This document shows positions 1 to 64,000 of a stretch of DNA of 64,000 nucleotides, piece by piece. This stretch comes from Lathyrus oleraceus. Taxonomy: Eukaryota; Streptophyta; Magnoliopsida; Fabales; Fabaceae. The DNA lies in assembly GCF_024323335.1 (NCBI RefSeq), contig NC_066585.1, forward strand, positions 344,477,846 to 344,541,845. The letters run 5' to 3'. The translations under genes were made by a program, and so were the position numbers. The notes under the pieces are model-generated. The model was given only the letters and a program-made list of their open reading frames with translations, searched no databases and was not told the DNA's origin. Each line of letters opens with the position of its first letter. Position 1 is the stretch's first letter.

Positions 1-609
1 TGAAGATGAAGAGGGAAGGGAGATGAGACAAAGACAAATTGGTCATGGGAGGAATTTAACAAATTAATATCATTCATTCATTTTCGGAGATGAAATGTAC
101 ATTTCATCAATCCCCTAAATCCAATGATTGTAATCCAACAAAATTCAAATCAACCTTGACCAAGGCCTAAACACATAGTCAAATTTCACAAGTCAATAAA
201 AATGGCTCAACATAATTTCTACACAATTAAGCAATTAAAAATCAAATTAAAATGCATTAAATTACATTATGTTTAATCAAAAATCTAAAACCTCTTCACA
301 ACACCAAATAAATGGCCAAGAGATTTATCATAGGTCAAACAAGGTCAAAGGACATTGGAGAAAAAATTTCATTATATTTGAAAAGTCAGAAGTATTTTTA
401 AATAATTAAAAATATGCACAAAAACAATTAGATCATGAAAAATATCAATTTTAATCCAAAAAATAATTTTAATTCTAAAAATGAAAGAGGAAAATATTTG
501 ATTTTTTTTTGTGAAAGTCCCATATTTTTTAGATCAATAATGAAATTAATATGAATTAATTAAAAATAAGCAATTAAATGAAATAATCAGAAATTAAGAA
601 AAATGAGGA

Positions 610-651
610 CCATCTGATCTCCCTCATTAATTGAGGTGGCAGATCAGATGG
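610..651 (-). repeat. 42-base inverted repeat in LTR of A
   Basis: Arms CCATCTGATCT (610-620) and AGATCAGATGG (641-651) are perfectly complementary, with an inner CCTCA/TGAGG stem and a TTAAT loop. Element B carries the same hairpin with different but still complementary arms. Confidence 0.8.
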
Positions 652-774
652 ATGAAAGCGCGCGTTCCATGATGCACTGCAGTCAACGTGGCATAGGGTT
701 GGTATTCAAAAGCAACGCATGAGATTAAAGGATTTTAAAAGGATCCTATGGTTGACATGCAAGACAACTCATCA

Positions 775-819
775 CCGGAGCCAGAGCTCCAGTCTTCTTC
801 TCCGGTGGACCTCACCGGA
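775..819 (-). repeat. CCGG double-hairpin module in LTR of A
   Basis: Two adjacent short stems: GGAG/CTCC around 777-790, and TCCGGTG (801-807) with CACCGGA (813-819). The same module occurs in the LTRs of B and C. Confidence 0.6.
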
Positions 820-1343
820 CTGGTCCACCATAAACCATCACCAAAATGAAAAAGCAAGGCACGGATTTAAAGAAAAAATGCTCAGGAGCTCGAATCTAGC
901 CTCAATTTTGTCCAATTCCAAGTATATGAAAAGATACAGGGATTTGAATTTTGAGGATCATGATCTGAGTTACTTCAATTTGACCTCAAAGCAACTCAAT
1001 CTTGTTTCCTACATTGGTAGGACTTCAGCAAGCCAACAATCAGTCAAAATGGATGAGAAATGAGGGAGAATCGAAGAAGAAAAGTTTCTAAAATCTCACT
1101 ATCGAAGAGCTTCAGATTAGCTTGATCTTGCTTCCAATTTGGCTTGGCTTGACTCTAGAAGCTTGCAGAAGATGGTTTGGATGGTTAAAAAGCTTGGACT
1201 CTTGGAGTTTCAATCCTAAAATAGAAGGAGAATTGAAACTCGGTTTCTCAAGAAACCTTCAAGATTATCCTTTCAATGGTGTTTGGGGAAGAAGGGGGTC
1301 GAAGCTTGGGAAAGAGGGATCCCATTTCTGATCAACAAGGGTC

Positions 1344-1352
1344 TTATTTATA
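1344..1352 (-). promoter_or_regulatory. TATA-like box in LTR of A
   Basis: The minus strand reads TATAAATAA, at the position equivalent to the TATAAATAG of element B's LTR. It is likely the Pol II promoter core of the LTR; expression is not shown. Confidence 0.5.
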
Positions 1353-2860
1353 GCTAATGTGAATGATATTTGCACACTTTTAAATTTGGCAAAATTTCAA
1401 ATTCTCCCTTGTATGGATGCATGGGAATGCATTAGGCCTATGAGATGATGCCATCTGATCCAAAATCCAATGTACAATATGCTGAAATCATGTTAAAAGC
1501 TAATGCAAATGTGTGTGAAAATTGGAACTGGAAACTATCCAAATGGTGCTTTAACTTACACCCGTGCGCAAGTCCCTCATACTTTGTCCAATTGAATGAT
1601 TATGGACTTTTTGGAATGGTGGGATCAAGGGGAACAACTTTCATGTTGAACACTTTTTGAAGCTTGGATCATGATGAATTTTGAGGTGGAAGTTTGGGAA
1701 ATCAAACATATTTGAAAATTTTCTAAGTCCCAAGTCAAATGTTCACTTCTTCCACCTTGAATAACTTTTTCTATAGACTTCAAATGAGAAATTCTCCTTC
1801 ATAAAAGTTGTAGCTATTTCAAACCTATTCAATTTGGTCATAAATTTGACCTCATTTGGATTTGGCATTAATGAGGTATGCATTTTAGAAGTTGAGGAAA
1901 ATCACTTGTTCAAAGGTATTGGCCCAAAATGACCTATAATGTTTCCTCTTGGCACATGCATTTGCAAGTTGAATTTGCACTTCCTCAAAACATCAAACCT
2001 GAATTAGACATCTTTAATTTGATCATGAAATTTAAATGGATTTCATATTATAAAAATTGAGCAAGTTATGGTCTTGGGAAGTTGACCTCCAAACTAGGGT
2101 TTAGACAAAATGACCGAAAATATTTCACCAACAAATATGACTTTACAAGCAAAACAAGCTCTTGACTTCAAAATGAAAGTTGTTTGGAATGTAATTTAGA
2201 GTAACTTTTATCTTGGAATAATTTTGATATGACACAAATTGTAGGAGATATAGGTTAGGGATCCCCAGTTTTGACTAGTTGACTTTCTCTGGTCAACCAC
2301 CATGAACCAACTTACTAGCTTGACAATATCTTGACTTTTGGGACTCATGGAGGATAATATATGCATAATATGATGTGATGTGAAGTTTCCCTTGAGATAT
2401 TTGATCAATTGTTGAGGTACCCTTTTGAAGAAGTCACACAAGATACCTAGATGAATTAGGGTTTCCAGGGCAAACAAACTTCAAACTCTTGATGATTTCT
2501 TGATCAAAATAACATGTGAAGATCATGGGTATCCATATATGATACTTAGAGCCAATGTAAACCAATTCTTGATTGAGTTCATTGCATTAAGGGTCTCAAA
2601 CCCTATATATGAGCTTGATAGAGCATAGGTGAGCATGTACACTACCTACAAAAGCAACAAACTATACATTGACATATTTTTGGTATTTTGGTTAGTAAGA
2701 AAAGAAAAATGAAGTATGATACAATCAAATGTGCTTGGTGATCTCTCCCAATGCACACCCAATGGATGAGGGGTAAGGAGGATGCCAAGGTGTGATCCCA
2801 ATGCTAATGCATATGATGAGAAAGCATGAGGGATCTTAGGGTAAAAATTAGGTTCTTACA

Positions 2861-2874
2861 GCTGCCCCTATTTA
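2861..2874 (-). other. Polypurine tract of element A
   Basis: The minus strand reads AAATAGGGGCAGC directly before the LTR terminus TG. B has the same motif at the same place and D has a close variant. It is the expected primer site for plus-strand DNA synthesis. Confidence 0.75.
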
Positions 2875-3339
2875 AGAATGTTCTAGCTGAGGAGATGAAG
2901 GTTAAAATCTTCGTATCGACTCAGTATAATGGACTTAAATAACAACAATAGAAACAAGTTTTGGTCCCTAAGAGACCTCATGATGCATATGCTATGAAAT
3001 TTTAAAAAAAAAATCTATGTGGGGAAAATGTTGCCACAAAGGAAAAGAATTCAGAGAGACTGGAAGTCCGCAGGAGCATACTGCATTCCGTGAGGAAGAC
3101 TCAGGGGAATAAAAAGTTGTGTGTAGGCCAGACTACGACTTAAAACTGTTGGGGGACACGAGGGATTCCATAAATCAATGGAAAGACTCAGGCAGGGATA
3201 AAAAAGATAAAATCCGTAGGGGAAACAGGTAAATCAGAATAAAGCTGAAATGCCTAAACCAAGCATGGGACCTGAGGAAATGCGCACTCAAACTCGATTG
3301 GGGAAGAAATGAACTTCAACATAAGAGTATCATAAGTAT

Positions 3340-4130
3340 ATTATCTACTACCGGTTACTGGGTGAGGAGATAACAAAATCTGTCAGAGAGGACATCTGTT
3401 ACTGGTTAGGGTAAACAAATCAAGGATAACTCGCTGAGGGCAACCAGGAGATGTATTCATTACCAGTTATTGGGTAAGAATAACCTGCTAGGGAAAAGCC
3501 AAATAGGGTTTACAACTACCGGTTACTAGGAAGAAGACCAAAGAAAGAGAATATTCGTCACTGGTTAAAGTGAACATATCAAGGATAGGCTCATAGGGAA
3601 GAATATACGTCATCAATTGAGATGAACATATCAAGGATATACTCCGAGGGGAGAAATAGGAATTATATCTATCAGTTACTGGATAGAAAACCAAAAAGAG
3701 AATATTCGTCACCGGTTAAGATGAACATATCAAGGATAAACTCCGCAAAGGGGAAAGAAGGATTTACAACTATCGGTTACTGGGCAGAAGACCACAAAGG
3801 GGAGGAAACCCGTCATCGATTAGGATGAACATATCAAGGATTAACCCTCTAGGGAATGAAATAGGGATTACAACTAATTTTTCACTAGGTAGAATACCAA
3901 AATGAGAATACCCATCATCAGTTAGATGAATATATCAAGGATAGACTCAGGGAAGGGGAAGAAAATATTCGTCATCAAGGATATAATTCCTGGGGAAACG
4001 TGAAAACGAATTCGCTGGGGAGAATAAATGAAATAGATTACTTTTACCGGGTTATAAGGTAAGAGTAAAATATTCAAAATCGAGAAGAATATTACCGGTT
4101 ACTAGGTAATAGACTCTCAGGGGACCCAAA
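3340..4130. repeat. Degenerate minisatellite in 3' UTR of A
   Basis: Irregular units alternate two cores: ACCGGTTACTGGGT-like and GATGAACATATCAAGGAT-like, the latter recurring about every 75-110 bases (for example near 3571, 3622, 3721, 3824 and 3929). The same cores form the array in element B. Confidence 0.75.
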
Positions 4131-4361
4131 AGCATATATCTAGGCAAGATCTAGAAAGAAAACATAAATAAAAAACTCAACCCAACGAGGATATAACTCA
4201 GGGGGAGTCATTCCATCCAGATAATAAACTGGGGAGGAAGCTGAACTAATAATCATCCACGAGGAAATAACTCAGTGTTGAATAAGAAAGGTTAAATTCT
4301 TTCTGCTTAAGGGGGCGGACACTCTATAATTGAAAGAGGACATAAACATCGAATCTACACA

Positions 4362-4376
4362 GGGGGGGGGGGGGGG
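4362..4376. repeat. Poly-G run of 15
   Basis: Fifteen consecutive G bases inside the 3' UTR of A. It could form a G-quadruplex, or its length may be imprecise because of sequencing. Confidence 0.9.
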
Positions 4377-5409
4377 AAGGGCTACCACCGTAGCAAAGGA
4401 TCAGATAAATATGAATCACAAAGTGAAATAATGTAATAATGAAATCTATGAATGTATATGCATATATGATGATTATACTGACAAAACGATCACAAAGGAT
4501 ACAAACGTCACCGATATGAATCATCAGTACAGCACTCAACCATTCTCAACAGGAGGGAATCAACTGGAGAAATAGAGGTAAAGGACGAACGCGAATTATC
4601 CATCTTAAAGGCTTAACCCTAGTTGGGGAAGAGGGAAAGATCTGCCGAGGATCTGCACCATCAACTCTGCGGGGAATTTTTGGTCAACACCATATCAAAT
4701 AGGAGACAACCTTGTAGAGGATCAGACATACTTCTCTAGAGCCAATGCTGAATGAAATCCGCCGGCGACTTAAGGGGAAACAAAATTTGTGTTGGATCTA
4801 TGCAAACTGCTGAGAAAATGCACCTGCAAATCAAAGGAGGCATTTACAAACTCAGCTGGGGGAACCAACCAAAATTGGCGGGAGATGTTGAAATGCTACT
4901 TGGGAAGAAACAGAGATCATGTCAACTGCTTGGGGAAAACTAACAATGCTTCACATCTTAGGGCTCAATTGTTCTTAGACCGCTGTTGATATTCCTTAAA
5001 TGAAATCGGTTGCTCTTAAAAAGTAACTGCTTTTATTATTTAAGAAAACATGATTTTGATTTTTAAAATTCAATTTCAAAATGATCATTTATAAAATTTA
5101 ATTCTATTTGGATGAAAGATAAATAAGAGTAGAAACAAATGGATAAAAAGCTCAACTTTATTTAATAGAATGGTAGTCTGTAAATGACAAGACTCCATAG
5201 ATCTTTACAAAAGTTGAAAAATAGTAATTTACATGGAAAAGGGCTACATTGAACATAATGATCACTAATCCTTCTACCGACTTCAATATCCAATGTGTTC
5301 TTCGCTTCGGTTGAAGATGAATCAGAACCAAACATCATGCTCAAGAATGTTTTCGAGACTGAAGAATCAACAGGATGCAGTTACTTGCCATAATACCTAA
5401 TTTTTGCAT

Positions 5410-5560
5410 AAATTTCCCCAAGGTGGGGTACTCAATTTGTCGGGATAATTTTTTTTTGTGGCTTTATGTCTATAACTTTTGCATGGGTAGCCCTTTCGGG
5501 TCTTCAATCCACAGAGACACTCATTTTTGCCTAAGTCGCCCTTTTAGGTTTTCAACTTAG
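5410..5560 (-). other. Post-pol hairpin array of element A (3 hairpins)
   Basis: Three stem-loops lie between the pol stop and the 3' UTR repeats. Nearest pol, 5531-5560 pairs CTAAG with CTTAG around a CCT-AAAA-GGG core. Next, 5484-5511 has a CCC-GAAA-GGG core with a partly decayed outer stem (TGGG against TCCA on the plus strand). The third, 5410-5438, pairs CCCC with GGGG plus five outer A-T pairs. In the minus-strand RNA two of the three are followed by GCAAAAAT-like sequence and the middle one by a variant. B, D and E have the same arrangement. Confidence 0.75.
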
Positions 5561-5578
5561 CGAGCTATTCTTTTCTTT

Positions 5579-6367
5579 TTAGGAGAAGTATTTCTTGATT
5601 GCATCAGCATTCATAGGACATGTGAACTCTTCACCATCCATAGTTGTAAGAATCAAAGCACCGCATGAAAAGGCTCTCTTAACAACATATGAGCCTTCAT
5701 AATTAGGAGTCCATTGTCCCCTAGCATCTGGTTTGAAAGATAAAATCTTCTTGAGCACAAGGTTACCTTCTCTGAATACACGAGGCCTAACCTTCTTATC
5801 AAATGCCTTCTTCATTCTCTGCTGGTATAACTGACCATGACACATGGCAGTCAACCTCTTGTCTTCAATCAAATTTAGCTGATCATACCTGGTCTGACAC
5901 CATTCAACCTTGGTCAACTTGGCTTCCATCAAAATATGCAATGATGCGATCTCAACCTCTATTGGGAGCATAACTTCCATACCATAAACAAGCGAGAAAG
6001 GGGCTACCCCTATTGACGTGAGGATGGATGTACAATACCCATGCAAAGCAAATGGGAGCAACTCATGCCAATCTTTGTACGTTATAACCATTTTCTAAAT
6101 GACCTTCTTAATGTTCTTATTTGCAGCTTCAACATCCTCATTCATCTTAGGTCTATAGGGAGAAGAATCATGATGTGCAATCTTGAAGTCTTTGCAAAGA
6201 GCTTCAACCATATTATTGTTCAAGTTCGATCCATTATCAGTAATGATCTTACTTGGAAAACCATACCGACATATAATCTGATTCTTGATAAACCTCACAA
6301 TAACTTGCTTGGTTACATTCACATACGATGCCGCATCAACCCACTTTGTGAAGTAATCAATAGCCAC
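5579..6367 (-). pseudogene. Integrase catalytic core and C-terminus of element A
   Basis: The translation holds ITDNGSNL (second catalytic Asp) and NEDVEAANK (catalytic Glu), then the C-terminal region seen in all elements here (HGYCTS, SLVYGME, GQLYQQRMKKAFDKK, VFREGNLVLKK, WTPNYEG) and ends in IKKYFS plus a stop at 5579. A TAG at 6095-6097 replaces the Gln of the IIQKM motif found in B and E, so the protein is broken. Just upstream, near 6370-6395, the frame changes relative to the preceding domain. In an active element this enzyme inserts the cDNA into host DNA. There is no chromodomain, as expected for the Tat/Ogre lineage. Confidence 0.88.
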
Positions 6368-7330
6368 CGAAATGAAACAAAGTCCGTTTGAGTTTTGGGC
6401 TCAATCATGCCAATCATATCGATTCCCCACATGAAGAAGGACCATGGGGAGGAAATATCATTCAACAGTGTCGGTGGAACATGAATCTTATCTACATAGA
6501 CTTGACACTTGTGGAATTTCTTCACAAACTTGCAATAGTCAGATTCCATTGTCAGCCAATAGTAACCTGGTCTCAACATCTTCTTAGCCATAGCATGTCC
6601 ATTGAAATGAGTAGCAAAGGAACCTTCATGGACTTTAGTCATCAACAAGTTTGCTTCGTATCTATCCACACATATGAGCATAACCATATCGAAGTTTCTC
6701 TTGTATAGCAAATAACTATTCAGGTCAAAATTGCCGGCTAATCTTCTCAAAGTCTTCTTATCTTTCAAAGATGCCCCAAGAGGGTAAATCTGACTTTGGA
6801 GAAAACATTTAATATCAAAATACCATGGCTTTTCATCTTTGATCTCTTCAATAGGAAACACATGAGCTGACCTATCAAGATTTATCACAGTTAAATTGGG
6901 AACTTCATTTTGAAATTTCACCATTATCATAGAAGCCAATGTTGCAAGAGTATCTGCCATCCGGTTTTCATCTCGAGGGATATGATGAAATTCAACCTTA
7001 GTAAAGAAAGTTGAAATCCTCCTCGCATAGTCTCTATATGGTATCAAATCGGTTTGATTCGTCTCCCATTCTTCTTTGATCTGATTCACAACCAAAGCTG
7101 AATCTCCATAGACGTCAAGATACTTGATTCTATGATCAATGACCTCTTCAAGCCCCATAACGCAAGCTTCATACTCAGCCATATTATTTGTACACTTGAA
7201 AGTCAATCTAGTTTTAAACATAAATTGAGTGCCTTGAGGAGTAATAATCACGCCCCCAATGCCATTACCATACTAATTAACAGCTCCATCAAATACCATG
7301 CCCCAACGGGAACCAAGTTTTGTCCCTTGT
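6368..7330 (-). pseudogene. Archaeal-type RNase H and integrase zinc domain of element A
   Basis: Going downstream on the minus strand: an archaeal-type RNase H (FDG, AEYEAC, YGDSALVV and NRMADTLA motifs), a linker (KPWYFDIKCFLQ), the integrase HHCC domain (KVHEGSFATH and a Cys pair) and the first catalytic Asp in MWGIDMIG. A TAG near 7273-7275 interrupts the RNase H where B and E have Gln or Asn-Gln before YGNG. In the zinc domain the first Cys of the CxxC pair is Phe (KKFHKC, against KKCHKC in B, D and E), so metal binding would be lost. A frameshift near 6370-6395 separates this part from the catalytic core. Dual RNase H is a known hallmark of Tat elements. Confidence 0.85.
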
Positions 7331-8013
7331 TCAAGCAATGGTTCATCACAATCTTTCATTTTCAAGTACATGATCTCTTCATCAGGAAAATCGTACTTCA
7401 CTAACTGGTAATCTTCAATTGGTTGGTGAGCCAAATGGCCAGCCAAAACACTACCTTTAATACCCTTTTAGGATTGGTATTCAATATCATAATCGGATAA
7501 CAACATCTGCCAACGGGCAATCCTCCCAGTTAAAGCAGGCTTCTCAAAAACATACTTGATTGGATCCATTTTGGATATCATCCAAGTGGTATGATTAAAC
7601 ATATACTGGCGCAGATGCTTAGCAGTCCAAACCAATGCGCAACAAGTCTTTTTTAGCATAGAATACCGAGTCTCACAGTCGGTGAATTTCTTACTGAGGT
7701 AGTAAATTGCATATTCTTTCTTTCTAGTTTCATCTTCCTGACCAAGAACACAGCCCATAATTTCATCAAGCACAGTCAAATACATGATCAACGGTCTTCC
7801 TTCAACAGGCGGAGACAGAATCAGAGGTTCAAGTAGACATTCTTTGATACTGTCAAAAGCTTTATGGAAATCCTCGGTCCAATCACAATACTGATCTTTC
7901 TGAAGAAGCTTGAATATAGGTGCGCACGTGGGAGTCATGTGCGATATAAATCTTGAGATATAATTAAAGCGGCCGAGAAAACCTCTGACTTGCTTTTCAG
8001 TTTTGGGCATAGG
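7331..8013 (-). pseudogene. RT C-terminus and first RNase H of element A, cut by element B
   Basis: The frame opens at 8010 with MPKTEKQVRGFLGRF, which in E lies well downstream of the YVDD box, so the RT palm of A is missing from the window. The RNase H follows (PLIMYLTVLDEIMGCVLGQ, YYLSKKFTDCETRYS, CCALVWTAKHLRQYM) and then the WQMLLSDYDIEY connection, where a TAG at 7468-7470 ends the frame. Sequence similarity resumes downstream in the same domain order. The break at 8013/8014 is exactly the TG end of B's LTR. The left copy of B's target duplication should be ATAGG (8009-8013); its partner is outside the window. Confidence 0.85.
8009..8013. repeat. Presumed target-site duplication of element B, left copy (ATAGG)
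   Basis: The five bases before the TG terminus of B's LTR. The right copy would follow B's 5' LTR beyond the window, so this is inferred. Confidence 0.45.
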
Positions 8014-8200
8014 TGTAGCGGTAAATTCATGATCAACAAGCTATAGATAAGCTAGAGATCAAATAACAAGAGTCGCCACCGCGCTTTTATTGTTTCCAAG
8101 GGAAAAGGGAAAAAGTACGAACAAAGGCCAACAGTAAGAAGTTTTCAAATCAAAACTAATAAAAAGTCAGAGATTACAGGTAAGGGGGTTGGTTAGACAG

Positions 8201-8219
8201 AGGGAAGGTATTAGTACCC
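8201..8219 (-). promoter_or_regulatory. Conserved LTR box in B 3' LTR
   Basis: The minus strand reads GGGTACTAATACCTTCCCT. The same box lies at the same relative place near the LTR 3' end in C, D and E, but is deleted from B's own 5' LTR. Confidence 0.6.
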
Positions 8220-8346
8220 AAAGTGTCCTAGGTACTCCTAGGGAGCCCTTTTTTGTGTGCATATGTACTTGGTATAAAGTGATGTTTACAAACAAATAGA
8301 ATGAGGGGGATGAGAAAAGAATTCATTAATTACATTTTTGTGTTTG

Positions 8347-8409
8347 ACAAGACCGACGATCTTGTGCCTACGTACCAACATAAAAATGAGGGATCAAAAC
8401 TTCGTAGTT
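8347..8409 (-). other. LTR hairpin plus CCTACGTACC motif, B 3' LTR
   Basis: Stem ACAAGA/TCTTGT (8347-8352 with 8360-8365) is followed on the plus strand by CCTACGTACC (8367-8376) and CGTAGTT (8403-8409). B's 5' LTR and E's LTR have equivalent segments with different stem sequences. Confidence 0.55.
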
Positions 8410-10463
8410 TGTGATACAAATTTCAAAGTGGATGCATTGCTTTTAACAAAATTTAAGTTTGAAAGGCACAAAGGCCTAAAAATGGTTTGAATGAGTTAGC
8501 TCTTTTTGGCTTTTTGAATGTTTAGGTCAAGTATAGTTAAGTTTATTTACAAGTTTGATTTAAGAAAAGAAGTTTGAAAATGCAATGGCATAAGGCCAAA
8601 GTTTCTATCTTTTTGCAAAGTGGTCAAAGTTTAGAACAAAAGTAGTTCACACAAAGAAGATTTTGAAAAATGGAGGGAGAGATTTTAAAATTAAAGAAAT
8701 GGGGAGAAGATGAAGAGACTATCCTATGTACAAAATTAAAAGTTTAGAGTTGAAAAGATCTGACCAAATGGGTAGCAATCCAATAGACAAGAATGTCAAT
8801 AGAAGCCCAGAATTCCCTTGGATTTTTAGAATCAAGCAACACACAAATGCACAATTATATTATCTTGAAGAGCAAGGCATCAAATAAAGATGGCCACATC
8901 CAAGCTTATCCATTCCATGATCTTCTCCATAATAGCCCATGTAACAGATGAGTTCCATAAGTCACAGGTTCAAAATAACAGCTTCACAATGATCATGTTG
9001 CAGATGAACTTAGAGATGTCTTCAAAGATGTATCAGATGACTTTCAAATTGCAAGAACTTGGTTCTTCAATAAGTTGGCATTGGCCAAGTACTTTAGCAT
9101 AGGAAGGTTGCCTAGATTCTAAGTCCATTTGTCCAAGATCAAGCCAACAGTCCACACAAAAGTTTTCTAGGGATTTTGTTGTTATTATGTACATTAATGG
9201 TCAAATACCACACAAACAAGCAAAGTATATACAAACAAAATATATCACACAATATGGTCCCAATGTACAAAGTAAAAATTGCTTTAACATAAACAATTAG
9301 AATGAAATGAACAATGGCAAATGAATAAAAATAAAAATTAAATGGCATTAAAGTAAAGGACTTGAAATTAAAAGTTAGTAGTTAATTGGTTAGAAGTTAG
9401 TATTGTTTTGCTTTTGCTTTTCATTTTCAAGACATTCTTTGGAGAACACTCAACCCACTTATCACAAGCATGAATCCTTGAGCCAAAACATCTTCCAAAG
9501 GAAGGAAAGAAGGCCAAGTTTCCACACAATACCATGAAAGAGGGGAGACTTACAATCTCACTAACTAGAATGCTTATGCCTCTTATGTCACAAATTTAGC
9601 GCTATGTTAAGCAATCGTAATTGGACTTATGTAGAAGTCATAACTATTTGAGGTCGGGCAATAAAATTTTGGTGTTAATGCATGTTAGATACATAGTATA
9701 ATGGACTATGCTCGTGAAACATACCACACACAAAAAGAATATGCAAAAGGTGTGGCCTAATCTCATCCATACTCATGTCAATTTTTCAATCAACTAGCCT
9801 TAGGATTATGAGATATCATAGGCCAAATGGAATGAATGAATGAAGAAAGGGAAGAAGATGAAGTGGGAGGGAAATGGATCAAAACACAAATTGGTCAAAA
9901 GAGGACTTTTACCAAATTAATATCATCCATTCATTTTGGGAGATGGAATGTACATTCCATCAATCCCCTAAATCCAATGATACTAATTTGACAAAGTCAA
10001 ACCAACCTTTACCAAGGCCCAACAACAAGAGTCAAACACAAACAAGTCATCACAATTGGCTAACAAAATTATGTGGCATTTATTCAAATTAAAATACTAA
10101 AATAGTGCATTTAAATTCATATATGGTTTGTCCAATTCCTAAAATCTCATCAAAACACCAAAGAAATGGCCATGAGGTTTATCATAGGTCAAACAAGGTC
10201 AAAGGACCTTGGAGAAAAAATTTCATAATTTTTGGAAATTTAATAATATTATTAAACAATTAAAAATAAATGCAAAATCAATTAATTCATGAGAAATATT
10301 AATAATGATCAAAAAAATAATTTTAATTTAGAATATGAAAGAGAAAAACATTTGAATTTTTTTGGTGAAAGTCCCATATTTTTTGGATTAATATTGAATT
10401 TAATATGAATTATTGAAAATAATGCAATTAAAATGAAAATGAAAATATTAGAAAAAACATGGA

Positions 10464-10505
10464 CCACTTGATCTCCCTCATTAATTGAGGTGGCAGATCA
10501 AGTGG
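10464..10505 (-). repeat. 42-base inverted repeat in B 3' LTR
   Basis: CCACTTGATCT (10464-10474) pairs perfectly with AGATCAAGTGG (10495-10505), around CCTCA/TGAGG and a TTAAT loop. Compared with A, paired positions in both arms changed together. Confidence 0.8.
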
Positions 10506-10628
10506 CTAGAAACGCGTTATCCACGATGGACACAAGTCAGCGCGCTACACAGTTGGTAATCACAATGGACGCGTGAGATTAGAACAAAATAACAAGATCA
10601 TGTGGCTGTGAGACATGCCAGCGCATGG

Positions 10629-10673
10629 CCGGAGTTGTAGCTCCGGTCTTCTTCTCCGGTGGACCTCACCGGA
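10629..10673 (-). repeat. CCGG double-hairpin module in B 3' LTR
   Basis: CCGGAG (10629-10634) pairs with CTCCGG (10641-10646); TCCGGTG (10655-10661) pairs with CACCGGA (10667-10673). Confidence 0.65.
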
Positions 10674-11204
10674 CTGGTCCGCCTTCAACCATCACCAAAA
10701 TTTAAAACAAGGACGTGATTTCAAAGTAAAACTGGCACTGAGTTCGAATCTGGCCTCAATTCACTCTAACTCCAAGTATATTGAGAGATACATGGAGTTG
10801 AAATTTGAGGTACATGAACTGAGTTGCTTCGATTTGGCCTCTAAGCAACTCAATCTTCTTGCCTACATTGGTAGGACTTCAGACAACCAAAGAATCAATA
10901 GAATTGAGAAAGAATTAGAGAGAATCGAAGAGATCAAAATTTATGGAAAATACCTTCAATGGAGGTCTGGATTCAACTAATCTTGTTCTTGCTCTTGCTC
11001 GTGCTTGATCTTACTCCAAATGCTTACAGAAGAAGGATTGAATGCTCAAAAGGCTGTGGATTCCTGGAGATTTGAATTTCAAAACAGTGGAAATTAAAAC
11101 TCAAATTCAAGTGAATTCTCAGGTTTATCCTTTGCAAGGTGAGGGTTAGAGATGGGGGATCAAAGCTGGCGTGAATGTGTGTCAATTGCTAAGCATATGA
11201 GGCT

Positions 11205-11213
11205 CTATTTATA
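11205..11213 (-). promoter_or_regulatory. TATA box of B 3' LTR
   Basis: A perfect TATAAATAG on the minus strand, about 1.5 kb inside the LTR from its upstream end. It is the likely Pol II promoter core, so the transcript would begin shortly below 11180. Confidence 0.6.
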
Positions 11214-12705
11214 CCTAAATCCATTGCTTTTTGCACACTTGAATTCACTTCCCAAATTTGGTCATTGATGATGCATGGGTGAATGGGCGCACATAGGCCC
11301 ATAAAATCATTTCCATAAGTCCACAAATGAGTGTGAGATAGTCTAAATGTAGCTTGGATTGCAAGGCAAGTGTACATTGTGATTTGAAGTTTGATCCTTG
11401 CCAAGTGATGACACCATCTTCATGTCATGCGCAGCCTATGCATTCCTTGTCCAAAATGAATGAATTTAAGCTCTTTGGAAAGGTGAGATCAAGATGAATA
11501 CCTTCCATGTTCAACACTTTTCCATTTGGAGTTTGTAACTGGAAGAAACTTGAGGTGGAAGTTTGGAAATTTTTGAGATATCAAAATGTTTCTAAGTGTC
11601 AAGCAATATGTCTCAATATTCCACCTTACTTAACTTTTTATATGAGCTTCAAATGAGAAAAGTATCTTTATCAAAGTTGTATCTCTCTAAAAGACCTTCA
11701 AAATGGTCACCAATTTCATGTCATTTGGATTTGAAATGATAAAGTTATGCATTTTTGAAGTTTGGAAAAATCACTTGATCAATGGTATAGGTCAAAAGTG
11801 ACCTATAATGTAACCTCATATCACATGCTCACTTGATCAAACTTGAAGTAGACACATTAAACTTGATTGTGCAACTTGGAAATCTTTCATCTCATAAAAA
11901 TTGAGCAAGTTATGGCCTTAAGGAGTTGACTTTCAAATTAGGGTTTAGACAAAATGACCTATAATATTTCAACATAGAAAATGATTTTCCAAGCAAAACT
12001 AGCTCTAGGTATCAACATGAAAGATGTTTGTAATATTATTTAGAGTAAGTTTTCTCTTGGAATCATATTCGTATAGTGAAAATTGTAGGAGATAGGGTTT
12101 AGGGAGACCCAGTTTTGATTAGATGAATCCATCTGGCCAACCACTATCAACCAACTTGCTAACGACCAATTCTCTTGACTTTCTTGGCTCATGGTGGATC
12201 ATATATGAATAATATGATGAATTTTTAAGTGTCCCTTGAGAAATTTGAATAATTGGTGAGATAGCTTGTTGGATAAGTTACTCAAGATACCTAGTTAAAC
12301 TAGGGTTTCCAAGGCAAATCACCCTCAAACTCTTGAAGAAAATTTGATCAATATAACATGTAGAGAATATTGGGACTCATATATGATGCCCATAACCATT
12401 CTTGGATCAGTTCTTGGTTATGCTCTTTGTTCATGAGGGTCTCAAACCCTAGATGTGTACTTGATGAATCAATGGGATCATGTCCTTCCTACAAAAACGT
12501 TAGGCAAGTACAAAGATATATTTTTGATATTTTGGTTAGTAAAATGATAAAATGCAAGTATGATACAATCACAAAGTGCTTGGTGATCTCTCCCAAAACA
12601 AACCCAATGAAAGAGGGGTAAGGAGGATGCCAAGGTATGATCCCAATGCATATGCTTATGATGATATTACATGAGGAATCTTAGGGTCAAAATTGGGGTC
12701 TTACA

Positions 12706-12718
12706 GCTGCCCCTATTT
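12706..12718 (-). other. Polypurine tract of element B
   Basis: The minus strand reads AAATAGGGGCAGC directly before the LTR TG, the same as in A. Confidence 0.75.
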
Positions 12719-15430
12719 AAGGACATTCTAACTGAGGAGGCGAAGGTTAAAATCTTCATGTCGACTCAGTATAGTGGGCTTAAATAACAACATAGAGAAA
12801 AAAAATTTGGTCTTAAGAGAGCTCATGATGCATATGATATGAATGTAAAAGTTAATGCTCTGTGGGGAAACATTGCCACAAAGGAAAAGAAATCAGAGAG
12901 ACCGAAAATTCGCGGGAGTATAATGCATTCCATAAGGAAAACTCACTGGGGAGACAAAGACTCTGGGGGGAAAAGGAGTTATGCATAGGCCAGGCTACGA
13001 CTTAAAACTACTAGGGGACTCGAGGAATTCCATTCAAACATGGAAAGGACTCAGCTGGGGAAACAACAACATCCGCAGGGGATACGACTAAGTCAGGATG
13101 AAACTGAAATACTTGAATCATGCAGGAAAAGAGATTTCACTAAGGAAAAACGCACACTCAACTCAACTGGGGAAGCAATAAACCTCAACACAGGAGGAGC
13201 AGAAATCTATTATCTACTACCTGTTACTAGGTAAGGAGATAATAAAGATCTGACAGAGAGAACATCCGTCATCGGTTAGGATGAACCTATCAAGGATGAC
13301 TCACTGAGGATTCCAGTAGAGGGAATTCATTACCGGTTACTGGGTAAGAATAACCTTGCTGGGAAAAAATGTAGAAAAGATAGGATTTACAATTACCAGT
13401 TACTGGGCAGATGACCAAGGGTGAGAGTATCTGTCATCGGTTAGGATGAACATATCAAGGATAAACTCAACAGGGAAGAAAATCCATCATCGGTTAAGAT
13501 GAACATACCATGGATAGACTTTCCTGGAAATGCCAAGGAGGATACCCATCATCGTTTAGGATGAACATATCAAGGATATACCAACTGAACAAAAAGGGTA
13601 GGAATTACATCTATCGAAAGGTGGATAGAAAACCGTCGGAGAGAAAATCCATCACCGGTTAGGATGAACATATCAAGGATAGACTCTGCAAGGGGACAAA
13701 GTAGGATTTACAACTACCGGTTACTGGGTAGAAAACCACAAAGAGAAGAAAACCCGTTATCGGTGAAAATGAACATATAAAGGATTAACTCTCTGAGGAA
13801 CAAAATAGGGATTACAACTACCTTTTTACAAGGGTAGAATACCACAAGAATGAGAATATTTGTCACTGGTTAAAGTGAACATATCAAGGAGAGACTCAGG
13901 CAGGGGAAAGAAAGATATCTGTCACCGGTTAGGATGAACATATCAAGGATATACTTCCTGGGGAATAGATCCACTGGGGACTCTACTGAGGAGAAAAATA
14001 AGGGTACTTTTTCCGGGTATTGGGCAAGAAGTAACAAACTGCAGACTAAGAAGAATATTACCAGGTATTGGGTAATAGACTCTTAGGGGACCAAAGTATC
14101 TATCTAGGTAAGAGCTAGAAAGAAAACCGTCAATCAAGACTCAACCCAATGAGGACATAACTCAAGGGGAGTAATTCCAACCAGAAAATCCACTGGAGAG
14201 GAAACTGAAGTAACAACCATCCACGAGGAAACAAACTCAGTGGGGAAACGGAGAAAGGTTAAAGTCTTTCTGCTTAAGGGGCTGACACTCTACAATTGAA
14301 GGAGGACAGACACCAGATTTGGTATGGGGATAAAATACCTCCATAGCAGAGAATAAGAATCTCAAACCAATCAAATATGAGGATGCAGGATATGCAAATT
14401 ATGAAATTATATGAATGTATATGTATATGTATATATGATGATTATGCTGACAAAATGATCACAAAGGATACAAAGGAGTCGCAAAGAATTTGAACCACCG
14501 GTACAATCCTCGGTCAATCCACAAAACATGGAGACAACTGCTGGAGAACAGAGAGATCAACACCCCAAAGGCTCAACCCTAGCCGGGGAAGGAGGAGATC
14601 TGCTGAGGACAGAACATCAAATATGTGGGGAATTTTAGGTTAACACCACAAAAATGGGAGACAACCCTACGGAGAAAAATCATAACAAAAGTTGCTCAGA
14701 AACCAGGAGGAAACTCTGAATGGGAGCAAGTTGAACGGAGATTGGTAGGGAAACCAAAGTGATCTACTAGGGAAGATCAACCACCTCTGAAGATCAACCT
14801 TGCCGAGGAAATACGAACTTCGCTGGGGAAGGCAGAAACTCTATCGGAGAAAACAACACGCCGCAGGGTATCTGAAATAACCAAATCAGCTGGGGACGAG
14901 GAAAGGGATTCCATTGAGAGTCAAACACTCCACCGAGGAACTGGATCAACACCGACATCTAGGGACACCCGAAGGGTTAATTGCTTGGGGAACCTCTGAT
15001 GTTTCGCACTTAAGGACTTGCTATGCTGTTGATATTCCTTTTACTTGTTTTGGAAAAATTCTTGCTTTTAAAAACTTGATTTTGATTTAAAAATTTAATT
15101 TCAAAATGATCATAATAAAATTTAAAACTATTGGATGAAGTAAATAAGAGTAGAAACAATTGGATAAAAGCTCAACTTTATTTAATGAGAAGGTAGTCTG
15201 TAAATGACAAGACTCCATGGATTTTTACAAAGTTGAAAATGGTAATTTACATGGAAAAAGGGTTACATTGAATACAAATGATCCTTAATCCTTCTACCAA
15301 CTCTTGATATCCACTATACTCTTGACCGCTGTTGGGGGTGAACTGATGTCAACCCTTGTGCTCAAACAAGTCATCAAAATCACTGAAGATCAGCAGAATG
15401 CAGTTACTTGCCAGAATCCCTAATTTTTGC
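12719..15430 (-). other. 3' UTR of element B
   Basis: About 2.7 kb of non-coding, repeat-rich sequence, colinear with the 3' UTR of A (same start, same array, same CTGCTTAAGGGG stretch near 14270). Besides the minisatellite at 13200-14080 I see only degenerate repeats such as GGGGA-rich words. Confidence 0.75.
13200..14080. repeat. Degenerate minisatellite in 3' UTR of B
   Basis: Units share the GGTTAGGATGAACATATCAA and ACCGGTTACTGGGTA cores with A's array but differ in number and spacing. The cores recur about every 70-110 bases. Confidence 0.75.
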
Positions 15431-15578
15431 ATAAGTTGCCCCAAGGTGGGGTACTCAACTTATCGAGAAATTATTTCTGTTTTATGTCTCTAATTTTTTC
15501 CTGGATCGCCCTTTCGGGTTTTCAATCCACCGAGACGCTCATTTTTTCCTAAGCCGCCCTTTCGGGTTTTCAACTTAG
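15431..15578 (-). other. Post-pol hairpin array of element B (3 hairpins)
   Basis: Nearest pol: 15549-15578, CTAAG/CTTAG outer stem around CCC-GAAA-GGG. Middle: 15502-15529, TGGA/TCCA around CCC-GAAA-GGG. Distal: 15431-15463, ATAAGTTG/CAACTTAT outer stem around CCCC-GGGG. In minus-strand RNA the loops of the first two are GAAA (GNRA type). The distal hairpin is followed by GCAAAAATTAGGG and the other two by related A-rich sequence. The first hairpin overlaps the present stop codon at 15575-15577 because B lost its normal stop. Confidence 0.8.
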
Positions 15579-16276
15579 CGAACTGTTCTTTTTCTTTTTT
15601 TGGCGAAGTATTTCTTGACTGCATATGCGTTCACAGCATGAGTGAACTCTTCACCATCCATAGTTGTAAGAATCAATGTGCCGCCTGAAAAGGCTCTCTT
15701 AAAAACATATGTGTCTTCATAATTAGGAGTCCATTTTCCACTGGAATCTGGCTTAAACGTAAAAATCTTCTTGAGCACAAGGTCACCTTCTCTGAATACA
15801 CGAGGTATGACCTTCTTATCAAAAGCTTTCTTCATCCTTTGCTGATACAACTGACCATGGCATATGGCAGTCAATCTCTTCTCTTCAATGAAATTCAACT
15901 GATCAAACCTGGTCTGACACCATTCAACTTCAGTCAACTTGGCTTCCATGAGCACACACAATGAAGGAATCTCAACCTCTACGGGGAGCACTACTTCCAC
16001 ACCATAAATAAGAGAGGAAGGGGGTTCACCTGTTGAAGTGCAGATGGATGTACGATACCCATGCAAAGCAAAAGGGAGCATCTCATGCCAATCCTTATAC
16101 GTGACAACCATCTTCTGGATAATCTTCTTAATGTTCTTATTCGCAGCTTCAATAGCCCCATTCATGTTGGGTCTGTAGGGAGAAGAATTATGATGTACAA
16201 TCTTGAAGTCTTTAGAAAGATCTTCCACCATATTGTTATTCAAGTTTGATCTGTTATCAGTAATAATCGTACTTGG
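15575..16276 (-). pseudogene. Integrase core and C-terminus of element B (downstream of solo LTR C)
   Basis: It begins in STIITDNRSNL (second catalytic Asp; Gly to Arg beside it), then NGAIEAANK (catalytic Glu) and the usual C-terminal region to VKKYFA. Where E stops after KRYFA, the TAA is AAA here, so translation runs eight residues further (KKRKRTVR) to TAA at 15575-15577, inside the first post-pol hairpin. The reading frame is otherwise open, but it is split from the rest of integrase by element C. The frame also continues a few codons into C (to 16297), which is chance. Confidence 0.88.
16272..16276. repeat. Target-site duplication of C, left copy (CTTGG)
   Basis: Identical to 20871-20875. 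Removing C and one copy restores RYGVPSTIITDN in B's integrase. Confidence 0.9.
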
Positions 16277-16437
16277 TGTCGCATACGCGAAAAACAACCG
16301 GCGGGAAAAGACACAGAGCTGCCACCGTGCGTTATTTATCCCAAATGAGGGAAAGGAAACGCTAGAAGTAAACTTGGAAAAGAGAAAAGAATGGTCTCAC
16401 GACCAGAGATTGCTAGGTACGGGAGTCAGTTACGCAA

Positions 16438-16457
16438 GGGGAAGGTATTAACACCCC
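16438..16457 (-). promoter_or_regulatory. Conserved LTR box in C
   Basis: The minus strand reads GGGGTGTTAATACCTTCCCC, the C version of the box shared by all LTR families here. Confidence 0.55.
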
Positions 16458-16799
16458 TCACGTTCGTCGTACTCGACGGGATCCACGCTCAAAAGAAAAG
16501 AATAAGGTTGCTAATAAACTCCTCAAAGACTGCACAAACTGGAATGAAACACAGGAGAAAGAAGACGGAGGAAGGGGACTCGGCAGGATGTCGCATCCTG
16601 GGCCTACGTAGTTTGTCAGAAACAAACATCATAGTTGACGTAGTTCGATGAAATGGGAAACGTGCTCGCTAGGATATCGCATCCTATGCATACGTATCTT
16701 CTCTAACCAGAGAAAGAATCAGAACGCTCGTAGCTCGGCTAACGCACGCCGAAACAAAACACCAAAAAAAGACGTTGAGATGTCAACAGAAACGCACAA

Positions 16800-16965
16800 C
16801 AGGAAACGGAATGCCAATAAATGGACTTACATCCAACTCCTAACAATGAAACGTAAACAGGAAACAGACTGCCAGTAAATGGACTTATGTCCGACTCCAA
16901 ACACACAAACAGGAAACGGAATGCCAATAAATGGGCTTACATCCAACTCCACGAAACAAGCAGGA
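16800..16965. repeat. LTR-internal tandem repeat in C
   Basis: Three units spaced 54-58 bases (starting near 16802, 16860 and 16914) contain GGAAACGGAATGCCAATAAA followed by GGACTTACATCCAACTCC or close variants. E's LTR has a related array at 49670-50290. Confidence 0.75.
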
Positions 16966-18886
16966 AACACAAAGGTGAAGAAAGAAAAGGGGTGAACACG
17001 CACACAACATGACAAAAAAGAGAAAAGGGCGCCCGGAGAGATCTCGCTCGATCTCCTGCCTACGTACCTCATCTGGTATGAGGATCAGGTCGACGTAGTT
17101 CCCCTTAACAGGGGAGAAACTTTCTCCTAACCAGAGACTAGGGAGATAACAAGCTAATAGGGAGACTACGACTCAAACCTAAAAGTTGTCATGCAAACGA
17201 TCCCTAAGTTGAGGTCTCTAATCAGAACCTAACTCGCACAGGAAGCAAGTCAATCACACAGCAAGTAAACATCAATCACAGGTGAACAAGTATCACACTC
17301 TATATGCAAACAAGCGGCTCATATAAGGCTGGGCTTTAGTCAAGGGGTCATATCAACCTCGACAAACAAGCACCCACTAGAAGGGTATCTGAGGGCTCTT
17401 AACCACTAACATTGACTGTCAGGGTGAGCAGATGAAAGGTAATGAGGATAAGACCTCATAGCTCTTAACTCGAGCTTGGGTGAGCTTGAATCAATGAAGA
17501 CGTGGAGATCCAGAATGAGGGACCCTACTCCACTTGACTGACACTATATACAAGGATCTTGGGTTATGTTCAAGAGCATCAGCATGTAGTGCGAGCATAA
17601 TGAACGACTCAACGATTAACAGGGGATTGATTGCTAATCCCTTCTATCTGTCAATTACCTCTTCCCTTAGGAGGACTTAACAAGTATCCATGCCTCAACA
17701 AGGAGGTCTTTAGCACAAAAGTAAACAATCACAATCATTGCCTCTTAAGGAGGACTTCAGCCAAATGCCTGCCAAAAGAAACGACAGGGCTTCCAGACTA
17801 CATGGAGTTAGAGTGGTTACCTAGGTGGTATGTCAACCACAACCAAAGCAAAGCTCAAGCAAGAGCTAAAAACGACTAATGTACTTGTACAAAAGTCAAA
17901 CAAGTCAATATCATATTCAGAAAACCAAACAGACAATCAACGGTGGTGCCTATTCATCATCTACACAAGGCAAGTCAAAGTGTAAGCAACTCAAGTGAGT
18001 TCATCACCAATGGACCTACAACACAACAAAGGTTAGTGGACAAGGTAATTTGCATCTCAAGTAAGAAGATCACATCAACCATTAGAGCTAGATGCTTGAA
18101 CCTGAAATACAAAGCTCAATTGGTGAGTACAAACCACTAGTACCAAGACTAGGGTCAAAGTCAAAGCAAATAGTCAAAACAGCAGCCAATATTCCACATG
18201 AAGCACATTCAAGCATGTAAGAAAAAGTCCTAAAAAGGATTAAACTCAAATCATAAGGAAAAGTCCTCACATGAGCAAGATAAGGCAAAGGCACACAAGA
18301 TGATCACATTTGGACATCAAACATAGAAAATCCATATTAAAACAGAAAAGCATCCAATGATCATGAATTTTTTTTTGTGATATCAACATGTTAAACACAA
18401 GCATCATGCAAAAAATTGGAATCAGAAAAGCTCAATTGACATGTATATGAAAATGAACAAGAGCAACATCAAAATGTGTGACACACATTGTCACACCATA
18501 CATCCATGTATCCAAAACAGAGATGGAATATGCTAAAAATGCCAAACAAAAGCTTAAAAATCATGTAACATGTTATGAATGAGCATGTCAAATTTCAAGG
18601 CAATTGGATCAAGTATGAGAATTTCACAAATCAATTGGCACCACATGTCACATTTTACACCATGTTCAATCAAGCAAGCATATTCGAAATTCCAGCAATA
18701 TAAAAATCAGGAAATAAATGCTCAAAAAAACTAGACGTTCAAGTGAACATGTGACAAAAAATTTAGATTAATTTGGATTTGTTAGCTATTTTTAGTGATT
18801 TTGGAAAGTTGATGAAAATAAATGGAAATCAAATGAGAATCATGTAAAATGAAATGAAATGAAATGAAGAACAACATAATGCCATC

Positions 18887-19195
18887 AGCAAGATTCGAAC
18901 CAAGGCCATGCAAGTCAACAACGCGCTCAACATAAAATTCAGTTGGAAAATTCAAGAATATACAAGCAGGGATCGAACTGGAGACTGTGAGGTCATAGGC
19001 GTGCTCAGCCAAAAACAATTGGAATAAAAGAAACATGCAAATGCCAGGTTCGAACTGGTGAGCCTAAGGTCGCAAGCGCGTTTCCACCAAAACGCATCGT
19101 TTGGATCAAGTGAAATAACAAGTGGAAAATAAAAAAGCATTCGCAGGGAATCAAACTGGAGACTGGAAGGTTGCAAGCGCTTCCTATTCAAAACC
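18887..19195 (-). repeat. Four tRNA-like segments in tandem in C
   Basis: The minus strand has four GTTCGA-type box B motifs near 18892, 18971, 19049 and 19149 (GGTTCGAAT, AGTTCGATC, AGTTCGAAC, AGTTTGATT). Upstream of the first three lie G-rich stretches that could be box A relics, the best being TGGCTGAGCACGC near 19010. Spacing is about 80-100 bases. No intact tRNA fold is claimed. Confidence 0.55.
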
Positions 19196-19210
19196 CTAGC
19201 GCCTGAACCA

Positions 19211-19260
19211 GATGACCGGAACAGTACCTCCGGTCATCTTCTCCGGCCAATTCACGGCGA
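19211..19260 (-). repeat. CCGG double-hairpin module in C
   Basis: GATGACCGGA (19211-19220) pairs perfectly with TCCGGTCATC (19229-19238). TCTTCTCCGG follows, as in the module of A and B, then a weaker second stem. Confidence 0.65.
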
Positions 19261-19877
19261 GCCTCACATAAAATTTTCCAGAATCGTGCATGGCATACAT
19301 CAATGGAATCGTATCATCACGTACAACACGAATCTAACATTTATACATCCTAATTCTCCATGAACAAAGCAAATCGAAGGAAAACATTATGATCAACAAA
19401 ACTTCAACTCAACATATCTCATGCAATTCTTAACCAAATTCAAAGATCTTTATATCAGAATCATCAGTGACAAAAACTCTACATGTTCATGGCAATAGAA
19501 TGAAGAATTATGAGTTTCCAATTCCAACCTTTTTTGAGAGCAGTGAATGGAAACAGTGGATTCAAGAGCTCAAATCTTCCAGATCTCCTCTATCAACCTT
19601 GTGGTGAAGCTTTATGCACGAAATATAACTTGAAAAAGCTTGGATCTTGATAAATTTGTAGCTTCCATGTTCATCTTCATGTACTTGTGCAACCTTCACC
19701 AAAACCTTACAATCCAACGCTTGATTCTTCATCAATCATCCATGCTGAACATGACTATGCAATAATATTGATGACTTATGTGGAGAAAATTCAAGTTTCA
19801 ATTGAGAGAGTTTTTGGAGGGAAATGAGAATTTTGGATCTAGAATCTGTAAAACTGAGCAATTCTGTTACAATTAAG

Positions 19878-19885
19878 CTTTTATA
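19878..19885 (-). promoter_or_regulatory. TATA box of C
   Basis: TATAAAAG on the minus strand, about 1 kb from the upstream LTR end; a likely Pol II core promoter. Confidence 0.5.
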
Positions 19886-20870
19886 CCATATGTTAATCAA
19901 GTTGTAATGATAATTAGGCATTGGCTAATGAAAGATTAACAAAATATGGAGTGTGATGCAAAATTGGTAAGTGCACCTTATGCATGGAAAAATGGACGTG
20001 AACAGTGCCATGTGAGTGTGTAAAATCATTGAAAATCAGTTCATGAACACAATTGGATTGGAATTAAGCATGTATGATGCACCAAATTTGAATTAGGCAA
20101 TTTCCCTCCAAAATGTTCATGCATGGCCAAATGATCATGTGATATTATTTCATGCAATGCAATGATGGATTTGGAAAATATTGGTCAGAAGAAGCATTTT
20201 GCAAAAAGAGTGACTCAAATTGGAGTTTTGGATCAAAAGTAATGGCATGTTGAACCTCCATGTACACTTTGCAATCATTGGACCATAACTTCTCAACCAT
20301 TCATCAGATGCTCATGATCTTGGACTTTTTGAAAAGAGGAGAGAAAGATATTCAACTTTCATGTTGACCAAAATTTAATTTGAAGCTTATTTGATGTTGG
20401 AAAGTCAAGGTGAATATGGTCCAAAACTTGCCATTTTTGGAAACTTGAAATTACAAGTCACTTTCCATTTTTGGAAACTTTTGATCTGACTTCAAAATCC
20501 TCAAGGTAGATGTTTGACATGATGAATAGGCCTCTTATGAACATGAATGAAGTGTCTCAAACCATTTCTCCACCTCAAAGCCCTTAGTTGACTTTCAGTT
20601 GACTTTTATGGGCCTCAGATGACCTGGTAATGCACTAATGAATTTGGGCCTCTACCACTTGGTAAAGTTGCTTCAAAATGAACCTTGGCTCATATAAGCT
20701 CTCTAGAATAATCATGTGGCCTTCATCTCAAGGAAAAACTTGCTCTTTTCCACTGATGAATTTCTTGATGCCAGTTCTTATTGATATGATGTAATGCACT
20801 ATGGAATGATAAATGACCTAAAAAAATGAAATGAATGCATGAATGGTGAGGGCAAATTTGAGGTGCTACA

Positions 20871-20875
20871 CTTGG
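20871..20875. repeat. Target-site duplication of C, right copy (CTTGG)
   Basis: Exact match to 16272-16276, directly after the terminal CA of C. Confidence 0.9.
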
Positions 20876-21960
20876 CACACCATAACGGCATATGATCTGA
20901 TTCTTAATAAACCTTACAACAACTTGCTTGGTCACATTTGCATACGATGCCGCTTCAACCCATTTTGTGAAGTAGTCAACTGCCACTAAAATGAAACGAT
21001 GTCCATTCGAAGCTTTGGGCTCAATCATCCCAATCATATCAGTTCCCCACATGGAGAAGGGACATGGGGAAGAGATAACATATAATAGTGTCAGAGAAAC
21101 ATGAATCTTATCAGCATAAATTTGACACTTGTGGCACTTCTTCACAAATTTGCAACAGTCAGATTCCATTGTCAGCCAATAGTAATCTGCTTGCAACATC
21201 TTCTTCGCCATTGCATGTCCATTGGAATGAGTACCAAAGAAACCTTCATGCACTTCGGTCATCAACATGTCTGCTTCGTGTCTATCCACGCATCTGAGCA
21301 AAACAATGTCGATGTTTCTCTTGTATAGTACATCACCATTCAAGTAGCAATTGCCGGTTAATCTTCTCAAAGTCTTCTTATCTTTCAAAGATGCCCTAGG
21401 TGGGTAAATATGACTTTGGAGGAAACATTTGATGTCGTAATACCACGGCTTCTCTTCTTTGATCTCTTCAACAACAAACACATGATTTGGCCTATCAAGA
21501 CGCATCACCGATAAATTGGGAACTTCATTCCAATACTTTACTACAATCATTGACGCTGACGTTGCAAGAGCATCTGCCATCCGGTTTTCATCTCGAGGGA
21601 TATGATAAAACTCAACCTTTGTAAAGAAAGTTAAAATCCTTCTCGCATAATCTCTATATGGTACTAAACCACATTGATTTGTCTCCCATTCACCTTTGAT
21701 TTGATTCACAACCAAAGCGGAATCTCCAAAGATATCTAAATACTTGATTCTGAGATTCATGGCTTCTTCAAGCCCCATAATGCAAGCTTCATATTCTGCC
21801 ATATTGTTTGTACACTTGAAGGTCAATCTAGTTGTAAATGGTAGATGCATGCCTTGAGAAGTAATAATCACTGCCCCAATTCCATTTCCATATTGATAAC
21901 AGCTCCATCAAATACCATGCCCCAACGGGAAACAGGTTATGGCCCTTCTTCAAGCAATGG
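20876..21960 (-). pseudogene. Archaeal-type RNase H and integrase N-terminus of element B
   Basis: Going downstream: archaeal-type RNase H (NNMAEYEACIMG, FGDSALVV, ENRMADALA), linker (EEKPWYYDIKCFLQ), integrase HHCC domain (EVHEGFFGTH and KKCHKC), first catalytic Asp in MWGTDMIG, then SNGHRFILVAVDYFTKW, ending in RYGVP at the C insertion. A single-base loss in the Val-Asn-Gln codons near 21895-21900 shifts the frame just before INMEMELG, where other elements read NQYGNGIG. So the RNase H start and the rest are in different frames. Confidence 0.87.
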
Positions 21961-23609
21961 TTCATCACAATCTTTCATTTTCAAGTACAAAATCTCTTCA
22001 TCGGGAAAATCATACTACACTGACTGATAATCTTCAATTGGTTGGTGAGCCAAATGGTCAACCAAGATACTACCTTTGATCGCTTTCTGAGATCGATATT
22101 CCATATCATACTCTGACAACAACATCTACCAACGGGCAATCCTCCACGTTAAAGCAGGCTTCTCAAATATATACTTGATCGGATCCATTTTGGATATCAA
22201 CCAAGTGGTACGATTCAACATATACTGACGCAGACGCTTAGCAGCCCAAGCCAATGCGCAACAAGTCTTCTCAAGCATAGAATATCGAGTCTCACAATCG
22301 GTGAACTTCTTACTGAGGTAGTAAATTGCAAATTCTTTCTTTCCAGTCTCATCTTGCTGACCAAGAACACAACCCATACTATCTTCGAGTACAGTCAAAT
22401 ACATGATCAACAATCTTCCTTCAACAAGTGGGGACAAAATCGGAGGTTCAAGAAAATATTCTTTAATACTGTCAAAAGCTTTCTGGAAGTCTTCGGTCCA
22501 ATAACAAGACTGATCTTTCCTAAGAAGCTTGAATATAGGTGTACATGTGGCAGTCACGTGGGAAATGAATATGGAAATATAATTCAAGCGGCCGAGAAAG
22601 CCTCTGACTTGCTTCTCAGTTTTGCGCGCCGACATCTCTTGTATTGCTTTGACCTTGGTAGGATAAACTTCAATACCCTTCTCGCTGACAATAAAGCCCA
22701 ATAACTTACCAGAACAAATACCAAAAGTACACTTATTGGGATTCAAGCAGAGTTTAACAAATGCTCAACATGTTCCTCTTCATCAATTGATTTAGTAATC
22801 ATGTCATCGACATAAACTTCAATCTCTTTATGCATCATATCATGAAAAAGAGTAGTCATTGCTCTCTGGTAAGTCGCACCAACATTCTTTAGACCGAAAG
22901 GCATCACTCTATAAAAAAATGTTCCTCAGGGTGTAATGAATGTGGTCTTCTCCATATCTTCGGGTGCCATCTTGATCTGATTATATCCGGAAAATCCATC
23001 CATAAACGAAAAGACTTTGAATTTAGCAGTATTGTCTAGCAATATATCAATGTGTGGAAGAAGGAAATCATCTTTCGGTAGTCAACACACATGCGGAGTT
23101 TTCCATCTTTCTTAGGTACAGGCACAATATTGGCCACCCATTGCGGATACTCTGCGGTCACAAGGAAACCCGCATCAATCTGCTTCTGCACTTCCTCTTT
23201 GATCTTCATAGCCATATCAGGATGCGTTCTTCTCAACTTCTGCTTGACTGCCGGGCATTCTTGTTTTAACGGTAATCTATGCTCCACAATCTCAGAATCC
23301 AAACCAGGCATGTCTTGATAGGACCAAGCAAACACATCTGAATACTCTCGCAGATGATCAATCAACCCCTTCTTGACATCTGGACACAGTCGAGACCCAA
23401 TCTTGACTCCCTTCACATCATCTTTGGAACCCAAGCTGACTAGCTCAATCTGCTCTTCAAACGGCTGAATAATTGTTTCATCTTGCTCAAGAAGACTAGT
23501 CAATTCATCACTTACTTCTACATCACTTTCCTCCCCGGCCTCAAACACAGGGAATTCAAAATTTGGAGAAGGAGAAAGATCATAGTATTCAACGGGGTTA
23601 GAAACCAAC
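21961..23609 (-). pseudogene. RT and first RNase H of element B
   Basis: The exon begins right after the intron acceptor with VSNPVEYYDLSPSPNFEFPV, an acidic linker, then RT (VANIVPVPKKDGK, CVDYR). A deletion of about 20 bases near 23080 removes the DLNKASP segment and shifts the frame. The YVDD active-site codons are present at 22803-22814. A second deletion near 22755 removes part of the thumb before LNPNKCTFG. The RNase H follows (LIMYLTVLEDSMGCVLGQ, CCALAWAAKRLRQYML). A TAG near 22126 (Gln of RWQML) ends the main frame. In a living element RT copies the RNA and RNase H degrades it. Confidence 0.87.
22803..22814 (-). other. RT active-site YVDD codons, element B
   Basis: The minus strand reads TAT GTC GAT GAC. 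The site is intact although the surrounding frame is broken. Confidence 0.85.
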
Positions 23610-23861
23610 CTGCATAATGATTTTATATTTTGATTTTAGAGAAGTCAATTTATGACCAAATATTATGCATATGGACAATTATATTGTTTATTAATGTTTT
23701 TTGTGATTACCATTTTCAGAATACAGCAAAAACTAAAAACAAACATCAAAGATGTGGATGAATAACATTAATTTTATTAATGATCAATTTAAAATGCTCA
23801 AACAATGTTCACTTCTCCCTTAGGCATAGGAGAATGATTTTTAAAATATAAAAGCAATTAC
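23610..23861 (-). other. Intron between pro and RT, element B (252 bases)
   Basis: Donor GTAATT (minus, from 23861) and acceptor ATGCAG ending at 23610. E has the same donor and acceptor words. An intron here is known for pea Ogre elements. It contains stops in all frames, so splicing is needed for a gag-pro-pol protein. Confidence 0.8.
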
Positions 23862-24724
23862 TTAGATCAATGCAAAATTACAGAAATATCAACAACAGTC
23901 CAATTGTTGCACGTCTTTCCATGCATAACAAAGTTTGTGCAGTCTTCCTCTTCGCTATCCTCTAGCACAACAACTAAGTGTTGTTCATTGCCATGAATGA
24001 ACCCTTCGCTATGGAAGATGAGTTGCATATCTTCAGATCTTGCAATTGATGAGCCTTTCTGGAACCCCAAACCGGTTCTGCCCTTGTTGTCGGAGACCTC
24101 TACCATGTGACCCCACTGATCAACAGTACCTTCTTCAACAATCTTCCTAGCATCTTTCAACGAGGACATAGGGGTCCCAACTCTCTTCTCAGCAGCAATA
24201 GATAAGGCTTGGAATGGAGTTCCAACCACATCCTCATCTTCAACATACGAGAAAGATGACAAATGGCTAAACAACAACGCCTTCTCTCCACCAACAATCA
24301 TAAGCTTGCCATTCTTGACAAATTTCAATTTCTGATGCAAAGTGGAGGTAACAACTCCTGCCTCATGAATCCATGGCCTTCCCAATAAACAGCTCTAGGT
24401 CGGGTGGATATCCATTACTTGAAAAGTAATCTGAAAATCACTCGGACCTATCTTAACCGGAAGGTCCACTTCACCAATTACTGTCTTGCGAGAACCAATA
24501 AAGGCTTTGACGATTATACCGATATATCTCATAGGCGCTCCTTGGTAAGATAGCTTTGACAAAGTTGACTTTGGAAGCACATTCAGCGACGACCCGGTGT
24601 CAACAAGCACATTTGAAAAATCATCTTCCTTAGAGTTCATTGAAATATGCAAATCCATGTTATGATTTCTCCCCTCCTCATGCTGTTCTCTGTGCGCTTC
24701 GGAATTCATCAAGAGAGACAACAA
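23862..24724 (-). pseudogene. Aspartic protease of element B
   Basis: Contains MDLHISMN, the active site VLVDTGSSLNVLPKS (DTG codons at 24593-24601) and SCLLGRPWIHEAGVV. A TAG at 24395-24397 replaces Tyr in HPAYSCLLG, and a TGA at 23867-23869 replaces an Arg just before the splice donor. The C-terminus has a GRTGLGFQKG stretch resembling a G-patch. In Ogre elements this protease is encoded with gag upstream of the intron and would process the polyprotein. Confidence 0.85.
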
Positions 24725-25161
24725 TGAGATTTTTGAGGGGGTTTAGAGCAGCTGCTCAACCATATTAAACTCGCTCCTCTTTATCAATCAGAGTACCTCA
24801 TCATCATCATTGGCTTTCAATTTGCTGGATTCACCAGACTTATCTTTTGAACAACCAACCGGATCTACATTAGGCACCTCCACCTTCTTACCAACAATCG
24901 TTTCTTCCTTGTTTCTAGGAACACCAGCCCAAACACTCGACCATGGTGGGTCACCTTCGTTACATCAGCAATGCTCACTACTGGACTAGTCGTAGGTAAC
25001 GGGACCTCTTGACCATTCTTTATCATTGTAGCATTGAACTAGTACGGTACCGCCTTATCAGAGGAATACGGGATTGGGCCCGCTAACCGTATTACCAACG
25101 GCGATACTGATCTTCGACTGACATTCTTATTGCTGCTGTCATATTGAATTACCATTCGCTC
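24725..25161 (-). pseudogene. Degenerate gag-pro linker of element B
   Basis: About 440 bases in the position of the low-conservation stretch between gag and the protease. No long open frame survives, and frames are interrupted by several stops. I recognise no domain. Confidence 0.55.
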
Positions 25162-25739
25162 TTATTGTTTGAAAATGGGCACTATGAGATTAACGTCGTC
25201 ATTTGCATGACGGGATTGAACAATTTGAATCATGCCTTCATCCATCAGACGTTGGATTTCCCTTTTCACTACCATACACCCTCTTGGGTTCATACTACAA
25301 ACAACACAACTATCATGGTCATGTTCAGAGTCACTCACCATACAAATATCCTTATGCATCTGCACCAAGGATCTTCATATAAACCGGACGTCATAAACAT
25401 TGAATTCTCCAGACAACCGTCTACCATATTCACTGAAGAGTTCCCATGAGCGGGCAAAGGGTTTGCTTTCACATTTGGCGCGCGGTCCTCAAAGGACACC
25501 ATACCACTCTTCATAAGCTTTTGAACCTCATACTTCAATGGATAGCAATTTTCAATATCGTGTCCGGGTGCTCCTTGATGAAAAGCACAACGGAGCTCAT
25601 GTTTATACCACCAGGGAAGTGGTTCTGGGATCTGAGGTGGGTTCCTCGGTTGAATTAAGTTCTTGAGAACTAACGAGGGATACAACTCAGCATACGACAT
25701 AGGAATTGGGTCAAAAGAGACCTTCTTCCTCTCAAAATT
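25162..25739 (-). pseudogene. C-terminal gag of element B (left of D)
   Basis: It starts at the D junction with NFERKKVSFDPIPMSYAELY, the standard Ogre gag segment, then a zinc-knuckle-like motif (Cys-x2-His-x5-His-x4-Cys in RCAFHQGAPGHDIENC), YEVQKLMKSG, and after a frame change MNPRGCMVVKREIQRLM and VNLIVPIF. Known Ogre gag carries these blocks in this order. The rest of gag is on the other side of D at 42261. Confidence 0.85.
25735..25739. repeat. Target-site duplication of D, left copy (AAATT)
   Basis: The partner at 42261-42265 is GTATT, so only three of five bases match. Removing D plus one copy restores B's gag frame. Confidence 0.55.
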
Positions 25740-26282
25740 TGTCATACCCCAAAATTTGCCTGTTAACTTTTATGATAAATTGATTCATGCATGACATTCA
25801 TTTCACATTTGCATTCATTCATTAGCATACATTGTCATATAAATTATAAATTTTAATTTATTTATTATGTGATACAGATATAAAAATAATAATGATTTTG
25901 GTTATCTGTATGATATAAATAAATTATATATATATGTAAATAAAATAGTTTTAATTTAATGATAAATAAAAATAGATTTGAATTTTAATTGTATAATTAA
26001 AATTTTAAATTAATTTTATTTGTTAAAGCTCATTAAATTATAATAACTATTTTTTATAATTTAGTGAGTCATGTTCCATTTACTCATTATTTATAAATAG
26101 TATTTATTTAGTAATTCATGTTTTTTACTTAATAAAATTTATTTATAAGAGTAACGTTTTTAAAAGCCCATAATTTATAAAATAATTTTGGTTGATATAA
26201 CTCTCATAAATTATATGGTGAGATCCTAAAATATAGGAAGGGATCCAAATATTTAGTAAGGTTAAACCCTAATCCACACCAT

Positions 26283-26290
26283 TATAAATA
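26283..26290 (+). promoter_or_regulatory. TATA box in 5' LTR of D
   Basis: TATAAATA, repeated at 40236-40243 in the 3' LTR. It is followed within about 30-60 bases by a purine-rich leader, and is the likely start region of genomic RNA. Confidence 0.6.
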
Positions 26291-27016
26291 CTTCATATGG
26301 CTGCAGCGAAAAAGAGGAGGAAAAGGAGGAGAGACACATCAGAAGAAGATACACAAGGCAAGACAGAATTAAGAAGATTCACGGGCAGGGAAAAGAGAAG
26401 CAACCATAAAGCACTCATAGCCTGAATAAGAACAACACACATACAATGAGCAAGCTAGAAGAATCAAATCCCCAGTAAGTGTTCATTATGGAATTTGCAT
26501 CCCGCATGATTACCTTGCAATACTCCTTAATTCATGCATGAATACTATTGGTTTAATATATATATTGAGATTGTATTCATGGTTTGGTGGATGTTGATAT
26601 TACTTTATTCAAGTATGCATTTGTTCTTGATATGTCATAGCATGTTGGAGAAATTCTGTTTGCACGATTAAAGAATTATATCTGCCATTTAATTATTATT
26701 ATATGAGTGTTGTTTCTAACATGATTATGTTTATTTCACATGTTGTTATTACATAATAATGATGATGATGATATAATGGTGATAATATAAATCTTTGGTT
26801 GTCTTTAACATGTATGTGTAAGGTTTGTTTTATCATTATCACTTGCAGTAAAGATAACTAATACATGAGTAAAATAATATAAGCTTCTTGATTTGTGCAT
26901 GGCTATTTTTATTATTGCATGACGATTACATATGATCTTATTTTATGTGTGTGGTTTGATATAAGATGAAGTTACAGGTTTTTTGTATTCACATGAAGGC
27001 GAATAAATAACGAATG

Positions 27017-27095
27017 GACCAATATGGCTCGTTGGTAGCTCCCCCCTCACTGCAACGTAGAGGTCCTGGGTTTGAGCCCCCGGGACCTATTTTTT
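27017..27095 (+). other. tRNA-like segment with T6 run in 5' LTR of D
   Basis: Box A-like TGGCTCGTTGGTAGC (27025-27039), box B-like GGGTTTGAGCCCC inside a nine-pair stem (GGTCCTGGG with CCCGGGACC, one T-G pair), then six T at 27090-27095, a Pol III terminator signal. The anticodon arm is not convincing, so it is a tRNA relic or a captured SINE head rather than a working tRNA. Confidence 0.55.
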
Positions 27096-28470
27096 AGCTT
27101 TTTCAGTTTTTTCACTATGTTTACTCCCTTTCCACTATAATTAATTCACCACTATTTTTCTCTTGTTAAAATAAAACCCATTAATTAATTTTCTAATTAA
27201 TATATTATATTGGTTATTTAAACTAGGATATAATTTAATCTAGTTTATTAATTAAATTTGCATATATCACTTAATTAATTAAAATGGGATATTTTGAATA
27301 ATAAAAATCTAATTATATTTTTTTTCTCTTTTCTTTTAAAATTTCTATCAATTTAGTCTAAGTTTTTTCCATAAATTCATAAAAAAAAAGGTTTCTATTA
27401 TTATAGACTAAAAATATTTTTAATTCATTCTTAAATTTAGTTTATTTATTTCATTTGTCATGAACTTTCTATGCCCTTTTAATTTTGTACTCGTTAATTA
27501 AGATTTAGATATTTTATATCCCCTTTTAAATTATGTACCCCCCATCCCGAAGCCATGTAATAGCGTAGTCTTATTTCTCGCACTTTAATTTTTCCATACT
27601 GTGAATATAACTGTCTAGATGTATGCTAATAGGATTGCATGGCAAGATAAATAATCGAACTTAGATAAATTAATTCAAGATAATATATCTGAATCCAATC
27701 ATTTCCACACTTGCACCTCTAGGGTAACCCTCTCTTTGTTGCCTTACGAAATTACGGTCATGTCCCGCGAATGTGGGGATACCCTTAGCAAAGACCCTTT
27801 CGATTAAATCATCATCATCCCTAAACAGATAAGTCATAGTCCCTTCGATCAAAAGGTCAATGTCCCTACAAGATAAATCATAGTCCCTCGAACGTTGCCG
27901 TCGAATATATGACCTTGTCCCTCGAACGTTGCCTTCGAATATATAACTTTGTCCCTTGATGACCCATCGTTGTAGCCTATGATTAAATGATGACCGTCCC
28001 TTCGAATGCTAAGGTATCCTTACAAATGTTGCCTTCAATGACCAATCGACGACCCCACGATGTCCCTTTACATCCAAAGGATAAGACTACTTACTTCTCA
28101 ATAGTAATGACAGTTTTACCCTCCTAAGGATAGGAAATACCTATAAAGACCTTGGTTAGGTATAACTCTTAAATGCTTGCTCACAGCTTAAAATACTTTT
28201 CACACCTCACACTTTTCAAAACATATTTTAGAAAATCACCACTTGATATACATTCGCACCAGAATCATCGCCGAGTTATATTTTTCTAAACATCTTTCAA
28301 AGTCAAACGAGATAAACACTTTGTATACATTCGTACAAGAATCATTACAAAGTTAAACTCTCCTTTCAAAATATTTTCTAAACACACCACATTTCTCAAA
28401 CACTTTCTCAAACAAGGAAAACATAAGTGAGTTAAGCAATTAAGAGCCCATGGATAACCATGGATACAAA

Positions 28471-28490
28471 GGGTGCTAACACCTTCCCTT
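28471..28490 (+). promoter_or_regulatory. Conserved LTR box in 5' LTR of D
   Basis: GGGTGCTAACACCTTCCCTT, about 155 bases from the LTR end. The same box occurs in the other LTR families in this window. Confidence 0.6.
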
Positions 28491-28649
28491 TGTATAATGT
28501 ACCTCCCGAACTCAAAATCTAATCAAGGTCTTTCCTGTTCTTTTTCGCCTTTCCTTATTGGATAAAAGAAAAGTCGGTGGCGACTCTTGCTATTCACAAC
28601 ATTACTTTTCAAAGCAAAAACACAAAGTCAGTTCACCGTATCACAGAAC

Positions 28650-28668
28650 TGGCGACTCTGTTGGGGAC
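28650..28668 (+). other. Primer binding site of element D
   Basis: TGGCGACTCTGTTGGGGAC starts four bases after the LTR end. B has the same site with one difference. The site of legume Ogre elements is described as matching a tRNA-Arg 3' end; that match is from memory, not checked here. Confidence 0.8.
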
Positions 28669-29379
28669 TCTTAAAAAGAGAGGTTACCTTAAAGATAAGA
28701 TCACTTATGTTTTCGAATTGTTTCTTTGTCTGATTTACTTTTAAGGCATTGTTTGGGTATTATATGCTTGAGTGAAAGATCCTACACCCGGATCTAGTGT
28801 ACCTTAGGTGAGTTGCAAGAGATCATCGCGACTGTCCGACGTATACTGGAATGGTTAAAATGATGGCTACGGTTAATGTGACACTTTGGATGTCCTGATG
28901 TTCCTCATTTTTACTTGAGGAAAAATTTGGCGTCTGCGTGGTGTCATCAAAGCATTAACCAGACCTTTATAACCCTAATTGACTCATGCTAGCCATTAGA
29001 AAGTACTGAGATAACTGACTTCGGTTCCGACTGGGGTTGGTTGATACTCGATACTACACTCTTTGAGATTGGACTTTAGGAAAATTTTGGTCAACCGCTT
29101 GGTCTTGCACTGAAGTGGACTTAAGGAAAGGTCAATGATTTGAGATCCTTCTAGAACCCAGTTACTATTCTAGGATAGGTTGAACCAACCAAACTTCAAT
29201 GGGGAGGGTACTTACCTATGGAACTCATGCAAGCCTTAAAACCTAGGAATGATTGTGGTGTGACTTGTTTGTGCTTGTTACTTACTTGACATCATAACAT
29301 CATAACATCATGACATCATGGCATTGTACTAACCATTTTGAGGACTTAGGGATTTAACTTTGCTCTGTTTTGTAGGGCT
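28669..29379 (+). other. 5' UTR of element D
   Basis: About 710 bases from primer site to ORF1, without coding sequence. It contains a short CATCATAACAT repeat near 29290-29325. A TTTTGTAG just before the ATG could be a splice acceptor, which I cannot test. Confidence 0.65.
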
Positions 29380-30708
29380 ATGGCTTCCAGGAAGACCATC
29401 CGGATCAATTTTGTAGCGACCTCTCCTCAACTCAAGGATCTAGTGTCGGAACTTCCCGATCATGCTCAGTTCATCAAGAAACATGGTTATCTCCTCAATT
29501 TAGTTACCACCGGTTTCAAGGAAGATATGATGAGAGTTCTATTCCAGTTCTTCGATCCTAAACATCATTGCTTCACCTTCCCATATTATCAGTTGGTACC
29601 CACATTAGAAGAATTTTCCAGGTTGCTTAGGATACCTATCCTTGATCAAACACCTTTCAGTGGTTTAGAAAAGATTCCGAGGTCTGAAGAGGTTGTCGCG
29701 GCTTTACACATGACAAAGTCCGACATTGAAACTAATTGGGTAACAAGAAATGAAGTTAAGGGTTTACTTGCCAAATTTCTGATAAATAAGGCCTGAGAAT
29801 TCCTAAAAGCTATGAGTGTCCACGCTTTCGAAGATGTTCTAGCATTACTAATCTATGGTTTGGTGCTATTTCCTAATCCGGATCAATTCATAGACATGAA
29901 TGCTGTTAAGATATTTCTCACTCATAACCCTGTGCCCACCTTGCTTGGAAACATTTTGCATTCCCTTCACACTCGTACTATGAAAAGGCAAGGGACTCTC
30001 ATGTGCTGCGTACCTTTATTATCTAGGTGGTTTATTTCGCACCTTCCTCAATCAATCTTGAAGAATGAGCAAAATTTGAAATGGTCTCAAAGGATAATGT
30101 CGCTCTCCCATTCAGACATCCATTGGTGTCCCCAACCCAAAGAAAATGTTATCATCATTGACCGTTGTGGAGAATTCTCTAACGTACCACTCTTGGGGAT
30201 AAAAGGAGGTATTACTTATAATCCTGCTTTAGCCCTACGTCAGTTTGGTTATGCTCGAAGAGATGGTCCACATGAAATAATTATCCAAGGCACTGTGTTT
30301 GACTATGACAACGATTCTCAAGGTCTCCGTCAAAGGTTTGTACGAGCTTGGGGCATGGTGAAAAGAAGTACTTTAGGACAGAAAAACTCTATTCCTATGG
30401 AACCTTATCTCAGATGGGTACACGCTAGAGCTCGTGAGCTTATCATGCCATATCTTGCAATCGGACCTCTGATTGTTGAACCAAAAGTTGAAGGAGGTAC
30501 CCCTCAGATCATTCCTTATCCAGATATGGTTACCAATGTTGAAGAATTGAAGAAATCTTGGATCCAGTTGAGAGAGGAAAGGGATACTTTTGAAGCTCAG
30601 TTCTATGCTGAAAGGAAGAAAGTATTAGAGCTCACCAGCCAGCTTAATGAGGAACGAAGTCTCAATGCATATCTCCGCCCAAAAAGAAGCCGTCCCTGGG
30701 AGACTTGA
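29380..30708 (+). pseudogene. ORF1 of element D
   Basis: One frame of 442 codons starting MASRKTIRINFVATSP and interrupted once by TGA at 29794-29796. Recognisable blocks are FFDPKHHCFTFPYYQLVPTL, EEFSRLLRIPI, RWFISHLPQS and LGIKGGITYNP. The last 60 or so residues (VEELKKSWIQLREERDTF onward) look coiled-coil. This extra ORF before gag is diagnostic of Ogre elements. Its function is unknown; the conserved part resembles a plant domain of unknown function also found in transposon proteins. B has a homologue at 43828-45329. Confidence 0.85.
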
Positions 30709-30877
30709 GCTTTCATTTTTTCTTGTAATGAACATTGATTAAAGAAATTATTAATAAAAGTTCCCCTTTTTGGTGGTTTACGCAAAGTTAAATTCCAAAA
30801 GTCCTTGAAAACATTTCATACATTGCATAGCATAACATAACATTGCATAACAGGTACTCTAAAGGATCAATGTTCTC
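30709..30877 (+). other. ORF1-gag spacer of D
   Basis: A 169-base A/T-rich non-coding spacer, with CATAACATAACATTGCATAA words near 30830. Confidence 0.6.
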
Positions 30878-32655
30878 ATGGTCTTCCTCTCAAACAGAAA
30901 AATGGCCCTCGAACAAACTGTCAAGGATCTCCAGGCTCAGAATGCTCAATTCCAGGAGATGATCTTGAACTTATCCAAGGGGCAGGAGGAACTGAAGACT
31001 CTATTGCTCGAGAAGAAGAAAGACAAGAAATATGTGGGTTACATTAACCCGGGAAGAAGACTTAAAGGACAGGCTCCAGGAGTCAAGATTGGAATTCCGA
31101 AGGATAAAGAAGATGAGATAGAAAATGATTCGGAAGATGAGAATGTTGATCCCTTCAACCCTGAGGACGACTATGAAAATTATGAAAATGAACAGTACTC
31201 TCCGAAAGATGATAAGTAAAAGTTGCTGGAAGAACGTATGCTTGCTATGGAGGGTCAAAAGGTGCCCGGTCTGGATTTCGAAAGCTTAGGTCTGGTCTCT
31301 GATATGGTCATTCCTCCCAAATTCACGGTCCCCGCTTTCACTAAGTATGATGGTGCGTCTTGTCCTCAGATGCATCTTAGAGCTTATGTGAGAAAGATCC
31401 AGCTGTATACCACTGATAGGAAGCTATGGATCCATTTCTTCCAAGAGAGTCTATCTGGCACACAGTTAGAGTGGTATTATCAGCTCGAGAGCTCTAACAT
31501 CCGCACCTGGACTGATTTAGCGACAACTTTCTACAAGCACTACCAGTATAATTCTGAATTAGTGCCGACTCGGCTATAGCTGCAGAATATGACTATGGGC
31601 TCTAAAGAAAGCTTCAAAGAATATACTCAAAAATGGAGAGACTTGGTTGGCAGAGTCAAACCCCCTATGACTGATCGAGAATTAGTGGACATGTTCATGG
31701 GTACACTGACTGGCCCATTCTACAGCCATCTATTGGGAAGTTCCTCATCGGGTTTCACTGAACTTATATTGACGGGTGAACGTGTTGAAAGCGGCATTCC
31801 AAGTGGAAAGATACAGGTGGCTACCTCTGCAAGCACCAAAAAGTCCTATCAGGGGAAGAATGAATCAAATGCTGTGTACAGTCAAAGGGGTCATAACAAG
31901 AAAAATCTTGACCGTACTGTTGGAGCAGTTACGATTGCAGCACCGCCATCTCAAAACTTCCAATACAGACAAGACAGGCCAAGAAGGAAGTTTACCAAGA
32001 TCAATATGACTTTAGCACAAGCACTGCAGAGTATGCTAAAACCAAATTTAATTACCCTCAGAGATCCTCCTGCAAATCCCAACACTACTTCTCCTTGTTA
32101 TAATCCCAATGCCAGGTGTGCATATCACTCTGATAGCCCCGGGCATGATACAAACGATTGTTGGTTGTTGAAGAATAAGATTAAGGATATGTTTGACGCT
32201 GGAGAAATTGAATTTGATCCTCCGGAGACTCCTAATTTCATCACTGCTCCTATGCCTAATCATGACAAGACTGTTAATGATGTGGATGACAATTCTCACA
32301 TTACTAATGCAGCAGATTTAACATCTCCTCTCCTGATCATCAAGAAGAATTTATTGCAAGCTGGTTTATTTCCAGGTTGTGCTGAAAATTGCGATCTCTG
32401 TATACTCCGACCCAATGATTGCTTGAAGTTGAGGAATGGTATTTAACGGCTGATGGATGATCGTACAATTCTCTTTGAAAAGATTCCTAAGGTGGAAAAC
32501 CCTATTAAAGAAATATCTGTGATTACTAGGTCCAAAGTTCTAGTGAAGATTACCACTACTAGAGTGCCTGTGAAGATTACTGCTGAGCCCAAGGTAGCTC
32601 CCCTAATTATTACTGCACCTGGCCACTACCGTATTCCTCAAGCAAAGCCATTTCG
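30878..32655 (+). pseudogene. gag of element D
   Basis: A single frame, starting at ATG 30878 or 30902, has stops at 31217 (TAA), 31577 (TAG) and 32444 (TAA). It has an N-terminal coiled coil (MALEQTVKDLQAQNAQF), an acidic stretch, the capsid-type gag domain (FTVPAFTKYDGASCPQMHLR to GPFYSHLLGSSSSGF), a basic region and a zinc-knuckle-like Cys-x2-His-x5-His-x4-Cys (RCAYHSDSPGHDTNDC). Near 32645-32655 a one-base change moves the frame to that of the protease. gag builds the virus-like particle in the cytoplasm. Confidence 0.87.
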
Positions 32656-33941
32656 TGGAATTATGGAGGTGATGTTTACATCCACGGCATAAAGCAAGAT
32701 GATAATTCTGCCAATCCTAATGACGTTGACATTGTTGGGACTAGTAAAATTACTCGAAATGGAAGGATCTTCTCTCCAGAAATCTCACCTCCCGCCCCTG
32801 AAACTCGAGGAAAGGGACCAGTAATCAATCCTTCTCAGTCAAAGACACCAGTCGAAGTTACTACCAAAGATGTTGCCAAGCAGGAAATGGAAGAAATGCT
32901 GAAAATCATCCGTAAGAGTGATTTTGATGTGGTAGAACAGTTGGGGCATACTCCGTCTAAAATTTCGATGTTATCCTTGCTGTTATCTTCTGAATCTCGT
33001 GCCAATGCATTGATAAAACTCTTGAAGACCGCTCATGTACCTCAGGAGACATCTGTCGATTAGTTAGAAAATTATGTTGCCAACTTGGTTGTTGATAATG
33101 GCATAGGCTTTTCTGATGCTGACCTGACACCAGCAGGAAAGAATCACAATAAATCTCTGCATATCTCCATTGAGTGTAAGGGGATCACCTTGTCTCATGT
33201 GTTGATCGACAATGGCTCTTCTTTGAATGTGCTACCAAAAGTTGTGCTCGATAAGATTGACTGTAAAAGCATTGAACTGAAACCTAGTGATGTTGTGGTG
33301 CGTGCTTACAATGGTGCGAAGAGTGTTGTCCATGGTGAAGTGGTTCTCCCTATCAAGATAGGACCTCAAGTCTTCAACACTACCTGTTACGTAATGAACA
33401 TTCGTCCTGCCTATTCCTGCTTGCTGGGACGCCCTTTGATCCATGGGGCAAGTGTTGTAGCTTCGTCTCTCCATCAAAAGCTGAGGTATCCAATAGAGGG
33501 TAAGATTGTCACTGTGTGTGGAGAAGAAGAGTATATTGTCAGTAGTGTGCATACCTTCAGATACGTCGAGATGGATGGTGAATTCTTTGAGACTCCTTCT
33601 CAGTCATTTGAAGTAGTTCCTCCGACCAGTCCTGTCCTTAAGCCAACTTCCCGTGTGCCCAAGGTTATTCGGGCTCCTCCTGCTATGATTTCTCTGAAAG
33701 ATGCTCAAACCGTGGTTGAAGATGGTGGTCGTACTGGCTGGGGTCAACTGATCGAGGTACCGTACAAGTCTGATAAATTTGGCCTGGGGTTTAGCTCTGA
33801 AAAGATAGTCAAAGATCAGATTAATGTTGTAGAAGATGCTGATAGCGATTGCGACTTGGATAGCTGGATTTTCCTAACAATTGGTGACGGACTCAATAAT
33901 TGGAAGGCTGAAGACGCTATCCCGATTTCCTTTAGTCAGGA
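32656..33941 (+). pseudogene. Aspartic protease of element D (up to splice donor)
   Basis: It resumes in a new frame with WNYGGDVYIHGIKQDDN, has a TAG at 33061-33063, then the protease: SLHISIECKGITLSHVLIDN, active site IDNGSSLN (Asp at 33208-33210), AYSCLLGRPLIHGASVV. The usual DTG/DSG is DNG, a variant I believe occurs in other plant elements; its effect is uncertain. The C-terminus contains GRTGWG and FGLGFSSEK, similar to the G-patch-like end in B. The exon ends at 33941 and the frame continues after the intron. Confidence 0.86.
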
Positions 33942-34192
33942 GTAATTGTTATTGCTTAATTTAGTGTTTCAAATTTTGTAATTTTTATTATGAACAATTG
34001 AACTTCTTAAAGCATTATGTCTATGCCCGGGGCACAATAGCTAATTTGTTAAGGGTTTTGTCATTTTCATAAGCATATTCACATTCAATAAATCAATGGA
34101 CTTTTTGCATTCAAATATTGCGCTCTTTATCTTTGCTGTCATCTTTCAAATAAGCTATGTTTTCTTACACACACTCACGTAACAAATTGCAG
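33942..34192 (+). other. Intron between pro and RT, element D (251 bases)
   Basis: Donor GTAATT at 33942 and acceptor TTGCAG ending 34192. Joining 33941 to 34193 completes a Glu codon (GA plus A) and keeps the frame: SQE then SISTLDPVDNN. The unspliced frame stops at TAA 33943-33945. The position matches the introns of B and E. Confidence 0.85.
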
Positions 34193-37100
34193 ATCCATAT
34201 CCACTTTGGATCCTGTTGATAATAATTCTGCTACTGTTAATTATGGCTTTAAAAATCCGATCTACCAAGCCGATGATGGAAGTGAGGAAGATTGCGAAGT
34301 GCCTGGAGAGCTTGCTAGACTGTTACTACAAGAAGAAAAGACTATACAGCCGCATGAGGAATCAATTGAAATTGTAAATCTAGGTACTGAAGTAGACAAG
34401 AAAGAAGTCAAAATAGGAGCAGGCTTGGAAAACAGTGTCAAATAAAGATTAATTCAGATGTTACATGACTATGTAGAGATTTTTGCTTGGTCTTGTGAAG
34501 ACATGCCAGGACTGGATACTGATATAGTAGTACATCGTTTGCCGATGAAGGAAGATTGTCATCCTATTAAGCAAAAGGTTCGTCACATGCGTCCTAAAAT
34601 GTCTGAGAAAATCAAAGCCGACGTTATGAAACAATTTAATGCAGGTTTTCTAGCTGTTACTTCTTATCCTCAATGGGTTGCTAATGTGGTACCAGTGCCA
34701 AAGAAGGATGGTAAGGTGCGAATGTGTGTAGATTACAGAGATTTGAATAAAGCAAGTCCCAAAGATGACTTTCCACTTCCGCACATTGATGTTCTGGTAG
34801 ATAACACCGCTCAACACAAGGTATTCTCATTCATGGATGGATTCTCAGGTTATAACCAAATTAAGATGGCACCTGAAGACATGGAGAAAACTACGTTTGT
34901 GACGCAATGGGGCACTTTCTGTTACAAAGTAATGCCATTCGGTTTAAAGAATGCAGGGGAAACATACCAGCGTGCTATGGTGGTTTTGTTCCATGATATG
35001 ATCCATCATGAAATAGAGGTATATGTGGATGAAATGATAGACAGATCTCATACTGAAGAAGAACAGTTCGATCATTTATACAAACTGTTTGAGATGTTGA
35101 AGAAATACAAGTTGAGATTGAACCCGAACAAATGCACCTTTGGAGTAAGATCCGGTAAACTCTTGGGCTTTATTGTCAGTGGTAAAGGAATTGAGGTTGA
35201 CCCGGCTAAGGTGAGAGCTATTCAAGAAATGCCAGTTCCCCGGACAGATAAAGAAGTCAGAGGTTTCTTAGGACGCTTGAATTACATTGCCCGATTTATC
35301 TCCCATTTGACTGCTACTTGCAAACCCATCTTCAAATTACTGAGGAAAAATCAAGAGATAATATGGAATGATGAATGTCAAGAAGCTTTTGACAAAATCA
35401 AGAAGTATCTCCAAGAACCTCCAATTCTGATGCCACCAGTTGAAGGAAGACCTCTAATCATGTATTTGACCGTGTTAGAAAATTCAATGGGGTGTGTACT
35501 GGGGCAACATGACGAGTCTGGTCGAAAAGAGCATGTAATATACTACCTTAGCAAAAAGTTTACCGACTGTGAAACAAGATACTCACTGCTTGAGAAAACT
35601 TGTTGTGTTTTGGCTTGGGCTGCTCGCCGACTAAGACAGTATATGTTGAATCATACCACTTTATTGATTTCTAATATGGATCCTATCAAATATATATTTG
35701 AGAAACCTGCTCTCTCCGGAAGAATAGCAAGATGGCAGATGATTTTAACAGAGTATGATATCCAATATACTACCCAGAAAGCAATCAAAGGAAGCGTGTT
35801 AGCTGATCATTTGGCTCATCAAGCAGTTGGTGATTACCAATCTATGAATTTTGAGTTCCCTGATGAGGATGTTATGCTTGTTACTGATTATGAAGAACCT
35901 GGACCGGATGAAGGACTCGAACTGGGATCCCGATGGACTATGGTTTTTGATGGATCTTCTAATGCATTCGGCAATGGTGTTGGTGTTGTAATTATTTCTC
36001 CCAAGGGTTGCCATACGCCTTTCACTTCTAGACTATGTTTTGTTTGTACCAAAAATATGGTTGAGTATGAAGCATGTATTTTGGGACTCAGAGCTGCTAT
36101 AGACCTGTGAATCAAGTTTTTGAGTGTGTACGGAGACTCAGCCTTAGCAATCAGTCAGATCAAAGGAGAATGGGACACTAAACATCTGAATCTCATCCCT
36201 TATCGAGAGTGGGTGTTGACATTAATCCCATACTTTGAAGAGATTACATTCGAACATATTCCACGAGAAGAGAATCAGTTGGCAGACGCATTGGCTACCA
36301 TGTCATCTATGTTCAGAGTCAGATGGGACAAGGAAGCTCCCATGATCACCATTGAACGATTAGATGAACCAGCATATTGTTATGAACTTAATGCTGATGA
36401 AGTAGAAGAGAAACCTTGGTTCCACGAAGTAAAAAGATATTTAGAAACTCGGGAATACCCTGAAGGGGCATCCATCAATGACAGAATTTTTTTGAGGAAG
36501 TTCTCCGCTAAATTCATTTTGAGTAATGGAGTATTATACAAACGTAATCATGATTCGACTTTGCTTCGCTGTGTGGATAAAAAGGAAGCAGAAAAGATTA
36601 TGGAAGACATGCATGACGGTATTTTTGGGACTCATTCTAGTGGACATACGATGGCCAAGAAGATTCTGAGATGAGGGTATTATTGGTCTACCATGGAAGC
36701 TGATTGCCACCATCACACCAGAACTTGTCACAAGTGCCAGATCAATGCGGACAAAGTACATGTACCTCCTGCTCCATTGAACATGTTGACAGCCCCTTGG
36801 CCCTTTGCAATGTGGGGCATTGATATGATTGGAGAGATTAAACCTACTGCTTTTAATGGACATCGTTTCACTCTTGTTGCTATTGATTACTTTACGAAGT
36901 GGGTAGAGGCAGCCTCATTTGCTTTTGTCACCAAGAATGTGGTGGCACGGTTCATCAAGAATAGTCTTATTTGTCGGTATGGCATCCCTGAAAGAGTTAT
37001 CACTGATAATGGTACTAATTTGAACAACAAGATGATTACTGAACTCTGCACGCAGTTCAAAATAAAACACCATAACTCTTCTCCGTACCGGCCAAAGATG

Positions 37101-37664
37101 AATGTCGCTGTAGAAGCTGCTAATAAGAATATTAAGAAGATTATACAAAAGATGACAGTAACCTACAAAGACTGGCATGAGATTTTACCATTTGCTCTTC
37201 ATGGTTATCGCACTTCAGTACGCACTTCGACAGGGGAAACTCCTTTCTCTTTAGTCTACAGAATGGAAGCCGTTTTACCAGTGGAGGTTCAGATTCCCTC
37301 TCTAAGAATTATGAAAGATGCAGGCTTAGATGAAGATAAATGGATTCAGACTCGACACGATCAGATAAATTTGATTGATGAAAAGAGACTTGCGGCTGTT
37401 TGTCATGGACAAATATATTAGAAGCGCATGACCCAGGCATTTAATAAAAAAGTCAAGAGACAGGTGTATCAAATTGGCGACTTGGTGATAAAGCGTATCA
37501 TTCTACCACAAGGTGATCCGAGAGGAAAATGGACTCCCACATACGAAGGGCCATTTGTAGTTAAGAAGGTATTCTCTGGTGGAGCCATGATGCTTGCTAC
37601 AATGGATGGCGAAGATTTCCCGAATCCCGTGAACGCGGACATAGTTAAAAAATACTACGCATAA
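34193..37664 (+). pseudogene. RT-RNase H-archaeal RNase H-integrase of element D
   Basis: One frame of about 1,157 codons with four nonsense codons (TAA 34443, TGA 36108, TGA 36672, TAG 37419) and no frameshift. Domains in order: acidic linker; RT (VPVPKKDGKVRMCVDYRDLN, FSFMDGFSGYNQIKM, MPFGLKNAGETYQRAM); first RNase H (MYLTVLENSMGCVLGQ to RRLRQYML); archaeal-type RNase H (FDGSSNAFGNG, VEYEAC, YGDSALAI, NQLADALA); integrase HHCC (DMHDGIFGTH, TCHKC), MWGIDMIG, ITDNGTN, NVAVEAANK, and a C-terminus ending VKKYYA. The RT box is YVDE, not YVDD, so polymerase activity should be lost even without the stops. Confidence 0.9.
35022..35033 (+). other. Altered RT active site of D: YVDE
   Basis: TAT GTG GAT GAA. 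The last codon (35031-35033) encodes Glu where B and E have Asp. Confidence 0.9.
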
Positions 37665-37674
37665 AAGAGACCCG

Positions 37675-37846
37675 CTAGGTCGACATATCTAGGCAAAAGT
37701 AAGGGCATCCCGGCGAACCAAAAGGGTTCGGGCAAAAATTAGGGATAAACATATAAAAATATACACCCGGCAAGTCGAAAACCTGAAAAGGCGGCTTGGG
37801 CAAAAAAGGGTATCCTGGTGGACTGAAAACCTGAAAAGGTGGTCCA
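37675..37846 (+). other. Post-pol hairpin array of element D (4 hairpins)
   Basis: Starting 10 bases after the pol stop. 37675-37692: CTAG/CTAG, weak. 37714-37730: CGAACC/GGTTCG, loop AAAAG. 37771-37798: CAAG/CTTG around CCT-GAAA-AGG. 37819-37846: TGGA/TCCA around CCT-GAAA-AGG. Each is followed by GGCAAAA or GGGCAAAA. Same architecture as in A, B and E but with different stem bases. Confidence 0.8.
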
Positions 37847-39680
37847 GGCAAAAATTAGGGATTAAAGCGTATGACTATGTCCCGTTCTCGGTCAGCTTCA
37901 CCAAAGTCAAAGAGACTGAACAAGCCAATCACTTCTATCCGACAACAAGAGTTGAGATGCTTGAAGACATAATAGCAGTAGTAAAATTAAAATCAATAGG
38001 ACTTTTTTTCCATAGCTGTTTTTTCTTTGCTTTCTTGACGATTTCCTCTTACTAGGATTTATGTCTCCTTGTATTAAAATTGCTTGTTTATAGGCCCTCT
38101 TTCAAAATCAATACAATTTTATTTCCAAAAAGATACTTTTGTTTTACTTTCTCCGTTTTGTTTGCACAAACGTCCATTGATTTAATTCGAATTAATATAT
38201 GCATTTGAATATGATTGATGTTTACCGAAAATACATGCATAAAATAGAAATAGCAATTACTAAAAGACTTTAGGATCAAGGATAAGGTTTAACCATGCGT
38301 TCTAACAAATCCGGTTGCAAATCCTATTCCCCAGCAAAACCAGTTATTCCCAGAAGAAATTGGCACTACTAGACAGACTGGTAATCTCTTTTATCCCCAG
38401 TCAGGTTCTGTTGAATATTTCTACCATCAGGCAGAAATCAAATATCCCCAGCTAAGAAAGGGTCATCAATACAAATATCTCCAACCAGAATATCGGGATT
38501 TATTTTCCCATGGCAAAAATTTTCAGACGCATAATTCATTCATACATCATTTCACAGCATATACATGCATGCAATGTTCGCATTTATTTTCAAGAGCATA
38601 AAACATCTCATGCATCATGACATGGCATGAGGCTAACTCTTTTTTTTCCAGGTTAAATATCCTCCTGATACAGTCAAAATAAAGATTCATTCAGACGGAT
38701 ATCTTTATCGATTACATTCAAGATTCAGATACATCTTTCAAATATAATCCATATGAATATTCATTCTGACAAGCATTCTGATATCCTCCTAATGATGGCA
38801 TCTTTAAGCCCATCCCAGACATTTATTGCAAATACAACATATACAAATATTATCAGATATAGCCTAACGTACGGCTCATTCTAATTCAGCCTAACGTATG
38901 GTTCCTTCAACTGTTCCAATACGGTCTAGCGTACGACCCATTTGGATATTCATCCCCTCAGATACTACCTAGCATACGGTACATTCTGAAATGTAGTCTA
39001 GCGTATGGCTACCCCTTTTATCATCAGATACAGCCTAATGGACGGCTCATTCTGCTACTCAGATACGATCTAGCGTATGATCCATTCTGATCTTTTATCC
39101 TCAGATACAGCCTAATGGACAGCTCATTCTGCAACTCAGATACGGTCTAGTGTACGACCCAGTCTGGCTCTTCTCATCAGATACTACCTAGCGTATGGTA
39201 CATTCTGAAATGTAGTCTAGCGTACGACTACTTTTTATCGCCAGATACAGCCTAACAGACGGCTCATTCTACTACTCAGATACGATCTAGCGTACGATCC
39301 ATTCTGATCTTTATTTCTCCAGATACAGCCTAACGGACGGCTTACTCTACTACTCAGATACGGTCTAGCGTATGACCCATTCTGATCCTGATCTCATCAG
39401 GTTCAGCTCACCCTAATATCACCTAATGGATGACTCCTTATACGGTCTAGCGTACGACCCAGTGTGACACCCATGTCTTCAGATATGGTCTAATGTACGA
39501 CGCACTCTGAAGCTCTCATCATCAAACTTTCTGGAAGGCATCTTTAAGCGCATCTCCATCAAGACTTTCTTTTAATTAACAAATGCAAATTTTTGGGGCA
39601 TTCAAAGTGTTCAATAATCTTCCACCTCCAGATCACGAATGGCGTACATACCATTTTTATTCTCTCGGTTTAAGAATATT
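37847..39680 (+). other. 3' UTR of element D
   Basis: About 1.8 kb, non-coding. Its first part (37860-38840) has no evident repeat. The second is a minisatellite (38855-39515). It then runs to the polypurine tract. Short open frames are chance. Confidence 0.75.
38855..39515. repeat. Minisatellite in 3' UTR of D
   Basis: About 17-20 degenerate units of 30-40 bases with the core ACGGTCTAGCGTACGACCCA or AGCCTAACGGACGGCTCATT, usually joined by TTCTGATC/CAGATA. Two subtypes tend to alternate, giving a 60-80 base higher order. Unrelated in sequence to the arrays of A, B and E. Confidence 0.8.
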
Positions 39681-39693
39681 GAACAGGGGCAGT
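39681..39693 (+). other. Polypurine tract of element D
   Basis: GAACAGGGGCAGT directly before the LTR TG. It shares the AGGGGCAG core with A and B. Confidence 0.75.
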
Positions 39694-42260
39694 TGTCATA
39701 CCCCAAAATTTGCCTGTTAATTTTTATGATAAATTGATTCATGCATGGCATTCATTTCACATTTGTATTCATTCATTAGCATACATTCTCATATAAATTA
39801 TAATTTTTAATTTATTTATTATGTGATACACATGTATAAAATAATAATGATTTTGGTTATATGTATGATATAAATAAATTTTATATATATAAATAAAATA
39901 GTTTTAATTTAATGATAAATAAAAATAGAATTGAATTTTAATTGTATAATTAAAATTTTAAATTAATTTTATTTGTTAAAGCTCATTAAATTATAATAAC
40001 TATTTTTTATAATTCAGTAACTCATGTTCCATTAATTCATTATTTATAAATAGTATTTATTTAGTAATTCACGTTTTTTACTTAATAAAATTTATTTATA
40101 AGAGTAACATTTTTAAAAGCCCATAAATGATAAAATAATTTTGGTTGATATAACTCTCCTAAATTATATGGTGAGATCCTAAAATATAGGAAGGGATCCA
40201 AATATTTAGCAAGGTTAAACCCTAATCCACACCATTATAAATACTTCATATGGCTGCAGCGAAAAAGAGGAGGAAAAGGAGGAGAGACACAGCAGAAGAA
40301 GATACACAAGGCAAGGCAGAAGCAAGAAGATTCACGGGCAGGGAAAAGAGAAGCAACCATAAAGCACTCATAGGCTGAATAAGAATAACACACATATAGT
40401 GAGCAAGCTAGAAGAATCAAATCCCCAGTAAGTGTTCATTATGGAATTTGCATCCCGCATGATTACTTTGCAATACTCCTTAATTCATGCATGGATAATA
40501 TTGGTTTAATATATATATTGAGATGATGTATTCATGGTATGGTGGATTTTGATATTGCTTTATTCAAGTATGCATTTGTTCTTGATATGTCATAGCATGT
40601 TGGAGAAATTCTGTTTGCATGATTAAAGAATTATATCTGCCATTTATTTATTATTATATGAGTGTTGTTTCTAGCATGATAATGTTTATTTCACATGCTG
40701 TTATTACATAATAATGATGATGATGATATAATGGTGATAATATAAATCCTTGGTTGTCTTTAACATGTATGTGTAAGGTTTGTTTTATCATTATCACTTG
40801 TAGTAAAGAGAACTAATACATGAGTAAAATAATATAAGCTTCTTGATTTGTGCATGGCTATTTTTATTATTGCATGATGATTACATATGATCTTATTTTA
40901 TGTGTGTGGTTTGATATAAGATGAAGTTACAGGTTTGTTGTATTCACATGAAAGCGAATAAATAACGAATGGACCAATATGGCTCGTTGGTAGCTCCCCC
41001 CTCACTGCAACGTAGAGGTCCTGGGTTTGAGCCCCCAGGACCTATTTTTTAGCTTTTCAGTTTTTTTACTATGTTTACTCCCTTTCCACTATAATTAATT
41101 CACCACTATTTTTCTATTATTAAAATAAAACCCATTAATTAATTTTCTAATTAAATTATGTACCCCCCATCCCGAAGCCATGTAATAGCGTAGTCTTATT
41201 TCTCGCACTTTAATTTTTCCATACTGTGAATATAACTGTCTAGATGTATGCTAGTAGGATTGCATGGAAAGATAAATAATCGAACTTAGATAAATTAATT
41301 CAAGATAATATATCCGAATCCAATCATTTCCACACTTGCACCTCTAGGGTAACCCTCTCTTTGTTGCCATACTATATTACGGTCATGTCGCGCGAATGTG
41401 GGGATACCCTTAGTAAAGACCCTTTCGATTAAATCATCATCATCCCTAAACAGATAAGTCATAGTCCCTTCAATCAAAAGGTCAATGTCCCTACAAGATA
41501 AATCATAGTCCCTCGAACGTTGCCTTCGAATATATGACCTTGTCCCTCGAACGTTGCCTTCGAATATACGACTTTGTCCCTCGATGACCCTTCGTTGTAG
41601 CCTACGATTAAATGATGACCGTCCCTTCGAATGCTAAGGTATCCTTACAAATGTTGCCTTCAATGACCAATCGACGACCCCACGATGTCCCTTTACATCG
41701 AAAGGATAAGACTACTTACTTCTCAATAGTAATGACAGTTTTACCCTCCTAAGGATAGGAAATAGCTATAAAGACCTTGGTTAGGTACAACTCTTAAATG
41801 CTTGCTCACAGCTTAAAATACTTTTCACACCTCACACTTTTCAAAACATCTTTTAAAAAATCACCACTTGGTATACATTCGCACCACAATCATCGCCGAG
41901 TTATATTTTTCTAAACATCTTTCAAAATCAAACGAGATAAACACTTTGTATACATTCGTACAAGAATCATTAAAAAGTTAAACTCTCCTTTCAAAATATT
42001 TTCTAAACACACCACATTTTTCAAACACTTTCTCAAACAAGGAAAACATAAGTGAGTTAAGCAATTAGGAGCCCATGGATACAAAGGGTGCTAACACCTT
42101 CCCTTTGTATAATGTACCTCCCGAACTCAAAATCTAATTAAGGTCTTTCCTGTTCTTTTCCGCCTTTCCTTATTGGATAAAAGAAAAGTCGGTGGCGACT
42201 CTTGCTATCCGCAACATTGCTTTTCAAAGAAAAAACACAAAGTCAGTTCACCGTATCACA
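39694..42260 (+). mobile_element. 3' LTR of element D (2,567 bases)
   Basis: Aligns end to end with 25740-28645. It lacks about 327 bases corresponding to 27201-27528 and a 10-base piece near 28455. It carries the TATA box (40236-40243), the tRNA-like segment (about 40971-41050, T6 at 41045-41050) and the conserved box (42086-42105). Confidence 0.92.
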
Positions 42261-42265
42261 GTATT
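42261..42265. repeat. Target-site duplication of D, right copy (GTATT)
   Basis: Compared with AAATT at 25735-25739; the last three bases match. Confidence 0.5.
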
Positions 42266-43591
42266 GTTGTTGTTGTAGGTGTTCATTCTTTGTTGCGGTT
42301 GTTGTTGTTGACGTTGATATTGTTGTTGTTGAATTGGTGTTTCTTATTGATTAGAAAATATTGGAATTACTGATGACACTTGATGATGATGAGGTTGACG
42401 GTGTGGTGGATTCCTTCGGATCTGAGGCCTCCTCTGCCTCCCACTGATTACTGCATTGGTCTCACCATCCTTCTTCTTACCAAAATTGCTACCATATCTC
42501 TTGCTTGTTGACGCCTCGTCTCTTGACAACCGTCCCTCACGGACTCCTTCCTCAAGTCTCATCCCCATGTTTACCATTTCGGTAAAATCACTAGGGGCAC
42601 TAGCGATCATGCGTTCATAATAAAATGAACTCAGAGTTTTCAAGAAGGTCTTCGTTATTTCTTTCTCCTCCAAAGGAGGAGTGATCTGGAAGGCCAACTC
42701 CCTCCATCTTTGCGCGTATTCTTTAAATGTCTCTTTGTCCTTCTGAGACATAGACCTCAATTGGTATCTATCCGGCGCCATGTCCACATTATACTTGTAT
42801 TGTTTCACAAAATCCTCTTCCAAGTCGTTGAAAGTTCGAATGCTAGCACTCTCCAACCCCATGTACCAACGAAGCGCAACACCGGTCAAACTGTCTTAGA
42901 AGTAGTGAATAAGAAATTGATCATTGTCGGTCTGAGTAGACATCTTGCAGGCATACATCACAAGATAACTGAGCAGACAAGAGTTCCCTTTATACTTTTC
43001 AAAGTCAGGCACTTTGAACTTCACTGGGATCTTGACGTTGGGCACTAAGCACAACTCAGGAGCACTCTTTCCAAACAAATCTTTACCTCTCAACATCTTC
43101 AATTCCTTGCGCAACTCAAGAAACTGATCTTTCATCTCGTCCATCTTCTCATAAACATCCAGACCCTCAGACGGCTCAGAATGCTAGATGGTATCTTCTA
43201 CGCGAGGCAAATTGTGCACAACGGGAAGCGGCTCGGACATGATCGGGCTAGATGCCGGCATTGAAGCAAATGTAGGCGCAAAGCCTTCGGGCACAAAGTT
43301 GGGCGGCATTCCCCATGGGAATCCGGCATGTATATTCGGGGCGAAGTGAGTGGTAGCAGCAGGCATGGTAGAGGTAGTCACCTCTGAAGTAACAATCCTC
43401 GCAAGAGGAGTTGCAGGTGTTGGAGAAGCTTGATTCTGAGCAGCAAGAATGACTCCATCATAGCAGTCAGGCGGGCGATCTCGTCCTTCAGCTCTTTGTT
43501 CTCTTACTCCAAATGTTCCATGATTTTCAGATGATTGGCTCGAGTATTGTACCGGTGAGTCAGCTTGGCTAAAGCACAGAAGAAACACCAT
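42261..43591 (-). pseudogene. N-terminal and central gag of element B (right of D)
   Basis: One frame with stops at 43184 (TAG), 42896 (TAA) and 42344 (TAA). It has a Pro/Ala-rich N-terminal part (GFPWGMPPNFVPEGFAPTF), KMDEMKDQFLELRKELKMLR, the capsid domain (KFKVPDFEKYKGNSC, YMGLESASIRTFNDLEEDF, FKEYAQRWRELAFQITPPL, MIASAPSDFTEMVNMGMRLE), a basic Arg-rich stretch, and a Gln/Asn-rich tract coded by CAA/AAC repeats (42262-42340) that runs into D. It continues on the other side at 25739. I am unsure of the true start codon. Confidence 0.85.
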
Positions 43592-43827
43592 TCAGACATC
43601 TGGCAAAAACCAGCTTATGCAAATGATGCATGAAATGCAATGCTTGATTATTTTTATTTCCAAGGAACTTACTATATCATTTGCAAATATATAATATTTA
43701 AATGGCAATTGCAACAATTTGTTATGACCAAAAATCTCTTTTTATTTATATAAATTGGAAGGATTACACTGAGTACAATTTCAGAAACCAACATAAAAAG
43801 ATACAAGAGAAAAGGAGACTAGTCATC

Positions 43828-45329
43828 CTAAGGATCCCTAACAACAGTGTCAGAAGATCTGGCTGAAGGCACGTACTTCCTTCGAGTGCGATGGATCTTA
43901 GTCTCAAAATAAGCCCTCATCTGAGTCTTCTCGAGGACAAGCTGATCAACAATCTTCTTCCAAGCAACAAAAGGATGAGGTATGCTAGAAGATGAAACCT
44001 CTGGCTCTCTCTGTTTCTTCGTCACTCGGTTTTCAAGTAGCTCAATAAGTGCATCTTTGTCCTTAGACTCCAACTGCAACTCTTCATGCTTCTTGCTCAA
44101 AGCACGAAAATGCTCTTCCCATATATCCTTCTCTTGCTTCATCTTGGCGAGCGCGTCTTCAAACTCCTCTACATCTTGGTTAGGGAGAGTTAATGGCTCA
44201 ACCACAATCATAGACATAAGTCTTTCACAAGGATAAGGCATCTTAAACTCCAAAGCTCTCTTCTTCACCCAAAGAGTGTAAGCTTCCAAAGTTACACAAT
44301 TGTGCGGACCAAGCTCGGACCTTCCTTTCCTATGCACATTATGCCAAGCATGCACAATCTTCTCCTTCAAATGTTAGGGATCTTTACCCTCTTGATAGAA
44401 AAGACCTTCTAACAATATGTTATTAGGTTTGTCTCTCAAGGGGAACCCAAGTTGACGATGAGTCAAAACAAGGTTGTAATTAATTCCTCCTTGTGTACCA
44501 ATGAGAGGCACATTAAAGAAATCACCACAACTATCAATAATCTCCAAACTTATTAAAGATGGATCATACCAAACTATATCATCATTAGTGAGAGACATAA
44601 GTCTCTGAGACCACCTTAGACATTGTTTGTTCTCCACAAAAGCAGGTGATTGAGGCAAGTGCGAAATAAACCACTTGTACAGAAGAGGGATACAACAGAC
44701 AATCGTTCCACCACCCTTAGAAATACTTAGATGCAAAGAGAAATACATATCACCCAAAAAAGTAGGCACAGGATTCCCAATCAAGAAAAGTCTAATGGCG
44801 TTAACATCAACAAAACCGTCAATGTTAGGGAACAAAGCTAATCCATAAATGAGCAACACAAAGATAACTTCAAAAGCGTCCATACTACCAGCTTGAGTAA
44901 AAGTAGTAGCTTCCTTTATGAGGAAAACAGATGGAAACCCAAATAACCCTCCTTTCTTGACCCAATGAGCCTCTATCTCAGACTTCTTCAAGTGAAGAGC
45001 TTCAGCAATAATACTAGATCGGGGAATCTCCTCCAATCCACTAAAAGGAACTCTACTAGAAATAGGTATCCCCAAAAGATTAGAATACTCCTCCAATGTA
45101 GGCACAACCTAAAAATATGGGAAAGTGAAACAATTGTAGAGAGGATCATAGAACTGCACCAGTACACTCAAAAGTCCTTCAACCACATCAGCAGACAAGA
45201 TGGACAGAAGCTTCCATGACGTTGTTTGAAGTCCAAGGGGTCTAATACAAAAGATGCTAGATTCCTTAACTCTTTCAAGTCGGGACATCTGAAACTGTAC
45301 TTCTTAGTGTTCCTTCGTCCACAATCCAT
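43828..45329 (-). pseudogene. ORF1 of element B
   Basis: The likely start is ATG at 45327-45329 (MDCGRRNTKKYSFRCPDLKE). A frameshift lies near 45235, a TAG near 45112 (in FPYF-VVPTLEEY) and a TAA at 44374-44376. Blocks shared with D's ORF1 include CFTFPYF, VPTLEEYSNLLGIPI, RVPFSGLEEIPRS, ALFPNIDGFVDVNAIRLFL and KWFISHLPQSP. The C-terminal third is strongly charged and probably coiled-coil (VEEFEDALAKMKQEKDIWEE). Function unknown; typical of Ogre elements upstream of gag. Confidence 0.83.
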
Positions 45330-46160
45330 GGTCTTAAAATATTTGCAAATGATACCTTAGTTCCTTTAAATTTTCGTGTGATGAATGTTAGGATGCGCAT
45401 GAATGCATGAATGTAACAATCACAAATAAGGGATCACACACAAGGCAAACAAAGGTCAAGGGGTGAATCAAGTCATTATCAAGATCAATCTTCCATTTTG
45501 GTGGATTATTGTTTTCACCTTATCAATTCCGAAGTTCCATTGATATTGACAAGACTTGATTGGATCAACCAAGAATCAAGGGTTTGTTGTAAGTCACGAG
45601 CATAGAGTCTGGGTAAGAACCATCCCAAAGGAGTGAGCTAAGGATAAAAACCTGTAGATCATGTTCTAAAAAGTTCCCAGAGTCTTAATTCTATCTATCG
45701 GATATTACAAGTTAGTATGACTGACTCATTGACCCATAATATTCTCAAGAGAAACTCATCTGAGTGTAGTATCGTGTAACAACTGTTATCAAGTCTAAGA
45801 ATTTCCGCACTACGTCCTAAATAGGCCAAGATGGGTTAAATGTTCTAAGGTCCTCAGCTTCTCAGACCAAATTAAACATAGTAATGCCTAACCACAAATA
45901 CTTGTGTGACATTTCAAAATCCAAAGGAGTCTCCACTGAGCAGATGGATCTCAAGCCAACTTGTTAAGGACTACTCCATATAAGTCGGAGATGACTATAC
46001 CATCCTCCTATCTTAATTGCACTCATGTTCGGGTTAGAACTTATCTCACCACTCAGAGATCACCAAGCACAACCAGAAAATTATATCACACATACATATA
46101 TACAAACATCACATATATACAAATATATACACAAAAAGTAGGCTAAACCCACTAGAGACT
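45330..46160 (-). other. 5' UTR of element B
   Basis: About 830 bases between primer site and ORF1, non-coding. Short ACATATATACAAA repeats lie near 46090-46135. The equivalent of D's 28669-29379. Confidence 0.65.
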
Positions 46161-46180
46161 ACTCCCCAGCAGAGTCGCCA
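46161..46180 (-). other. Primer binding site of element B
   Basis: The minus strand reads TGGCGACTCTGCTGGGGAGT, nine bases after the end of B's 5' LTR, against four bases in D. It differs from D's site by T to C at position 12. Confidence 0.8.
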
Positions 46181-46500
46181 CTTAATTTCTGTAGCGGTAA
46201 ATTCATAATCATCAAGCTATAGATAAGCTAGAGATCAAATAACAAGAGTCACCACCGCGCTTTTATTGTTTCCAAGGGAAAAGGGAAAAAGTATGAACAA
46301 AACCCAACAGTAAGAAGTTTTCAAATCAAAACTAATAAAAAGTCAGAGATTACAGGTAAGGGGGTTGGTTACACAGAGTGTCCTAGGTACTCCTAGGGAG
46401 CCCTTTTTTGTATGCATATGTACTTGGTATAAACTGATGTTTACAAACAAATAGAATGGGCGGAGGAGAAAAGAATTCATTAATTACATTTTTGTGTTTG

Positions 46501-46530
46501 ACAAGACCTTCGGTCTTGTGCCTATGTACC
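46501..46530 (-). other. LTR hairpin plus CCTATGTACC motif, B 5' LTR
   Basis: A perfect eight-pair stem ACAAGACC (46501-46508) with GGTCTTGT (46512-46519) and a three-base loop, followed by CCTATGTACC. Confidence 0.55.
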
Positions 46531-48547
46531 AACATAAAAATGAGGGATCAAAACCTCGTAGTTCGTGATACAAATTTCAAAGTGGATGCATTGCTTTTAA
46601 CAAAATTTAAGTTTGAAAGGCACAAAGGCCTAAAAATTATTTGAATGAGTTAGTTCTTTTTGGCTTTTTGAAAGTTTAGGTCAAGTATAGTTAAGTTTAT
46701 TTACAAGTTTGATTTAAGAAGAGATGTTTGAAAATGCAATGACATAAGGCCAAAGTTTCTATCTTTTTGCAAAGTGGTCAAAGTTTAGAACAAAAGTAGT
46801 TCACACAAAGAAGATTTTGAAAAATGGAGGGAGAGATTTTGAAATTAAAGAAATGGGGAGAAGATGAAGAGACTATCCTATGTACAAAATTAAAAGTTTA
46901 GAGTTGAAAAGATCTGACCAAATAGGTAGAAATCCAATAGACAAGAATGTCAATAGAAACCCAGAATTCCCTTGGATTTTTAGAATCAAGCAACACACAA
47001 ATGCACAATTATATTATCTTGAAGAGCAAGGCATCAAATAAAGATGGCCACATCCAAGCTTATCCATTCCATTCCATGATCTTCACAATGATCATGTTGC
47101 AGAAGAACTTAGAGATGTTTTCAAAGATGTATCAGATGACTTTCAAATTGCAAGCACTTGTTTCTTCAATAAGTTGGCATTGGCCAAGTCCTTTAGCATA
47201 GGAAGGTTGCCTAGATTCTAAGTCCATTTGTCCAAGATCAAGCCAACAGTCCATTCAAAAGTTTTTTAGGGTGTTTGTTGTTATGATGTACATTAATGGT
47301 CAAAGACCACACAAACAAGCAGAGTATATTCAAACAAAATATATCACACAATATGGTCAAAATAGACAAAGTGAAAATTGCATTAACATAAACAATTAGA
47401 ATGATATGAACCATGGCAAATGAATAGAAATAAAAATTAAATGGCATTAAAGTAAAGGACTTGAAATTAAAAGTTAGTAGTTAATTGGTTAGAAGTTAGT
47501 ATTGCTTTGCTTTTGCTTTTCATTTTCAAGATATTCTTTGGAGAACACTCAACCCACTTATCACAAGCATTAATCCTTGAGCCAAAACATCTTCCAAAGG
47601 AAGGAAAGAAGGCCAAGTTTCCACACAATACCATGAAAGAGGGGAGACTTACAATCTCACTAACTAGAATGTTTATGCCTTTTATGTCACAAATTTAGCG
47701 CTATGTTAAGCAATCGTAATTGGACTTATGTAGAATTCACAACTATTTGAGGTCGGGCAATGAAATTTTGGTGCTAATGCATGTTAGAGACATAGTATAA
47801 TGGACTATGTTCATGAAACATACCACACACAAAAAGAATATGCAAAAGGTGTGACCTAATCTCATCCATACTCATGTCAAGTTTTCAATCAACTAGCCTT
47901 AGGATTATGAGATATCATAGGCCAAATGGAATGAATGAATGAAGAAAGGGAATAAGATGAATTGGGAGGGAAATGGATCAAAACACAAATTGGTCAAAGG
48001 AGGACTTTTACCAAATTAATATCATCCATTCATTTTGGGAGATGGAATGTACATTCCATCAATCCCCTAAATCGAATGATATTAATTTGACAAAGTCAAA
48101 TCAACCTTGACCAAGGCCCAACGACAAGAGTCAAACACAAACAAGTCACCACAATTGGTCAACAAAATTATTTGGAATTTATTCAAATTAAAATACTAAA
48201 ATAAATATGGTTTGTCCAATTCCTAAAATCTCATCAAAATACCAAAGAAATGGCCATGAGATTTATCATAGGTCAAACAAGGTAAAAGGACCTTTGAGAA
48301 AAAAATTCATAATTTTTGGACATTTAAAAATGTTTTTAAACAGTTAAAAACAAAATCAAAATCAATTAATTCATGAAAAATATGAATAATGATCCAAAAA
48401 ATAATTTTAATTCAGAATATGAAAGAGAAAAATATTTGAAAAGTTTTGGTGAAAGTCTCATATTTTTTGGATTAATATTGAATTTAATATGAATTATTGA
48501 AAATAATGCAATTAAAATGAAAATTAAAATATCAGAAAAAACGGGGT

Positions 48548-48589
48548 CCACTTGATCTCCCTCATTAATTGAGGTGGCTGATCAAGTGG
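48548..48589 (-). repeat. Inverted repeat in B 5' LTR
   Basis: CCACTTGATC (48548-48557) pairs with GATCAAGTGG (48580-48589); the same hairpin as at 10464-10505. Confidence 0.75.
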
Positions 48590-48827
48590 CTAGAAACGCG
48601 CTATCCACGATGGACTCAAGTCAGTGCGCTACTGTAGCGGTGTATTCGTCGCTATATGATCTATCGATTAAATCATAAGCTAAGAGATACATTGAAATTT
48701 CGAGTCGCCACCGCACTTTTATTTATCCAAAGGACTGGCTAAAAAGCGAACAAAAGCCTAAGAAGTTTTACACGTAGAAAACTAATAAAAAGATCAGAGA
48801 GTCTGGGTAAGGGGTAAATTACGCAAT

Positions 48828-48846
48828 GGGAAGGTGTTAGGCACCC
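48828..48846 (-). promoter_or_regulatory. Conserved LTR box in E
   Basis: The minus strand reads GGGTGCCTAACACCTTCCC, about 195 bases from the LTR 3' end. Confidence 0.55.
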
Positions 48847-48978
48847 ACCACGTCCTAGGTACTCCTAGGGAGCCCTTTTCACACTTGTTATGCTAAATTG
48901 TTATTTGTTATGACAAAAATATTGTGCAAACATGATTGGGATGATGAGAAAAGAATATACATTTTTTATTGGGTTATT

Positions 48979-49047
48979 GGGTTCGAACGGATGAACCCGT
49001 TGCCTACGTACCTTCCATCAAAGGTAAGGATCAGAACGCCGTAGTTC
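48979..49047 (-). other. LTR hairpin plus CCTACGTACC motif, E
   Basis: GGGTTC (48979-48984) pairs with GAACCC (48993-48998), followed by CCTACGTACC (49003-49012) and CGTAGTTC (49040-49047). Same layout as B with different stem bases. Confidence 0.55.
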
Positions 49048-49669
49048 GGCTAAAAGATTTCCAAAAGTGAGTCAGGTTCAATTTTAAACACAAACCCTAG
49101 GTCTTACGTTATCCACGGGAGAAAACTCAACCTTATACAAACAACAACGTCCACCATGTGAGAAAAGCTTCAACTTGCCAGGGAGGGGTTAACCCTATAA
49201 TAGGCAAGGAAGACTTACAATTCAATCACTAAAGACAGAAGGTGAGATTAACATCAACCACTAAGATAAATCAAACCTATAGCTCATGTATGAAAAGATT
49301 AATGGACAAAGCCAAAACAAGTGAATGAGTGAAGTTACTGATTATGATTGTGAAAATGAAGTCAAAGTATGATTAAGGTTAATTCAAATAAGTATTATGA
49401 AATGGAGTTTTGAAAAAAGTCAAGGACTTGAGTCCAGGTTTTTAGTTAGAAAACAATGAGAATGTTTGCACAACACTTATGTCAAGTTTAAAAGATAAAA
49501 TGTGAAAAGGTTTAGGACATAATGGATGATGAATGGATGAAGGATGGATAGTAAAACTTCTTAGAAGGTTCACTTCTTGAAATCATATAGCAGATGATTC
49601 AAGTGTGTCCTTTGGAATAGAAATTAATAATAACAAACAAACAAAGCAAGCAAAAGCGGATATCGGATG

Positions 49670-50290
49670 CCAATCACTGGTCTTATACCAATCTCCTAAA
49701 ACAAAATGGGATATCAGAAGCCACTCAATGGTCTTACACTAATCTCCACAGGCAAAGAAATAAAAGCGGATACCGGATACCAATAGATGGATTTACACCA
49801 GTCTCCTAAAACAGAAATGGATATCAGATGCCACTCAATGGTCTTACACTAATCTCCTCAAAAGAAAAACAGAGATGAAATATGGAAGTCAACTGCCAAT
49901 CTATCTGGACTTAGGTTAACTCCACAGTATGGTCCTAGGAAATCCAATGCCACATCACAGGGACTTACAATGGATCCTCACATACAAGAACAAGAGCAAC
50001 AATATAATCACAGGAATGCAAATGCCAACTTACAGGGACTTATAATTGCAACCTCTCACACAAACAGATAAACAAACTATGATCATAGGAAAGCAGATGC
50101 CAACTTACAGGGACTTATAACTGCAACCTCACATACAACATCAAACAGATCAAATTATGATCACAGGATAACAGATGCCAACTTACAGGGACTTATAACT
50201 GTATCCTCACATACACACAGATAAACAGAAGATATGAGTGACCAATGAGGTCTTACACTCTATCCTTCCATATCATAGGAGCAAATGCCA
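49670..50290. repeat. LTR-internal tandem repeats in E
   Basis: First block: units of about 60-65 bases with ATGCCACTCAATGGTCTTAC and ACTAATCTCC. Second block: units of about 75-80 bases with ATGCCAACTTACAGGGACTT. Both resemble the array in C. Confidence 0.75.
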
Positions 50291-52639
50291 AAGCAATGGA
50301 CTTATAATTGTCCTCAATGGGCAAACAACAATGATAAAAGTCACACAGACAAATGATATGATCATGCACTAATGGCAATTGATGATGATAGATGCATAAC
50401 ATACAAGCAAGCAAGTGCATATGAAGCAATCAAACAATCAATGAATATCAAACAGCACACTCTATAGCCAAAACAATGGGGGCTCACACAAGAGGGTTTG
50501 AATTTGAAAGTCCACTGTAATAGGTGAAGGTCGCTCTTAACCTTGCCATTGAGAGGCTAAGGTGAAGCAGATGAATAGGAGATGAGGGGTGTGCCTCATT
50601 GCTTCAATCTCAGATCAGAGAGAGCATCAAATAGAAAGTGGGGGAGTTCAGAAAGATGGAACTCTTTCCCCATTATTGACTCGATTAGATCTTGGGTATT
50701 TATCTCAATGCTTCAACCATGTAATGGGAGCAAAGAGAGGACACACTGAATAGTGGGGGATAGATTGCTTATCCCTACCTTCCACCAATTGCCTTACTTG
50801 AAGGACTTTTCCTGCTTGGGACAATTTTAAACACAAACAGGCATTGCCTCTTAAGGAGGACTTCAGACAGTTTGCCCGGTCAAATAACAGACCGGGTCTC
50901 CAGACTACATGAAGAAGAAAGGTTTATACCTCAAAGCAAATGCTAAATAGCAAAGCAAGCAAGTTCAATGAACTTAAGCAACTAAAGTACCTGAAAAAGT
51001 CAAACCAATTAGCAAACAGTTCAACAATCAAAATCAAAAGGAAATAACCCAATAGGCAACCACAGAGGGACCAATTGTGCAAGGCACAAAGACTCAAGCA
51101 TATGAGTCAACCTACAAAACAAGTGTTAGCACATGATAAACAATCCAACTAAAACACATTTGAATGATCCTCAAGGCATTGGTGCTTAACCTGAAACAGA
51201 TGAACTCAACATAAGCTTAGAAGACCACTAGGACTAGCCTAGGGTCAAAGATGAAAGAAAAAGTCAAGGCAGCAAGGAAAAGTCAACCCAAACCAAGTCT
51301 AAACATTCAAGAAACATTCTCAATTGGATTCATAATTATATCATGCATCATTGTCATTTCATATGCAAATGAATGCAAAGCATGGCAAGAGAAGCATACA
51401 AAAGTCAACAGCAAAGACTTCATTCAAAAGTCAACTCAAACAATCTCAAAAATTATGAAATAAATCACACTCAATCCTAACATCTAACATGGTAAGCATG
51501 TAAAATTTCATGGCATTTGGATGAGAGGAAGGCAGTCAAGAAAAATCATGAAGTCAAACCAAATTCAAGTAAGCATGGTGAAAGTCAACAAGCATGGGTC
51601 AACTTCAAAAAATCATATCAATTTGAAAACAGAAGAGAAATGAATGAGATTAACACCAATGCAAAGCTTGAGATGTCTAGTTATCACATATGGAATTTCA
51701 TGATCATACAATAAGATTTGAGAATTTCACAAAAGATTTGGCAACATGTATCACATAAAGTCAACAAATGAACAAGTATGGAAGAAAATTCTCAAATAAA
51801 TGGAAAACAGCATTATTAATTCCAATAAAATTCATACACAAACTAGACATGTGATAGATGATTCATGCAAAATTTGGGGTCAATTGGATAAGAGGAAGCA
51901 TGTGAACAAAAATTGGGAAAATGCATGATCATGGTATAGCACCAAATGTAACACATAACTTCAGAAAATCATAACTCTCAATCCACAAATGATAAATGCA
52001 CAAACTTTATATGGAAATGAAGGTCAATGTGTCTAGTTTCACCACAAAAAATTTCAGGCTCATTGGATATAACATGAGTATTTCACAATTGAAATGGCAC
52101 AATGTATCATTTTGGCATACATGTTGGGAAATCAATTATCATTTAAAATCCAGCCACTGAAAAATTAATTAAAATTCACAATAAAATAGAGGACACATTC
52201 ATGATCATGAGGAAAAAATTTCATAATTTTTGGATGAAAATTGAAAGAGAAATGGATTGTGGAACTTGAGTAAATAATTGGATGAATATGAGCAAAATAG
52301 CATGGCAATGGGGTCAAACCAAGGTCAACCGATGGCATAAGCGTAATTCCCGCGGTCACTAAGTAAAACGACCGTGCATTGGGGGAGAGAACGAAATGTT
52401 CTCATTGGCTCTCAGCCAATGGAACAGTACACGACCAATGGACTCAAAGTTTCTGGGGTTTCAAAAAAACCCTAGGGTTTTAGCAACCACATGGCATTGT
52501 GTTCATCATGCAATCGACTAAAAATAGAATCCAACAAAAGCACTCAAACAGCAGGACATTGGTACAGGAGCATCAATCAATACCAACCAAAACACGAAAT
52601 TCAAATTTCTGGAAATTAAAACATGTAAAGCTCATGAAC

Positions 52640-53260
52640 AGCAGGGTTCTATGGTTTTAGAAACAACAGCATACAACCATCATCATCATTCAAACAGCAA
52701 CCAAACAACAGCATACAATATATTTCACATGGATTTTCTGGACATGATGTTTGGTTCAAATAACAGCAGCATTCATCATCCTTCATCATTTAAATCATCA
52801 ATCATAAACAAATTTCCAGTAGACCTATTCATACAGCATGGCAACTAAACAAAGATGTTCATACTGCATCCTAGCAACAACCAAACAAACAACCAATCGA
52901 GCAAATGCTGGGCAGGTTATGTTCAAACAACAGCAAAGCATCATGTTCATCATGCAATCAAACAGTCATCATCAATTGAAACTCGAACAGCATGGGGGGC
53001 AAACATGGCATTGGTACAAGTTTGTTCATGCAACATCATCATCACACAGCATTAATTAACAACAGACCAAGCATAAGCAAAGGAAATTCCTGGGCAGAGC
53101 TAAATTTAAACAACAGCAACATACATCAATTCAACTCCATGGTTCATCAACATCAAACAAGTTTCGAGCAAAAACACACAATGGCATGGCATAATGAACA
53201 TCAAGCAACATCAACCAACAACCAAACAAACATTAACCATGTGAAAATCTGGACAGAATT
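52640..53260. repeat. Low-complexity CAACAGCA/CATCATCA tract in E LTR
   Basis: About 600 bases dominated by AACAGCA, CATCATC and AACAAC words, without a fixed period. The short open frames here (Gln/His/Asn-rich) are compositional. Confidence 0.65.
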
Positions 53261-53936
53261 AGGGTTTTAAGGTAACAGCATGATCATCATCTTCATGTAA
53301 GCAGGAAAATCAAAAACGCCCAGAACCCAAAATTAAGTGTACCAATAGCATCATCAAGCAATAGGCAACAAGAATATAGCATCAAAACTCATTAAATTAA
53401 AGCAAGCATGGCCAATCGAGCAGAAATGCATTTGGACACAAAATAAGAAATTCAGATTTCTCCATTATAAGAGCAACATTTCAAGCAAGGCATAGCATTT
53501 TAGAATCAGCATTCAGAGACCTTTCACAAGCATAGCATAGCAAGGCAAATGATGGAGGTTGATTACTTACTTGGTTTTGAAGCAAAATGGGAAACAGGGC
53601 TGTTTTTGATGATAGAAGCGCAAACAGTAGCAAGCAATGTTTGATAATGAAGGATGATGAAGCTTGTTCAGCTCAGGAATGCTTGGAATTGACTGAATCA
53701 CGATTTGCCATGTTTGGACCTTGGTGAAAACAGAACGAGGAGAGGAGCTTCCAGTTGGGATTTAAGGGCTCAAAATGCTTTACAATGTGATCCAAATGAT
53801 GAAGGATGCAAGGATTCCTTGTGGTCTTTGAGGGTTTTTCAAAATCGAGCAAGAATGCAAAGTTGCAAGAGAGGAGAGAATGAAGTTTTTCTGTTTGGTG
53901 GCTGTCAAAACTAGGGTTGGATTTTACAGAATGAAG

Positions 53937-53945
53937 CTTAAATAT
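53937..53945 (-). promoter_or_regulatory. Possible TATA box of E
   Basis: ATATTTAAG on the minus strand, at the place equivalent to TATAAAAG of C (both beside AAGCTT). A weak match. Confidence 0.3.
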
Positions 53946-55246
53946 GGTCTGCTTATCATTACTAAACCATGTGCTAAGTTGGTTTAGTGTTAATGAACTC
54001 AATTGCATTTTTTGCTAATTATGCATAAGTGGAGAAGGGAGGTACAAAGCTGGTCGATTTGGGCTGGGCACAGGCTGTCAAAGACCTTTGCAAATGTTGT
54101 TTTATGTTGCTGAAGGATTGCTGTCCTTGTTGTACTCTCTTATGCTCCCATTTGCAAAACTAACAAATTATGCACTTTTGCCAAAATTATGGTATGGTAA
54201 TGGTATGGACATGAATTTGGGATTGGAGCAAGTTTCAAACATGATATGAAAGCAATCTCAATTGGCAAAATAGTGAAAAAAGTCTTAATTCAAAAAGTCA
54301 AAGTTTGGTCAAACTTTGATTTTAAAAGGAAAAGGTCAAAAAATGCCATTTTGATTGGTAGGGTTTTGATGGATGAAATTTATATTTTTGGAAAGAGGAT
54401 GAAAAATGTGGTTTGTAGGAAAAAACCCCACCAAATTTGGCCTTATGGTTTGAGAGATATGGCTTGTTGAAGTTCAAAAATTGGTGAAAATGATTTGATC
54501 ATATCTTGACAACCACACATGGGATTTGAGAGTTCTTGGACTTTTTGAAAATAGGAGAACAAGATCTTCAACTTTCATGTTGGGTAAAAATTCATTTGAA
54601 GCTTGTATCATGATGTAAGTTTAAGATCAAGAAGTTTCCATTTTTGGCAGTTGAAATTACAGGTCCACTTTCTATTTTGGGAAATTTCTGATTCTACTTC
54701 AAATTCTTCCATGATGAGGTTTGTCATGATATATGAGGCTTATACAAGCATGAATGAGCTTCTTCAGATCAATTCTATCCATCAAATCACTGATTAAATC
54801 CTCAGTTGACCAAGTTTGACTTTTCTAGGGTTTTGGATGACTGATGCACTTCTGATGAATTCCAAACCCTAATTCCTTGAGAACTTGACTTCAAATGATG
54901 TCCCAAGATGTATGAACTTTTGATTATTGATCATGGTGCCCAAATTCTGCAAGAATGGCCACCATCCATTGCTTTGACTGACTGTTGATTGACTTTGACC
55001 TAATTGCTGATGATTGCTTCAACTGCAAGCAACAAGGTTAGACTGACAATATTTTTGTACTTTTGAATGATAAACATATGAAAAGCAAAGATATACAAAT
55101 GCAAAGTATGCTTGGTGATCAAGAAAATCAACCCACAAGGCAAACTACCCACTAGGAGAGGGCAAAGGCATGCAATGATCCTTGAGGTTATGATATGAAT
55201 GATATGGGCCATGAGGGATCTTAGGGCCCAAAATTGGGGTCTTACA

Positions 55247-55259
55247 GATGCCCCTATTT
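55247..55259 (-). other. Polypurine tract of element E
   Basis: The minus strand reads AATAGGGGCATC directly before the LTR terminus; one base differs from A and B in the AGGGGCAG core. Confidence 0.7.
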
Positions 55260-58200
55260 AAGGTCATTCTAGCCGGAGAAGTGAAGTTTAGAAGTCTTCA
55301 TCTCGACGCGGTAGAATGGACTTAAATAACAGTAATGAGACAAATTTTGGTCCCTAAGAGACCTCATGATGCAGATGTATGCGTGCAAAAGATACAAATT
55401 CTGTGGGGAATATGATTCACACAAAAGAAAAGACGATCCATCGGAGCAATACACTCACCAGGAACAGAGACTCTGACAAGACTCTATGGGGATAATAAAA
55501 GAAAAAGAAATGTGTGAACAAAGACACGACTCCAGACTGGGGAAGATAAAACTGACATAACGTGAACAAAACACGACTCTGATTAGGGGAAAACAGAAAA
55601 CAGATTGGAGAACTCACTGGGAAGTGAAGAACTCACACTGGGAAAGGATTTCCAAAGGAAAATAAATCCATTTGAAAGACACAAGCTGACTCCTGAGGAG
55701 AAGCAAAAGAAAACTCCACTGGGGAAGTAACAAAGAAATGAGATGTTACCGAGCATACGGGTAACAAACTCAGGAAAATCTGACTCCACAGGGGGGCCAA
55801 GGTCATAATAGGGAGCAGAAAGGAGGGAACACCAAGGATACCGGTTACTGGGTATATAATAGGTGACCGACCAAAGCGTGAATTGGATTTCACTTCCAAA
55901 GCACTCATCATCCTGAAGAAAGCTAGAAAAGCAAACTTGTTTATAGGATGGATATTCGATTCTGTAAAGAATGCGAATCTTACTCTGAGGGGAAAACAAT
56001 CAAAAGATTGACTCAAGAGTGAACGAGATATAATATCCATTACCGTCAGAACGTGGATAGAATACTCAGATGAGACATATTATTCATTACCGGCAGACCG
56101 TGAATAATATACTCGAAAGGAAAATTATCCTGAACCGGTTACTGGGTTATTTACAGGATAAAATCCGAAGACGTGAATTGGTTTTCACTTCCAAAACACT
56201 CATCATCCGAAAGGAGGGCTTGAAAAAGCAAACTGACTTAAAGGATGGGCATTCAAATCCACAACGGGAAAACGAATCTTACTCAACTGGGGACACAAAC
56301 CCAAAGAGTGCATGAGATATAATATCCATTACCGGCAGACCGTGGATAAGATACTCGCATGAGATGTATTATCTATCACCGTCAGAACGTAGATAATAAA
56401 CTCGCATGGTAAGAAACACCAGGGATACCGGTTACTGGGCATATAATAGGTGATCTACCGAAGCGTGAATTGGTTTTCACTTCCAAAACACTCATCATCC
56501 GAAACACAAACTGGTTAAAGGATGGATATTCGATTCTACAAAGAATACGAATCTTGCTCAGTTGGGGAAAATCAACAAAGGATTCCAACTAAAGAACGCA
56601 TGAGATATATTATTCATTACCGGCAGACCGTGAATAATACACTCGAAAGAAAAAGACACCAGAGATACCGGTTACTGGGTATATAATAGGTGACTAACCA
56701 AAAAGAGAGACAATCGATACCAAGCATACGGGTAAACGAAAGACAAATCAAAGGGATAAATTGCAAGCATCCGGCAATTATCCGACAACAAAGAAATATT
56801 CGACTCCGCAAAGGGAAATAACGAATCTTACTCGACTGGGGAAACACAAAAGGCTTCGACTGAAGAGTGCATGAGATATATTATTCATTACCGGCAGACC
56901 GTGAATAATAAACTCGCATGGAAGACTATCCACAACCGGTTACTGGGTTAATAAAGGATAAATCAACCGAACAGAAAGGCATCGGGATACCAAATTAGGT
57001 ATATAATGATAACCAATCAAAAGGAGCTACAGACATTACCAACAGAAGGGTAAATGAAAGGCGATCTGCTGAGGATAAATTGCAAGCATCCGGCAATTAT
57101 CGGCAGAAGACTAGCTGGGGATGCATTGGTAAACAATCAATGATCCGGGGAACAAATCACTAGCATACGGTGAAAAGACCCACTGGGGATAAAATTGCTA
57201 GCATACGGCAATTATCCACAAAAGACTTGCTACGGATATAAGTGCTGATCTGAGCAACTTACACAAGCAAAGGAAAATCATCATCAAATATTGAATGAAG
57301 ATAACCACAAAATTAGGGTTTACATCTACCGAATACGGGGTAGAAGATCAACAACTCCGCGTGGGGATAGAACAAATCACAAATCCGCACGGGAAACCAA
57401 AATAGGGTTTATAACAAACCGCAAACTGCTGAAGAGCGGGAAAATAGGATTTACAACTACCGGGTATGAGGTAGAAAACCAAAAACTCTGGCTGGAGAAT
57501 AAAAGGTGTATAACCACAAATTCTGTCAAGAAAGCCAAGAAAAGTAGGACTTACAACTACCGGGTATGAGGGTAGAGGCCCAAAAACATTCCACTGGGGA
57601 AAAACCCGCTGGGAAGCACAAGATATCTGACAAATAGCCAATTCGGGAATGATCCGAAGAGACAGACTGAGTAAAGACACGTCCTAATGAGGATATAACT
57701 CAAATAGGAAAATCCATCCCAATATATGTGTTGGGAGGAAACGGAAGAAACCGTCATCCACGGGGATATATCTCAGTGGGGAACTGCAGAAGGAAGGACA
57801 GACACATTTTCTGCTTATGGGGTTGACTCTATATGGAGAGATTTTAAACACCCGACATCTGCTTGGGGAGATCTGTAAAGAGATCTATATCACCATAGCA
57901 GGAGACACGACAAACAAAAGATATATGGCGAAAGATGCAACATGAATATCTGAATGTTTTATGAATATGCATGAATATGCGTGATTTATGTTTGATGAAT
58001 GCTGACAAAACAGACAATTCTAACACAACAGGTTCAGGAACCAAACGTCCGGTATCATACTTCCAGGGAGAAAACCAACTGGAGAGCCAATCTGCGGAGA
58101 TCTATATGCTGTAAAGCAAAGATCTGCAGGTACTGCTGAAGAAGCAGAGAATCAGAAATATCAGGGAACAACCCAAAACAGGGTACAGAAAGTCACAACG

Positions 58201-59750
58201 GGCAAAACAGCCACCAAGACAAATCTGTAGGGGAACAAGAGAAATCCCAAAGATATATCTGCAGGGGATCCCAGTGTTAACTGAGAACCAAAAGAGTGCA
58301 TTGCACGAATACGAACTGCTGTAGAAGCAAAAATCCAAATAACTCCGCTGGGGAACAACCCACTGAGGGAGAATGATATCATCCAAATAGAGTGTAATTG
58401 CATAAGCAACTCTACTGGGGAAAACTGTCGGCTACTCTCTTGGGAACAAATCACTGACGGAGGACAGATCAAACAAATAGATTCTGCAACGAACCACTCC
58501 ACTCGGGGAGAATATTCAAAGCAAACTGATCGTAACAAGTAGATTCTGCAATAAGCCACTCTACCGGGGATCACAGACAGTCATGAAATTAATCCGTTCA
58601 CTGGAGGCAAAAGCCATCCTCCGACCATATCGGGGATCGAAAGGAGTATTCAACGGGCGAAACTGCCACAACAAACATTCTGCAGCCCAAGCTGAGGAAA
58701 AGACGGTTGAAATACTGGGATACCAACCCAAATCGACCACGAAGTAGGAAAATAAATCCTGCTCTGCTGAAGAGAAAAAACTCTGATGGAGATAGCAACA
58801 ATTCCGCAGACGACTTCGCCGGGGAAAAGGTAAAGTACCGGGTATCAAACCACTGACTTACCGAATCTTCAAAAAGAAAACGACCGTGCTGAGGAAACAG
58901 ACAGCTCCGCTGGTACACTGCATGGGGAAAAGAGGTAACAACTCCACTTGCAACCCTGGTGGGGATATCAATAACAGCTCTACCCGCGACTCCGAGGGGA
59001 GTACCAATCGATCAGTTATACTCATGACCGCGCTGAGGAAACAAATAAAGTCTGGGGCATACGACCCACTGGAGGAAGGGACGGGGCACCAAGGTGATAA
59101 ACCATCAACCACCGAAACTTTGCAATAAAACACCCACGTTGGGAGGAAAAACTGCTGCTGGAGAGAACGAAGTCTTCAACAACACTTACTTACGACTGTA
59201 CTGGGGAACAACCCCAACAACTACTCTGCTTGAGGAACAACCCCAACAAAGATCTGAAGAAAGAAGATACCACCAAACCAGGAATATGAACCAATGTCTT
59301 ACCTGTTGGGAATCATGCCACCCTCGGGAGAGCACTGAGATATTCTTGAGTATCCTTTCAATCTTGTGAATGTTCACTTTGTTTAAAACAACAATTTTGA
59401 AAAATTTGATTTGTTTAAAACAATGACATTTTATCAATTTAAAACATGCAAAACATTTGTTGAATTGAAACAAATAAGAGTGCAAATAATTGGATAAAAA
59501 GCTCAAATTGATTTAATAGAATGGTAGTCTGCAAATGGCAAGACTCCATAGATCTGTACAAACTTGAAATCAGTGATATATATTGGAAGAGGACTACATT
59601 GAACATAATGATCCTTTCTCTACCAATTTGAATCTCGATGTATCCGAAGCTTCAATTGACGACGAATCGAGAATCTTCTGACGAAATGACGACTGATGAA
59701 CCAGAAAGTCTTGTCAGGATGCAGTTACTTGCCAATTCCCTAATTTTTGC
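55260..59750 (-). other. 3' UTR of element E
   Basis: About 4.5 kb without convincing coding sequence; many overlapping short open frames on both strands come from repeats. Minisatellite at 55730-57600; the part 57600-59380 has GGGGA-rich, CGCTGGGGAA-like words; 59380-59750 is AT-rich and similar to A (5040-5400) and B (15050-15420). Confidence 0.72.
55730..57600. repeat. Higher-order minisatellite in 3' UTR of E
   Basis: Short cores (ATACCGGTTACTGGGTATAT; ATTACCGGCAGACCGTGAAT) are arranged in a larger unit: GTGAATTGGTTTTCACTTCC recurs near 55870, 56172 and 56466, about 295-300 bases apart. Confidence 0.78.
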
Positions 59751-59900
59751 CTAGATTGCCCCAGGGTGAGGTACTCAATCTAGCGGGATGCAAATATATC
59801 TCTTTTTTCAAGTCTCTAATTTTTGCCTGGATTACCCTTGCGGGTCCTCCACCGAGACGCTCATTTTTGCCTAAGCCGCCCTTTCGGGTTTTCAACTTAG
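59751..59900 (-). other. Post-pol hairpin array of element E (3 hairpins)
   Basis: Nearest pol: 59871-59900, CTAAG/CTTAG around CCC-GAAA-GGG. Middle: 59828-59851, TGGA/TCCA around CCC-GCAA-GGG (also a GNRA loop). Distal: 59751-59783, CTAGATTG/CAATCTAG around CCTC/GGGG (one T-G pair). On the minus strand all three are followed by GGCAAAAAT. Confidence 0.82.
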
Positions 59901-59933
59901 CGAGTTATTCTGTTTTTCATTCTTTTTTCATTT

Positions 59934-59956
59934 GCATATATATATATATTTTTTTA
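59934..59956. repeat. AT microsatellite and T run after pol of E
   Basis: (AT)n at about 59937-59949 then a T run, abutting the pol stop. Confidence 0.8.
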
Positions 59957-62900
59957 GGCAAAGTATCTCTTAACTGCATCTGAATTCACAGGACGAGTGA
60001 AATCCTCCCCATCCATTGTTGTAAGCGTCAAAGCTCCGCCTGAAAAGGCTCTCTTAACAACATATGGACCCTCGTAGTTTGGAGTCCACTTGCCCCTGGA
60101 ATCGGGCGCGAAAGACAAAACTTTCTTGAGCACAAGGTCACCTTCTCGGAACACACGAGGCTTGACCTTCTTGTCGAATGCTTTCTTCATTCTCTGCTGA
60201 TACAACTGACCATGGCACATGGCAGTTAAACGCTTCTCTTCGATTAAATTCAGTTGGTCGTAACGACTCTGAATCCATTCAGCATCAGTCAACTTGACTT
60301 CCATCAAGACTCGCATTGATGGGATCTCCACCTCTACTGGGAGAACGGCTTCCATGCCATAAACAAGAGAGAAAGGGGTTGCCCCTGTTGAAGTGCGTAC
60401 AGACGTACGATATCCATGCAAAGCAAATGGCAGCATCTCATGCCAATCTTTGTAAGTGACAGTCATCTTCTGGATAATCCTCTTGATATTCTTATTAGCA
60501 GCTTCAACAGCCCCATTCATCTTAGGTCTGTAAGGAGAGGAGTTATGGTGTGCGATCTTGAATTCAGCGCACAACTCATCCATCATCTTATTATTCAGAT
60601 TGGATCCATTATCAGTAATGATCCTCTCTGGCACACCATAACGGCAAATCAGCTGGTTCTTGATAAACTTCACAACCACCTGTCTGGTTACATTCGCGTA
60701 TGACGCGGCTTCAACCCATTTGGTGAAGTAATCAATTGCTACGAGGATAAATCGATGTCCGTTGGACGCTTTCGGCTCGATCATGCCGATCATGTCAATT
60801 CCCCACATGGAGAAAGGCCATGGTGATGAAATCACATTCAGGAGTGTCGGAGGAATATGAATCTTATCCGCATAAATTTGACACTTGTGACATTTCTTCA
60901 CATACTTGCAACAGTCAGACTCCATTGTCAGCCAATAGTAGCCTGCTCTCAACATCTTCTTAGCCATGGCATGTCCATTGGAATGAGTACCAAATGAACC
61001 CTCATGGACCTCAGTCATCAATAGGTTTGCTTCGTGTCTATCCACGCATCTGAGCAAAACCATATCAAAATTTCTCTTGTACAGCACTTCACCACTGAGG
61101 TAGAAACTGCCTGACAACCTTCTCAAAGTTTTCCTATCTTTCACAGATGCCCCAGGCGGGTAGACCTGGTTCTGGAGGAAATTCTTGATATCAAAATACC
61201 AAGGCTTGTCATCTTTCACGTCTTCAATGGCAAATATGTGAGCGGGTCTGTCCAAGCGCATCACAGTAATGTTGGGGACATCATTCCACCATCTGACAAC
61301 TATCATGGAAGCAAGCGTTGCAAGGGCATCTGCCATCCGATTATCCTCTCGAGGAATGTGATAAAATTCAACTTCTGTGAAGAAAGTTGAAATTCGTCTT
61401 GCGTAATCTCTGTATGGGATGAGACCTGGCTGATTTGTCTCCCATTCACCTTTGATCTGATTGACTACCAAGGCTGAATCACCGTAGACATCAAGATACT
61501 TGATTCTCAAGTCAATGCATTCTTCAAGTCCCATAATACAGGCTTCATACTCCGCCATGTTATTCGTGCATTTGAAGGTTAGCCTTGCTGTAAATGGAAT
61601 GTGCGAACCCTGGGGATTAACAATTACTGCCCCAATTCCATTTCCATATTGATTAACAGCGCCATCAAACACCATCGTCCATCTGGAACCAGGTTCTGGA
61701 CCTTCATCAAGTGTAGGCTCATCGCAATCTTTCATCTTCAAATACAGAATTTCCTCGTCAGGGAAGTCATACTGAACAGACTGATGATCTTCAATCGGCT
61801 GGTGCGCTAAATGGTCAGCCAAGATACTACCTTTGATAGCTTTCTGAGCTCGATACTCGATATCATACTCAGACAACAGCATCTGCCAACGGGCAATCCT
61901 CCCAGTTAAAGCAGGCTTCTCGAAGATATACTTAATTGGATCCATTCTGGATATCAACCAAGTTGTATGATTATCATGTACTGGCGCAAACGCTTAGCTG
62001 CCCAAGCTAAAGCACAGCACGTCTTCTCAAGCATAGAGTACCGAGACTCACAATCAGTAAACTTCTTACTGAGGTAGTATATAGCAAACTCCTTCTTCCC
62101 TGATTCATCTTGTTGACCGAGTACACAACCCATCGAGTCTTCAAGAACTGTTAAGTACATAATCAGAGGTCTTCCTTCCACAGGCGGAGACAAAATCGGA
62201 GGTTCGGACAGATAATCCTTGATACTGTCGAAAGCTTTCTGGCAATCCTCGGTCCAATCATGAGACTGATCTTTCCGGAGGAGCTTGAATATCGGCGCAC
62301 ATGTGGCAGTCATGTGGGATATAAATCTGGAAATGTAGTTCAAGCGGCCAAGAAAACCTCGGACTTGCTTCTCAGTTTTGGGTGCGGGCATCTCTTGTAT
62401 TGCTTTGACCTTTGCAGGATCAACCTCAATACCTCTTTCACTTACCACAAAACCCAACAACTTTCCGGAACGGACTCCAAAAGTACATTTGTTCGGATTC
62501 AGACGAAGCTGGAACTTCCTCAAACGCTGGAAAAGCTTCAACAAATGCTCAATATGCTCAACTTCCGTTCGGGACTTAGCAATCATATCATCAACATAGA
62601 CTTCTATCTCCTTGTGCATCATATCATGAAACAAGGTAGTCATAGCTCGTTGATACGTGGCTCCGGCGTTCTTCAAACCGAAGGGCATCACTCGATAACA
62701 GAATGTTCCCCAAGGTGTGATGAATGTTGTCTTCTCCATATCCTCTGGTGCCATCTTGATTTGATTATATCCGGAAAATCCGTCCATAAAGGAAAAGACT
62801 TTGAATTTAGCTGTATTGTCTACCAACATGTCAATGTGTGGTAGAGGAAAATCGTCTTTTGGGCTAGCTTTATTCAAATCTCTGTAATCAACGCACATAC

Positions 62901-63415
62901 GGACTTTTCCGTCCTTCTTAGGAACAGGCACAATATTGGCCACCCATTGAGGATATGTCGAAGTCACCAGAAACCCCGCATCAATTTGCTTCTGAACTTC
63001 CTCTTTGATCTTCACTGCCATATCTGGATGAGTTCTTCTGAGCTTCTGCTTCACAGGCACGCACTCAGGCTTCAAAGGCAGGAAATGTTGCACAATATCT
63101 GTATCTAAACCCGGCATGTCTTCATAGGACCAAGCAAAGATATCTGAATATTCTCGTAGCAAGCTGATCAAATCTTCTTTAACAGACCCTTCAAGAAGTG
63201 CCCCAATCTTCACCAGGCGCTCACAATCTTCAGATCCCAAGTTGACTGTTTCCAAGTCTTCGAGATGCGGCTGAATGATCTTCTCTTCGTGCTCAAGGAG
63301 ACGGGTGATCTCATCAGGAATCTCTTCAACGTCATCTTCCTCTGCCTCAAATACAGGGAATTCAAAATTGGGAGATGGCGTTGGATCATTATGTTCAATG
63401 GGTTTTAGGATCAAC
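59954..63415 (-). pseudogene. RT-RNase H-archaeal RNase H-integrase of element E (one frameshift)
   Basis: From the intron acceptor at 63415 the frame runs as LILKPIEHND, acidic linker, RT (CVDYRDLNKASPKDDFPLPH, FSFMDGFSGYNQIKM, YVDD codons at 62587-62598), first RNase H (MYLTVLEDSMGCVLGQQDES to RLRQYM). A one-base loss near 61970 shifts the frame. It then continues for 667 codons from ISRMDPIKY: archaeal-type RNase H (residues about 92-215; D98, E136, D160, D210), integrase zinc domain (H318, H325, C356, C359), catalytic D388, D449, E485 (35 residues between the last two), ending KRYFA and TAA at 59954. All catalytic residues are present; only the indel, if real, disables it. Confidence 0.92.
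62587..62598 (-). other. RT active-site YVDD codons, element E
   Basis: The minus strand reads TAT GTT GAT GAT in an intact RT frame. Confidence 0.9.
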
Positions 63416-63692
63416 CTGCATAATGATTTTGGTTAAGAAAAACTTCAGAATTTAAACAAGCAAATCATTATGCAGATGAAAAATGTTGCTTTTATAGCTT
63501 TTATTTTTGTTTTTATGGTTTTTTGTGATCACTGATTTCATAAAGAAAAGCAAAAAGTGAAAACAAAGGAAAAACAAATGTTTAACAATGCAAAAATTGA
63601 ATGAAAATATCATTGTATATATGCTTTGCCAACAATGTCATCACTTCTCCTTTTGGCATGGGAGAAGGGTTTTAAACAAAATGAACAATTAC
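63416..63692 (-). other. Intron between pro and RT, element E (277 bases)
   Basis: Donor GTAATT from 63692 and acceptor ATGCAG ending 63416. Joining 63693 to 63415 completes a Glu codon (GA plus G) and keeps the frame: HRSE then LILKPIEH. The donor and acceptor sequences are the same as in B. Confidence 0.83.
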
Positions 63693-64000
63693 TCTGATCT
63701 ATGGATAACTGTAGGAACATCCACAGCGACCCAATTGTGGCAGACACCACCAGGAATAACAAAATTGTTCAAATCTTCTGCATCTTCTTCTTCAATGATA
63801 GCAGCAGCTTCCTCTTCTGCAGGTTGATCAGCATGGATGAATCCTCCACTGGTGAACAGACCTTGCTCATTGCATGCCCCAGAACCATAGCCAATGCCAG
63901 CCCGGGATCGATTATCTTCAAGTTCAAGCACTTTCCCTAATCCAGCGACTGCACCACATTCAATGGCCAGCTTAGCATCTCGGTAGGAAGTGAATGAAGG
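63693..64000 (-). CDS. Protease C-terminus of element E (partial at window end)
   Basis: Open from the window edge to the splice donor: PSFTSYRDAKLAIECG, GLGKVLELEDNRSRAGIGYG, an acidic stretch (AEEEAAAIIEEEDAEDL), then CHNWVAVDVPTVIHRSE. It matches the C-terminal parts of B and D, with the glycine-rich G-patch-like segment and the closing Asn-Trp (NNW/HNW) motif. The DTG active site would be right of the window. No stop codon in the visible part. Confidence 0.8.

What the first reader, a model, noticed from the sequence alone, without database searches (positions are those of the whole stretch)
15431..15578. Tandem GNRA-tetraloop hairpins directly after pol, conserved in element B and its relatives
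Three stem-loops follow B's integrase. Two have a CCC-GAAA-GGG core on the RNA strand with outer stems CTAAG/CTTAG and TGGA/TCCA, separated from the core by an asymmetric internal loop (TTGAAAA on one side, CGG or CGA on the other). The distal one has eight outer pairs plus CCCC/GGGG. The same series occurs in A (5410-5560) and E (59751-59900), and a four-member form in D. The loop stays GNRA type in most cases (GAAA, GCAA) while stems vary. Such a repeated fold next to the stop codon suggests an RNA function: packaging, 3' end processing, translation or splicing control. I know of no description of it, but could not search.
Basis: partly seen in the sequence, partly recalled or inferred. Interest (0 to 1): 0.86.

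Follow-up and report, generated by a model that had tools for sequence, protein, structure and literature searches.

The report
Paired RNA hairpins after Ogre pol
Right after their last gene, large Ogre-type jumping elements of a pea-like genome carry a series of RNA hairpins whose shape is kept while many of their letters change, even in shortened elements that seem to have lost that gene, so it is probably a signal by which the element's RNA is recognised and passed on.

Summary
Units mostly abut in dyads. A model without P0 found arrays in 5 of 20 random 10-kb genome pieces, among them all 4 with a matching integrase end. In 110 distinct units the seven best-covarying column pairs of 820 are all structure pairs; pairing is 91.9% against 71.1 +/- 5.0 with substitutions replayed on the tree (0 of 400). 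An R-scape-like per-pair test stayed above E = 0.05 (best 0.15). Elements without detectable RT or integrase (4 of 4 with long flanks) keep one dyad, which favours a cis-acting signal of the genomic RNA over a pol-translation signal. Best guess: recognition or packaging of that RNA; export and stability are rivals; none is tested. No Rfam match at gathering score; no description found in the papers searched. One genome only.

The parts
15537..15583 (-). B1, unit type I: P0 GUUC/GAGC, P1 CUAAGUUG/CGGCUUAG, AAAA bulge, P2 CCC/GGG with GAAA loop; pol stop TAA at 15575-15577 inside P1
15486..15536 (-). B2, unit type II: P0 GUCUC/GAGAC, P1 UGGAUUG/CGAUCCA, AAAA bulge, P2 CCC/GGG with GAAA; abuts B1 with no spacer
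15416..15469 (-). B3, distal unit: P1 AUAAGUUG/CAACUUAU, AGUA bulge, P2 CCCC/GGGG around ACCUU (not GNRA; RNAfold adds an A-U pair); possible P0 UCUC/GGGA with a wobble, not formed in the MFE of the whole array
5519..5565 (-). A1, unit type I (P0 GCUC/GAGU, loop AAAA)
5468..5518 (-). A2, unit type II, P1 partly broken
5393..5446 (-). A3, distal unit, weakened (MFE does not form P1)
59859..59905 (-). E1, unit type I; P0 only 3 bp (CUC/GAG)
59812..59858 (-). E2, unit type II with shortened bulge region, GCAA loop, P0 GUCUC/GAGAC intact
59736..59789 (-). E3, distal unit, P1 CUAGAUUG/CAAUCUAG, 8 bp
37670..37706 (+). D1: P0 CCC/GGG, P1 CUAGGU/AUCUAG, no P2 of this type; 5 nt after the pol stop (37662-37664)
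   Evidence: weak model match, 14.6 bits, E 1.4
37707..37746 (+). D2: P0 AUCCC/GGGAU, P1 CGAACC/GGUUCG, no P2
37765..37811 (+). D3, unit type I: P0 ACCC/GGGU, P1 CAAGUCG/CGGCUUG, P2 CCU/AGG, GAAA
37812..37862 (+). D4, unit type II: P0 AUCCU/GGGAU, P1 UGGACUG/UGGUCCA, P2 CCU/AGG

Best explanation
Shown: Ogre-type elements of this genome carry, directly 3' of pol, a conserved sense-strand RNA module of bulged hairpins (P0, P1, A-rich bulge, P2 often with a GAAA loop, strand GGCAAAAAU(UA)), mainly in dyads of types I and II (one dyad in pol-less elements, a dyad plus a distal unit in A, B and E, four units elsewhere). Helices are kept through changes on both sides; the unpaired strand and the bulge stay A-rich. 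Inferred: this is a cis-acting recognition signal of the full-length RNA. The stems act as a scaffold that presents the A-rich bulge and the GGCAAAAAU strand, in several copies, to a protein that selects this RNA for the particle, most likely Ogre Gag. Repetition would give avidity. Pol-less elements would keep a dyad because they must be recognised in trans by autonomous relatives.
For: Structure: 80 of 80 cells paired in 8 seed units, 6 of 10 pairs with changes on both sides, slid controls 26-55%; top seven of 820 column pairs are structure pairs; pairing 91.9% against 71.1 +/- 5.0 on the tree; P0 outside the model; MFE recovers at least 5 of 7 P1 pairs (+/- 1 nt) in 92 of 110 units, and in L188 all four units with P0. 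Spread: arrays in 5 of 20 random 10-kb pieces, among them 4 of 4 with a matching integrase end; best score 21.1 bits in 700 kb of viral contigs chosen for a 15-mer of the motif. Cis role: L158, L208, L209 and L210 show no match to the window's RT or integrase pieces over 5-6 kb upstream and have a dyad; L210 matches window pieces with Pfam Retrotrans_gag. In 24 loci of this sort 48 units keep 558 of 627 pairs against 486 +/- 6 shuffled. A family of near-identical copies carries the array (all 40 scored matches, the window's own included, 99-100%). Ty3 packaging needs both UTRs and POL (PMC11381356, passages).
Against: No binding, packaging or probing data. Retention in pol-less elements does not tell packaging from export or stability. 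The Ty1 packaging region is at the 5' end (PMC5454406, abstract in a listing). No pair is significant alone in the R-scape-like test. P1 and P2 columns come from alignments fitted to the model, and the shuffle models neither relatedness nor the two unit types. Whole-array MFE of D swaps P0 between D1 and D3. Old copies have broken stems (A3; first unit of L158). One genome only. For 20 of the 24 'pol-less' loci I saw only about 90-215 nt upstream, so loss of pol there is assumed from likeness.
Confidence: 0.42

Rival explanations
1. Nuclear export element: the array lets intron-retaining full-length RNA leave the nucleus, as RTE and MTE (and CTE) elements do in animal retroelements.
For: Ogre RNA is spliced in only a subset of transcripts (passage in PMC6317226), so unspliced RNA needs an exit; IAP and MusD carry structured export elements (PMC12786077, passages); repeated A-rich internal loops recall the CTE (recalled, no call).
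Against: Elements without detectable RT or integrase keep the dyad, and they may lack the intron (not determined). No receptor-binding motif was tested.
Confidence: 0.2
2. Post-stop stability element: sitting a few nt after the pol stop and before a long 3' UTR, the array shields the RNA from nonsense-mediated decay, like the Rous sarcoma virus stability element.
For: Position about 2-22 nt after the stop in 19 of 21 arrays; long stretches to the 3' LTR (about 5.0 kb in B, 2.0 kb in D, from LTR places); the RSV element sits immediately after the gag stop and has stems (PMC2925335, abstract and passages).
Against: In L158, L208 and L210 the dyad lies about 740-775 nt after the last gag-side match. 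In a plant assay a lack of structure after the stop protected, and a 2-base change that made a stable hairpin abolished it, though recoding structures protected (PMC6277124, passages).
Confidence: 0.18
3. ENE-like protection of the 3' end, or 3' processing, by tertiary pairing with A- or U-rich RNA.
For: A U-rich ENE motif in the ORF-LTR spacer stabilises the plant element Evade (PMC12501189, passages); the array here has A-tracts.
Against: The sense strand has A-rich, not U-rich, loops, and wobble counts favour the sense strand (21 against 3). The array ends about 1.8 kb (D) and 4.9 kb (B) from the 3' LTR.
Confidence: 0.07
4. No function: tandem duplication of an inverted repeat, shared by descent among related elements.
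For: A, B and E are 76-84% identical in this region; 3' UTRs of this lineage are known for tandem repeats (PMC7004042, passages); the folding energy of single units is only mildly low (median z -1.5, A3, E1 and E3 fold about as well as shuffles); per-pair tree test not significant.
Against: P1 letters differ between units while pairing stays; tree-replay null 0 of 400; D has no post-pol blastn match of 200 nt or more at E 1e-20 to A, B or E yet has the fold; most of the farther 3' UTR diverges.
Confidence: 0.06

Closest known systems
Packaging/dimerisation hairpins of LTR elements and retroviruses (Ty1 and Ty3 cis signals; tandem tetraloop hairpins of the murine leukaemia virus packaging region, recalled)
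   Same: several hairpins with recurrent loops on the genomic RNA; expected to be kept in non-autonomous derivatives
   Different: lies after pol, about 1.8-4.9 kb before the 3' LTR; repeated dyads with A-rich bulge and GGCAAAAAU strand; function untested
CTE / RTE / MTE export elements of animal retroelements
   Same: structured element on the RNA of a retroelement with a retained intron
   Different: no shared sequence or fold shown; receptor unknown; also in elements without detectable pol
Rous sarcoma virus RNA stability element
   Same: structured RNA right after a stop codon that precedes a long untranslated stretch
   Different: after pol rather than gag; repeated small units; far from the gag-side match in pol-less elements
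ENE triple-helix element (Evade, Arabidopsis)
   Same: stem with internal loops in the ORF-LTR spacer of a plant LTR element
   Different: A-rich instead of U-rich loops; not near the 3' LTR
Tandem repeats of Ogre/Tat 3' UTRs
   Same: same lineage, same side of pol
   Different: those are called hypervariable and seed satellites (PMC7004042, passages); this array abuts pol, and its units differ in letters more than in shape

Membership tests
Ogre/Tat Ty3-gypsy element (host of the array) | extra archaeal-type RNase H between RNase H and integrase (Ogre and Retand in angiosperms, PMC6317226 passage) | tested here: met
   E frame 59957-61993: RVT_3 at 109-227, Integrase_H2C2 317-374, rve 393-490; D frame has RVT_1 and RT_RNaseH. 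D LTRs 25739-28646 and 39693-42261 at 96%. Ogre against Retand was not tested; the long LTRs favour Ogre (recalled).
Known Rfam family | covariance-model match at gathering score | tested here: not met
   0 matches at gathering in L184, L188, L152, L208; window 15000-15700 by E-value gave two weak matches far below gathering. A, D and E were not searched.
ENE | U-rich internal loops flanked by G-C pairs | tested here: not met
   bulge AAAA in 22 of 25 type I and 48 of 85 type II units; strand GGCAAAAA in 20 of 25 and 29 of 85, others mostly as A-rich
RSV-type stability element | lies right after the stop codon it protects | tested here: inconclusive
   about 2-22 nt after the pol stop in 19 of 21 arrays, but about 740-775 nt after the last gag-side match in 3 pol-less loci
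RSV-type stability element | protects from UPF1-dependent decay | not testable with these tools
   needs a reporter assay
CTE-like export element | recruits the export machinery to intron-containing RNA | not testable with these tools
   no assay; intron status of pol-less elements not determined
Packaging signal | fold present in elements lacking detectable pol | tested here: met
   4 of 4 loci with long flanks (L158, L208, L209, L210); 48 units in 24 loci of this sort keep 558 of 627 pairs
Packaging signal | bound by Gag and needed for entry into particles | not testable with these tools
   no assay

The most novel reading that the evidence does not exclude
The dyad is the identity tag of Ogre genomic RNA: a modular, avidity-based packaging code, one dyad in pol-less parasites and up to two dyads in autonomous elements, through which pol-less elements are mobilised in trans. 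It would be the first structured packaging signal that I know of for a plant LTR retrotransposon.
Probability: 0.33. Interest if true: 0.8.

Novelty: new variant of a known kind. Interest (0 to 1): 0.64.

Why it matters
Cis-acting RNA signals of plant LTR retrotransposons are little known; a December 2025 review states that export of their RNA has not been studied directly in plants (PMC12786077, passages). Here is a defined, alignable RNA family at a fixed place in an abundant element lineage. It has natural variants with 2, 3 and 4 units, pol-less carriers, and a family of near-identical copies to test them in. It makes the question of how such elements mark their own RNA directly testable, and gives a marker for finding Ogre 3' ends and non-autonomous relatives.

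Tried and rejected
Geometry-only search: too unspecific (27-43 hits per simulated strand). Scanning IMG/VR with D's 553-aa RT piece: no relative. R-scape-like G-test with a tree null: no single pair below E 0.05, reported as a negative. A coding explanation was not pursued, because pol stops before or in the first unit. ENE: wrong bases on the sense strand. Kinship of L158's gag-dyad spacer with the window: no blastn match. Rows dropped before counts: the 3 lowest of 32 matches (L155, L167 at 8196, L161); from the seed alignment 5 of 13 window units (A2, A3, E2, D1, D2) as degenerate or without P2; identical units counted once (138 to 110). L198 has two units and no recognised integrase end but was counted with the pol-bearing set. 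No stop could be called in L167 (broken frame), L198 and L200; the values printed for L158 and L174 are chance motif matches and were left out. Labels: L158's frame at 5319-5678 and the window pieces that match it have no Pfam match, so 'gag side' there rests on L210, where the same piece follows Retrotrans_gag matches; the Ogre splicing paper PMC2596294 is not held. Of the papers named I saw abstracts, passages or listings, not whole texts; no supplements. Notes 2-4 give slightly different ranges (34-43 hits, 74-100%, 750-850 nt); the report gives the recounted ones.

Full report
What is there. Self-comparison shows D with LTRs at 25739-28646 and 39693-42261 (96%), nested between a second LTR pair at 8014-10548 and 46190-48632 (94%) that I assign to B (inference). 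A, cut at 8007/8014, and E are related minus-strand pol ends. E's frame holds an extra RNase H (RVT_3), then an integrase zinc finger and core, the order given for Ogre and Retand in PMC6317226 (passage). The hairpins start at the end of pol in all four. The stretch from pol to the 3' LTR is about 5.0 kb in B and 2.0 kb in D.

The unit. On the RNA strand each full unit reads P0 - G(G) - P1 - AAAA - P2 - loop - P2' - P1' - GGCAAAAAU(UA) - P0'. RNAfold finds P1 with eight pairs in B1, including G-C next to a four-base bulge. P0 was missed: GUCUC/GAGAC in B2 and E2, AUCCC/GGGAU in D2, ACCC/GGGU in D3, GCUC/GAGU in A1. In type I units P0' follows GGCAAAAAU directly; in type II two more bases intervene. 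Cores of close neighbours are 7-9 nt apart in 61 of 65 cases, which is P0' of one and P0 of the next; 25 further neighbours are 21-38 nt apart.

Is it more than chance. The bare geometry is common. A model of 8 units without P0 had 80 of 80 cells paired, 6 of 10 pairs with changes on both sides, and 26-55% pairing when slid; the eight were picked, from 13, for being clean. Run on the window and 200 kb taken at random places (20 pieces), it found clusters in L150, L152, L158, L166 and L167, with up to 65.8 bits. In 700 kb of viral contigs chosen because they hold the 15-mer GGCAAAAATTAGRGA, the best score was 21.1 bits (80 of 120 stretches). Some members of real arrays score lower than that (for example D1 14.6), so single weak matches mean nothing alone. 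P0, not in the model, pairs better within units than between them (316 against 250 +/- 12.8, 0 of 20000).

Larger alignment. A genome search with L158 gave 43 matches at 73-100% (40 of 1051 candidates scored). I fetched the 39 other places and scanned them. With the 29 kept rows this made 138 units, 110 distinct. Pairing: P1 95.4%, P0 87.5%, P2 89.0% of cells. Seven of the ten P1 and P2 pairs have at least 13 cells of a second Watson-Crick pair, for example AU 55 and GC 51 at the third P1 pair. By APC-corrected G the seven best of 820 column pairs are P1 (four), P2 (two) and P0 (one). With substitutions replayed at random on a tree of the same columns, pairing falls to 71.1 +/- 5.0% (0 of 400 reach 91.9%; for P2 alone 13 of 400 do); with a tree from the 5' half, 64.7 +/- 5.2% (0 of 400). 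Mapped events on the first tree: double changes that keep a pair 13, single changes that keep it 112, breaks 92; many breaks are expected in dead copies. Against this, a G-test with the same kind of null gives no pair below E 0.05 (best 0.15), probably because each column has few independent changes. So the set of pairs is significant and single pairs are not. P1 and P2 were aligned by the model, which leans towards pairing; P0 was placed by two registers chosen from the letters after the A-strand.

Strand and folding. In 20 distinct rows there are 21 G-U pairs on the sense strand and 3 that would pair only on the antisense strand (the model was built on the sense strand, which favours this). 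Single units fold only mildly better than shuffles (median z -1.5). The 181-nt B array has z -2.9, 0 of 200 shuffles as good. In L188 the MFE shows all four units with P0; in D it pairs P0 strands of D1 and D3 with each other instead.

Where it occurs. Of the 20 random pieces, 4 hold a match to the C-terminal end of the window's integrases, and all 4 have the array next to it; the fifth array is in L158. Pol-bearing loci have 3 or 4 units, P0 about 2-22 nt after the stop in 19 of 21. D's query gave 40 scored matches of 2315 candidates, all 99-100% and the window's own included. L158 has a direct repeat pair that looks like LTRs (4-659 and 8444-9101, 86%), a match to a gag-side piece at 5370-5696, no match to RT or integrase pieces, and one dyad at 6437-6527. 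L208 and L210 likewise show gag-side matches, L209 no window protein; all three have a dyad and tandem repeats after it. In L210 the matching window pieces carry Pfam Retrotrans_gag. The dyad lies about 740-775 nt after the last gag-side match. The 24 loci of this sort keep 558 of 627 pairs against 486 +/- 6 in shuffles; for 20 of them only about 90-215 nt upstream was seen. A-B-E identity is high through most of the array and again at 15280-15161 (B coordinates), with dips at 15600-15561 (against E), 15480-15441 and 15400-15281, and falls beyond about 15080.

Mechanism. A fold kept by changes on both sides in elements without pol is hard to explain by pol translation or its stop codon alone. 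What remains are tasks of the RNA itself: selection into particles, export, stability. I prefer selection by Gag because repeated units with an A-rich unpaired face suit multivalent protein binding, and because non-autonomous elements need recognition in trans. Ty3 packaging needs both UTRs and POL, signals not precisely defined (PMC11381356, passages). Export is next: Ogre RNA is partly spliced (PMC6317226, passage). A stop-codon insulator like the RSV element (PMC2925335, abstract and passages) fits the place after pol but not the pol-less elements, and in a plant assay a stable hairpin after the stop abolished protection (PMC6277124, passages). All of this is inference.

Novelty. No Rfam match at gathering in four loci, only two weak ones by E-value in B. 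Listings of nine paper searches brought up none that describes it. PMC7004042, PMC6317226, PMC11963269 and PMC12786077 do not contain the word hairpin. Subscription papers, among them the founding Ogre papers, were not available, so a description there cannot be excluded.

Noticed in passing
L158:1-10000, L208, L210: Elements without detectable RT or integrase, with a gag-side match, one hairpin dyad about 740-775 nt later and, in L208 and L210, tandem repeats after it; L158's dyad gave 43 genome matches in one search (40 of 1051 candidates scored), some of them in pol-bearing elements.
   Followed up: partly
window 15161-15280 (B), same place in A and E: A second conserved noncoding block about 300-420 nt after the pol stop (A-E 95% in one 40-nt bin); beyond about 15080 the 3' UTR diverges.
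   Followed up: no
window 56034-56910: Several spaced hairpins with similar arms (ATTATTCATTACCGG..CCGTGAATAAT) in a tandem-repeat stretch; unrelated to the array.
   Followed up: no
window 25739-42261: D looks like part of a young burst: all 40 scored genome matches of its post-pol stretch (its own included) are 99-100% identical.
   Followed up: partly
window 8014-48632: Nested insertions: an LTR pair at 8014-10548 and 46190-48632 (94%) encloses D and interrupts the element to which A's pol end belongs; B's pol is itself interrupted between about 16276 and 20870.
   Followed up: partly
dyad junctions, e.g. window 15532-15540: The joint between units I and II (GAGCGUCUC, GGGUAUCCC) could also pair with itself as a 3-bp hairpin, and D's MFE swaps P0 strands between units, so an alternative fold of the dyad is possible.
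   Followed up: no
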